Part shown: positions 1 through 64,000 of the stretch, piece after piece
Numbering within the stretch: the stretch's first letter is position 1
How the letters are laid out: each line of letters starts with the position of its first letter
Assembly (NCBI GenBank): GCA_037501455.1
Contig: CM074864.1
Span: 30,902,001-30,966,000, forward strand
Direction of reading: 5' to 3'
Source: Lantana camara
Taxonomy: Eukaryota > Streptophyta > Magnoliopsida > Lamiales > Verbenaceae
Length of the DNA stretch: 64,000 nt
Position numbers and translations under genes: made by a program
Notes under the pieces: model-generated
The model's database searches: none
Told to the model about the DNA's origin: nothing
The model's input: only the letters and a program-made list of their open reading frames with translations

Positions 1-449
1 AGGAATTCATAAACGTACAAAAGATTTCAAAACATAAGCTTACATATGCTCATACTTCTAAGCTCATACTTATACCCATTTTCATAAAATCCGAAGCACA
101 GTCATAAGATAATAATCATAGCCTGAACACACATATTTAATTATAGAGTAAGTATATATTCGCATGCGGGGTGAGAAAAGATCACGTAATGGCCATAGGA
201 TTTATAATAAAATAAAAAGTCCTAAAACTAACCTTGAAGCAAAAGAAAGTGAAGAGACCGGGCCAAAACAAGCAACAGACACCTAAATCTCGGGCTCGTT
301 GACCTTCGGAAGAGGCTCTGAAACACAAGAACACAATACCCGAGACTTAGACTCAAATATGTACCAATTAGACTCCCGACAATGCTCATGAATGCAAGGT
401 ATGCATATGAAGTACAAGAATGCAACACTTAAGTCATTCATGATCATAT
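1..449 (-). mobile_element. Tekay-type gypsy LTR fragment
   Basis: Read on the minus strand, this segment matches the middle of the Tekay-2 5' LTR (about 58030-58400): the same run from the GAGCATTGTCGGG stretch through the CCTCTTCCGGAAG-like stretch to the sequence before AAAGGTGAGGTTAG. It is therefore a piece of a related LTR in reverse orientation, cut by the window edge on the left and by the copia-2 LTR on the right. No coding domain is visible. A short open frame here has a counterpart in Tekay-2, but this follows from LTR homology and is not evidence of a gene. Confidence 0.8.
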
Positions 450-657
450 TGTTAGGAATAGTGCCTTGAAAGCCGATGTAATATTCAGCTTTGTTAGTTT
501 CCTTTTGTAAATCATAGACAATCTTTGAATAATATGAATTGAGGCAACACTTCTTTATATGCTCTCGTTTGATTGTGTGTTTCCCTTTGACTGCGCATGT
601 ATAAGAACTCCCCTAATCAACATGACTTATAGGACTCAACCATTTAAATGATGTGGT
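450..657 (+). mobile_element. copia-2 LTR, left piece
   Basis: Starts with TGTTAGGAATAG, the terminal sequence of the copia-1 LTR read on its sense strand, so it is the 5' end of a plus-strand LTR of the same family. It runs to the copia-1 insertion, where the last five bases GTGGT (653-657) are repeated at 38482-38486. The LTR resumes at 38487. The rest of copia-2 (internal region and second LTR) is not in the window. Confidence 0.85.
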
Positions 658-1024
658 TGTTGGAAAAACGGAATCAGAAAGCAGCCGAAATCTTAAAATT
701 TTCCAACGAAAGGATCAAAAGTCACAATCATGAATCTAAATTTGTAAGGTAAAGAAACTTACTTTTCAATAATCTTTCTTGAAGCGTTTTAAGCCACCCA
801 AGAACGCTCTTCTCGCGGCTTGATCCCCTCTCCTTGGTAAAGCTCGAATCTTTCAAAACTTCTAACTTAAAGCTCTCTAAAGATAGTCCACCAACTTGAC
901 TACAATCTAACTAGTAAGGATGCTAGTTCTCAAGTTAGTGTTTAGGCTTAACCTAGGGTTTATGTGATCTTGGAGAAAGGATGGTGTTCAACACATGAAC
1001 CAAGAAGAATCGATCAATCTCTAA

Positions 1025-1052
1025 GGGGAGCTCGAGCTCCCCTATATATAGC
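1025..1052 (-). promoter_or_regulatory. copia LTR TATA box with an adjacent 18-bp palindrome
   Basis: On the minus (sense) strand a TATATATA box is followed directly by the perfect palindrome GGGGAGCTCGAGCTCCCC (1025-1042). Both are unchanged in the other LTR (20825-20852). A start site 25-30 nt below the TATA box would fall just after the palindrome. Promoter role is inferred from position and sequence only. Confidence 0.55.
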
Positions 1053-1374
1053 TTGAGAGGGGCGACCGAACCTTCTCCTTTTGGACTAAGGATTTGGTCC
1101 CTCTCTCTTATTACTTGATCATCAAGTAATTCCAAACCTTGATTTTGAATTCTAATTCAAATCAACTTTTAAGAGAGCTAAAATATCAAAAACCCTTTTG
1201 GATAATATTGTACTTTATTTATTAATAAATAAATAACTTATTTATCTAATTAATTAATTCATAATTAATTAAATAGATTAATTTCTCCAAAACAAGACTT
1301 TCATTTTAATTCAAAAATTAAACCAAAGTCTATTAAATAATTAACACATTAATTATTTAATACATAAACAATAT

Positions 1375-1440
1375 ACACGTGTGACGCACGTGTGCCCAAG
1401 GATACGTGCCAATCACGTGAACCACACATGTGGAACCCTC
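1375..1440 (-). promoter_or_regulatory. ACGTG (G-box/ABRE-like) cluster in copia U3
   Basis: Several CACGTG/ACGTG cores lie about 330 bp upstream (in element sense) of the TATA box. The partner LTR has a similar, slightly rearranged cluster at 21174-21235, and the copia-2 LTR has one at 42531-42575. Such cores bind plant bZIP/bHLH factors in known promoters; binding here is inferred. Confidence 0.4.
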
Positions 1441-2577
1441 TTGGTATGATCAACTCGTTTAATCATTTTAAAGCCTTAACTCATGTAACCAAGTTGTTGT
1501 GTGTGACCCTCTAGGTTCTCAATTCAATTAGTAGTGACCCTAATTAATTAATTCACTAATTAATTAATCAGTCCACAGATTAAACGACCATAGTCTAGCA
1601 ACAGGTGTTTAACCCCTAGCTGAATTGGAATGTCTCTATTCGACAGAACCTTTAAGTCATTGATTCATATGAGATACAATCCTCCTACTTACTATCTCTC
1701 AACCAAGATCTAGGGTAAGGGAATAATCAGAACCCTAATAATCTGGTCTTAAAGCTAAGTGCATTTCATATCCATTTGATGTCAATCCAAGAAACCTTTT
1801 TGTTGATGTCTTGATCTATTGCCTTGGCCAAGGACTCCATATGGCATATGAATGACTTACACAATAAGAGATCATCTTGGAAATGCAAGTATAGGTCATT
1901 TCTTGATTTTCATTCACTTTCATGAATCACTTGTGTAGCCCCAGAATAAACCTTGAATCAGTTGTCTAAGGCGACACCCTTTAAAGCTAATACCTAAAAC
2001 TACAGAGTTAACTCATAAAGTGACATGGAACCTCAAGTCTAAGGATCAATTAATCACATCAATGACTCGTGAGATATTTCCTAATCTGGAAGTTTCCATT
2101 TCCTGAAATAGAAACTTCCTTTCCCATTTAGGAATCTTCTGACACGGGGCACCTCAGTGAACTTACTTATGGAAGTAAGCACCCTCATGTATCACGCACG
2201 CATCAACTATACACTTTGCACCTCCATGTAACAAGGTATTCCTTCTTAAGGGCGTGATTCCACAAGCAAGCCTTAAAGGAGTCAGGTTGACACTCCCGCT
2301 GTCTATAGGACTCATCAGCTTGGAGTATTTTGCTAATCATGACTATGTGATATAGGGCTCGTTTCATGAACCATTTCACCTAAATTGTAGAGTCCTAAAG
2401 TCATCAGGATTAGGGGAGTTCTCTTACATGCACAGCTAAAGTAAACGCATACCAAACAAGAGCATATAAAGAAGTGTTGCCTCAATTCGTTATTTTATTC
2501 AAAGATTGTCTGTCATTACAATAAGGAAAAGTACAAAGCGGATATACAATCGGCTTTCTAGGGCACTATTCCTAACA

Positions 2578-2590
2578 ATCTTCCATTTGC
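2578..2590 (-). other. copia-1 polypurine tract
   Basis: The minus strand reads GCAAATGGAAGAT immediately before the 3' LTR, a purine-rich stretch in the place where plus-strand DNA synthesis is primed in LTR elements. Confidence 0.6.
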
Positions 2591-2593
2591 TCG

Positions 2594-2827
2594 TCAAAGC
2601 CATTCTAAAGCTACTCTAAGTTCCATATTCTGAAGATGACCTTCGAAAGCTTCTCGACTAAGGGGTTTAGTAAGTGGATCTGCCACGTTCTCTGTTGATG
2701 CGACCCTCTCAATTTGCACATCACCTCTTTTTGATAATATCACGGATTAGGTGATACTTCCTCATAATGTGCTTGGTCCGTTGGTGAGATCTTGCTTCTC
2801 TTGCTTGAGCAACTGCCCCAGTGTTGT
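2594..2827 (-). pseudogene. copia-1 RNase H C-terminal segment
   Basis: Continuation of the copia RNase H region cut by Tekay-1: the part before the insertion ends at 15128 and this part resumes at 2827. It encodes the family signature around HIMRKYHLIRDII, then after a one-base insertion in an A run (near 2735) the frame continues through a DPLTKPL motif and stops at 2594-2596, a few bases before the PPT. The last five bases GTTGT are the Tekay-1 target duplication. It is the 3' end of the pol reading frame, inactive through the frameshift and the insertion. Confidence 0.8.
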
Positions 2828-5800
2828 TGTAACGCCCCGATTTCTCGAACGTAAAGGTACGACGTATGTGTTTACCAAATTGCGCGAATTAATTGTTTTA
2901 CGTGTTTTATATTTAATTTTATTATAATTGTTATTATTTTATTATATTATATTATTTTATTTTATTTTAATATTATTAATTTTATATATATATATTTCGT
3001 ATTATTTATATATATATATATATATATGTTTAATTATTTTATTATTAATTTAATGATTATGCTAATTGTATGTTATGTTAATTAATCATGTTTAATCATA
3101 TTAATTATTTATATATATATATATATACGTGACATTATTTAATTTATTTAATATTAGAATTTGTTTAATTATTTCATTTTTGCATGGGAATTATTTATGC
3201 ATGAAAATCATAATTATGCATGGGATTTATGTATTTATGCATGAATTGCATGATTGAGCTTTGTTATTAATTTTGTGCTTCGTTTTTGTATGATATGATA
3301 TTGAATTGCCGCGAATTTGTAATATGTCGTATATATATGTGTTATGAACATGATTTTATGCTCAATTTATGTTTTCGAATTCATTTGATATGTTAACGGA
3401 TTTAATTTGTTTCGAGGAACCAAAACGGGAGCTAAAGAGCACTTAGCGTACCCTTGGTTCCGAATTTAATATCTTGAGCTAGGGAACTCGGAAATTCGAG
3501 TTTAGTAAACTTAGCCTTACATTTTTCCTAAGTCGTTTGAACCTCCGAAATCCAACCGAAAAACGAAACGGCATTCAACTTGACCTTGCTGTACAAATTA
3601 AGCCATATCTCATCCAAACCATAACCAAATTAACCATGGCTTGATTCTTTGAAACACTAACTCAACCATCTATCATGACATATCAAGCCTTGACCGAGAT
3701 TTTCCTCACACAATCCCCAAAACTCAGCCAAAGCTACTGTTCTTCATTCCAGTCCCGTAACCCTTCCATCCTTGGAGATTTTGGAGCTCAAATCTCATCC
3801 AAACTTCATCCATTCATCAAGGTAAGTTAAGGGTTGTATTATATGATTAATTCTGATCATTTTCATCCTTTCATTCATGAATTTGAGCATGGTTTCTTCA
3901 TTTCTGGGCGGTTTTCCGAAAATGGGGTGATTTTGGGCAAAATCTTGATCTCCTTCGATTCTCAATGATTTAGATTGATTCCAAGCTTGAGATTGATTGT
4001 TTTGACATCCTCATATCATTTATGGTCATTGATTTCGTGGTTGTTGAGATATTTATGATATATCATTTATGACATCTTTGAGAAAAATCCACATGAATGT
4101 CACGTACGCTTCCATGTCTTGATTGATCACTTTTGGAACTGATTTACTTGTTGAATACATGATATTTTGCTGCTTATTTGTTGGCCTTAACTGAGTAAAT
4201 AGATGGAGAAGGATTGAATGCAAACATGCCCTGTTTTCCCGCAGCTTTGCCCTGTTTTCTTTCACGCAGAGTTGCTGTTAATTTGCTGAGTTTCCTTCAT
4301 GTTGTTGCTGTCCATTTTCGTGGCCTTTTAGCATGTTTTCTTGTTGAGTTCTTGCAGCAATTTGGACCTTGTAATGTTGCATTTGTTACCTTTTTTCTTG
4401 CTGGATTAGCTGCTCTGTTTCTGCGCATTTTGCTGTCTGTAACAAGGGAAACTACTGCTGTGCGACACGGGGGTGTCGTTGTTGCTTTTCCGGCAAGACA
4501 CGGGGGTGCTGTGTGGGCTGGTTTTGCTGTACCGAGACACAGGGGTGTCTCGGTCTAGGTTTGGAGGGTGACACGGGGGTGTCACCCCGTTTTTCTTGGA
4601 CTGTTTCTGCGTCTTCATGTTGCTGCTGCTGCTGTTTATATATTTCAATTGTGTGTTTGTGTTGCTGCTTTTGCTGCTCTTCTTGTGCAGAATGGTGTGT
4701 GTTTGTTCTTGCCTAAGTTGCTGTTGCTGTTCCTTCCGTAAGTGTGTAAGTATATATGTATAGAGATGCTTGTGTGTGTGTAATTGCATGCATGGGTGTG
4801 TTTATGCATGTGTACGTGTAAATATATGTATATATTATATATATATATATATATATTGTATATTATTATATATATGATTATATATATATATTATATTATA
4901 TATATTTATTATATATTTTAAATATTATTTGATTTAATTTAATTATTGAAATTAATTGATTTCTATTTCGCGTATTTATTCTACCGACTTTTGATTGAAC
5001 GTTTTATTTATTTTATTTCTAAATGTGAATTTGAATAATATGTGTTATGCTTATTGAATGGATTTTAGATTAATTGATATGCATTATGAATTTATGAATT
5101 TATGAATATTATGAATTTATGAATTTATGAAATTTATATGAATTTATGAACTTATGAAATTGAATGAAATATATGAACGAATGAATGATTATATGATTTA
5201 AATCTCTTAATAGTGCGCATGAACACTTTATTGATATAATATGATCATTTATGCATTCATGTCATATTCACTTCATTGCCGAGCGTCATATGTGGTCATT
5301 GAGTCTTATACCTTTTCATTTGCACAGATTTGGGTTTGGTCGGAGACGAGGGCGAGCCTTGAGACGCTTGTGCCTTTATTTCTGCTTTGGTAAAGGTGGG
5401 TTTTTCTTCTATTAGTTAAAACAACCATATATATTCCTTATGTGCAAAGTTTTAAGCCAAAATCGTATATTTATATATATCGAGTCATTTCGGGTAAATA
5501 ATTTCAAACGTATGACCCCCCCCCCCTTTCTTTTATTTATGAACCCTACCATATGTTTGGCGAGATATTTATGATTTATGATTGCACGGGCCCCGGGACT
5601 TAGTATATGTGGCTAACCGAGGAAGCAAGGGCTGACGGGGATCCCATATACTAGTTCTAACCAAACTACGGTGATACCAGCCCTCGCTAGGAGTTTTAGC
5701 GGGGAATGGGAGCTGAGTGCCCTTGGGGAATTCATGTACCCCCATTGGCCTATGTATGAACCGGTGGCCGGTTCTTGCAAGCCCGTCCACCACCCGGAGG

Positions 5801-6580
5801 AAGGAGTATATGAATGATTATGATCATGTATTTATGAGCACAAAAGATTTATGTATGATAATGAATTATTGAATAATTAATTATGATTACACGAGGAGTA
5901 GGTTGGAGATTGTGCACGCCCACTCGCCTGGCCATAAAACCTTATGAACATTTATGAACAATTATGAATGAATATAAACATCGTAATCCCGTTGATGTTT
6001 TCTTTTAGTTTAACCACTTGGTAAAATTCTTATCAAACTTCAGACGGGATTAGGGCTTGCATGTATATGTTTAATTTATGCGATATTATATATTTATGCC
6101 CCGTTTTTATACCTACCAGTCTCTTTTAGACTGAACCCGGTTGTTTTCAGTTGTTTTGTGCAGGAATAGGAGTGCTAGGCGGGAATACAAGTCGTCTAGG
6201 TCTTGCATTTATGTTTAGCACTTCCTTTGGTCTCATATTTATACTCTTATTGGTATTTTGTATATGATCATAGTTTATGCTTGGAGCGTTATGATTTTTG
6301 TAGGCCATGAGCGCCGTTGAATTATGGAATGCTTTTGTATATCTATTTTTGGAGCTTGGTGGCTCACTGTATATATGCTTGGTTATTCTTGCTTCCGCGT
6401 ATTATTTTAACTCTGATTTTATGATTCTTGAACTGATTGGTTTAAGGGTTAGTCCCGCCTAGCATAGCGTGTGTGTTGTGTCCCCGTTCGCCGTGGATTT
6501 GGCACGTGTATGGACTTCCATTTCGTATACGGGTTGGGTCCCGGTGCGGGGGATGTGGTACCTCACGCTCGGGTGCTACA
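2828..6580 (+). repeat. Tekay-1 5' LTR
   Basis: 3753-bp LTR, TGTAACGCC... to ...GGGTGCTACA. It contains AT microsatellite stretches (about 2940-3030, 3110-3127 and 4835-4920), a donor-like CAAG/GTAAGTT (3818-3828), a palindrome cluster (4463-4587), an ATGAATTT-type minisatellite (about 5085-5165), a C homopolymer (about 5516-5527) and the GCTAGGCGGGA/TCCCGCCTAGC inverted repeat (6174-6184 and 6453-6463). Near 3490 it lacks about 40 bp present in the 3' LTR. No convincing gene; a 114-codon hydrophobic frame at 4214-4558 is unlikely to be real. Confidence 0.95.
4463..4587 (+). repeat. GACAC-GGGG-GTGTC hairpin cluster in Tekay-1 5' LTR
   Basis: Four related inverted repeats in 125 bp. 4463-4478 has CGACAC arms around GGGG; about 4495-4510 is degenerate; 4532-4553 has 9-bp arms starting CCGAGACAC; 4566-4587 has 9-bp arms starting GGGTGACAC. 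The core is constant while the outer arm bases differ and still pair. The 3' LTR copy (about 13010-13136) keeps the last two as 9-4-9 hairpins. Confidence 0.75.
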
Positions 6581-6588
6581 TCCTTATG

Positions 6589-6624
6589 TGGTATCAGAGC
6601 CTAGGGTTGCAAAACCCAGGCTCT
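6589..6624 (+). other. Tekay-1 primer binding site and overlapping hairpin
   Basis: TGGTATCAGAGC (6589-6600), complementary to the 3' end of initiator tRNA-Met, eight bases after the LTR. The last bases AGAGC open a hairpin (6596-6624): five pairs next to a GCAA loop, one bulged A, then seven pairs. The same structure occurs at every gypsy-type PBS in the window. Confidence 0.85.
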
Positions 6625-6794
6625 AGTGTCGTGTTGAGTCAGTTAAGTCGTTCGGCTTTAGGAACAACTTGTCAATGTGTTGCATATGCATTGTTTTCGT
6701 GCTTATGTGCTTTAAATCTTGAATTTTGATCGAATTAATTGCACTTGCATGCATGGACTAAAAATAGCATGCATTTCAGTATTTCTTGAACAGG

Positions 6795-7625
6795 ATGCCG
6801 CCGCGTAGACACCGTGAGAGATCTCCCGGACACCGTCGTCATCATGATCGATCTCCTACGCCTCCACCCCAACCACAAGCACCACCGGTGGACATGGGAA
6901 ATTTCATGGAAGCGGTTTTCAACTATGTTGAGCATAGGAGGGCTCAAGCTCCCCCACCACAACAAGCAGAACAACCGGCGCCTCCACCAAATCATAATAA
7001 CAATAGAGATCCTCATGGGGTGTTTCTGAGTTACAACCCCCCTCGGTTTTCTGGTTCTATTGACGATGCAGTCTCGGAGGGTTGGTTGATTAGATTGGAG
7101 AGGATATTTGGAGTCCGACAATTCACCACGCAAGAGAAGGCTCAATTTGCTATCTTCCAACTCGATGGAGATGCGTATGAATGGTGGGAACGAACAAGGG
7201 AGAAACTCGAGGTAGATGAAGAGGAAGTCACTTGGGAGGTTTTCAAGAGAGAATTCCGGGAATGCTTTGTACCGGAAGTGGTAAGAGAGAGGAAGGAGCA
7301 AGAGTTTATGGAATTAAAGCAAGGGGCTCGTACGGTGACTCAATACCTCGCCGTATTCAATAGGCTTGGGAAATATGCTCCTCATGTCACCCGGGATGAG
7401 AAGAGGAAAGCAAGGAAATTCATAGCGGGATTGAGACAGGATTTGAGACACGGGCAAGCGGGGCACAATTTCGACTCATTTGCCGACACCGTGCAAAGGG
7501 CTTTGGTTCAAGAGGAGGAATTCAAGAAGAAGGATCCGATGTTTAGAGCTCCAATGGGAAGAGGTTCCGGATCGAATTCGGGAAAGAGGCCGATGATTCC
7601 AGCTAGTCCACCTTCGTCCATTTAA
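6795..7625 (+). pseudogene. gag: Tekay-1 gag (capsid region)
   Basis: Encodes the gypsy Gag: an Arg/Pro-rich start (PPRRHRERSPGHRRHHDRSP), then the retrotransposon gag core with the TWEVFKREF and EFMELKQG motifs, which assembles virus-like particles. The start chosen is the ATG at 6795, directly behind an acceptor-like AACAG/G; an upstream TTG gives only three more codons. The frame ends at a TAA near 7623 because of a frameshift at about 7610-7622. The downstream frame continues Gag (Lys/Arg/Gly-rich linker, then the knuckles). Expression as a Gag-Pol polyprotein is the family norm and cannot be shown here. Confidence 0.88.
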
Positions 7626-8217
7626 GAAGCCTCGGTTTGGAGGACAAGGTTCTCAGGCCGCACCGACTCGACCAAAGGCTCTACTTATGGCACCGGCACC
7701 TACAAATTCATGCCCGGATGTACCTCCATGTACTCACTGTGGGGGACCGACCCATACCTACAATAATTGTCGAAGAAGGTTGAATTTGTGCCTCATATGT
7801 GGGAAAAGCGACCATATGGCGGAGACATGTCCCTACAAGAACCCCGGATTTCAGAAAGGAGTTCAGAGGCCAATGATTTAGGCTCGTGCTTACGCCCTCG
7901 AGGGTGAGGAGCAAGATGCAGAGATTGATCCCACAGCCGTGGTAGAAGGTACCCTATGCATACATAACATGAACATTCATGCACTCTTTGATCCGGGTGC
8001 CACGCATTCCTTTATTTCTTGTGATATAGTTGCCACTCTGTGCTTGCCTGTTATCTGTCTTTCTTCTTGTTATTTGGTGAGTTCGCCAATTGGTGGGAGT
8101 CTTCAGACAGATCAGTTGGTTCGGGAGTGTTCAGTTTTGATTGAAGGAAAAGAGTATCCGGCTGATTTAATTGTTATGCCTATGAAGAGGTATGGAGTTA
8201 TCTTGGGTATGGACTAG
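7623..8217 (+). pseudogene. Tekay-1 nucleocapsid zinc knuckles and protease
   Basis: In the frame after the gag frameshift: two CCHC knuckles (CTHCGGPTHTYNNC, then CLICGKSDHMAETC, about 7717-7850), which bind RNA in Gag. A premature TAG follows at 7879-7881, then an acidic linker and the aspartic protease with the active-site motif [12 protein letters not shown] (about 7984). A second TAG at 8215-8217 replaces the Trp expected after GMD. Both stops fit single transitions (CAG to TAG, TGG to TAG). Confidence 0.88.
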
Positions 8218-8799
8218 TTGTCCAGGCATCGGGCCAATGTTGATTGTTTTGCGAAGAAGGTGATTTTGGGGAAAGAATTGGTGATTGGTAGTGGATCAAG
8301 AACGGTATCTCTCTTGTCTTATATGGAAGCTCACAAGTTGATGAGAGAAGGAGCAACGGGATTTATTGCTTACCTTCTTAATAGGCCGAAAGATCAAGTT
8401 AAGTTGGAGGATACCGCGGTCGTTAAGGATTTCTCCGATGTGTTTCCGGAGAATTTGAGTTCTCTACCACCCGACCGTGAGATTGAGTTCGTTATTGACT
8501 TACATCCAGGATCCACACCGTATTCTAAGACTCCGTATCGGATGGCACCGGCCGAGTTGAAAGAGTTAAAGGTTCAATTAGAGGAATTGCTCAAAGTTGG
8601 ATATATACGGCCAAGTTCGTCACCTTGGGGTGCTCCGGTTCTCTTTGTTAAGAAAAAGGATGGAACCCTAAGAATGTGTATAGATTACCGGGAGCTTAAT
8701 CGGATGACCGTAAAGAATAAGTATCCTTTGCCCCATATTGAGGATTTATTCGACATGTTACAAGGTTTGGGGGTTTACTCAAAATTGGACTTGAGATAA
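8218..8799 (+). pseudogene. Tekay-1 reverse transcriptase, N-terminal half
   Basis: Frame continues from the protease and includes the PR-RT linker and the first RT blocks: [57 protein letters not shown] and YSKLDLR. It ends at a TAA (8797-8799) where the closely related Tekay-2 has Gln followed by GYYQL. Reading resumes in the same frame straight after. The stop splits the RT fingers/palm from the catalytic part. Confidence 0.9.
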
Positions 8800-10440
8800 G
8801 GATACTATCAATTGAAGATCCGGGAAGAGGACATTCCGAAGACGGGATTTAACACCCGGTATGGACACTACGAGTTCGTAGTGATGTCTTTTGGATTGAC
8901 TAATGCTCCGGCTGCTTTTATGGATATGATGCATCAAATTTTCCGGCCCTATTTGGATAAGTTTGTGGTAATCTTCATCGATGACATCTTGGTTTACTCG
9001 AGAACTCCGGAAGATCATGCCAGGCACCTCAGAATTGTGTTGGATACCTTAAGGGAACATCGGTTGTATGCTAAGTTTAGCAAATGTGAGTTCTGGATTG
9101 ATCGGGTAGCATTTTTGGGCCATATTATTTCAAGGAAAGGTTTGGAGGTAGACCCTTCTAAGATTGAGACGGTTATTCAATGGCAAAGCCCAAAAAATGC
9201 TTCAGAAGTAAGGAGTTTCTTGGGTTTGGCAGGCTACTATCGGAGATTTGTACAGGATTTCTCAAAGATTGTGGCTCCTTTAACCCGATTGACTAAGAAA
9301 GCGGTTAAGTTTGAGTGGGACGAGGCATGTGAGGCTAGTTTTCAACTTTTAAAGGAAAAGTTGACCACCGCTCCTGTATTAGCACTTCCCGAAGGTACGG
9401 AAGGATATACAGTTTATACGGATGCCCCAAAGGAAGGTTTGGGATGTGTGTTGATGCAGAATGGAAGAGTGATCGCCTATGCCTCAAGGAAATTGAAAGA
9501 GCATGAACAGAACTACCCCACTTACGATTTAGAATTAGCGGCAGTGATCTTTGCTTTGGGTAAGTGGAGACACTATCTTTATGGAATTTCGTTCGAGGTC
9601 TTTTCCGATCACAAGAGTCTCCAATACTTATTCTCGCAAAAGGAATTGAACAAGAGACAACGGCGTTGGATGGAACTTTTGGCGGATTATGAGTGTACAA
9701 TCCGATACCATCCCGACAAAGCCAATTTGGTCGCGGATGCGCTTAGTCGGAAAGCTAGCGTGTCCAATGTGAAAGTAGAGATTGGAGATGAGAATGAGTT
9801 GTTCAGACTGAGGGCTAGTGTTCGAAATATTACGGTTCAACCAGATCTTAAACAGAGATTATTTGATGCTCAGAGGATTGATCCCGAGGTTCAGAAATTA
9901 GCTGAGAAAGCTCGAGCTGATTCAGAGTGTCCGTTTGGGTTTGATGATGCGGGACTTCTAAGATTCAAGAATAGAGTTGTTGTCCCGGAAGAGTTAAAAA
10001 GGATTATTCTTGAGGAAGCCCATCGGTCAGGGTATTCGATACATCCCGGAGGGAACAAAATGTATAAGGATCTTAATCAATTCTATTGGTGGAATGGATT
10101 GAAACGGGATGTGATCGACTTTGTGAAACACTGCATGACTTGTCAACTGGTAAAGACAGAACATCAAAAGCCATCGGGGCTACTTCGACCATTACCTATC
10201 CCGGAATGGAAATGGGAACAAATAGCTATGGATTTTATTTCGGGATTACCAAGAGTGAGAGGAGGTTTCGATGGAATTTGGGTTATTGTGGACAAATTGA
10301 CAAAATCAGCTCATTTTCTTGCTATCAGGATGTCCGATAAAGTGAGTAAGTTGGCCATGAGGTACAATGATGAGATTGTCAGGCTTCATGGTGTACCTGT
10401 TACTATTGTCTCGGATCGGGATCCCAGATTTACTTCAAGG
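8800..10440 (+). pseudogene. Tekay-1 RT catalytic half, RNase H and integrase N-terminus
   Basis: Contains the RT active site FIDDILVYS (about 8970-9000), the YYRRF tether, RNase H with [13 protein letters not shown], a DLELAA acidic site, SDHKSL and VADALSRK, then the integrase zinc-binding HHCC region ([15 protein letters not shown] ... CMTCQ) and the catalytic core with AMDFISGLP and SDRDPRFTS. An apparent 2-base deletion near 10440 shifts the frame before the catalytic Glu, as judged against the corresponding Tekay-2 stretch. Codon content and motif order match Tekay-2. Confidence 0.92.
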
Positions 10441-11311
10441 TTGGCAAGAATTACAGAAGTGTTTGGGAACAAGGCTTCAATTCAGCACAGCTTTCCATCT
10501 TCAGACCGACGGACAATCAGAAAGGTTGATTAAGTATCTGGAGGATCTGTTGAGAGCATGTGCAATGGACTTTCAAAGTTCGTGGAATGAACAGTTGCCG
10601 TTAATCGAGTTTGCTTACAACAATAGCTATCAAGCCTCGATTGAAATGGCCCCTTATGAAGCTCTTTATGGACGTAAATGTCGATCACCGTTGTTCTTTG
10701 ACTTGGAGGAATGGAATTGGACCAAGCAAGAAGGGATTAAAAGAGGGGAAAAGAAGGAAAAACCCTCTAAGGCTGTACAAGAGGCTATTGAGAAGGTCCA
10801 GATAATTAGACAACGGATGAAGGCCGCTCAGGATCGACAAAAGAGTTATGCAGATCTTCGGAGAAAGAATTTGGAGTTTGAGATTGGAGATAGGGTTTTC
10901 TTAAAGGCTTCCCCACGAAAAGGGTTCTCAAGGATTGGACGAGGAGGAAAATTAAACCCTCGGTATATGGGACCGTATGAGATTTTGGAGAAGATTGGGG
11001 ATACGGCCTATCGACTGGACTTGCCTCCGAGTTTGACTGGAATCCATAACGTGTTTCATGTTTCACAGCTCCGAAAGTATTATCGAGATGAGTCCGAGGT
11101 TCTACCGGTTGAAGATGTGGAATTAGTACCGGATCTCACCTTCGTTCAGAAGCCGATTAAGATTTTGGATCGAAAGTTTCAGGAACTTCGAAATCGGCGT
11201 ATTCCACTAGTCAAGGTTCTTTGGAGAAGTGATAAAACCGAAGAGGCTACGTGGGAGACGGAGGATAAGATGAAAAGGTTTCACCCCGAGTTGTTTTCGA
11301 GCGAGCAGTGA
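10441..11311 (+). pseudogene. Tekay-1 integrase C-terminus and chromodomain-like tail
   Basis: Frame after the 2-base deletion: [18 protein letters not shown] with the integrase catalytic Glu region, FAYNNSYQ, YEALYGRKCRSP, the GPY module (PRYMGPYEILEKIGDTAYRL), then NVFHVSQLRKY and a C-terminal chromodomain-like stretch (KVLWRSDKTEEATWE), ending in HPELF before a TGA. Chromodomains of this group are known to tether integration complexes to chromatin marks. The tail is complete; only the upstream frameshift breaks it. Confidence 0.9.
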
Positions 11312-11344
11312 ATCCGAGGACGGATTCTTTTAAGGGGGAGAGAT
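11310..11344 (+). other. Tekay-1 PPT and PPT-proximal hairpin
   Basis: Purine run AAGGGGGAGAGAT ends right at the 3' LTR. Just before it lies GAATCCG-AGGA-CGGATTC (11310-11327), a perfect 7-4-7 inverted repeat. LARD-1 has the same hairpin and TRG has a covarying version. Confidence 0.8.
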
Positions 11345-14300
11345 TGTAACGCCCCGATTTCTCGGACCTAAAGGTACGACGTATGTGTTTACCAAATTGC
11401 GCGAATTAATTGTTTTACGTGTTTTATATTTAATTTTATTATAATTGTTATTATTTTATTATATTTTATTATATTATTTTATTTTAATATTATTAATTTT
11501 ATATATATATATTTCGTATTATTTATATATATATATATGTTTAATTATTTTATTATTAATTTAATGATTATGCTAATTATATGTTATGTTAATTAATCAT
11601 GTTTAATCATATTAATTATTTATATATATATATATATATACGTGACTTTATTTAATTTATTTAATATTAGAATTTGTTTAATTATTTCATTTTTGCATGG
11701 GAATTATTTATGCATGAAAATCATAATTATGCATGGGATTTATGTATTTATGCATGAATTGCATGATTGAGCTTTGTTATTAATTTTGTGCTTCGTTTTT
11801 GTATGATATGATATTGAATTGCCGCGAATTTGTAATATGTCGTATATATATGTGTTATGAACATGATTTTATGCTCAATTTATGTTTTCGAATTCATTTG
11901 ATATGTTAACGGATTTAATTTGTTTCGAGGAACCAAAACGGGAGCTAACGAGCACTTAGTGTACCCTTGGTTCCGAATTTAATATCTTGAGCTCGGGAAC
12001 TCGGATTCGAGTTCCGTCAACTCCGCTGAACTCGTAACGAAAATTTGAGTTTAGTAAACTTAGTCTTACATTTTTGCTAAGTCGTTTGGACCTCCGAAAT
12101 CCAACCGAAAAACGAAACGGCATTCAACTTGACCTTGCTGTACAAATTAAGCCATATCTCATCCAAACCATAACCAAATTAACCATGGTTTGATTCTTTG
12201 AAACCCTAACTCAACCATCTATCATGACATATCAAGCCTTGACCGAGATTATCCTCACACAATCCCCAAAACTCAGCCAAAGCTACTGTTCTTCATTTCA
12301 GCCCCGTAACCCTTCCATCCTTGGAGATTTTGGAGCTCAAATCTCATCCAAACTTCATCCATTCATCAAGGTAAGTTAAGGGTTGTATTATATGATTAAT
12401 TCTGATCATTTTCATCCTTTCATTCATGAATTTGAGCATGGTTTCTTCATTTCTGGGCGGTTTTCCGAAAATGGGGTGATTTTAGGCAAAATCTTGATCT
12501 CCTTCGATTCTCAATGATTTAGATTGATTCCAAGCTTGAGATTGATTGTTTTGACATCCTCATATCATTTATGGTCATTGATTTCGTGGTTGTTGAGATA
12601 TTTATGATATATCATTTATGACATCTTTGAGAAAAATCCACATGAATGTCACGTACGCTTCCATGTCTTGATTGATCACTTTTGGAACTGATTTACTTGT
12701 TGAATACATGATATTTTGCTGCTTATTTGTTGACCTTAACTGAGTAAATAGATGGAGAAGGATTGAATGCAAGCATGCTCTGTTTTCCCGCAGCTTTGCC
12801 CTGTTTTCTTTCACGCAGAGTTGCTGTCAATTTGCTGAGTTTCCTTCATGTTGTTGCTGTCCATTTTCGTGGCCTTTTAGCATGTTTTCTTGTTGAGTTC
12901 TTGCAGCAATTTGGACCTTGTAATGTTGCATTTGTTGCGTTTTTTCTTGCTGGATTAGCTGCTCTGTTTCTGCGCATTTTGCTGTCTGTAACAAGGGAAA
13001 CTACTGCTGTGCGACTCGGGGGTGTCGTTGTTGCTTTTCCGGTGAGACACGGGGGTGCTGTGTGGGCTGGTTTTGCTGTACCGAGACACGGGGGTGTCTC
13101 GGTCTAGGTTTGGAGGGTGACACGGGGGTGTCACCCCGTTTTTCTTGGACTGTTTCTGCGTCTTCATGTTGCTGCTGCTGCTGTTTATATATTTCAATTG
13201 TGTGTTTGTGTTGCTGCTTTTGCTGCTCTTCTTGTGCAGAATGGTGTGTGTTTGTTCTTGCCTAAGTTGCTGTTGCTGTTCCTTCCGTAAGTGTGTAAGT
13301 ATATATATATAGAGATGCTTGTGTGTGTGTAATTGCATGCATGGGTGTGTTTATGCATGTGTACGTGTAAATATATGTATATATTATATATATATATATT
13401 GTATATTATTATATATATGATTATATATATATATTATATTATATATATTTATTATATATTTTAAATATTATTTGATTTAATTTAATTATTGAAATTAATT
13501 GATTTCTATTTCGCGTATTTATTCTACCGACTTTTGATTGAACGTTTTATTTATTTTATTTCTAAATGTGAATTTGAATAATATGTGTTATGCTTATTGA
13601 ATGGATTTTAGATTAATTGATATGCATTATGAATTTATGAATTTATGAATATTATGAATTTATGAATTTATGAAATTTATATGAATTTATGAACTTATGA
13701 AATTGAATGAAATATATGAACGAATGAATGATTATATGATTTAAATCTCTTAATAGTGCGCATGAACATTTTATTGATATAATATGATCATTTATGCATT
13801 CATGTCATATTCACTTCATTGCCGAGCGTCATATGTGGTCATTGAGTCTCATACCTTTTCATTTGCACAGATTCGGGTTTGGTCGGAGACGAGGGCGAGC
13901 CTTGAGACGCTTGTGCCGTTATTTCTGCTTTGGTAAAGCTGGGTTTTTCTTCTATTAGTTAAAACAACCATATATATTCCTTATGTGCAAAGTTTTAATC
14001 CAAAATCGTATATTTATATATATCGAGTCATTTCGGGTAAATAATTTCAAACGTATGACCCCCCCTTTCTTTTTTTTATGAACCCTACCATATGTTTGGC
14101 GAGATATTTATGATTTATGATTGCACGGGCCCCGGGACTTAGTATATGTGGCTAACCGAGGAAGCAAGGGCTGACGGGGATCCCATATACTAGTTCCAAC
14201 CAAACTACGGTGATACCGGCCCTCGCTAAGAGTTTTAGCGGGGAAGGGGAGCTGAGTGCCCTTGGGGAATTCATGTACCCCCATTGGCCTATGTATGAAC

Positions 14301-15122
14301 CGGTGGCCGGGTCTTGCAAGCCCGTCCACCACCCGGAGGAAGAAGGAGTATATGAATGATTATGATCATGTATTTATGAGCACAAAAGATTTATGTATGA
14401 TAATGAATTATTGAGTAATTAATTATGATTACACGAGGAGTAGGTTGGAGATTATGCACGCCCACTCGCCGGGCCATAAACCCTTATGAACATTTATGAA
14501 CAATTATGAATGAATATGAACGTCGTAATCCCGTTGATGTTTTCTTTTGGTTTAACCACTTGGTAAAATTCTTATCAAACTTCACACGGGATTAGGGCTT
14601 GCATGTATGTGTTTAATTTATGCGATATTATATATTTTTGCCCCGTTTTTATACCCACTAGTCTCTTTTAGACTGAACCAGGTTGTTTTCAGTTGTTTTG
14701 TGCAGGAATAGGAGTGCTAGGCAGGAATACAAGTCGTCTAGGTCTTGCATTTATGTTTAGCACTTCCTTTTGTCTCATATTCATACTCTTATTGGTATTT
14801 TGTATATGATCATAGTTTATGCTTGGAGCGTTATGATTTTTGTAGGCCATGAGTGCCGTTGAATTATGGAATGCTTTTGTATATCTATTTTTGGAGCTTG
14901 GTGGCTCACTGTATATATGCTTGGTTATTCTTGCTTCCGCGTATTATTTTAACTCTGATTTTATGATTCTTGAACTGATTGGTTTAAGGGTTAGTCCCGC
15001 CTAGCATAGCGTGTGTGTTGTGTCCCCATTTGCCGTGGATTTAGCACGTGTATGGACTTCCATTTCGTATACGGGTCGGGTCCCGGTGCGGGGGATGTGG
15101 TACCTCACGCTCGGGTGCTACA
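11345..15122 (+). repeat. Tekay-1 3' LTR
   Basis: 3778-bp partner of 2828-6580. It keeps a block near 12003-12045 (CGGATTCGAGTTCCGTCAAC and following bases) that the 5' LTR lost, has a shorter C run (about 14060) and shorter AT runs, and carries scattered substitutions. A donor-like site lies at about 12370 and palindromes at 13081-13102 and 13115-13136. One arm of the long-range inverted repeat has a G-to-A change (about 14720). It ends GGGTGCTACA and is followed by the GTTGT duplication. Confidence 0.95.
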
Positions 15123-15127
15123 GTTGT

Positions 15128-15884
15128 CACAAAACACAATAATGGGGTCTTTCACGCTAGGAACAACATTCAACTCTTGAATGAAGTTTCTAATCCAAAC
15201 ACCTTCCTTAGCTGCATCATTTGTAGCTAAGTATTCGGCCTCAGTGGTTGAATCTGCAATGGTCGTTTGCTTGGAACTCTTCCAATTCACTGCTCCACCG
15301 TTTAGGCAGAAAATGTATCCTGACATTAACTTAAAATCATCTAAGTCAGATGTAAAGCTTGCATCGCAGTATCCTTCAACAGTAAGATCTTTCTGATCTC
15401 CGTAAACTAAGAATAAATCTTTAGTACTTTTCAAGCACTTAAGAATATTCTTCACGACAGCCCAGTGACCATCTCCAGGGTCAGATTGGAAACGACTTGT
15501 TACACTAAGTGCATAAGCCATATCCGGTCGAGTACATAACATTGCATACATTATGCTACCTATTGCTGATGCATAAGGTGTATGAGTCATTCTTTCCTTC
15601 TCATGGTTAGTCTTAGGACACATCTTCTTAGAAAGACATGTTCCTACACTCATAGGAAGGCTCTTGACCTTTGCTGACTCCATATTGAATCTCTTCAATA
15701 CTTTGTCAATGTATATCAACTGTGATAGTCCTATCAACCTTCTAGATCTATCTCGATAGATTTTAATTCCAAGGATGTTGGACGCATTACTAAGATCTTT
15801 CATCTCGAATTGGTTCGATAACCATAACTTAGTTACTTTCATGTCATCCTTTGAATTTCCAATAAGAAGGATGTCATCAACATA
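15128..15884 (-). pseudogene. copia-1 RT C-terminus and RNase H
   Basis: Minus-strand copia pol. The RT active site YVDD lies at about 15873-15884, preceded by a TAA just upstream. Then come the LSNQFEMKDL stretch, GLSQLIYIDKVLKRFNM, YASAIGSIMYAM, TRPDMAYALS and the RNase H signature TEAEYLATNDAAKE. The frame runs into the Tekay-1 insertion after IIVFCDNCS; the remainder is at 2594-2827. Role in the intact family: cDNA synthesis and template degradation. Confidence 0.9.
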
Positions 15885-16630
15885 AAGTACTAAGAATTAC
15901 ACTGAGGTCTCCAATTCCTTTCTATACACATATGATTCATTTGAGATCTGAATGAAGCCAAACGCTTTGACTGATTCATCAAATCGAATGTTCCAATTCC
16001 TAGAAGCCTATTTTAGTCTATAGATTGACCTTTGGAGTTTGCAAACCTTTTGTTCACTCCCACTGAATGTGAAACCTATGGGTTGCTCTATATAAATGTC
16101 TTTATCAATGTCACCATTGAGAAAGGCAGTTTTCAGATCCATTTGCCATATCTCATAGTCATAATATGCAGCAATGGCAAGCATGATCCGAATATACTTT
16201 TTCATTGCAACAGGTGAAAAAGTTTCTTCAAAGTCCATGCCGGGTCTTTGAGTGAATCCTTTTGCAACCAGTCTTGCTTTGTAGGCTGCAATGCTTCATC
16301 AACTCCAAGCTTTCTCTTAAAGATCCATTTGTATCCTATGGGTTTGACCCCATCAGGCAAATCTACCAAGTTCCAAACTTGGTTGGAGTTCATGGAATCC
16401 ATTTCGGATTTCATGGCTTCTATCCACTGTTCAGAGTCAGAATCTGAAAGTGCCTCCTCATATGTTAGAGGATCATTATCCTTTTCAGAGATCTCATGGA
16501 AGAATCCATAACATCTCTCCGGCTGTCTAGGAGTGCGTTCAGAATGCCTTAGAGGAGGATTTACGTATGTATCGAAATTCATGATTGGTTGTGGTTGATC
16601 AGAAGGGGATGTTTCTTCAGTGGGTGGCAT
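15885..16630 (-). pseudogene. copia-1 reverse transcriptase N-terminus
   Basis: Minus strand. The frame from 16630 carries the linker LRHSERTPRQPERCYGF, then TYEEALSDSDSEQWIEAMKS and NQVWNLVDLPDGVKPIGYKW, the start of copia RT. A frameshift near 16240 follows. The next frame (16238-16008) has FEETFSPVAMKKYIRI and MDLKTAFLNGDIDKDIYIEQ, with a stop after SIYRLK (16008). A further TAA lies just before the YVDD block. The domain is complete in content but broken in at least three places. Confidence 0.85.
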
Positions 16631-16654
16631 GGGGTCACTTTGTACTTCCTCTAA

Positions 16655-17410
16655 TTATATGATCTTGCCTTTCTTTTCTTTAAGGAACGGTTCCTCAAGA
16701 AAAGTAGCATTTCTGGAAATAAACAACTTTTGCTCAGATTGTTCATAGAAGTAGTATCCTATGTATTCCTTAGGATAACCTACAAAGTAGCATAAGTTAG
16801 AACGAGATTCTAACTTATCTCCCACTGTCCTCTTCTCATAAGCAGGGCAACCCCAAATTCTTAAGTAAGAATAACTAGGGATTTTACCATGCCACATTTC
16901 ATAGGGCGTTTTAGGGACTGACTTAGAGGGAACTAGATTCAAAATCTTTGCTGCACTTTCTAGGGCATAACCCCAGAAAGAAGGTGGTAAGTCTGTGAAA
17001 CTCATCATGGAACGAACCATATCGAGTAGAGTTCGATTTCTTCTCTCAGAAACTCCATTGAGTTGAGGAGTTCCCGGAGGAGTCCACTGAGAGATAATCC
17101 CATTATCTTTGAGATGATTAAGGAATTCTTCACTAAGATACTCGCCTCCTCGATCAGATCTAAGTGTTTTGATCTTGTGACCAGTTTGGTTCTCAACCTC
17201 CTTTTAAAATTCTAGGAATTTCTCAAAAGCTTTAGATTTATACTTCATTAAGTATACATAACCATACCGACTAAAGTCATCGATAAAGTTTATGAAATAC
17301 TGATGACCATTTCTTGTGCTTACACTAAGCGGTCCACAAACATCAGAATGGATCAAATCCAAGACCTTAGTGGTACATTCCACAGTTCCTTTAAAAGGAA
17401 CTTTGGACAT
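16655..17410 (-). pseudogene. copia-1 integrase
   Basis: Minus strand. The catalytic core begins around DLIHSDVCGPLSVSTRNG with FIDDFSRYGYVYLM (17410-17204). A stop follows FEKFLEF (17204). The next part holds the second catalytic Asp (TLRSDRGGEY) and the GTPQLNGVSERRNRTLLDMVR block with the catalytic Glu, split into two short open frames. It then runs through FWGYALESAAKILNLVPSK and YEMWHGKIPSY to a stop at 16655. The order PR-INT-RT establishes this as copia. Confidence 0.88.
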
Positions 17411-17489
17411 CTTTCATTTGAGACAGGACTCGTAAGAAGTTAACTCTTTGAGATCATTTTCAGAGAATGATCCTAAAGTGTTTATCTTG

Positions 17490-17981
17490 CTAATTTTTTT
17501 TCATGGAAATGTGTCCTAATCTAGCATGCCATAAGGGAGCTGAAACTTTGTCATCTCTCTTACGTTTAGTTTCTCGTTGTATATTCATAATATTGATATT
17601 TTGAGTTAGATAAAGTCTATTACTTAGAGTACCGATGTGAACGGAAGAGTTGCTGCGTTTGATAAAATATTTACCATTCTTAATATAAGTTTCATAACCT
17701 TCACATTCTAAAATTGGAGCTGAAATTATATTACGAATAATGTTCGGTACATAAAAGGCTTTATTTAAAACTAACTCAAAACTACCTAAATCTAATCTAA
17801 TTGTGCCTAAAGCTCGAGCTTCAACTTTTGAGCTATCGCCGATCTTCAAGACACATTCTCCTTCTCTGAGTTGTTGAACTTCATTTAGCATCTGTACATC
17901 ATTACAGATATGACCTCCACAACCAGTATCAAGTACCCAAGAGCTAGAATTAATAGAAAGATTTACTTCAACGAGAAACAT
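17490..17981 (-). pseudogene. copia-1 protease and pre-integrase region
   Basis: Open frame of about 160 codons on the minus strand. It has the aspartic protease motif SSWVLDTGCGGHICND (about 17900-17950), then AFYVPNIIRNIISAPILE, and ends in the GAG-pre-integrase motif LWHARLGHISMKK (about 17500-17540). The frame is lost after this at 17490. Upstream (about 18000-18060) is the Gag zinc knuckle, damaged by a stop and by replacement of its last Cys with Tyr, both explainable by G-to-A changes. Confidence 0.88.
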
Positions 17982-18060
17982 ACCTTTCTTTTGAGTAGCC
18001 TTGTACTCTGGATAGTTTCTCCTCTAATGTCCCGCTTTGCCACAATGGAAGCAAACATCC

Positions 18061-18815
18061 TCTTTCTGATCACGCTTCTTCTTTTGGGCCTTCCCCTTCT
18101 AAATGCCACCAGCGGGCCTAAGAGGTTTCTTCTTCTTCTTTTGGGCTTTCTTACCATTAACTTTAGAAGGCCCGGAAGAGGAAGATGGAGCATTCACCAT
18201 CAGAACCTTATTGTCCTTCTTGATCGTGCTTTCAGTAGTCACAAGCTGACTAATCAGCTCAGCTACAGTAGCACTAGCTTGATTCATATTGAAGTTAAGG
18301 ACAAATGGGTTGAATGATGGTGGGAGCGAGGCTAGCATCAAGTCCACTGAAAGCTCATCTTTCAGTGGCATGTCCATGGAAGCAAGTTTCTCAGTAAGGG
18401 CGAGAAACTTGAGTCCATATTCATAGACACTTGAACCTTCCCTCATTCTCAAATGGAACAATTCCTTTGAAGTGTTATACCTTGTAACACGTTCATGAGG
18501 CCGGTAAAGTTACTCTAAGTGGTCGTAAATCTCCCAAGCAAATTCCATGGCCTCATGTTGACTTTGCAAGACCGGAGACATGTTAGCTGACATAAGGCAA
18601 CGGGCTCGGAGATTATCATCCTTCCACTTCTGGATCGCGTGCCGCTCGACCCGAGTGTGAGCGTCCCTTTCGGGACTAGGCTCCCATTCGAAGAGAACAT
18701 AAGTTCTCTTCTCAGAATCTAAAATGATTTTCAGATTCCTCAGCCAATCAGAATAGTTGGGACCAGTCAACTTGTTTGACTCGAGGAACGATACAAGAGG
18801 TTTTTTGGTTGCCAT
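18061..18815 (-). pseudogene. gag: copia-1 gag
   Basis: Starts at the ATG at 18815 (MATKKPLVSFLESNKLTGPN), typical of plant copia Gag with YSDWLRNLKIIL. A stop at 18510 interrupts, and the same domain resumes (MFHLRMREGSSVYEYGLKFL, LASLPPSFNPFVLNFNM). A lysine-rich linker then leads to the zinc knuckle CFHCGKAGH near 18050. Gag forms the particle; the knuckle would bind element RNA. The start fits because a long non-coding leader lies upstream and no further Gag-like sequence precedes it. Confidence 0.85.
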
Positions 18816-20440
18816 TTAAAAACACGTAGAGAATCACATAATCTACGACCTAAATGGTAAAACAAAGAACTAGTGAGCTTGCTGAATTATAACGATATAC
18901 AAAAGATAAGGTCTTTAATCTAATGTAGCTCCCACTATTTTTCAAAGATTATAATTCCCAAAGATGTAAGAGGAACACGTTTCCCAATGGGTACTAAGAT
19001 CCTAAGCATTTTACCTCGAACCCACGACTCGCGGACATTCTAAGTAAAACCTTAGGTAGGTGCAACTTACCAAGTCTAACACCTTTAGATCTTTTAGTAA
19101 TTGTTTTGGAATCACCTATCTTTCAATATGGACCCACGACTCATTTGACATCCACATTTACTTAGGCGTTAAGCTAGACCCATCAATCACAAGATCATGA
19201 TCAAAACTTAGTTTGAATGACCCACGACTCGCGGACATCGCCCTTGCCAAAATTGACCACGAAATATTGATCATTTAAAATGATCAATTAGGTAACTAAG
19301 AACTAATATGGAAAGCCACATAATAAACACATAACAGTACGCACATAAGTGAGGCACCGACCCCAATTGAAAAATGCAACTATGGGGATCTAACACCAAT
19401 TTAAACCATTCATGTCCATAAATTAAAACCATACATAAGTCTAAACCCATGATCACCTTACATGCATAAATTGCAAGAATTTAAATTTAACCAATAAATT
19501 AAAATTCTCGTTGTTAGTTCTAATACCTTAAAACACGACTTAGATGTAATTCTTGTTCAAGAGCCTTTTCTATAAAAACCCAAAAAACAATAAACTAATA
19601 AAATTCTAATTAATTTTTGAAAATTAATAATTTTATTCTTTCAATATTTTCATAAAATAAAGTTTGCAATTTTCCCAAAATTTAAATCGCTTAATTTTTC
19701 AAAATCCCAATTTAAACAATTATTTCAAAAATAACTTTTAATTTAAATAAAACAAAATTTTTCAGAAAAATTAAATCGGGATTGGATTGGACTAAACACG
19801 AAAATCAAGATCGCGAAACGAACGACCCGAAACGGATTGCACGCCCGCCCGAGACCATGCCCAGCAGCCGCGCAGCATTGCATGCATGGACGTGCGCGCT
19901 AGTGTTGCGGGCAGCCGGCAGCGTGGGCTGCCAGCGAGTTTGCACATGACGCGCATCCTCGCGCGCTTTGTGCGCAGTCGCTGGGCGGGAGGGGCAGGCA
20001 TAGCCCGGCAGGCTCCCGCGTGGTTGCGGGAGGGGTGTACGGGCGCACCGAGGCGCTGGCGGGCGGCCTCCCGTGTGGTTACGGGAGTGATGGGTGGATA
20101 GTCCCGCGTGGCTGCGGGACTGCTGTGCGGCGGTGGTGCGGACTTGGGCGTGCGACACCCTAGCATGCTTAAGCTCGCGTTTTCGTAACGCGATTTTCGT
20201 GTTTCATGTTTCAGTTTAAAAACCAACAACAATCCAAAATTTATAATACGATTTAAATATATTTGATCCAAATAATTTCAATCAAATTTTCGAAAATGTT
20301 TTTCAGAAACTTTTAGGAAAAATACAGTTTCGTAATTCAGGCTTTCTAAAAGAACTCAAGAATACTCAATTCGCATCTTTGCCTCAAAATTTCTACCAAA
20401 TTCTGTTAAGTGGAGATGAATCAGAAACACGATTAACGAG
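18816..20440 (-). other. copia-1 untranslated leader
   Basis: 1.6 kb between PBS and gag with no coding signal. Most is AT-rich (18820-19790 and 20160-20440), but about 19800-20160 is strikingly GC-rich and contains three covarying hairpins. The segment 18960-19260 has three repeats of a phrase around GACCCACGACTC. Long open frames in the GC-rich part exist on both strands and look like composition artefacts. Confidence 0.7.
20013..20120 (-). repeat. three covarying hairpins in the copia-1 leader
   Basis: Plus-strand sequences: CTCCCGCGTGGTTGCGGGAG (20013-20032), CTCCCGTGTGGTTACGGGAG (20068-20087) and GTCCCGCGTGGCTGCGGGAC (20101-20120). Each has 7-bp arms around a 6-nt loop. Copies differ by paired changes (C-G to T-A at the loop-closing pair, C-G to G-C at the outer pair), and in element sense the loop is ARCCAC. 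This is the leader location where packaging and dimerisation signals sit in other retroelements. Confidence 0.8.
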
Positions 20441-20455
20441 GTGTCTTTGATACCA
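20441..20455 (-). other. copia-1 primer binding site
   Basis: The minus strand reads TGGTATCAAAGACAC two bases after the 5' LTR. The first eight bases match the initiator tRNA-Met type PBS. Confidence 0.75.
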
Positions 20456-20457
20456 CT

Positions 20458-22203
20458 TGTTGGAAAAACGGAATCAGAAAGCAGCCGAAATCTTAAAATT
20501 TTCCAACGAAAGGATCGAAAGTCACAATCATGAATCTAAATTCGTAAGGTAAAGAAACTTACTTTTCAATAATCTTTCTTGAAGCGTTTTAAGCCACCCA
20601 AGAATGCTCTTCTCGCGGCTTGATCCCCTCTCCTTGGTAAAGCTCGAATCTTTAAAAACTTCTAACTTGAAGCTCTCTAGAGATAGTCCACCAACTTGAC
20701 TACAATCTAACTAGTAAGGATGCTAGTTCTCTAGTTAGTGTTTAGGCTTAACCTAGGGTTTATGTGATCTTGGAGAAAGGATGGTGTTCAACATATGAAC
20801 CAAGAAGAATCGATCAATCTCTAAGGGGAGCTCGAGCTCCCCTATATATAGCTTGAGAGGGGCGACCGAACCTTGTCCTTTTGGACTAAGGATTTGGTCC
20901 CTCTCTCTTATTACTTGATCATCAAGTAATTCCAAACCTTGATTTTGAATTCTAATTCAAATCAACTTTTAAGAGAGCTAAAATATCCAAAACCCTTTTG
21001 GATAATATTATACTTTATTTATTAATAAATAAATAACTTATTTATCTAATTAATTAATTCATAATTAATAAAATAGATTAATTTCTCCAAAATAAGACTT
21101 TTATTTTAATATAAAAATTAAACCAAAGTATATTAAATAATTAACACATTAATTATTTAATACATAAACAATATACACGTGTCCCCAAGGACACGTGCCA
21201 ATCATGTGAACCACACATGTGTTTCACACGTGTGGAACCCTCTTGGTATGATCAACTCGTTTAATTATTTTAAAGCCTTAACTTATGTAACCAAGTTGTT
21301 GTGTGTGACCCTCTAGGTTCTCAATTCAATTAGTAGTAACCCTAATTAATTAGTTCACAAATTAATTAATCAGTTCACAGATTAAACGACCATAATCTAG
21401 CAACAGGTGTTTAACCCCTAGCTGAATTGGAATGTCTCGATTCGACAGAACCTTTAAGGCATTGATTCATGTGAGATACAATCCTCCTACTTACTATCTC
21501 TCAACCAAGATCTAGGGTAAGGGAATAATCAGAACCCTAATAATCTGGTCTTAAAACTAAGTGCATTTCATATCTATTTGATCTCAATCCAAGAAACCCT
21601 TTTCTTGATGTCTTGATCTATTGCCTTGGCCAAGGACTCCATATGGCATATGAATGACTTACACAATAAGAGATCACCTTGAAAATGCAAGTATAGGTCC
21701 TTTCTTGATTCTCATTCACTTTCATGAATCTTTTGTGCAGCCCCACCATAAGCCTTGAATCAGTTGTCTAAAGCGACACCCTTTAAAGCTTATACCTAAG
21801 ACTACAGAGTTAACTCATAAAGTGACATGGAACCTCAAGTCTAAGGATCAATTAATCACATCAATGACTCGTGAGATATTTCCTAATCTGGAAGTTTCCA
21901 TTTCCTGAAATAGAAACTTCCTTTCCCGTTTAGGAATCTTCTCACACGGGGCACCTCAGTGAACTTACTTATGGAAGTAAGCACCCTCATGCATCACGCA
22001 CGCATCAACTATACACTTTGCACCTCCATGAAACAAGATGGTCCTTCTTAAGGGCGTGATCCCACAAGCAAGCCTTAAAGGAGTCAGGTTGACACTCCCA
22101 CTGTCTGTAGGACTCATCAGCTTGGAGTATTTTACTAATCATGACTTATGTGAAATAGGGCTCGTTTTATGAACCATTTCACCTAAATGGTAGAGTCCTA
22201 AAG
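20458..22203 (-). repeat. copia-1 5' LTR, main part
   Basis: Same sequence as 658-2577 up to the LARD-1 insertion; the last bases TAAAG (22199-22203) are repeated at 38300-38304. TATA box and palindrome at 20825-20852, ACGTG cluster at 21174-21235. Confidence 0.93.
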
Positions 22204-24051
22204 TGTAGCACCCGAGCACAAGGTACCACATCCCCGCACCGAGACCCGACCCGAATATGAAATGGACAATCCATACCCGAGCTAGATCACGGTGAATGGG
22301 GACATACGCACTCGCTAAGCTATGCGGGAGCTAACGTTCGCAACCAAAGAGACAGTAAAACGAAAATATTACGAATGCGGAAGCAACGTACATACATATA
22401 GAACAAGATAACAAAAGAGCAACGGGTTCAACTAGCATAGGTACCTAATCCCGAAAATCAATAAAATCATAAAACTTCAAATCCAGATTCTTTCTATTCC
22501 TGTAAGCTTGTCCTGAATTCACGATAATAGTAATGATCAATACAAGTCATACATTCTCTAAAGCTTAAACAAATCATGATTCATTATGCACATGGACTGA
22601 CTCTGACCTAATCGAACAATAGAATAAACAGGACTTCCCGCCTAGCACTCCAAACCTGCAAGAACACTGAAAACAATCCGGGTTCAGTCTATATGAGACT
22701 GGTGGGTATAAAAATGAGGCATAAATAGCATATACAACAACATTTAACATTCACATGCAAGTTATAATCCCAATTGAGGTTTTTAGAGCATTTTCCCAAG
22801 TGGGTAAAATAAAGAAGTCATCAAAAGGGATTATAACGTTCATTCTTCATTAGGTCGTTTGTGGCCCGGCGAGTGGGCGTGCAATATCTCCAACCAACAC
22901 CTCGTGTAGTTCATTAAACATTCATTCTTTCTTTCTTTCTTTCATGCATTACATTCTTTTGTGCACATTCATGAACATTTACAGCTTCTTCCTCCGGGTG
23001 ATGGCCGGGTGATCGGCCCGAACCATCCATTCATTGACCAAAAGGGGAACATGACTCCCCAGATGGCACTCAGCATCCATTCCTCGCTAACTCCTAACGA
23101 GGTCTGGTTACGCCGTTCATTGGTGGGACTAGTGTGAGGGTTCACCGTCAGGCCATGCCTCCTCGGGTCACCACTCACACCAAGTCCCTGGGCCCCATTC
23201 TGTGCATAACATTCATTCTTTTCTCGCCAAAACATTTGGTAGGTTCATAAAAAGAAAGGCTTTACGTTGAAATCATTTACTCTTAAAAAGGACTCTATAT
23301 ACATATAATAGTTTTAGCCGAAATCTTTACACGTTGGGAGTATATAGGGTCATTTATCTAATTAGTAGAGAAACCCACCTGTACGCCTCTTACCAACAAT
23401 ACCAAGAAGAAAGGAGACTCGAAAGTGTCCTATGAACCCGGCATCTCCGCCCTGGAGAAAACTATACAAAGGACAACGTAACGTGTTCGTGAGACTCAAG
23501 ACTCCAAATGAATCATATAAGATGCACGACATGCAATGAATATGTTATGAATGCATAAGAGATAATATTATGTAATGAACATGTTCATGTGCACGATTAA
23601 TGCATTTAAATCATATAAACAAGTCATTCATTCGTTCAAGGAAGCGTTCATATTCATTTAAGTTCAATCCTTACACATTTCATAACAATTCAATACAAGA
23701 ATTCAAATAACGGTCATATCAAGTACTATAACACGTTTACAATTATAGAATAGACAAATAATTACATTCAATTCATGATCGAAAATTAAATAGGAACACA
23801 AAATAGGTAACAATTTAATTCTATAATTCAAATAAATAATTCATACATATATAATATAAATATATACATTCCACATGTAAGAATATAGATATATATACAT
23901 ATACATACACATGCATGCATGCACTACATATAATACTACAATATAATATGCATATATACGTGAACACATGCATGCCTTTATATAATATATTCACATATAC
24001 ACAATATTAGACATAGCAAGCTACTACATGCATGCAAGTATAATTATACTA

Positions 24052-24089
<38 letters not shown>

Positions 24090-25807
24090 GTATAAACACA
24101 AAATAAGAAATGTACGTAGAAACAAATTCAAGTTAAACACAAAAGCAGCAGTCACTGTTCATCCCCAAACTCAGCAAAAATCTGGTAGCGGGCACGACCG
24201 GAAAATGCCTTTCTACGGTCGCGGGAGCGACCTTGAACTACAGGTCGTGATGAAGGAATTCCAGTCCCTGTTCTCTCATCATATTTGCAGCAGCAGTAGA
24301 GGACTTCTTCAAGCTTCAAAGCAGCAACAAACCAACCTCTAAAGGCAAGGAAAAACGGAACCAAGCATGCACCAAACACAACACAAACGCACGTAACAGC
24401 AACAAAAGACACAACAGTAGTCATGGAAGCAAATTCATTCCCAAAAGCTTCAAAATACACGTTTTCAGTCATGGTGGAACCACACACACCTCACATAAAT
24501 CAAATAAAAGTTCAAGAATGTCTAAAGGATGCTAGAGAGATCATATTTCTTTCCTCAAACCTCAAGAAATCTGGAAATTTAACAATGAATTCAAGAAATG
24601 GATTTATGCCCTAACTATTCATTCATGTCTTCTAATCTCCAAGAATTCATGCTTAAAATTAGGGATGAATAGATCAAAATGACCACAATTGAATGTATAT
24701 TACCACCCTAAGCTTACCTTGTGGATTGGATGAAGTTTGAAGGAGATTTGAGCTTGAATCTCCAAGGTTTGGCAAGAGCTACGGGACTGACTGGAAAACA
24801 GGGGGTGTTTGGCTCAATTTCTCCAAATGTGAGGGTTTGGTTCGGTTAGGGTGAGTAAAGGCAGGTAGGGGGTTGAGTTAGGGTTCCAAGGAATCAAACC
24901 ATGGTTAATTTGGTCAAGGTTTGAATGAGATATGGCTCTTTTAGTAAAATGTGGTAGTTTATCATTCGTGTCATGTTTCGGTTGAATTTCGGAGGGTCAA
25001 ATGCTCTTAGAAAAATACGAGGCTAAGTTCATTAAACTAGAATTTTTGTTACGAGTTCATCGAAGTTGACGAAACTCAAATCCGAGTTTCCTAGCTCAAG
25101 ATATCACATACGGAACCAAGGGTGCACTAATTGATCGTTAGCCCCCGATTTGGTTCCACAATTCAAATTAAATTCGTTAACACGTAAAACGAGATCGAAA
25201 ACATGAAACGAGCATACATACATGTTTATAATACATAAATGTACAACGTAATAAATTTTTATGAATTTTCGATATCAAATCATATAAGAACGATGCACGT
25301 TTATATCACTCATAAGCCATGTATAAACATATTCAAAGAATTTCATAATATAAAACAAAATTTAAAATTCATGATTAAATATAACTTAAGTGCACTATTT
25401 TAATATCATTAGTTCAAATTCCTTTTTAATTGGATAACAACATGAACGGATCATATATATCTATAAATTAAAATGTACACATTTATGTCAAATGCATAGA
25501 TTTCTCACAGTTTAATTTAAAATTCAAATGCATGATCTAATACCATTTAATTTAAAATCGCTTGCATGATTGATATTAAATATAATAAATTGCATGAATT
25601 CATATATATATAATTAAACAACTTGTACTACGTTTAATATATATAAATATATTTATATAGGTATATTTAGTATTAATAACATTAAAATATGATAATTAAC
25701 ATTTAAAAATATAAAATTAAATATATAAAACACTTATGAACAATTAGTTTGCGTAAATTGGTAAACACATACGTCATATTAAAATACGGAAAAGTTGGGG
25801 CGTTACA
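22204..25807 (-). repeat. LARD-1 3' LTR
   Basis: 3604 bp, plus-strand TGTAGCACCCGAG... to ...GGGGCGTTACA. It contains a TTTC-type microsatellite (about 22925-22945), a TA microsatellite (about 24056-24085), a GGTCGC-GGGA-GCGACC hairpin (24217-24232), a donor-like site on the sense strand (about 24711-24721) and the TCCCGCCTAGC arm (22636-22646). No gene seen; a 111-codon hydrophobic frame on the sense strand (24152-24487) has a copy in the other LTR but is not convincing. Confidence 0.92.
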
Positions 25808-25843
25808 ATCTCTCTCCCTTAAAAAGAATCCGTCCTCGGATTC
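25808..25843 (-). other. LARD-1 PPT and PPT-proximal hairpin
   Basis: The minus strand reads a T/A run then AAGGGAGAGAGAT at the LTR edge. It is preceded by GAATCCG-AGGA-CGGATTC (25826-25843), identical to the Tekay-1 hairpin at 11310-11327. Confidence 0.8.
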
Positions 25844-25865
25844 ACTACTCGCCTGAACAAATAAT

Positions 25866-26027
25866 GAGAGATTCCCCGTCTCTCACAAGCAACAAGGAGA
25901 GAGCCCCATCTCTCGAACAACAATGAGAGAACCCCGTCTCTCGCAAGCAAACAGAGAGCGCCCCGTCTCTCAAACAAAAATTATAGAATCCCCGTCTCTT
26001 ACGAACAACGAGAGCACCCCGTCTCTC
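25866..26027 (-). repeat. six-unit hairpin array before the LARD-1 PPT
   Basis: Six copies of a GAGAG...ACGGGG...CTCTC-type inverted repeat (sense strand, for example GAGAGACGGGGTTCTCTC), starting at 25866, 25897, 25925, 25954, 25984 and 26010, spaced 26-31 bp. Loop bases after GGGG vary while the arms are kept, except for the fifth unit. The TRG array units have three copies each at the same place. Confidence 0.8.
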
Positions 26028-26240
26028 AACCAAAAAAATAAAGCAAGGAAGTCTCCGATACCCCCAAGCAACACACGCGAAACCATAATTAAATTCACGT
26101 AAGATACCAAAAGCAGGTAATAGATATCATCCATGTTGATTATCAATTACTCCAATTAATTTAACATGATAAGGAATCAAAGCACTTAACATGAAAATTA
26201 TTCAAGTTAAATTTGCATGGATGCATGTGTCATGGATGCT

Positions 26241-26286
26241 TCATGTACCGTTCACCGTAGTTGCATAATTTTGAACTATGAGTTTT
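26241..26286 (-). pseudogene. C-terminal end of the LARD-1 ORF
   Basis: Minus-strand codons LIVQNYATTVNGT then TGA (26241-26243). They are in frame with 32150-32305 once the nested TRG-minus and one GTTGT copy are removed. The region resembles the end of TRG gag (INGEWYT, then stop), so this may be a much altered Gag C-terminus. Function unknown. Confidence 0.5.
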
Positions 26287-26291
26287 GTTGT

Positions 26292-26487
26292 TGTAGCACC
26301 CCTATACGTAGGGATACCACACCCCCGCACTATAGGCCGATCCACCTATGGAATGGACAATCCGTACATGAACTAGCCTATAGCGAACGGGTGACAAATA
26401 AAAGTAAAGACGAGCTAGGCGGGACTAAACCCCAAAGCAACACAAAACCAAGGCATATAAAATTAAAAGCGGAAGCATTAATTCATA
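26292..26487 (-). repeat. TRG-minus 3' LTR remnant
   Basis: Matches the first 196 bp (plus-strand order) of 29527-32144, up to ATTAATTCATATA. It then passes directly into gag sequence, so one deletion removed most of the LTR, the PPT and the gag 3' end. Confidence 0.85.
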
Positions 26488-27239
26488 TAACCGGTACCTT
26501 CTTCTTTCCGGACCCGATTCGCATTTACATTTTGCATTCCCCTCTCGCGAACACCTTCCCATGCTTGCACTAGTACTCTTCCACCCCTGGTCGATTTCCC
26601 TCGTAGCCTTGAGCAAGTATCTATGTGATGCTCGTCACTCCCACAGTAGAGACATAATCCCAACCGTTTCCTACAGCCATCATAAGTGTGGTTATCATGT
26701 CCACAATAACTGCAAAGAAGTTTCCCAGAAGATGTTGTTGAAACTGGGTTACGCGAAGTTCCCGAACTCGATCCAAGTGGTTGCTTCTTTTTCTTGTGAG
26801 ACCTTTCCAGAGGTGTCGGGGTATGATAAGAGATAGGCCGCTTTCCTTTGCTAGAAAACGGTCTCGACTTCGAATCTGAAGCCTGCCCGGGGTGAGGATT
26901 AGACCTTCTTGCCTCCAACAAGGTGGTACCTCGATCCTTTTCTTGGGAGCCACTTGGAGTGAGTTTCCATACTCTTTTAATTTTCTTGAGCTGTGATCCG
27001 GTGGAATCCTTGCTTCCTTCAAAGGGTCGTGAGGATGGTTGGTTTTGAAATTCCCTAAATATCATCGAAATTTGGCCCGGCTGTGATGCTAAGTCCCGCG
27101 ACTCGGAAGAAACATACTCTTTTATCTTTTGATCTACTAAACGAACCAAAGACTCGAAAAACTCCTGAGGCTGAACCGGAGGGGGTAAATGCGGAGAGAC
27201 CTTAGGTGCCTGTTCCTGAGGAGGGTGGCCTTGAGACAT
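26488..27239 (-). pseudogene. gag: TRG-minus gag with internal deletion
   Basis: Starts at the ATG at 27239 (MSQGHPPQEQAPKVSP), directly after an acceptor-like TTACAG/G, the same setting as the TRG array gag. The Pro-rich N-terminus and SMIFREFQNQPSSR resemble the TRG Gag. The capsid core (the TWEVFERE region of the relatives) is missing: the frame jumps from LKKIKRVWKL to the Ser/Lys-rich linker. Two intact CCHC knuckles follow (CSYCGHDNHTYDGC and CLYCGSDEHHIDTC). Being open but coreless, it is unlikely to make a working capsid. The 3' end is fused to the LTR remnant. Confidence 0.82.
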
Positions 27240-29507
27240 CCTGTAATCAAGATACTGAACATGCATGTTGAATTAATATGCCGATGCGCATTACACACTC
27301 AGAAATACTTCAGCACATTGGAGCAATTAAGTTCAATCAGGAAAATTTCATATATATAAAGAAATTTAAAATTAAAGTAACGTATGTTGCACGTGCTTAT
27401 GAATGCATTGAACCTGTCACCGGAGTAATGGAAAAGTTTATCTCGACATGAAATTCCTTGTTTGTTGAATCCTAAGCTTGTCTTGAACTTTGGTAATCAT
27501 TTCTTGTTTTCTCACGGTCTTCTATTCTTCAAATTTATCTAACCTTCGCTTGAACATTCCCACGGCTCAGTATTATGATTTCTGAAACCCGAAGTCTTTT
27601 ATACTCACGGAGTTAACATCTAGCTTATCCTTTAATAGCTACTCCCCAAATCAGTGCCCGAATCCTCTTCATGGTTGTCACTTTGATCCAAACTCCCTTG
27701 TTTATTCACTATGAGTTTGATTAGTTACCCGACTCTCCCTCCACTGGTCTATACTTGATCGTTTGACAACCTCCCAGCAACTCTTTGCCTTTCTTTACCA
27801 TTTCCATTTGTTGCTTCATTTCTTTTAACGTAACCTCGCAACACGACAATTCAGCTTGGATCTGAATTACCCAATTTACCGAAATCCTCAACATGATTGT
27901 CTTTCAGTTTCATATTCACTGAGGTACCGAGCTTCCTTTATCCCTTCCTTAATTGAAATCCCAAAATTGTCTTTGCGTTAACTGGGATAACTATATGATC
28001 CCTAAACAAGAACTCTTGAATTCAATGTCTGTTCCACTTATGGAATTGATTTCCTGACCCCTTTCGAATCATAAGTCTCCAGTTATTATCCCGATTCACC
28101 CAGTTGCCACCGTGATTAAAGTCCTTCAGGTCTACTCTTTCAATTTGAATCGGTTATAAACTCCCTTTCTTACTTACCTACTTTTGAGCATGTAATTTCC
28201 TTCTAAAATTCTTCATCATTCGTTACCATTTTCATTTGTTAATCCCAATTCGCACTCTTGCACGACCCTCCAAATTGAATCCGGAAAATAAACTCATTCC
28301 AATCGGTTATAGAGTCCTAGGAGCTTTACCTTTCGTGAATCCAAATCTACCAGCTCGATTGAAATGATCTTCCTCTCCTACTTGAATTTGCTTCCCAATT
28401 AACCAAGTCTCAATTTAACGACACACCTGAATCTTGAGTAATTAGTACCCCAATCTCCTTCACCTTATCCTCGGATGAAATAGCCTTCCTAACCCGGTAG
28501 ACGCGTCATCTTTGATAGCACAAATTTCCTTTAGTGAATTCTTTTATTCCGGATCTCATCCTTTGAATCATAACTTAATGAACTTGTCTTCGAACTTCTC
28601 ATATTTGATCCTTAGTCTAAAATTCCCCGGGGTAGCACTTTCTGTGAATTGATGATCCACGGTGGTAGTCCCAAAATTTGAATGCTTCGACTTGTTGCTC
28701 CATATCCTCCAATTCCACCACATCCTAGTTGATAATCTTTAGAGCCATTACCCCGAGAATATCTTTTCCTTATTTTAGAACTCCCTGATTTAAGCATCTT
28801 CGACACTTCTTTTCCTTCCAACCCTTGAATCGCTCGCTAACAGCAATCCGGTTATTCTCGCAACACGACAATTTATCTTGACTCATAAAATAACTTGTCT
28901 TACCCAAATGTAGAATCCCGAACATGTTGATTTCCATAATTGGTTGTTTAATCTTTCTGGCTGTCGTGTTAGAAAGTTGAATCCGACTGATTTAAACCCA
29001 AAGGTAATTCCCAAGCTTGTACTTCAATCGGACATACTTAATTGACTTTCCTTCCACGTCCTGATTTTAGCCTCAACTTGCACCCCCTTCTCAAATCCTG
29101 TAGTAGCCCAAAGTTATCGAGCAATTGGCCGTGGTTTGATATTCTTTCTACAACCTGTAACTCACAACTTTCTTTGAAATAAAATGCATGTGGGTAAGGC
29201 ATGCTTATGTCACATAATGATCACATAATTAATGTTCACAACTAAGATTTAATATAAATGCAGCAAGCAATTTATCAGTATTTAAAGTAAAACACGTTAA
29301 GCACATAACTTCAAATAACTCAAGATCAATTAATTGACAATAAATTGCAAAACTCAATGCAAAGCACAGGTTACCAAGTAATCAAATTAATTCAAAGAAT
29401 TCAATTAGCTTCAGATAATATGCAAGACTCTCAATCAACAATTAATCCTATGCCGTTCGACCTAGACTTGACACGACATGACACGAGAACCTCGGTTTTA
29501 CAACCGG
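27240..29507 (-). pseudogene. decayed pre-gag ORF of unknown family
   Basis: 2.2 kb between PBS and gag on the minus strand, absent from the TRG plus-strand array. No long frame is open, but fragments translate to conserved phrases: QAELSCCEV followed by LKEMKQQMEMVKKGKELL (about 27770-27860), KLSCCENN (about 28855-28875) and VELEDMEQQVEAF (about 28682-28725). LARD-1 has a clear relative (QAELSCCEVELEDIEQQMET at about 33920-33990). The heptad-like Leu/Met/Gln pattern suggests a coiled coil. I do not recognise the protein. Confidence 0.5.
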
Positions 29508-29519
29508 GCTCTGATACCA
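29486..29519 (-). other. TRG-minus PBS and overlapping hairpin
   Basis: PBS TGGTATCAGAGC on the minus strand (29508-29519). The overlapping hairpin (29486-29512) has a GTAA loop, five pairs, a one-base bulge and six more pairs including G-T. Confidence 0.8.
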
Positions 29520-29526
29520 CCTCAGA

Positions 29527-32144
29527 TGTAGCACCCCTATACGTAGGGATACCACACCCCCGCACTATAGGCTGATCCACCTACGGAATGGACAATCCGT
29601 ACATGAACTAGCCTATAGCGAACGGGTGACAAATAAAAGTAAAGACGAGCTAGGCGGGACTAAACCCCAAAGCAACACAAAACCAAGGCATATAAAATTA
29701 AAAGCGGAAGCATTAATTCATATATATACATATAGGTACCATATTTATCAGCTAGATACGTACACATACCACACTAATTATCAATACATTATCATCTCTT
29801 ATATATGATCAAGTATTCCAAATGTGATAACAATAGACAGGACATGAGAAGTAGTAAAATATATACGTGATGGTACACTGATAGACTCGTGACAATGCAA
29901 GACTGGACCAGACTCCCGCCTAGCACGACTGGCTCTCAAGTACCTGAAAAGTGAAGTATCAGTCTACCGAAGACTGAGTGAGGGGCATAAATAGATATTA
30001 GCGCAATCACTTGCAAGTTATAACCTCGGGTAAGGTTTTATAATTAAAACATTAGACGTTCACAATAATAGAGAACTCGCCCGAGATTACAACTATCAAT
30101 ATTAATTACTGGTTCGTTTCATGCAATCAATCAATACATGGCCCCGGCGAGTGAGGGCGGTCTCCAACCTTACTCCCAATGAACATGAACATGCTTGCTT
30201 GTTTAATAGTCAATAGGTGATCATGCAATTCACTTATCGTGCAATCGTGCGATAGTGTACTCATATAACACGTTCATGAAATGATAATCATGCAATAACC
30301 CGAGGCGCATCCGTGGTGCCGGACTCGTCCCCAGTCTCCTTTTCCCTCTGGTTTGATGAAGGGATTGCAAGGCCCCAACATCCAATCTCATTGAGCAGAG
30401 GGTACATGAATCCCTAAGCCCGGAGCTCCTTCCTCCACTAATCTCCTAGTGGATTCAGGGGTGACCCCTAATCATGGTGAGGATAGCGCCAGAGTTACCC
30501 GTCAGCCCTTGCTTTCCCGGTTGGCTCTAGTCACTACCTTCGGGCCCAAACGTAACCGTCATGCTACTCGCCTAAACATGCATGAAACAAGACCTGACTT
30601 GCTTGCTTGCTTGCTTACTTGAACCTGGCTTGAAATGATCAATGATTTATAGAAAATATAACCGTAAATACTATTTTGGCTAAAATATCACATAAGGGTT
30701 ATACGGGTTCTATGTAACTAGCAATTAAACCTCACCTATACCGACCAAGACGAGTAGGCACGGCCTACGGGGCTTGCTCCTCGTCCCTACCCTCGTGACC
30801 TGTGCAAACACGACACTTATACATGAGACATGACCTAAAATGCCCAAAAAGTGACGAACGGCGGAAATGTATCGAGATGACCACGAAAATGCAATGTGGT
30901 ATGATAACATGTTGTTTCACATCATATTAGTGCATATTAAAGCAGTTCGGGGTCCAAGAAGTCGTCGGGTCGAGGGGCTAAAAATGTAATTTTATGCAGT
31001 CACTTTTGTTCTGTCAGCGAGATGGGAACGGCCGTTCCGGACTCCTTTGTAAAATGGGAACGGTCGTTCCCATAACCCCAAAAGCGCACCCACGTTTTTC
31101 CCCCTTTAAAGCGCGCGGGAGCTGGGAACGGCCCTTCCGGCACAAGGCCAAAATGGGAACGGCCGTTCCCATGCTCGGCCGCCTAAATCATTTGAAAAGG
31201 TGGGAACGCCCGTTCCCACAATGCCTTGAGGCTGGGAACGGTCGTTCCCTGTTTCTGCAAATATGAAGAACAGAGAAAAACAGGGGAGGCTGTGGGAATG
31301 CAAACAAAGCAACCAAAAATCCATTTCAATCAACCAATTCATGCTTTTCTGGAAATATGATGCATATAGGTTCAAGAAATAATATTCTAGCACTTAAACA
31401 CTCAAAACACACAAGATCATCAAGAATTCATGATTCCACACTCATGATCACACTTTGTCATTCAAGCTAAATATTCAAGAATTCAAGCTATAACTCATGC
31501 CATAATTCATGAAATAATCACATAATCATGCTTCCAACTCCAACTAACTCACCTAGCATATAATTCCTAAACCCTAGCTCAATCAAAGATGCTCAAGAGA
31601 CCATATGTATCCACTTACATGCTTTTGAAGTTAAAGAAATGAATGGAGAAGATGATGATGGATGCTTGAGCTCAAAAGCTTGGATTTCCTTGAATAACTT
31701 GGACGATTGGATGAAATCTCTTCTCCCCCTTTTCTACGTGAAGAACCGAGAGCAAGGAAGATGGATATGTTGGTGAATTTGGAAGCAAATGATCAAGAGA
31801 AGCTTGGAGATGCAATATACCGTGATATTTGGGAAATATGTAATATTTGCGATTAAACCCTCCAAGTTATTTAAGTTAAGCAATTAAGGATCTCAAGTTT
31901 GGAAAGTGATCACTTTAGTCCTCAAAGGTTTTCATGCAATTTGGTCCCCAAGTTTAAAAGAATGGATATATAGGGCCAAGTTGACAATTAAAACATTTTC
32001 GGTAATTAATTTCATGAAATAAACATTTTCAAGTTTTAAGATAAATTATAAGTTTAGTATGAATTTCATGAAAGTATTATAAAATATAATTTATAAAATT
32101 ATTTTAGACATAAAATATTAATAAATGAAAATCGGGGCGTTACA
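29527..32144 (-). repeat. TRG-minus 5' LTR
   Basis: 2618 bp, plus-strand TGTAGCACCCC... to ...GGGGCGTTACA. It contains the GCTAGGCGGGA/TCCCGCCTAGC inverted repeat (29649-29659 and 29914-29924), a CTTG microsatellite (about 30598-30620), a six-copy GGGAAC...GTTCCC palindrome cluster (31024-31249) and a GTAAGTGG donor-like site on the sense strand (about 31609-31620). No gene seen. Confidence 0.92.
31024..31249 (-). repeat. six-copy GGGAAC-NNNN-GTTCCC palindrome cluster
   Basis: Copies at 31024, 31054-31073, 31124, 31153-31172, 31200-31219 and 31234-31249. The centre is GGCC, GGTC or GCCC. Three copies extend to 8-4-8 with flanking pairs AT/AT or GT/AC, a paired change. The third has a broken arm. 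Confidence 0.85.
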
Positions 32145-32149
32145 GTTGT

Positions 32150-32305
32150 CCAATGCCTGATCTGTCCCGAAACGGAGTGCATTACTTGCCTTATCTTTAA
32201 TTTCTTCAGTGCGTCCCGGTGAAGCCATGATAGATCCTCTTCGGATTTTATTCTTGATTCCCTTCTAACTTTTACTACTTCTAATCCCCTTCGACCTTTC
32301 ATCAT
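32150..32305 (-). pseudogene. LARD-1 ORF segment split by TRG-minus
   Basis: Minus-strand frame from a Met at 32305 (MMKGRRGLEVVKVRRESRIK, then LSWLHRDALKKLKIRQVMHS) to the insertion point; it continues in frame at 26286-26241. Lys/Arg-rich, no recognised domain. Confidence 0.45.
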
Positions 32306-34803
32306 TTCCCATAATCTTTAATCAGCCAAACTAACTCTTTTAAGTAAACGAGCTTTGATCTCCCCATATACCATTGGATCATCCGTCCCAAAGTCAGGTC
32401 CATAACTGCTATCTTTACTCCTCTAACATATCATTGAAGATAACTACCTTGGGCGACCTTGAAAGTTCATTCCCGATCATGAAATATTTGTTGTTAACAC
32501 GAATCTTTTCCTCTCTTCTGTTTAGATTATCCCTTCACTCTCTTTAAACCTTTGAAGTTATATTCGGTATTCAGTCCCTACCACTCTTTAATCGAGGGTA
32601 GAACGTCCTTGATGATTCTTGAAGTTTGATTTACTCCTCCAATGATCGCCCCTTTACGGTTTTGTCTCTTCTTAAATTTTCCTTCTGAATTATCATCGAA
32701 ATAACTGACGACTTAATAATATTGCCCTTGTTGGACCCCTTTGCACTTCATTGAATTAATCTTGATTGACACCATCCATTATGTAATAACTTGATTTGAC
32801 TTCCTCTCGTCAAATCTGACTTAGGAGTTCACAGAAACCCCCTTATAACTCCATCACCTCCATTGGAACTTCCAGGTCTCCCTTAATTTGCAATTCCGTT
32901 GTTCCTACAAATTTTTTCTTCGATCGCGACCTCAAGTTTCAAAATTGTCTCTTGGTCGTGCTCTCCCCCTTAAAGTTTCTACCTTCACATGCTGAACTCC
33001 AGCTATTCTTCCTTCATCAGAATTCTTGATGGAAAATTTTCATCAGGGAGGATTTTAACTGATATAGCAATCCCAAGATTTTACCTTTCAACTTTCCTCC
33101 AATCCTCTTGATAATCGAATCCCCCTTCTCTATTATTATTCGATCCGAACACCCCGAAGCCAAATCTAATCTTCTCTGAAATTCTATTTCCATCAACCTA
33201 TCCCTTACTTGAAGTTCTTTATTTCCCGAAATCATCTCCCTTGTGATTTGCAGCCGCATTATTCTTCCTATTATAATTTGAATATGGCTCGGTTGAAATG
33301 ATACTTAATGGTTAAGGTGAGGAAACTTCCTATTAAATAAACATTAAGATGCATGTCGGTTAAGATGACGATGCACATGGCACACTTGCAACGATTTAAT
33401 AGGCAACACATTAAAGCAATGGAATCAAATAGAGATGCACGAACAAATATAAGTAAGGAAAAGTTAAATAATTTGATGCAGAGTATGATGCACGTGCTAT
33501 GAATGTTTTGGAACCTGTCACCAATATACTAAGCCTTCAACTCGGTAGCTTTTCCTCATTCCTCTAATCACGGCTTACTTTGACTTGCTGATTATTCCTT
33601 GCCTTTCCCAAGGTCTTCAAGATTCCCAAGAATCCTTGTGCACCACTTGTATCTTCCACGGTCCGGAATTGCAATTTCTCGATCCCTAATTTCTTCTACA
33701 TCCATTGAGTTAGTATCTGAATTTCTCCCCGAGAATCATCCTTCAACATTTCCCAAACTCTCTTATAAAATTACCCCGACTGTGTTTTCGGATCCTACTT
33801 CGAATCATCACCCTGATCAAGGTTCCCGTGCTTATCCTTTATGAGTTTAGATTGGGGAGATTGAACTTGTTTTCCAATTGGTTACACTTGGGCACATGAT
33901 CTCCTCCAACCAATCTTCGCTTTTCTTTATCGTTTCCATTTGTTGCTCTATATCTTCCAATTCAACCTCACAACATGACAATTCAGCTTGGATTTGGAAA
34001 ACGAACTCAAATCTTGTCTATGAACTTGTATTTTTCCACGCTACTTGGCTCCTTCCAACCCCTTCCCGATCTTGACCTCTACATCCTCTTTTCTAGCCAT
34101 TAGATTCATTTAGAAATCCCTCTTTGACGACTCTTGAGACTTAATTCCCGCCGAATGTATTTTAACTTGAATCTTTGCAATCCTCGCAATCTTTTCCATA
34201 ATCCGAACTCTGAATTAAAGTACCCTCAAAGTTCATTCACTCCATTCCTTAAGTTAAATGACCCCGTTGAATCCAATTATGACATCCAATGAAAGAGAGC
34301 CGCATATGTCAATCTTCGGAGTCGTAAATATTCCCAGATCAACTCCTATTTCATCAAGTGTCCCTCTATACTTGCATCTCTAAAGTCGAATTTCCATCTC
34401 AGCTCCTAACCATTGAACTCTAACTCTATCCATGAAGACCACACCTCTCGAATTCTCCATATCCTTCTCCGGTGCATCCCTCCTATCTTCCATGCCTCAG
34501 AAAGGACTTGCAATAGAACTTTGTTATCGTAGAACTTGGCCGTGGTTTGATATTATCTTCATAACCTATAAATCATAACTCAGTTCAAGGATATATGCAT
34601 GCGATTAGTGCATGTCATGGCACGTATTTAACACGAAAAATACTGATCCAAATGCCGGTATGCAACAGATAAGTCAACAAAATTCAAGAAGGAAGGCAAT
34701 TCATATTCAAGATCGATGCAATGCACACATTATCACGTAGTTCCTAAGTCGTACGACCTAAACTGACTCGATCACGACACGAGAACACCGGTTTTGCAAC
34801 CGG
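32306..34803 (-). pseudogene. LARD-1 decayed internal ORF of unknown family
   Basis: No frame is intact, but fragments look coding: an 81-codon frame at 33017-33259 (MRLQITREMISGNKELQVRD, then LMEIEFQRRLDLASG); the LSCCE/coiled-coil-like block at about 33900-33990; about 34090-34200 with MEKIARIAKIQVKIHSAGIK; and about 34270-34490 with MEDRRDAPEKDMENSRG and VVFMDRVRVQWLGAEMEIRL. Stops lie between them. The block with LSCCE is shared with TRG-minus. It sits where gag-pol should be, with no retroelement domain that I recognise. Confidence 0.45.
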
Positions 34804-34815
34804 GCTCTGATACCA
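34782..34815 (-). other. LARD-1 PBS and overlapping hairpin
   Basis: PBS TGGTATCAGAGC on the minus strand (34804-34815), eight bases from the LTR. The hairpin (34782-34808) has a GCAA loop and a single bulge on the 3' arm. Confidence 0.8.
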
Positions 34816-34823
34816 CTTAAGGA

Positions 34824-37800
34824 TGTAGCACCCGAGCGCAAGGTACCACATCCCCCACACCGAAACCCGACCCGAATATGAAATGGACAATCCATACCCG
34901 AGCTAGATCACGGCGAACTGGGACATATGCACTCGTTAAGCTAGGCGGGAGCTAACGTTCGCAACCAAAGAGACAGTAAAACGGAAATATTACGAATGCG
35001 GAAGCAATGTACATACATATAGAACAAGATAAGAAAAGAACAACGGGTACAACTAGCATAGGTACCTAATCCCGAAAATCAATAAAATCATAAAAGTTCA
35101 AATCCAGATTCTTTCTATTCTTGTAAGCTTATCCTGAATTCACGATAATAGTAATGATCAATACAAGTCATACATTCTCTATAGCTTAAACAAATCATGA
35201 TTCATTATGCACATGGACTGACTCTGACCTAATCGAACAACAGAATAAACAAGACTTCCCACCTAGCACTCCAAACCTGCAAGAACACTGAAAACAATTT
35301 GGGTTCAGTCTATATGAGACTGGTGGGTATAAAAATGAGGCATAAATAGCATATACAACAATATTTAACATTCACATGCAAGTTGTAATTCCAATTGAGG
35401 TTTTTAGAGCATTTTCCCAAGTGGGTAAAATAAAGAAGTCATCAAAAGGGATTATAACGTTCATTCTTCATTAGGTCGTTTGTGGCCCGGCGAGTGGGCG
35501 TGCATTATCTCCAACCAACACCTCATGTAGTTCATTAAACATTCATTCTTTCTTCCTTTCTTTCATGCGTTACATTCGTTTGTGCACATTCATGAACATT
35601 TACACCTTCTTCCTCCGGGTGATGGCCGGGTGATCGGCCTGAACCATCCATTCATTGACCAAAAGGGGAACATGACTCCCCAGATGTCACTCAGCGTCCA
35701 TTCCTCGCTAACTCTAATGAGGTCCGGTTACACCGTTCAATGGTGGGACTAGTGTGAGGGTTCACCGTCAGCCCATGCCTCCTCGGGTCACCACTCACAC
35801 CAAGTCCCTGGGCCCCATTCTCTGCATAACATTCATTCTTTTCTCGAGTTTTAGCCGAAATTTTACACGTTGGGAGTATATAGGGTCATTTATCTAAATA
35901 TTAGAGAAACCCACCTGTACGCCTCTTATCAACAATACCAAGAACAAAGGAGACTCGAAAGTGTCCTATGAACCCGGCATCTCCGCCCTGGAGAAAACTA
36001 TACAAAGGACAACGTAACATGTTTGTGAGACTCAAGACTCCAAATGAATCATATGAGACGCACGACATGCAATGAATATGTTATGAATGCATAAGAGATA
36101 ATATTATGTAATGAACACGTTCATGTGCACGATCAATGCATTTAAATCATATAAACAAGTCATTCATTCGTTCCAGGAAGCATACATATTCATTTAAGTT
36201 CAATCCTTACACATTTCATAACAATTCAATCCAAGAATTCAAATAACGGTCATATCACGTACTATAACACATTTACAATTATAGAATAGACAAGTAATTA
36301 CATTCAATTCATGATCGATAATTAAATAGGAACACAAAATAGGTAACAATTTAATTCTATAATTCAAATAAATAATTCATACATATATAATATAAATATA
36401 TATATACATTCCACATGTAAAAATATAGATATATATACATATACATACACATGCATGCATGCACTACATATAATACTACAATATAATATGCATATATACA
36501 TGAACACATGCATGCCTTTATATAATATATTCACATATACACAATATTAGACATAGCTTGCTACTACATGCATGCAAGTATAATTATACTATGGGAGATA
36601 TATATACATATACACGTATGAACACAAACATAAGAAATGCACGCAGAAACAAATTCAAGTTAAACACAAAAGCTGCAGTCACTGTTCATCCCAAAACTCC
36701 AAAATCTGGTAGCGGGCACGACCTCGAACTACAGGTCGTGATGAAGGAATTCCAGTCCCTGTTCTCTCATCATATTTGCAGCAGCAGCAGAGGACTTCTT
36801 CAAGCATCAAAGCAGGAACAAACCAACCTCTAAATGCAAGGAAAAACGCAGCCAAACATGCCCCAAACACAACACAAACGTACGTAACAGCAACAAAAGA
36901 CACAGCAGCAGTCATGGAAGCAAATTCATTCCCAAAAGCTTCAAAATACACGTTTTCAGTCATGGTGGAACCACACACACCTCACATAAACCAAATAAAA
37001 GTTCAAGAATGTCTAAAGGATGCTAGAGAGATCATATTTCATTCCTCAAACCTCAAGAAATCTGGAAATTTAACAATGAATTCAAGAAATGGATTTATGC
37101 CCTAACTATTCATTCATGTCTTCTAATCTCCAAGAATTCATGTTTAAAATTAGGGATGAATAGATCAAAATGACCACAATTGAATGCATATTACCACCCT
37201 AAGCTTACCTTGTGGATTGGATGAAGTTTGAAGGAGATTTGAGCTTGAATCTCCAAGGTTTGCCAAGAGCTATGGGATTGACCGGAAAACAGGGGGTGTT
37301 CGGCTGAATTTCTCCAAATTTGAGGGTTTGGTTCGGTTAGGGTGAGTAAAGTCAGGTAGGGGGTTGTGTTAGGGTTCCAAGGAATCAAACCATGGTTAAT
37401 TTGGTCAAGGTTTGAATGAGATATGGCTCTTTTAGTAAAATGTGGCAGTTTAGGCGTCCGTGTCATGTTTCGGTTGAATTTCGGAGGTCCAAATGGTCTT
37501 AGAAAAATACGAGGTGAAGTTCATTAAACTCGAATTTTTGTTATGAGTTCAGCGAAGTTGACGAAACTCGAATCCGAGTTTCCTAGCTCAAGATATCACA
37601 TACGGAACCAAGGGTGCACTAATTGCTCGTTAGCCCCCGATTTGGTTCCACAATTCAAATTAAATTCGTTAACACGTCAAACGAGATCGAAAACATGAAA
37701 TGAGCATATGGACATGTTTATAATACATAAATGTACAACGTACTAAATTTTCATGAATTTTTGATATCAAATCATATAAGAACGAAGCACGTTTATATCA

Positions 37801-38299
37801 CTCATAAGCAATGTATAAACATATTCAAAGAATTTCATAATATAAAACAAAATTTAAAATTCATAATTAAATATAACTTAAGTGCCTATTTTAATATCAT
37901 TAGTTCAAATTCCTTTTTAATTGGATAACAACATGAACGGATCATATATATCTATAAATTAAAATGTACACATTTATGTCAAATGCATAGATTTCTCATA
38001 GTTTAATTTAAAATTCAAATGCATGATCTAATACCATTTAATTTAAAATCGCTTGCATGATTGATATTAAATATAATAAATTGCATGAATTCATATATAC
38101 ATATAATTAAACAACTTGTACTACGTTTAATATATATAAATATATTTATATAGGTATATTTAGTATTAATAACATTAAAATATGATAATTAACATTAAAA
38201 ATATAAAATTAAATATATAAAACACTTGTGAACAATTAGTTTGTGCAAATTGATAAACACATACGTCATATTAAAATACGAAAAAGTTGGGGCGTTACA
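34824..38299 (-). repeat. LARD-1 5' LTR
   Basis: 3476-bp partner of 22204-25807. It is shorter because of indels: one near 35847 and one near 36722 that removes the 24217-24232 hairpin. It has a shorter TA run. It is followed by TAAAG and the rest of the copia-1 LTR. Confidence 0.92.
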
Positions 38300-38304
38300 T
38301 AAAG

Positions 38305-38481
38305 TCATCAGGATTAGGGGAGTTCTCATACATGCACAGCTAAAGTAAACGCATACCAAACAAGAGCATATAAAGAAGTGTTGCCTCAATTCGTTATTTT
38401 ATTCAAAGATTGTCTGTGATTACATTAAGGAAAAGTACAAAGCGGATATACAATCGGCTTTCTAGGGAACTATTCCTAACA
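38305..38481 (-). repeat. copia-1 5' LTR, distal part
   Basis: Last 177 bp (plus-strand order) of the copia-1 5' LTR after the LARD-1 insertion, ending TTCCTAACA before the GTGGT duplication. Together with 20458-22203 it makes a 1923-bp LTR. Confidence 0.92.
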
Positions 38482-38486
38482 GTGGT

Positions 38487-39150
38487 TCATCAGACGAGCA
38501 CTATATCACATAAGTCATGATTTGAAATCACTCCAAGCCGATGAGTCCAAAAGACAGTGGGAGTGTCAACCTGACTCATTCGAGGCTTGCTCGTGTGATC
38601 ACTCCCTTAAGAAGGACCACCTTGTTTCATGGGCATGTATACATGGGGATGCTTACTTATTCTAAGTAGGTACACTAAGGTGTCCCGTGTGAGAAGATTC
38701 CTAAATGGGAAAGGAAGTTTCTATATCTAGAAAATAAAACTTCCAGATTAGGAAATATCTCAGGAGTCATTGATGTGATTAAGTGATCCTTAAACTTGAG
38801 GTTCCATTGATACTTTCTAAGCTAACTCTGTAGTCTTAGGTGTAAGCTTTAAAGGGTGTCTCCTTAGACAACTGATTCAAGGCTTATGCTGGGGCTGCAC
38901 AAGTGGCACATGAAAGTATATGAGAATCAATAAAGGACCTACGCTTGCCATCTAGGAGTCCTTAGCTAAGGCAGTGGATCAAGACATCAAGAAAAGAGTT
39001 TCTTGGATTGAGATCAAATGGATATGAAATGCACTTAACATTAAAATCAAGATTATTAGGGTTCTAATTATTCCCTTACCCTAGATCTTGATTGAGAGAT
39101 GGGACGTAGGAGGATTGTATCTCGTATATGTCAATGACTTAAAGGTTCTG
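38487..39150 (+). mobile_element. copia-2 LTR, middle piece
   Basis: Reverse complement of the corresponding part of the copia-1 LTR (for example AAGACAGTGGGAGTGTCAAC and CCCTAGATCTTGATTGAGAG), so plus-oriented. Interrupted by the solo LTR at 39151. Confidence 0.85.
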
Positions 39151-42100
39151 TGTGACGCTCCGTTTCTCGATCAAGGTAAGTTTTGTTACGAGAGTGAACG
39201 ATATACCTTTTTATGCATGAATCATGTGAATTTATTCCTTAAGTGATCGATGTACTTGAACTTATGTGGAATATATGATTTGTATGAAATACGTGACTAA
39301 TTGATGTGTTAATTATGTGCTCGTATTGTTCTTATTGAGCTTTGATAGCATGCTTTATGATTAAACAAAACAATGTGCTTATTTGGACATTAAAGCATAA
39401 ATTAGGGACTAAATGGTAAATTTCTTGTCTGAGCCTGGAACTGGATATAACTTAATGAAATTGTGTAGATAATCCGATTACGAGTTCATGGGTTCTTGAA
39501 TCGCTGGATTTGGAGTTCGGACGAAGAAGTTATGGTCATTTTACGAAAAGTCAACCATTTAAGAAGACTTGTGACCCAATTCCGAATTTAACCCAATTTC
39601 AGACCGAATTTCACTTATAACCGCTCCAATTGACCCGGTTCGCAACCCAAATAGCTGACCCAATTTCATAAATCAGATTTTAACACCCCCCAAACTCATA
39701 TTACATTAAAATAAAGATTCAAACCCTCGCTCCCTCACTTTTCTCTCAAGACCATCCATATTCACTCAAGAACACCTTCAAACATTTTCAAGATACAAGA
39801 TTGGGAGTTGAAGCTAGAGATTCAAGGTTGAAGAACTCGACTTTCTCTTCGATTTCCAGCTCTTAAGGTAAAGTTTATGTGCTTCTTGTGGGGTTTATGT
39901 TCTTGAAGCTTTTAAACTTGAATTTGAACTAGGGTTCTTGTGTGTTGGATTGAATTCAAATTTCTTGTTGGAAATGTGTTTATTTTGATGTTGGGAACAT
40001 TTTGGTATGAGAATTACTTGCTTTTATGCTCTTATGTGAAATCCACCATTGTTGACCTTTGAAGCTTCTTGGAGAATTCTTGCATGTTCATGTTCTTGTA
40101 TGTTTTTGCTTGATTTCGTGTTAGATTCTTGTTCCTTGAGCAATTTCATGAAGAATGTGATAATTTCCTTTGAGTTTCTTGCATGATTGAGGATTTCACC
40201 ATTTTTGAGTTTGAAGCTTTGAATGCTTAAAGAAGATGATGTTCATATGTGTAAATTGTCGGATTCTTGATGCATATTCATTCTTAGATGTTCATATCAT
40301 GATACTTGATGTCTAAATTCGTTTATTCATATTGTATAAGCTTTAGAGCATGATTTAGGAGTGTTTAGAGCCTAAAATTCACCATTTACAAGCATATGTT
40401 CGTAATTCGTATTTGTAACAGTAGCATGTCAAACGCCCGTGTGAAAATTGCATTGAAACACCAAACCCCCATGTGAAAACCCACTGTCCCTAAAATTCAC
40501 CATTTACAAGCATATGTTCGTGATTCGTATTTGTAACAGTAGCATGTCAAACGCCCGTGTGAAAATTGCATTGAAACACCAAACCCCCATGTGAAAACCT
40601 ACTGTCACGATTTTCCAGGGCCAAACGCCCGTTTGATGTTTACTCAGGAGGGTCAAAAGCCCGTTTGGGTGCTCTCGGGTCAAAATTTTGAGTTTTTGTG
40701 ATTTTGTTCGTTTTGCTTCGTTTTCACTTCCTTTGCACTTCTTACACACCTAATATGATATATATGACTTGGAATCATGTTTATGTGCATTTTAATGTCT
40801 TGTATACCTCTATTATAGTAATAATGTGCTAAATATGGTTTACATGTTGTTAATTTGCATGTCTTATGACTTGAAAGCTTGTTATACGACTCGTACGACT
40901 TCATTTGATTATAATTGCTAAGTTATGCTATACTTGGACATTCATTGCATATCATAAGCATGTTTACTCTTTCTTGAAGCCGTGCATCGTCTTAATTGGT
41001 TTCTAGTTGTATCTTACCTTTGTTAGTACGTTTGTCTTGTTAGGTGGTGAGTCTCCGGTCGAGTAGCTTGTTGCTCGTGGTTGGCTTTCGAAGTTCTTGG
41101 TGAAGGTGAGGAGTTATATATATATAAAATGTTTTCAAAACTGTGGACACATACGGCTTATCATATATGATGATTTAAACTCCCGTTTTCAAAACGTATA
41201 TGTAGGCTTTATAAGCCGAGTTTTGTGAGCTTTGCCCGTATTATGGATATTTGCTTATGGAAAACGGTTTACAAGTAAAACTTAAGCTTTGGTATATGGG
41301 ATAGATACCCAAAATGGTTTTGGAACTTTTATTGAATATTATGTATGTGTGAGTTGTGTAGCGAGGTTATGATGTACCTTGCAAGGACGCTTGCTTGGGG
41401 AATTGTTATGTGAGCTCGGGGATGGTGGTGAGTGATATTCCGGGAAGGCAAGGGCCGACGGATCTCCTCATACAAAGTTCCCACTATGGACAAGTTTACT
41501 AAGACTCCGAGGAGGTTTCGGGGTTGAAGTCTTCTTGGAGAGAGCTAGGTTTCATGGACCGAATTCTCTATGTTATGGATGATTGGGGGCCGTACACCCT
41601 CATCATCAACGGTGTAATGGATGGCTTGATTTGATTTCTTGGCTTGGGAAGATCGGTTGGAGTGCTCGTTCTCGCCGAGCCGGTTTTGTGTGGTTTATGA
41701 TCCATATTGTCCAAGACTTGCATTTACTTTGAAAATGAGTTGGAACATGGACGTTGTGTTTTGAGCATACATTGAACCCTTATGCTATTTATTTATGTAA
41801 ACCTTTCCTCACCGGTTCCTTTTGAGCTTACTACCTTCACCCTTCGTGTCCGCAGGTTGCATTTTGGAGTCGAGCTAGGCGGGGTCGTTTGGAGTCTTGT
41901 CTAGTCATCTAGTTTGTACTCGTTTACGCTTGTAACGTACTTTGTTATTTGTGGCTTATGTTATGATTTGAATTTTATGGATTTAGTATATATGATGTTG
42001 TGTCTAGTTTAGACCGTGCCGATCGCTTAGGATGATTTTACATTTTCGCACTTGAGCAGTTTGTGTTGGACTATGATGGTCACTTAATTGTTGAACGAAT

Positions 42101-42303
42101 GATTCTTATGCACTGTTATGTTTTGATTTAAGCTTCCGCGTACTTGCATTTTATTTACTCACTTTGTGAGTCTAGTACCGCCTAGCTAGGTTGTCCGTTT
42201 GTCACCGCTTGCTTCGGTCGCAGTGGGTATATGTATAGCAATTCTATATGCAAGCTAGGTTCGTAGCGCGGGATAGGTGTGGATGCCTCGTCGGGGCGTT
42301 ACA
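39151..42303 (+). mobile_element. gypsy solo LTR
   Basis: 3153 bp from TGTGACGCTCC to GGGGCGTTACA with near-matching flanks TTCTG (39146-39150) and TTATG (42304-42308) and no internal region, as expected for a solo LTR left by LTR-LTR recombination. Feature order (donor-like TTAAG/GTAAAG at about 39868, CAAAC-GCCC-GTTTG motifs at 40430-40680, AGCTAGGCGG/CCGCCTAGCT at 41873-41882 and 42178-42187) shows plus orientation and Tekay-like kinship. A 118-bp tandem duplication lies at 40373-40608. Confidence 0.82.
40373..40608 (+). repeat. 118-bp tandem duplication in the solo LTR
   Basis: Two near-identical units, 40373-40490 and 40491-40608, each starting TAAAATTCACCATTTACAAG and each containing a TCAAACGCCCGTGTGA motif of the palindrome type. 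Confidence 0.85.
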
Positions 42304-42584
42304 TTATGTCAAATCGAGACATTCTTATTCAGCTAGGGGTCAAACACCTGTTGCTAGACTATGGTCGTTTGATCTGTGGACTGATTAATTAATTAGAGAA
42401 TTAATTAATTAGGGTCACTGCTAATTGAATTAAGAAGCTAGAGGGTCACACACAACAACCCGGTCACGTGGGTTAAGGCTGGAATCGATTAAACGAGTTG
42501 ATCGAGCCATTAAGTGAATGGTGGGGTCCACACGTGTAAGTCAAACGTGTAAGGACACATGTAGTCACGTGTGTGTATGTGTAT
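42304..42584 (+). mobile_element. copia-2 LTR, right piece
   Basis: Continues the copia-2 LTR (CAGCTAGGGGTCAAACACCTG, ATTAATTAATT repeats) up to an ACGTG cluster at 42531-42575. It is then cut by the minus-strand gypsy LTR at 42585. The remaining LTR and internal region are missing. Confidence 0.82.
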
Positions 42585-45404
42585 TGTAGCGCCCCAAGCG
42601 GTGGGCGCCACATCCCCGCACTATAACTCGACAAGTGCAATGAAACAAAGACTCCGCACACGTGCCAAGTCATAGCGAACGGGAGACAAAACAAAAACTC
42701 CAGGCCTAAGCTAGGCGGTACCTAACCCTGTACGAAGAAAAGATGCAACACAGGACAGCAGAAGCAATGCAGAAGAACTAACTTTCAAAAACTTTCTTAC
42801 ATAAAACATACAGTGCAAAACAGACATCAAAATCAACTACACGGGTTTGACTAATCCGGTAAACCTGTCCTAACCTGTCCCGAAATTCCAAACATTCAAA
42901 TCATAATTGCAAACATGCACAAAATAAATCTTATACAAAATTTACCAATTATAATTCAGAACAAAATACTTAACACACTTAAACAAACAAATGCAGACTC
43001 AACAGACACAACACACTGCCGCCTAGCACGAACTCCAACGACCTGAACCTGCAACTAATGACATCAAAGGGGGAGGGGTCAATCAAAGACTGAGCGAGGG
43101 GCTACCCATACACACCTACATATAAATAGAGAGCAACATATAGTAGAAGCAACGTTCGTGAAACCGGGGTTAGTTTTTGCACGCCAAAACTGTTTCCCGT
43201 GATAGTATATATATATAGGGTGACTTATCAAAACAGAACGAATAAAATTTAGCTTATACATAACTCAAAACATACGTTCAAACTCATGCGGACTTAGCAT
43301 ACATATCGGAACATAACTTATTAGGTTAATAGCAAATCCAATTTTATCTTAACTTAAGACTCTACCCCCGTTTCACGAACTTATAACCGACAAACATAAC
43401 GAATCTCGACTGGTGCGAGTACACATCCAACCAACTCCATAGCAAAGCAAAACGAAGACAAATCAAAAAGCATAAACCAATCCAACCTTTCTCCGTTTGG
43501 GGAAGAGAGCGGCCACTCTCAACCCCCATACTTATCTTATCTTATAATGGTGGAGTTGGGGGATCCTACCCCGATCCTGACGGGTTATACCGCAGACATA
43601 TGAGACTTGCTTTCCCCTCGACCTCCCGAGGATGAGCTAAGCCTCACCTTGGTGGAGAAGTGCACAGGGGTTGCAACAGGCGGCCCCATGGCCGTCCCGG
43701 GTCTCCCTTACCCACAACTCCGGGGCCCATCACACATATAAACACACACATCTCGGAAACTTAACCCACCACATACAGACTGACAGACATATATCATGTA
43801 TATCGTACTTATCATATCGTACGTACATACCACACCTACTCTTACCTCAAAATCATATCAAAACGGAGCTTAAGCATACATAGGTTCATACATAGCATTC
43901 ATACTTTCAAACTTATGAGAAAACCATCAAAGTACATATTTCACACATATCTACATATATATAAGGCTTATAAATCGCACACATTCGAAAACGAGCACAT
44001 TGCGATAGGGTATAACTATATCCTAACCTCACCTGGCACCAGACAAAGCTGAAGACACAGCAAATGGTCCACCCCGGAACCTGCACGACCCACTTGTCAC
44101 CACCCTGGGTGCACCTGAACCAACTGAACACACAAAACATAACACAGAACTCAGACTCAGACTCAGACAACTACACAGAGACGCATGGCACATGCTCAAG
44201 CACTAAAAGGGATGCAATCACATAAGCAGGATTCAAGTTCATATCAATTATATGCAAAACAAAACATTAAGGCATGTTCATGTGAACAATTAATGCAAAT
44301 AAGAGAACTAAAAGGCAAGGCAAATCATATCATTTTATTTGTCACACAAACAATTCATTTAGTACATAATAAATTCAATTAACAAGGTTAATCAATTCAT
44401 ATCATGCAATTTACACATTTCAGAAAATTACATAAACCTCCCCTCTAGGTTAAACAACTAACAAATTTTACATGCTGGGACTCACATTGCAAATCAAAAC
44501 AAATCGCATTTCATATAAAAGCACGCAGTACAAGAACAATCAAATCACAAAATAGCATGCTTCGAATTTCATATAAATCACACGAGGTTACCTATCAAAT
44601 TCCAACCATACTAAGTTCATATAATTCATACATGGCATACCCAATTCGTATATCACAGAACGGATTCAATTGACAAGGTTTACCTAATTAAATTAAACAA
44701 ATTCATATATTTTCCAAAATTACACGTACACCCCTTGAAGTTAGACAATTAGCTCAATTAGACAAAACGGGATTCAAATTGCAAATCAAAGCATCAACAT
44801 ATTTCATAATTCATTGAATACATGGTTTCGTATACGTTGGAATTCATATAGATCGACAAATCAAGCAATTAACAATTTATTGCAATTAAGACAATTAATT
44901 TTAAATATTCAAATTACACAAAATAAATCACAACAAATCAACCGGACATCCGATTGACGAATGAAAAGTGGCGTTGAACTCACCACAACGAGAAGAAGAT
45001 TCTGACCGGACGCCGCCGGAATGCCACCACTGTAGTTGCCGAAATTTGATCGGACCGTCGCCGGGCCGCCGCCGAAGGTCGCCGAAAAAATCCCAAAAAA
45101 TCAACCGTGCAAGTACTCCTCGTACTCGTTCCAATTCCTCAATCAATTTCTGAAAATTTCAACCCAATCTTCTCCAATTTCGGATCTAAGAATACGAAAA
45201 CCCTCAAATCTTCAAGATCAAATTACTTCCAAACCGGTGAACGAAAATCAAATCTGCAAGAGGCATTGTCTTACCCGTGACGAGCTCTTCGAAACTCCCA
45301 TAGTGGTTACCGGAAAATATCCCCGGAGCTAGCCCCGCCGTTGCACCGCCGCTGCGCTGCGATTCGCCGCCAATTGGCTGAATCTGGAGTCGCGTGATCA
45401 AGGG
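42585..45404 (-). mobile_element. truncated minus-strand gypsy LTR
   Basis: Begins TGTAGCGCCCCAAGCGG, the plus-strand appearance of an LTR 3' end. It contains GCTAGGCGG (42710-42718) and CCGCCTAGC (43019-43027) and a donor-like GG/GTAAGAC on the sense strand near 45275. It lacks the expected GGGGCGTTACA end and instead joins TRG LTR sequence at about 45404-45410. A GC-rich part (about 44990-45400) may be its leader exon. No gene recognised. Confidence 0.7.
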
Positions 45405-45632
45405 ATGATAGTTGAAATTTGAAGAATGATAATGAAATGCATGTATATCCTATTCTCATGTTATTGTTTATGCATGGTTGTATCTAATTGAGGGTTAGTC
45501 CCGCCTAGCTAGTGGTTCATTTTCTCTTGTCACCCGTTCGCTATAGTCTTAGTTCATGTACGGATTACTCATTTCGTATGTGGACTGAGCTATAGTGCGG
45601 GGGTGTGGCATCTCAGTGTTTCGGGTGCTACA
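45405..45632 (+). repeat. TRG array, partial first LTR
   Basis: Only the last 228 bp of the LTR, matching 50119-50350 from AGTTGAAATTTGAAG on. It includes TCCCGCCTAGC (about 45497) and ends GGGTGCTACA. Confidence 0.88.
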
Positions 45633-45639
45633 TCTTAGG

Positions 45640-45673
45640 TGGTATCAGAGCCCGGTTGCAAAACCGCGGTTCT
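45640..45673 (+). other. TRG unit A PBS and hairpin
   Basis: PBS TGGTATCAGAGC (45640-45651). The hairpin 45647-45673 has a GCAA loop, five pairs, a C bulge and six pairs with one G-T. Confidence 0.82.
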
Positions 45674-45875
45674 AGTGTCGTGTCTTGTGAGTCTAAGTCG
45701 TACGGCATAGGATTATTTTGCTAATTTGAGAGCCTTGCATCTTAAAAACTTACTTGCACTTATTTTACCTTACTTGAATTCTTTGCATTATGTGTTTTAT
45801 TTGCATCTTATGACCTTAATTGTAATCATTTGCATCCACTAATCCAACATGCATATCTAGTGTCTTGATTTCAGG

Positions 45876-47026
45876 ATGCCTCGAGGTCGTCCTCGCCGTG
45901 AACGTTCTCCAGGTCATAGGAGACATCGCCTTGATCGATCCCCTAGGGTTCCTCCATATCCACCCCCTCCGGCTCAACCCCAGGATTTCTTAAATTCCAT
46001 GGTGCAACTCATAGATCAAAGGTTAGGGGATTATGTGCCTCCATCGCCGCCAACTCCTCCACCACAAAAACAGGCACCTATCTCCGCTATTTCAAAGGAA
46101 TTTCAGAATCAACATCCGTCGAGATTCCTAAAGGAAATGATATTCAATCCGAGCAATGGCTTAAAGAAGTTGAGTGTATATGGGAACATATTCCATGCGA
46201 GTCTCGGGAAAAGGCTCGGTGCACTCTTACCCTTATTCAGGGAGAAGCGTATTCATGGTGGGAGAGTACCAAAATTGTCCTTGATGCCGCCGAGGAGCAG
46301 GTTACATGGGAGGTTTTCGAGAGAGTGTTCAAGAAAAAGTTTATCCCTCCATCTTCTTGGACTCGGAGGTTGAAGGAATTTACTAAGCTAAAGCAAGGAG
46401 AAATGTCCGTTTCTGAGTACATATCCGAGTATGAAAGGTTGTCTTGCTATGCACCCAATATAGCGAGTGATGACTTTCACAAAGCTATGCAGTTCGTATA
46501 AGGACTCCGACCAAACATACAGAGAGCCTTGGAAGCGGTTAACACGAGTACTTGGGTCAAGGCTAGCATGAAAGCATTGAAAGTGGAAGACTCGGTAATT
46601 ACGAGGAGGCCTATACCTTATCCCGGAGAGGATTCTACTAATGGAAAGAGGACTGTTTCATATCATACATCGTCATCTAAGGAAGGGCCACAGAAGAAAA
46701 AGAATCGATTATTTGGATCGGGTTCGGGAGTTTCACATACTTCCTCTTCGGGAAAGCCTCTTTGCACCTATTGCGGAAGCGATGCACATACTTACGACGG
46801 TTGCAGAAGGCGTTCGGGCTTATGTTTCCGATGTGGAAGTGATGATCATCAAGTGGACACGTGTCCGAAGCGGCGAGAGTTGGCTGCCGGGGGACAGAGG
46901 CCACTTGTTCAGGCTCGTGCATATGCTCTGGAGAGAGAGGTGCAAAATGTGAATGCTCATCCGAACGTGGTAGCCGAAGGTATCAACTATATTTATGGCA
47001 TAATCAACGGTGAATGGTATACCTAA
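45876..47026 (+). pseudogene. gag: TRG unit A gag
   Basis: Starts at the ATG 45876 behind an acceptor-like TTTCAG/G: MPRGRPRRERSPGHRRHR, a Pro-rich stretch, then the gag core. A one-base deletion near 46132 (against units B and C) shifts the frame through the core (TWEVF, TKLKQGEMSVSEYISEYERL in the original frame), and a TAA (46499-46501) replaces Gln. From 46529 the frame is open: linker, CTYCGSDAHTYDGC and CFRCGSDDHQVDTC knuckles, and the end INGEWYT with TAA at 47024-47026. Gag ends where the protease starts in Tekay-1, so this family looks gag-only by design and has since decayed. Confidence 0.88.
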
Positions 47027-47201
47027 CCATGCATATCACGTGCATCATGGATTTTATTGTTGTTGTACTTACTTTCTTGTTAGTTGTAACTTGGTTACAT
47101 ATGAGTGAGGAGTATGTGATTAACGTGATGCTACTTGCCCTATGTGACATTTATGCGAATGTTTTACAATTTGTTCTTTTGCATCGTTGTTTTGGTGTGT
47201 T

Positions 47202-47279
47202 GAGAGACGGGGTTGTCTTTCGTTACTTGTTTGAGAGACGGGGTTCTCTCACTCTGTGTTTCAGAGACGGGGAACTCTC
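47202..47279 (+). repeat. three-unit hairpin array, TRG unit A
   Basis: GAGAG-ACGGGG-type inverted repeats starting at 47202, 47233 and 47262, the same motif as 25866-26027. The middle unit is GAGAGACGGGGTTCTCTC; the first and third have weakened arms. Confidence 0.8.
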
Positions 47280-47491
47280 ATCATTAGTTGCTTTTTGTTT
47301 AAACTTGTTATAGTGGAAGATTAGGTTCTCTCTTTGGTGTGTAGATTCCGATGAGTGAGGGTCGTAATTTGACAGTATTGGAAGGACTTTGTTGAATTAA
47401 GATCTCTTCCGAACTAATCCCTGACGGGGAGTTGCTAACCCGCGTGGGATGAACACGGTAGAGTTACCAAATTCTAGGAATTCGAGACAGT

Positions 47492-47541
47492 GAATCTGGG
47501 GACCAGATTCTTCTAAGGGGGGGGGGGGGGGGGGGGAGAGT
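47492..47541 (+). other. TRG unit A PPT with 20-G run and hairpin
   Basis: Hairpin GAATCTG-GGGAC-CAGATTC (47492-47510), then TTCTAA and 20 consecutive G (47517-47536), then AGAGT at the LTR. Unit B has nine G. Confidence 0.82.
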
Positions 47542-50350
47542 TGTAACGCCCCAATTTCTAGAAGTTCAGGTAAGCACGCCACGAGCGGGTCTTCGGGAGT
47601 TGGGGGAATTTAATTTAATCATCTCATTCAATTATTTACAACTTTCATCATATTATATATATTACATCTCTATGCATTTATATGAATTGTTATTAATGTG
47701 AGTTATATGAACTAAGTGATATTTATGATCTAATTGTAATAAATGGCCTTAATTGCTCTTTTGTGTAAATTTATGGACTTAATTGCATAGCATGGATTGG
47801 AGTTAAATGATCTTTGGTGTAGAGATATAACTTGATTGCATTCATTTAAATAAATAAGGGACTTGTTTGCCAATTGGGGTGATTCTTTAAGTTAGTGGGG
47901 AGATATATTATATCATGTATATACAATTCTTCCCTCACATTACATTACATAAATTCATACAAGAATCGCACACATACACCTAGTAAGAATCGGTTCTTAC
48001 ACCATCAATAGAGGGAAGGGATTGCATCAAATTTCAAGCTAGATTTGAAGAACTTTGGAGCTAAGATCATCAACATCATCACATCTTCACCTCATCATTT
48101 CTTTTCCTTCATTTCAAGGTATAAATGGAAGAATTGTTTGATCTCTTGATATTTGGTTGAGTAGGGTTTGTGATTTATGGTGTGATTCATTGGTGATAGA
48201 TGGTTTGAAGCATGTTTAAGATTTTAAGTTGAAAGTTAGCATGAAAGCATGAGTTTTATGAAGGTTGATAACATGAAATTTTATGGGTTTTGAATGATGA
48301 ATTCTTGATGGTTGATGCATGTTTGATAGTTTATATGCTACCTAAATGATGTCTTTGAGTTATATACATGTTATACGATTGTTTTGGAGCATTTTGGTTG
48401 AATTTAATTTGGGTTTTGATCCCTTTTCTTTCTCCTCCGAAGCTATCGCTGTTTTGCCCCTTTTTCCAGCGCTGGAAGGGTACCCGGGCGGGTACTTTTT
48501 GTCCATAAAAAGTACCCGGGCGGGTACTTTTGTGCCGAAAAGTTTCTGGACAGCTCTACCCGGTCGGGGAACTTTTCCCTTGTATTTTACCAGGCCGGGT
48601 ACTCCCTCATCCGAACTCCAACTGACTTGATTTTTGAACCGTTGGAAACCACTTGAAGTCTAGAACAACCTCCAATTAGAATCATCTCAATATCGTTTCT
48701 AGTTTGTGAGATATAATCAGTTCTTTTAGGTGTCGCCACTTTCCCGACAAACTATACTCCCCTAACTTCAAGCTTATGCCATTTTCTCCTCACTTTGAAC
48801 TAGAAAACGAGACATATACCATTTTAAAGGTCTACTTGTCTAGTTTAATTCCCAAAAAACAAGACCCAATTCCAATTTCTATAACTTTAGATATTCCCAT
48901 TTTTCCACAGCATATGCATTTTCGGGAGTTGTCGATTTTTGCCAAACTTCATCAAAACCCTTCTTATTGCATTCCTTTCACTTCCTTGGCTCCCGTATAT
49001 GATTTATATGTGTTATATAATTGATTTATTGATAATTATGCTCCTATTTGATACTTTATTGGGAATTTAGACACATTCATGATATTTAATGATTGTAAAG
49101 GCATGATTGACATTACATGACCTTGCCGTTCATCTTAAATGTTTCATATGAGTCGAGTCTTATGTACACTTGTCTTTGTACACAGATCACGGTCCTGGTG
49201 ATGAGGAACACGCTACGTAGGGTGCTTCCTTGCTTCTTTTGGTTGGTAGAGGTGAGGTTTAATTACTAGATATATAGAACCCGTACAACCCCTATATGAT
49301 GTTTTAGGCTAAAATGTATATATATATCTCTATATATCTTTCTCAAAACCTATCGTGATTGCAAAAGATTTCGTGACCTATTGAAATATCGTGTTTCGTG
49401 TTTTGGCGAGTATGCATGTCATGTTCACTTGGGCCCGAGGGTAGTGTATTGAGCCAACCGAGGAGGCAAGGCTGACGGGTAACTCTTGCACTATCCTCAC
49501 AACTTTGGGATGCCCCCTGAAACCACTAGGAGATTAGTGGGGGAAGGAGTCCCGGGCATAGGGACTCATGAACCCTATGCTCACGGTGATTGGGTGGTGG
49601 GGCCTTGCAATCCCACCATCACCGGAGGGAGAAGGAGATCGTGAAATTGCTACTTGTGCACTATAATTGACTGCATGATCACTTAACTGTTTATAACTTA
49701 ATCATGGTAATGTTCGCTGTTGGTGTAAGGTTGGAGAATTACCCTCACTCGCCGGGCCACTGATTGAATTGAAATGAATTGATTGATATTGTTAAATTGG
49801 ATAGTTGAAGTCTCGAGCGAGATCTAGTTTATTACTGAACTTATATTATCCTTTTTATAAAACCTTACCCGAGACTATAACTTGCATGATATGTGCACTT
49901 ATATTTATGTATAGACCCCTCACTCAGTCGTTGGTAGACTGACACCTCAACATTTTCAGGTACTCACGGTCGTGTGCTAGGCGGGAGTCCGAGTAGTGTC
50001 TTTTATTCAGTTGGGTCTAGCACCATCACATGTACCTTATTGATGCATATATAGATTGTTATGGTCTTTGGTACTTACGTATGTTACGTTATGTTTTGGA
50101 AGATTTAAAGTGTATTTGTAAGTGATGAAGTTGAAATTTGAAGAATGATAATGAAATGCATGTATATCCTATTCTCATGTTATTGTTTATGCATGGTTGT
50201 ATCTAATTGAGGGTTAGCCCGCCTAGCTAGTGGTTCCTTTTCTCTTGTCACCCATTCGCTATAGTCTTAGTTCATGTACGGATTACTCATTTCGTATGTG
50301 GACTGAGCTATAGTGCGGGGCTATGGCATCTCGGCATTCCGGGTGCTACA
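47542..50350 (+). repeat. TRG array LTR between units A and B
   Basis: 2809 bp, TGTAACGCCCC to GGGTGCTACA. Donor-like CAAG/GTATAA near 48118. Two GTACCC-GGGC-GGGTAC palindromes (48480-48495 and 48508-48531) and degenerate ones to about 48605. GAGTCCC...GGGACTC inverted repeat near 49545-49566. GCTAGGCGGGA (49976-49986) and CCCGCCTAGC (50218-50227). No gene. Confidence 0.92.
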
Positions 50351-50357
50351 TCTTAGG

Positions 50358-50391
50358 TGGTATCAGAGCCCGGTTGTAAAACCGTGGTTCT
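50358..50391 (+). other. TRG unit B PBS and hairpin
   Basis: PBS 50358-50369. The hairpin 50365-50391 has a GTAA loop and a T bulge at the same place as in the other copies. Confidence 0.82.
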
Positions 50392-50593
50392 AGTGTCGTG
50401 TCTTGTGAGTCTAAGTCGTACGGCATAGGATTACTTTGCTAATTTGAGAGTCTTGCATCTTAAAAACTTACTTGCACTTATTTGACCTTACTTGAATTCT
50501 TTGAATTATGTGTTTTATTTGCATCTTATGACCTTAATTGTAATCATTTGCATCCACTAATCCAACATGCATATCTAGTGTCTTGATTTCAGG

Positions 50594-51745
50594 ATGCCTC
50601 GAGGCCGTCCTCGCCGTGAACATTCTCCAGGTCATAGGAGACATCGCCATGATTGATCCCCTAGGGTTCCTCCATATCCACCCCTTCTGGCTCAACCCCA
50701 GGATTTCTTAAATTCCATGTGGCAACTCATAGATCAGAGGTTACGGGATTATGTGCCTCCAGCGCCGCCAGCTCCTCCACCACAACAACAGGCACCTATC
50801 TCCGCTATTTTAAGGGAATTTCAGAATCAACATCCGCCAAGATTCCTAAAGGGAAATGATATTCAAGCCGAGCAATGGCTTAAAGAAGTTTAGCGTATAT
50901 GGGAACTTATTCCATGTGAGTCTCGAGAAAAGGCTTGGTGCACTCTTACCCTTATTCAGGGAGAAGCGTATTCAAGGTGGGAGAGTACCAAAATTGTCCT
51001 TGATGCCGCCGAGGAGCAGGTTACATGGGAGGTTTTCGAGAGAGAGTTCAAGAACAAGTTTATCCCTCCATCTTCTCGGACTCGGAGGTTGAAGGAATTT
51101 ACTAAGCTAAAGCAAGGAGAAATGTCCGTTTCTGAGTACATATCCGAGTATGAAAGGTTGTCTCGCTATGCACCCAATATAGCGAGTGATGACTTTCACA
51201 AAGCTATGCAGTTCGTATAAGGACTCCGACCGGACATACAGAGAGCCTTGGAATCAGTTAACACGAGTACTTGGGTCAAGGCTACCACGAAAGCTTTGAG
51301 AGTGGAAGACTCGGTAATTGCGAGGAGGCCTATACCTTATCCCGGAGAGGATTCTACTAATGGAAAGAGACCTGTTTCATACAATACATCGTCATCTCAA
51401 GAAGGGCCACAGAAGAAAAAGAATCAATCATTTGGATCGGGTTCGGGAGTTTCACATACTTCATCTTCGGGAAAGCCTCTTTGCACCTATTGCGGACGCG
51501 ATACACATACTTACGATGGTTCCAGAAGGCCTTTAGGCTTATGTTTGCGATGTAGAAATGATGAGCATCAAGTGGACACGTGTCCGAAGCGGCGAGAGTT
51601 GGCTGCCGGGAGATAGAGGCCACTTGTTCAGGCTCGTGCATATGCTCTGGAGAGAGAGGTGCAAAATGTGAATGCTCAGCCGAGCGTGGTAGCCGAAGGT
51701 ATCAACTATATTCATGGCATAATCAACGGTGAATGGTATACCTAA
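50594..51745 (+). pseudogene. gag: TRG unit B gag
   Basis: ATG 50594 behind TTTCAG/G. A TGA at 50654-50656 replaces the CGA seen in unit C. Further stops: TAG near 50890, TAA at 51218-51220 (shared with unit A) and TAG near 51613. Unlike unit A, the capsid-region frame is not shifted. First knuckle CTYCGRDTHTYDGS has lost its last Cys; second CLRCRNDEHQVDTC keeps its ligands. Ends with TAA at 51743-51745. Fully inactive. Confidence 0.87.
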
Positions 51746-51921
51746 CCATGCATATCACGTGCATCATGGATTTTATTGTTGTTGTACTTACTTTCTTGTT
51801 AGTTGTAACTTGGTTATATATGAGTGAGGAGTATGTGATTTAACGTGATGCTACTTGCCCTATGTGACATTTATGTGAATGTTTTACAATTTTTTCTTTT
51901 GCATCGTTGTTTTGGTGTATT

Positions 51922-51999
51922 GAGAGACGGGGTTCTCTTTCGTTACTTGTTTGAGAGACGGGGTTCTCTCACTCTGTGTTTGAGAGACGGGGCACTCTC
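51922..51999 (+). repeat. three-unit hairpin array, TRG unit B
   Basis: GAGAGACGGGG-type repeats at 51922, 51953 and 51982. The last two have full GAGAG/CTCTC arms. Confidence 0.8.
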
Positions 52000-52211
52000 A
52001 TCATTAGTTGTTATTTGTTTAAACTTGTTATAGTGGCAGATTAGGTTCTCTCTTGGGTGTGCAGATTCCGGGGAGTGAGGGTCGTGATTTGATAGTATTG
52101 GAAGGACTTTGTTGATTGAAGATCTCTTCCGAACTAATCCCTGACGGGGAGTTGCTAACCCGCGTGGGATGAACACGGTAGATTTACCAAATTCTAGGAA
52201 CTCGAGACAGA

Positions 52212-52251
52212 GAATCTGGGGACCAGATTCTTCTAGGGGGGGGGAGAGAGT
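52212..52251 (+). other. TRG unit B PPT and hairpin
   Basis: GAATCTG-GGGAC-CAGATTC (52212-52230), then a nine-G run and AGAGAGT at the LTR. Confidence 0.8.
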
Positions 52252-54998
52252 TGTAACGCCCCAATTTCCGGAAGTTCATGTAAGCACGCCACGACCGGGT
52301 CTTCTGGAGTTGGGGGAATTTAATATAATCATCTCATTCAATTATTTACAACTTTCATCATATTATATATATTACATCTCTTTGCATTTATATGAATTGT
52401 TATTAATGTGAGTTATATGAACTAAGTGATATATATGATCTAATTGTAATAAATAGCCTTAATTGCTCTTTTGTGTAAATTTATGGACTTAATTGCATAA
52501 CATGGATTGGAGTTAAATGATCTTTGGTGTAGAGATATAACTTGATTGCATTCATTTAAATAAATAAGGGACTTGTTTGCCAATTGGGGTGATTCTTTAA
52601 GTTAGTGGGGAGATATATTATATCATGTATATACAATTCTTCCCTCACATTACATTACATAAATTCATACAAGAATCGCACACATACACCTAGTAAGAAT
52701 CGGTTCTTACACCATCAATAGAGGGAAGGGATTGTATCAAATTTCAAGCTAAATTTGAAGAACTTTGGAGCTAAGATCATCAACATCATCTCATCTTCAC
52801 CTCATCATTTCTTTTCCTTCATTTCAAGGTATAAATGGAAGAATTGCTTGATCTCTTGATTATTTGGTTGAGTAGGGTTTGTGATTTATGGTGTGATTCA
52901 TTGGTGATAAATGGTTGGAAGCATGTTTAAGATTTTAAGTTGAAAGTTAGCATGAAAGCATGAGTTTTATGAAGGTTGATAACATGAAATTTTATGGGTT
53001 TTGAATGATGAATTCTTGATGGTTGATGCATGTTTGATGGTTTATATGCTACCTAAATGATGTCTTTGAGTTATATACATGTTATATGATTGTTTTGGAG
53101 CATTTTGGTTGAATTTACTTTGGGTTTTGATCCCTTTTCTTTTTCCAGCTCTGGAAGGGTACCCGGGCGGGTACTTTTGTGCCGAAAAGTTTCTGGACAG
53201 CTCTACCCGGTCGGGGAACCTTTCCCTTGAATTTTACCCGGCCGGGTACTCCCTCATCCGAACTCCAAATGACTTGATTTTTGAACCGTTGGAAACCAAT
53301 TGAAGTCTAGAACAACCTCCAATTAGAATCATCTCAATATCTTTTCTATTTTGTGAGATATAATCAATTCTTTTAGGTGTCGCCACTTTCCCGACAAACT
53401 ACACTCGCCTAACTTCAAGCTTATACCATTTCCTCCTCACTTTGAACTAGAAAACGAGACATATACCATTTTAAAGGTCTACTTGTATAGTTTCATTCCC
53501 AAAAAAAATAAAAAAAACCAATTCCAATTTCTATAACTTTAGATATTCCCATTTTTCCACAGCATGTGCATTTTCGCGAGTTGTCGATTTTTGCCAAACT
53601 TCATCAAAACCCTTTTTATTGCATTCCTTTCAATTCCTTGGCTCCCGTATGTGATTTATATGAGTTATATAATTGATTTATTGATAATTATGCTCCTATT
53701 TGATACTTTATTATGAATTAGACACATTCATGATATTTAATGATTGTAAAGGCATGATTGACATTACATGACCTTGCCGTTCGTCTTAAATGGTTCATAT
53801 GAGTCGAGTCTTATGTACACTTGTCTTTGTACATAGATCACGGTCCCCGATGATGAGGAACACGCTACGTAGGGTGCTTCGTTACTTCTTTTGGTTGGTA
53901 GAGGTGAGGTTTAATTACTAGATATACTGAACCCGTACAACCCCCACATGATGTTTTAGGCCAAAATGTGTATATATATCTCTATATACCTTTGTCAAAA
54001 CCTATCGTGATTGCAGGAGATTTTTGACCTATAGAAATATCGTGTTTCGTGTTTTGGCGAGTAAGCATGTCATGTTCACTTGGGCCCGAGGGTAGTGTAT
54101 TGAGCCAACCGAGGAGGCAAGGGCTGACGGGTAACTCTTGCACTTTCCTCAAAACTTTGGGATGCCCCTTGAACCCAATAGGAGATTAGTGGGGGAAGGA
54201 GTCCCGGGCATAGGGACTCATGAACCCTATGCTCACGGTGATTGGGTGGTGGGGCCTTGCAATCCCACCATCACCGGAGGGAGAAGGAGATCGTGAAATT
54301 GCTACTTGTGCGCTATAATTGACTGCATGATCACTTAACCGTTTATAACTTAATCATGGTAATGTTCACTGTTGGTGTAAGGTTGGAGACCCTAACTCGT
54401 CGGGCCACTGATTTAATTGAAATGAATTGATTGATATTGTTAAATTGGATAGTTGAAGTCTCGAGCGAGATCTAGTTTATTACTGAACTTATATTGTCCT
54501 TTTTATAAAACCTTACCCGAGACTATAACTTGCATGATATGTGCGCTTATATTTATGTATAAACCCCTCACTCAGTAGTTGGTAGACTGACACCTCAACA
54601 TTTTCAGGTACTCACGGTCGTGTGCTAGGCGGGAGTCCGAGTTGTGTCTTTTATTCAGTTGGGTCTAGCACCGTCACATGTACCTTATTGATGCATATAT
54701 AGATTGTTATGGTCTTTGGTACTTACGTATGTTACGTTATGTTTTGGAAGATCTAAAGTGTATTTGTAAGTGATGAAGTTGAAATTTGAAGAATGATATT
54801 GAAATGCATGTATATCCTATTCTCATGTTATTGTTTATGCATGGTTGTATCTAATTGAGGGTTAGCCCGCCTAGCTAGTGGTTCCTTTTCTCTTGCCACC
54901 CGTTTGCTATAGTCTTAGTTCATGTACGAATTACTTATTTCGTATGTGGACTGAGTTATAGTGTGGGGGTGTGGCATCTCGGCATTCTGGGTGCTACA
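52252..54998 (+). repeat. TRG array LTR between units B and C
   Basis: 2747-bp copy of 47542-50350. It has lost one of the two GTACCC palindromes (about 53158-53180), which accounts for much of its shorter length. Donor-like CAAG/GTATAA at 52825-52834. No gene. Confidence 0.92.
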
Positions 54999-55005
54999 TC
55001 TTAGG

Positions 55006-55039
55006 TGGTATCAGAGCCCGGTTGCAAAACCGCGGTTCT
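55006..55039 (+). other. TRG unit C PBS and hairpin
   Basis: PBS 55006-55017; hairpin 55013-55039, identical to unit A. Confidence 0.82.
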
Positions 55040-55243
55040 AGTGTCGTGTCTTGTGAGTCTAAGTCGTACGACATAGGATTATTTTGCTAATTTGAGAGTC
55101 TTGCATCTTAAAAACTTACTTTCACTTATTTGACCTTACTTGAATTCTTTTGAATTATGTGTTTTATTTGCATCTTATGACCTTAATTGTAATCATGTGC
55201 ATCCACTAATCCCAACATGCATATCTAGTGTCTTGATTTCAGG

Positions 55244-56005
55244 ATGCCTCGAGGCCGTCCTCGGCTTGAACATTCTCCAGGTCATAGGAGACATCGCCGT
55301 GATCGATCCCCTAGGGTTCCTCCATATCCACCCCTTCCGGCTCAACCTCAAGATTTCTTAAATTCCATGGTGCAACTCATAGATCAGAGGTTATGGGATT
55401 ATGTGCCTCCAGCGCCGCCAGCTCCTCCACCACAACAACAGGCACCTATCTCCGCTATTTTAAGGGAATTTCAGAATCAACATCCGCCGAGATTCCTATA
55501 GGGAAATGATATTCAAGCCGAGCAATGGCTTAAAGAAGTTGAGCGTATATGGGAACTTATTCCATGTGAGTCTCGGGAAAAGGCTCGGTGCACTCTTACC
55601 CTTATTCAGGGAGAAGCGTATTCATGGTGGGAGAGTACCAAAATTATCCTTGATGCCGCCGAGGAGCATGTTACATGGGAGGGTTTCGAGAGAGATTTCA
55701 AGAACAAATTTATCCCTCCATCTTCTCGGACTCGGAGGTTGAAGGAATTTACTAAGCTAAAGCAAGGAGAAATGTCCGTTTCTGAGTACATATCCGAGTA
55801 TGAAAGGTTGTCTCGCTATGCACCCAATATAGTGAGTGATGACTTTCACAAAGCTATGCAGTTCGTACAAGGACTCCGACCGGACATATAGAGAGCCTTG
55901 AAAGAGGTTAACACGAGTACTTGGGTCAAGGCTAGCACGAAAGCTTTGAAAGTGGAAGACTCGGTAATTGCGAGGAGGCCTATACCTTATCCCGGAGAGG
56001 ATTGT
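55244..56005 (+). pseudogene. gag: TRG unit C gag, truncated by Tekay-2
   Basis: ATG 55244 (MPRGRPRLEHSPGHRRHRRD). TAG near 55498 where units A and B have AAG. The capsid core follows without a frameshift. The Gln codon CAA at 55868-55870 is intact where A and B have TAA, but a TAG appears near 55889. The frame breaks at RRPIPYPGED, where Tekay-2 is inserted, so the knuckles, hairpin array and PPT are missing. Confidence 0.87.
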
Positions 56006-59000
56006 TGTGACACCCCGACTTTCAGACCGTACATATATGACGTATGTGCGCATTTAAATTTATTATTTATGCATTTTATATTTATTCTAATTGTTTATTT
56101 GAATTATTTAATTCTAATTCTTATATGAATTATTTGAATTTATATGAATTATTTGAACTATATGTCAAAATTTGCCTTAAGTGATTTATGATATGTGAAT
56201 TTAATTCCCGAACAAGCTAATTTCGTAAATTATGTGATTTATTTGAGTTAAGGACTAAATTGTACGATTTTATTTATTTTTGGACTTAATTGGAAAGTTG
56301 AAGTGGACTTATTTGACACTTTTTAAAAGTTTTGGACTTAATTGAAAATAGCCTTTTTATTAAAATTTTAATTATTTTTAATTCGTTAAAATTGATTTCT
56401 TTTATTTATTTATTAATTCTTGAATTTGAATTTTATTATTGGAATGACATGCTCTTTTGTTGAAATGTGATGCGTTCGTGTTCGATTTGAGATCGAAATT
56501 TCGTGCCTTTTTAATATGTTGGAGTTTTATGAGTCGTGAACTTGAATACGTGCTCGTTATGTATTTTCGGGTTTATTTGTCGGGTTTTCGGGAGTTGTTT
56601 TCGTTGGGTGGCCTCAAGGGGGCTAAAATTTAATTAGCGCACCTTGGGTTCCGGGTAGTGTAACTTGAGCTCGGGAATTCGGATTCGAATTCCGTCACCT
56701 ACGCTGAACTCGTTTCGACGATTCGAGTGCAACAGATCAGGCCTTGTAATTTTTCGACCTCGTTTGGTACCCCGAAATAAGCCCGTAACCTTGTCTCGCT
56801 CTCATATGACCACCTTTCACTAAATTACACATAAGTCCCTCATCTTTTGAGCTTTTCACATGAAACCTGGACCCACATGACCCCAACTTGATACTCTACC
56901 ATCCCTCTCTCCCTCACACCGATACACACAAGGCAAGGAAGAGATTTCAGCCATTTTTGGGAGAAAACACACAGCAACCCCTAACTATTCACCAAGTTGA
57001 GATTTTGAGCTCCAATCTCATTTTTCTTCCATCTTCTTCATGGGGTAAGCTTATATTTGATATGTACATGCTTATATGATCATTTGAATCTAAGAAATTC
57101 AGAATTTGATCCACTTTTGATTGAGTTTTGGAACCTTGAAGTGAATAGTTAGGATTTGCTCTTTTTTTTTTTTGAATTCTATGACTTTCTTTGAGTTATG
57201 GCTTGAATTGATGCTTGGAAAGTGATCTCTTATGCTTCATTTATTGCTATTTATGCCTGAATTTGGTGGTAGTTGAGATATAGGAGAGTTACCATTATTA
57301 TTCTTGTGGTTTCAAGTTGATTTTGCATTAATTTGGTGCCATTTCTTCTCATTCCAACCTGCTGTTCGTTTTCAGCTAGTATGATGATGTTTTTGTGCTG
57401 ATATGCTGCCATATTTGCTGCCTTTTCATGCCTTGTTGTTGTGGTTGAGTTGTGGTATAAGTTGCAGGGCTGAACAGGAGTGTTTTCTCCCTTTTCCGCA
57501 CGTCTGGACTGTCTCCCCGGCCGGGGAGATTCTCTTCAATAAAAGTACCCGGCCGGGTACGTGATGCAGAGAGTTTCTGCATCAAAGTACCCGGGAGGGT
57601 ACTTCTGTGAAGAAAATCTCCCCTGGGCGGGGAGATTAATCTGCTGCTCCTCAATTCTTTCTTTGCATGAATTCTTACGTGGGCTTTGCATGATTAATTG
57701 AGGGCTTTGCATGGTTGCTATTGTATTTATAATGCATGAAACCCTTCATTGTTTCCTATCCTCTGCATGTTTGTACGTGGGGATGCATGGGATGTTAAAT
57801 GTTGTAATTAATTGCATGGACTTTTCAATACATTAGTTGCATGTATGTATATATGATTTTATATTTAAGGACTTGTATAATATATGTTATAAATATATAT
57901 TATATTATTTGATTTATTAAATGAATTTAAATGATTTAATTTGATATTTTAATTTAATTGTGATCCTATGATTTTATATGAATTCTTATGCATGAAATGT
58001 GTGATTTAAATTATTTGTTATATTTTATGAATTACGATTATGAATTTATTTGATACGTTTCGTGCGAGTTTTGAATCTAAATGACTTAAGAGATGCATTC
58101 TTGCATTTCATTGGCATCATTTGCATTCATGAGCATTGTCGGGCGTCTAATTGGTACATTATTGAGTCTAAGTCTTGGGTCTTGTCTTCTTTTGTTTCAG
58201 AGCCTCTTCCGGAAGTTCGTGAGCCCGAGGTTTAAGTGTTCGTTCGCCCGTTTTGCCTTCCTTCTACTTTTGTAAAGGTGAGGTTAGGATCCTTTATATT
58301 AGATAAGCGACCTAAGACCTATTACGTGTTGTTTTCTTACCCCGTATGCGAATATATACATATATATCTTATATATATATTAAATACGAGTGCTTAAGCT
58401 ATGTTATGATTTTGTGAAACAAGCTTTACTTTTTCGAAATCGGTATAAGTATTAGCATAAGTAAGCTATGTTTTAAGAATTGTTATTCGTATATGATATG
58501 TTTGAGCGAGTTGTACCCTGAAAGATGGGAGTTTGGTTTGATTTGGTTTGTTGGGCCCCAGAGACGTGGGTAAGGGGGACCCGGGACGACCACGGGGTCG
58601 CCGGTTATGACCCCTGTGCACGCTTTCATTTGAGATATTCACGTGTGACCCATGGAGGTTGGGAAGGCGTGGTATCTTGAGCCCTCGGTGGATAACCGGG
58701 TAAGGCATATCGTGGGTCAGCTACCCCGTATGTGTTTGGTAATGTAGGTGTTAGGGTTTGATTCCCGATGCACCATGGATGTGGGATGGATGTGATTTGA
58801 ATTCGATTTTATGTTATGTTTGATGAAGTAAGGGATAGTCCGTTCTCGCCGGACTTATGTTTTATGTTATGTTCGATAGATTATGGATCGAGATAGGTTT
58901 TCCTTTATATTATATGTTATCTTTGGAAAATGATTGGGTATGTAAAACCCTAGCCTCGATTCATGACTATCACCTTTGTAATATGCTCTGCTCTATATGT

Positions 59001-59488
59001 ATTTAAGTGTGTGTGTGCGTTTAGCCCCCTCACTCAGTCGAGTTTTGACTGACCCCTCTCTTTTCCCACTACAGTGCAGGTTGTTTCGAGCTAGGCGGGG
59101 AAGTGCGAGTCTTGGTCTTGTACTTGCATGTCTAGGTCGAGTTGCATTCATACTTCTTACATTTTGGATACTCCTATTATGTATTTGATATCATGACTTG
59201 TCTTTTGGAGAATTATAGGCTTTTGATGTATATACTCGATCTTTTGAGCCGTGAGGCCATTGTAGTATGTAAATGTTAGTTATAGAGCTCTTTTCGATCC
59301 TTATATTGTTGCTTCCGCATTTATATGTTTGTTTTGCGCGCTCTGTCCGAGTTTTAGCCCCGCTTAGCCTAAGGAGTGAGTGTAGGTTCCGTTCCCTTAC
59401 ACTTGGACACATGTATGAAAATCCATTTCATATGTGGGTTCGAGTTTAGGTGCGGGGGATGTGGTGGCCCACCGCTCCGGGCGTCACA
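56006..59488 (+). repeat. Tekay-2 5' LTR
   Basis: 3483 bp, TGTGACACCCCGAC to CGGGCGTCACA. Contains a conserved GGATTCGAATTCCGTCACC block (about 56689), donor-like GGG/GTAAGC (57042-57050), a five-hairpin cluster (57512-57637), and GCTAGGCGGGG (59090-59100) with CCCCGCTTAGC (59358-59368). The middle is related to 1-449. No gene seen. Confidence 0.9.
57512..57637 (+). repeat. five-hairpin cluster in Tekay-2 LTR
   Basis: TCTCCCC-GGCC-GGGGAGA (57512-57529), GTACCC-GGCC-GGGTAC (57545-57560), GATGCAGA-GAGTT-TCTGCATC (57563-57583), AGTACCC-GGGA-GGGTACT (57586-57603) and AATCTCCCC-TGGGC-GGGGAGATT (57615-57637). All arms are perfect. Confidence 0.85.
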
Positions 59489-59497
59489 TCCTTAAAG

Positions 59498-59533
59498 TGG
59501 TATCAGAGCTCTCGGTTGCAAAACCGGAGCTCT
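59498..59533 (+). other. Tekay-2 PBS and hairpin
   Basis: PBS TGGTATCAGAGC (59498-59509). Hairpin 59505-59533: GCAA loop, five pairs, bulged T, then seven pairs AGAGCTC/GAGCTCT. Confidence 0.85.
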
Positions 59534-59684
59534 AGAGTCGAGTCGGGTTTGTCTAGGTCATACGGCTTAGGACAACGTGGTTATATGCATTTATGTGATT
59601 ATTTGTTATCTTCTTGTTAATCGTGCACATGAACATGTACTAACCGTCACGCATATGAATTGGAATCTTTTGTTTTGTAGAAAT

Positions 59685-62201
59685 ATGCCTCCCCGAAGAC
59701 ACCACCGCCGAGATAGATCTCCGGAACACCGTCATCACCGAGAGCATTCTCCACACCCGGAAAATAACAATCCACCACCACCACCTCAAATGGATCCGGG
59801 TAATTTCATGGAGAGATTAGCAGTATATTTGGAACAAAGGGCTCAGGAAAGGAACAATGCACCTCCAGCTGGGAATCATGGAGGAAATTTAATTACAGCT
59901 ACTCTCCGGGAGTTTAAGAAACCAAACCCACCGGTCTTTGTGGATGGAAATGATGTCCAAGCCGAGGAATGGCTCGTGCAAACCAACAGGGTATGGAATC
60001 TCATACAGTGTGGGCCTATGGAGAAGCTACAATGCACACTTACCATGATCCAGGGCCAAGCTTATAGTTGGTGGTCAAGCTTGCAAGGAAGATTAGAGGC
60101 TACCGGGGAGGAGATCACATGGGAGGTGTTCGTCCGGGAATTCAAGAATAAATATATTCCCAAGGCTACAAGGAATCGGAGGGTGAGAGAATTTATGGAG
60201 CTTAAACAAGGGGGTATGTCCGTCATCGATTATATCAATGAGTTTGAGAGGCTCTCCCGTTATGCCCCAAACATTGCCAACGATGATGAAAGCAAGGCTT
60301 CTCAATTCCTCCAAGGACTTCGGGAGGATATGAAAGATGCTTTAGAGGCTTCTAACACGAGCACTTGGGCAAAGGTCACGGATAAAGCTCTAAGGGTAGA
60401 AGAGCGTGTTGTGATGAGGTGGAAAAGTACTCACACCGGGCAAGGGTCTAGCTCGGGGAATTTCAACAAGTTCGGAAAGAGGCCGACATTTCAAACTTTT
60501 CAACAAGCCAAGCCTCAAAACAAACAACCTCGACCCGCGGGACCCAATCAACCGAATCGACCCTTAGCACTTCCGGCTCCACCTAAGGTGCAACGTACCT
60601 ATTGCAAGGGTCCTCATCATGTGGATAATTGCTTCAGGCTTCACAAGAGGTGTTTCATTTGTGGGGCACCGGATCATATGATGAGTACGTGCCCGAAGAA
60701 GAAAGATAACCCGAGGCCTGTAATTCAAGCTAGGGCTTACGCATTGGGTGTTGAGGAAGAGCAAGATATGGAAATCGACCCAAATGCCGTGATTGAAGGT
60801 ACTATAAGCATTCATAGCACTACATTACATGCATTATTTGATCCCGGGGCCACTCATTCCTTTATTTCCCGGGATATTGCTGCTTCTATGTGCTTGCCTG
60901 TTTCCTTATGTGCGCATGATTACATGGTTAGCTCTCCTCTTGGTGGTAGATTAGTAACTTACAGGGTTTTTCGGGGTTGTCCGGTTAGCTTCGAAGGCCG
61001 AGTTTTTCGCGCAGATTTGATTGAAATGCCAATGCAGAGATATGATGTAATCTTGGGCATGGATTGGTTATCTGAACATGGGGCTCAGATGGATTTCCGG
61101 GGAAAGAAAGTTTCTTTTGGTTTAGTGGTGTTTAAGGGCGAGAAGGTGAAGTCAAGCCCGTTTATTTCTTTTGTTGAGGCGAGTAAACTGGTCCGGGACG
61201 GTGCAACAGGTTTTGTGGCCTATCTTTTGAATAGACCGAAGGATCAGGTCAAACTTGAAGAGACAGAGGTCGTGCGAGAGTATATCGATGTTTTCCCTGA
61301 GACTTTGGATTCTCTACCGCCTGATAGGGACATCGAGTTCGTAATCGACCTTTATCCCGGAGCAGAGCCTTTCTCGAAGACTCCCTACAGAATGGCTCCT
61401 GCAGAGTTAAAGGAGTTAAAGGCGCAGCTCGATGAACTTCTAGCTTGCGGGTACATCCGTCCGAGTATTTCCCCGTGGGGTGCTCCCGTTCTATTTGTAA
61501 AGAAGAAGGATGGGACGTTACGGATGTGTATAGATTACCGTGAGCTGAATCGGATGACCGTGAAGAACAAATACCCTTTGCCTCACTTCGAAGAGTTATT
61601 CGATGTTCTGCAAGGCTCGAAAGTCTATTCCAAGTTAGATTTGAGGCAGGGTTACTATCAACTACGAATTAGGGAGGAAGATATTCCGAAGACTGGTTTT
61701 AATACGCGATATGGGCACTTCGAATTCGTTGTCATGCCGTTTCGATTAACTAATGCTCCAGCCGTATTTATGGATATGATGCACCGAGTGTTCAGGCAGT
61801 TTCTTGACAAGTTCGTGGTTATATTTATAGACGACATTCTGGTGTATTCCAAGTCCGCTGAAGAGCACGCTCAGCATCTTCGGATCGTTTTGGAAACTTT
61901 GAGGGAACACAAGTTGTATGCAAAGTTCAATAAGTGTGAATCCTGGATCGACCGAGTCATGTTTTTGGGACATATAATTTTAGGTAACGGGATTGAGGTT
62001 GATCCCTCTAAGGTTGAGTCAGTGCTTCGTTGGGAGAGACCGAGAATTGCCTCTGAGATTAGAAGCTTTATTGGGTTGGCCGGCTACTACCGAAGGTTTG
62101 TTAAGGATTTTTCAAAAATTGCCGCCCCGTTGACTCGTCTGACTAAGAAGGAAGTGAAATTCGAATGGGATGATAGTGTGAGGCGAGTTTTCAGACATTG
62201 A
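59685..62201 (+). pseudogene. Tekay-2 gag-PR-RT
   Basis: About 839 codons open from the ATG 59685 ([20 protein letters not shown]), chosen because it follows an acceptor-like TTTTGTAG; an upstream in-frame ATG at 59577 lies in the leader. Domains: gag core ([35 protein letters not shown]), a knuckle missing its first Cys ([12 protein letters not shown]), an intact [14 protein letters not shown], protease [12 protein letters not shown], and RT with [19 protein letters not shown] and FIDDILVYS (active Asp pair). A one-base frameshift near 62171-62178 ends the frame at the RNase H border. The most intact coding region in the window. Confidence 0.92.
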
Positions 62202-62785
62202 AGGTGAAATTGACTTCAGCACCGGTTCTTACCCTACCCGAGGGTTATGCAGTTTATACAGATGTTTCGAAAGAGGGTCTCGGTTGTGTTTTAATGCAGC
62301 ACGGTAGAGTGGTAGCTTATGCTTCGAGGAAATTGAAGGAGCATGAGAAGAATTACCCTACCCATGACCTTGAATTAGCTACCGTTGTGTTTGCTTTGAT
62401 GAAGTGGCGACACTATCTCTATGGTACCACGTTCGAGGTGTTTACGGATCACCAAAGCCTCAAGTACCTCTTTTCTCAGAAGGATTTAAACGTAAGACAG
62501 AGGCGTTGAATGGAGTTGTTAGAGGATTATGATTGCACCATTCAGTACCATCTGGGTAAAGCAAACGTGGTAGCCGATGCCTTGAGTAGAAAGGTGAGTG
62601 TGGCTAATTTGGAAGCAGGTTCTTCTAGTTCGGGTTCAGAGATCTTAGTTTCGGGAACTTGGTTGGCCAATCTTACAATTATACCAGATTTGATAGAACA
62701 GTTGTTGGAAGCTCAGAATTCAGATGCAGAAATTCAAAGGTTGGTAGTTGTTGCAAGAATGACCCGAATTCTAAATTTGGATTAG
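62202..62785 (+). pseudogene. Tekay-2 RNase H
   Basis: Frame after the shift: [55 protein letters not shown] (62507-62509) replaces the Trp seen in Tekay-1 after QRR. It then continues to VVADALSRK and a linker, and shifts frame again near 62745-62760. Catalytic Asp/Glu positions are present. Confidence 0.88.
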
Positions 62786-63909
62786 ATGATTTCGGTTTGT
62801 TAAGGTTCGAAGCGAGAATATGTGTCCCAGAAGAGCTCAAGAGGCTTGTACTTGAGGAGGCACATCGCTCGAGGTACTCGATTCATCCGGGAGGTAATAA
62901 GATGTATCGGGACCTGAAAGAGAAATTCTGGTGGAATGGCATGAAAAGGGACGTCGCGAACTTTGTGAAGCGATGTCTGACGTGTCAAAAGGTGAAGGCA
63001 GAACACCAGACGCCGGGAGGAACTCTCCAACCACTTCCTATTCCTGAGTGGAAGTGGGAGCAAGTGATGATGGACTTCGTGTCCGGCTTGCCAAGAGTCA
63101 AAGGAGGGTTTGATGGAATTTGGGTAATTGTCGACAGATTAACTAAGTCTGCCCATTTCCTTAAGGTTCGGATGTCTGAGAAAGTTCCGAAACTAGCCGA
63201 GTTATATGTTCGAGAGATTGTAAGACTACATGGAATTCCGGCTAGTATCGTTTCGGATCGGGATCCACGGTTTACTTCGATTTTCTGGCAGAATCTTCAG
63301 AAATGTTTGGGCACCAGGCTTAAGTTTAGCACCGCTTCGTATCCTCAAACGGACGGTCAATCTGAAAGGTTAATCCAGTACTTAGAGGATATGCTTCGGT
63401 CGTGTGCTTTGGATTTCCAGGATAAGTGGGACGAGCATCTGGCTCTAGTTGAATTTGCTTATAACAATAGTTATCAGGGTTCGATTAAGATGGCTCCTTA
63501 TGAAGCACTTTATGGAAGAAAGTGTAGGTCGCCTTTGTTTTGGGATATCGAGGATTGGAGGTGGACCTAAGAGAATAAGCTCGAGAGGGCCGAGCCTAAG
63601 GAAAACATTGCTGCTACCATTGAGAAGGTTCATAAGATTAGGCAAAGAATGAGGGCAGCTCAGGCTCGACAGAAGAGCTACGCCGATAAGAGAAGAAGGC
63701 CCTTAGTGTTTGAGATCGGAGATAGAGTTTTTCTGAAGGCATCTCCAAGGAAAGGCTTCACTCGAATAGGTAAAGGTGGAAAGCTCAGTCCACGATACCT
63801 AGGGCCGTTTGAAATTTTGGAAAGAATTGGAGAAACGGCGTATAGATTGGATCTACCACCGAATTTGACCGGGATACATAACGTTTTTCATGTTTCTCAG
63901 GTCCGCAAG
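62756..63909 (+). pseudogene. Tekay-2 integrase, truncated
   Basis: HHCC zinc-binding part ([17 protein letters not shown] ... CLTCQ), catalytic core with [18 protein letters not shown] and [14 protein letters not shown], and YEALYGRKCRSP. A TAA (63568-63570) follows DWRWT where Gln or Lys is expected. The GPY region (PRYLGPFEILERIGETAYRL) and NVFHVSQVRK then run to the insertion at 63910. The chromodomain region is outside the element remnant. Confidence 0.88.
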
Positions 63910-64000
63910 TGTAGCACCCCGCACGTGAGGCACCACATCCCCCGCACTAAGGCTCAACACGAGTAACGAAATAGTAAATCCGCACCCATATCAAACCCTA
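63910..64000 (-). mobile_element. start of a minus-strand gypsy LTR
   Basis: Begins TGTAGCACCCCGCACGTGAGG and continues with CACATCCCCCGCACTAAGGC, the plus-strand look of the LTR 3' ends at 22204, 29527 and 42585. It interrupts Tekay-2 integrase; the rest is beyond the window. Confidence 0.75.

Follow-up and report, generated by a model that had tools for sequence, protein, structure and literature searches.

Six 16-bp palindrome units lie at positions 31024–31249 within a 2618-bp Ty3/gypsy LTR of Lantana camara (29527–32144, minus strand). It is somewhat probable that these units form an array of sites bound by a dimeric DNA-binding protein, located in the regulatory part of the LTRs of Tekay-type chromoviruses and TR-GAG-like elements. 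The reading is based on the abundance of the palindrome in the genome relative to its backward control, the spacing of the palindromes in pairs, and the independent variation of the two halves of each palindrome around a constant AA. From these results we infer that a protein binds the palindromes, that the protein is a dimer and that it affects transcription from the LTR. The protein would probably be a host transcription factor.

The window is the whole 64-kb stretch of DNA that was analysed (G000:C10:30902001–30966000 of a 1.271-Gb genome). According to self-comparison and motif search, several Ty3/gypsy-type elements are present within it, as shown in Table 1. An iMet-type motif, which we take to be the primer-binding site (PBS), was detected after each 5' LTR among the named elements. 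By Pfam, the ORFs of Tekay-1 correspond to gag, RT, RNase H, the integrase zinc domain and a Tf2-type SH3 domain, together with a weak, sub-threshold chromodomain (E 1.2e-4). Those of Tekay-3 correspond to gag, protease, RT and the integrase zinc domain, and TRG-plus has a gag match at 50894–51217. A TR-GAG element consists of two LTRs with gag as the sole ORF. In TRG-minus only 198 bp of the 3' LTR are left, and neither gag nor any other Pfam domain was found in the ORFs tested; its putative assignment as TR-GAG follows the similarity of its LTR to that of TRG-plus. Otherwise, the names Tekay and TR-GAG are those of the preliminary description, which was made from sequence only. TRG-plus appears to be a tandem array with shared LTRs (45400–56003; LTR end-internal-LTR-internal-LTR-internal), the layout that recombination between LTRs would produce.

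Table 1. Elements, palindrome arrays and candidate exon in the window (positions in bp)
Feature	Position	Strand	Description
Tekay-1 LTRs	2828–6580; 11345–15122		Self-comparison/motif search
Tekay-2 LTRs	34823–38299; 22204–25807	−	Self-comparison/motif search
TRG-minus 5' LTR	29527–32144	−	2618 bp, TGTAACG...GCTACA; self-comparison and motif search
TRG-minus 3' LTR	26292–26489	−	Only the last 198 bp left
TRG-minus PBS, iMet type	29508–29519		Motif search
TRG-plus LTRs, tandem	47542–50350; 52252–54998		
Tekay-3 5' LTR	56006–59488		
Palindrome pair 1 (element sense)	31202–31249	−	Units 31202–31217 and 31234–31249, 32 bp apart
Palindrome pair 2 (element sense)	31124–31170	−	Units 31124–31139 and 31155–31170, 31 bp apart
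Palindrome pair 3 (element sense)	31024–31071	−	Units 31024–31039 and 31056–31071, 32 bp apart
TRG-plus array	48480–48602	+	Arms GTACCC; centres 48487.5, 48519.5, 48563.5, 48594.5; steps 32, 44, 31; last two units imperfect, placed by eye
Tekay-3 array	57512–57637	+	Arms TCTCCCC and GTACCC, order A-B-B-A; centres 57520.5, 57552.5, 57594.5, 57626; steps 32, 42, 31.5
Tekay-1 5' LTR array	4463–4587	+	Arms GACAC/GTGTC; centres 4470.5, 4503.5, 4542.5, 4576.5; steps 33, 39, 34; unit at 4503.5 imperfect, placed by eye
Tekay-2 3' LTR pair	24184–24232	−	GGTCGCTCCCGCGACC and imperfect GGTCGTGCCCGCTACC, 33 bp apart; by eye
Candidate leader exon	30736–30799	−	Y-rich CAG, 64 nt, then AG|GTGAGGTTTA; splice signals from sequence only

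The six units of the TRG-minus LTR start at 31024, 31056, 31124, 31155, 31202 and 31234 on the plus strand, with steps of 32, 68, 31, 47 and 32 bp. The element sense is the minus strand, and the array is located at about 896–1121 of the 2618 LTR positions. The centres of the units are, in order, GGCC, GGTC, GGCC, GGCC, GCCC and GGTC, the three types given in the preliminary description. Five perfect inverted repeats (arm ≥6, GC ≥4) are present in the 226-bp cluster, whereas the maximum among 2,000 dinucleotide shuffles was three, reached once. Thus, the six-copy cluster reported there is real. The arms had been described as constant; both are exact in four of the six units, whereas the unit at 31024 ends with GTTCCG and that at 31124 has CTTCCG.

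The palindrome is very frequent in the genome. GGGAACNNNNGTTCCC occurs 40,342 times, against 21 occurrences of the backward control, and the junction pattern gave 26,836 hits. On contig C1, 17 stretches surrounding the first hits were chosen because they bear palindromes; in 16 of them (the exception is L014) the LTR start was located, and the array begins about 820–980 bp downstream. A second start-like match in L013 would put the array 1074 bp after the LTR start. In a blind sample of 18 stretches of 10 kb, GGGAAC clusters were detected in three (L025, L027 and L033), each in a stretch matching Tekay/TRG-like LTRs. L035 and L036 of the same sample contain palindrome clusters of other sequence.

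The units are mostly arranged in pairs, a feature that is new in the present analysis. The C1 stretches, the window and the blind sample together yielded 24 arrays with three or more units. These are not independent, since ten belong to the L005 type and five (L011, L012, L019, L027 and the window) to the TRG-minus type; in the 24 arrays, many of them related, the start-to-start step is 31–33 bp in 57 of 100 steps. This is by far the commonest value, and the remaining 43 steps scatter from 21 to 95. Most arrays alternate, with a 32-bp step, a looser gap and a 32-bp step again; the alternation is broken in L014, L015, both arrays of L025 and the end of L033. A strict 10.5-bp phase common to every unit was rejected in view of the other steps and of the GACAC pair at 34 bp. 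An inverted orientation of pair 1 relative to pairs 2 and 3 gave a weak signal and is not claimed.

Pairs of perfect units were also searched for genome-wide. With start spacings of 20–49 bp, 16,818 GGGAAC pairs were found against none for the control, and 8,096 of them are at 31–33. Among the first 50 pairs listed of these 16,818, which all come from C1 and in part represent the two LTRs of one element, 26 are at 32, 13 at 42–44 and 11 at 47–48, with none elsewhere. GTACCC pairs occur at 94 places (control 0); 50 were listed, with 41 at 32, two at 31, three at 43 and four at 45. GACAC pairs occur at 22,537 places (control 0), and the 50 listed comprise 31 at 34, three at 32–33 and 16 at 40–49. 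These results indicate that the spacing is close to three helical turns in each family, with a characteristic value that is not identical from one family to the next. The exact helical phase is therefore not universal, as the GACAC spacing is 34 and not 32. An automatic scan of centre distances gave 31–34 in four of 11 distances for four families with other arms, and in 24 of 98 for the GGGAAC families; it gave nothing for Tekay-2, whose pair was placed by eye. To our knowledge, no paired geometry has been described for dyad boxes of the Tnt1 box I type.

Five families with different arms (GGGAAC, GTACCC, CTCCCC, GACAC and GGTCGC) each have a pair at 31–34 bp, one of them placed by eye. Copies of the arrays are also found in the partner LTRs: the second LTR of TRG-plus carries the array at 53159–53248 without one unit, and the 3' LTR of Tekay-1 carries it at 13080–13136 with a step of 34. 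In the 5' LTR of Tekay-2, one unit is missing through a deletion near 36720, as judged by eye. The maximum number of palindromes per 250 bp was not reached in any of 200 shuffles for both LTRs of Tekay-1, both LTRs of TRG-plus, Tekay-3 and the TRG-minus LTR. The two Tekay-2 LTRs are not enriched, 27 and 25 of 200 shuffles reaching the observed maximum. In 38300–42600, the possible place of a solo LTR, no palindrome cluster was found. The preliminary description had proposed comparable clusters in other LTRs of the window; this stands against shuffles for Tekay-1 and TRG-plus, but not for Tekay-2. It had also proposed that position and shape are kept while the sequence turns over. That statement holds, and it is sharpened here to a pair spacing conserved across GGGAAC, GTACCC and GACAC. 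As a separate observation, the whole Tekay-3 array appears to be an imperfect inverted duplication around TGATGCAGAGAGTTTCTGCATCA.

The palindromes may instead be a structural or mutational by-product, spread by template switching or short-hairpin conversion, with the spacing inherited from duplicated modules. Related families have homologous spacers in pairs 2 and 3, the Tekay-3 array resembles an A-B-B-A duplication, and some units are deleted in one LTR copy relative to the other, all as this explanation would have it. However, one step length predominates over the scattered others, although labelling steps of 31–33 bp as within a pair is partly circular. The pair also recurs in all five families with their different arms, and the half-sites change independently around a constant core. 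We consider such a by-product unlikely.

The preliminary description compared the units to the kissing-loop dimerization signals of RNA. In this explanation, or with any other RNA-structure signal (dimerization, packaging or retention of unspliced RNA), each palindrome is a hairpin, and the loops pair between genomes. A half-site test was performed with 84 unique 28-mers obtained from 124 units. In the GGGAAC family the half-site consensus is [T/C]GGAA[C/G]GG. The AA at positions 4–5 is identical in 168 of 168 halves, but the units were gathered at up to three mismatches to the motif, so the near-invariance of the core is partly an effect of the search. Positions 2–5 are too constant and give almost no information. 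At the variable positions 1, 6 and 8, the two halves pair in 52, 56 and 58 of the 84 units, against 56.0, 54.2 and 61.3 expected from randomly matched halves. There is no excess of pairing at these positions; within a unit, one half changes independently of the other, so that no stem is preserved there by compensating substitutions. Most mispairs at stem position 1 (23 of 32) and at stem position 6 (24 of 28) are C/G transversions, which cannot be read as G.U on either strand. We relied on this type of mispair, because the G.U count was made with randomly oriented units and does not refer to the sense strand. Paired changes in the flanks had been noted as well. The quoted pairs are present at 31054–31073, 31153–31172 and 31200–31219, but among the 84 unique units flank position −1 is the only one that pairs clearly above expectation (39 versus 26.0, p about 0.001). 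This is the one result favouring symmetry as such.

The loops and the predicted fold were considered together with these results. The centre is not self-complementary in at least 26 of the 84 unique units and in three of the six units of the window. The predicted RNA fold of the array has a higher stability than those of shuffled sequences (z −5.4), which agrees with an RNA signal, as does the strength of the palindromes. In the minimum free energy structure, however, as read by eye from the dot-bracket string, the pairing is between units 3 and 6 and between units 1 and 2, and six hairpins are not formed. An Rfam scan of the array gave no family up to E 1. The kissing-loop reading was dropped as the best reading after the half-site test, the fold and the Rfam scan. 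The independent halves, the fold and the absence of an Rfam match favour a protein dimer that recognizes two half-sites.

The place of the array in the transcript also bears on an RNA role. On the downstream side of the array, a pyrimidine-rich CAG followed after about 64–73 nt by AG|GTGAGGTTTA is common to Tekay/TRG LTRs that are divergent from one another. This layout of a candidate leader exon is found in the LTRs of L005, L011, L013, L016 and L017 as well, and its interior differs between families. A search with the CAG...AG|GTGAGGTTTA motif did not find it in Tekay-1, Tekay-2 or L009. Upstream of the array, CAAG|GT is present near LTR position 525–580 in several LTRs; the window copy is without it. 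Such splice-like signals flank the array region. The array could lie within the first intron of a spliced leader, and it may then be confined to unspliced RNA. Yeast Ty3, in the available text of PMC11381356, has a 5' palindromic dimer site. The possible location in a leader intron keeps an RNA role alive, but separate RNA hairpins would not need a fixed pair spacing, and together with the results above we judge an RNA signal very improbable. Intron-borne enhancers would fit this location too. No conserved TATA box was identified in the LTRs compared. A CpG-island reading was not favoured, with CpG o/e at only 0.75–1.44 in five arrays and not uniformly raised.

If the palindromes are sites for a dimeric protein, each would consist of two half-sites, one per subunit of the dimer. 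The working module would be two palindromes separated by about three helical turns (31–33 bp; 34 in the GACAC family), a spacing that may let two dimers cooperate. Two or three such pairs would be present per LTR, with a looser gap between pairs. Different families would swap the box sequence while keeping the symmetry and a nearly equal pair distance, so that one position within the LTR may recruit different factors. Against the dimer-site reading, the divergence of the arms between families makes one factor reading all of them unlikely, the gaps between pairs are unphased, and the copies share ancestry. Among the factors considered, MYB3R (AACGG core), LBD (CGGAA half-sites) and E2F, we know of none that seemed to fit all the half-site variants. 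If the boxes do recruit dimeric factors, they would help to decide when some of the plant's most abundant retrotransposons are transcribed, and the genome would be seeded with binding sites in tens of thousands of copies. The pair geometry offers a sharp and cheap test, and the variety of arms would be a natural series on how LTRs change host factors.

The bound protein could also be a host silencing or chromatin protein, the turnover of the boxes being an escape from host recognition. The arms differ while the geometry is similar, and the very high copy number makes the elements a possible target of the host. However, escape should destroy the sites, yet palindromes of similar geometry occur in each family. 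Nothing in the present results points to repression. We regard it as quite unlikely.

The proposed dimer-site array has a known relative in the RM boxes of Sireviruses (Ty1/copia). According to the available text of Bousios et al. (2010; PMC2829016), these are family-specific palindromes repeated in the upper LTR, upstream of the TATA box and bordering CpG islands, and a regulatory role was proposed. With the exception of Tnd-1 they have a CGG-CCG core, number at least eight in each element, most of them within the upper LTR half, and in that text have no common binding factor identified. There they are reported as Sirevirus-specific and absent from classic retrotransposons, the comparison being with classic Ty1/copia elements. 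As far as that text describes them, the boxes found here share the dyad symmetry, the location within the upper LTR half and the family-specific arms. The CGG-CCG core is found in three of the five box types here (many GGGAAC, GTACCC and CTCCCC units), whereas GACAC-RGGG-GTGTC and GGTCGCTCCCGCGACC are without it, and the GACAC and GGTCGC families have no clean CGGCCG. In contrast to the RM boxes of that account, those studied here belong to Ty3/gypsy chromovirus or TR-GAG-like elements, which by the domains of Tekay-1 and Tekay-3 are not Sireviruses. They mostly number 4–6 per LTR, that is, 8–12 counting two LTRs, and form explicit pairs at 31–34 bp, pairing having been looked at in the present families only. 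The feature is best read as the Ty3/gypsy counterpart of the RM boxes, with a pair geometry that outlives the sequence. Retroviral and Ty3 dimer initiation sites, in the available text of PMC11381356, are likewise short GC-rich palindromes in an LTR retroelement. Unlike the sites described there, the present ones are repeated 4–6 times per LTR, lie more than 1 kb from the PBS, show no pairing covariation at the variable positions and often have centres that are not self-complementary. Symmetric elements in LTR regulatory DNA are also present in plant LTR promoters as dyad boxes, for example Tnt1 box I (in the available text of PMC2829016). In titles and abstract openings of the open-licence literature, no palindrome arrays in Tekay or TR-GAG LTRs were found.

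A fixed frame of two dimer sites, with the sequence exchanged wholesale between families, may perhaps mean that LTR lineages repeatedly switch the factor they recruit, and that Ty3/gypsy and Sirevirus Ty1/copia elements reached the design independently. We put this forward tentatively. LTR elements are also said, in one study, to insert into palindromes.

Several other repeats were observed in the window and in the sampled stretches. Tandem repeats of 28–30 bp with a TGAGAGA...TCTCTCA inverted repeat are present at 25856–26036, 47195–47280 and 51915–52000 of the window, at most about 350 bp upstream of a 3' LTR in Tekay-2 and TRG-plus alike; the stretch 25856–25942 matches 51922–52012 in reverse. 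A pair of repeat copies (657–2401 and 20457–22204) holds the palindrome AGGGGAGCTCGAGCTCCCCT at 1024–1043 and 20824–20843. L009 has a similar palindrome, GAGCTCGAGCTC, in a stretch common to L035 and L036, and the clusters of L035 and L036 in this shared stretch are rich in CACGTG. A CCGG-type cluster at 4303–4448 of L036 (AACCGGTTTTGGACCGGTT and GACCGGCCGGTC) resembles the Sirevirus RM boxes.
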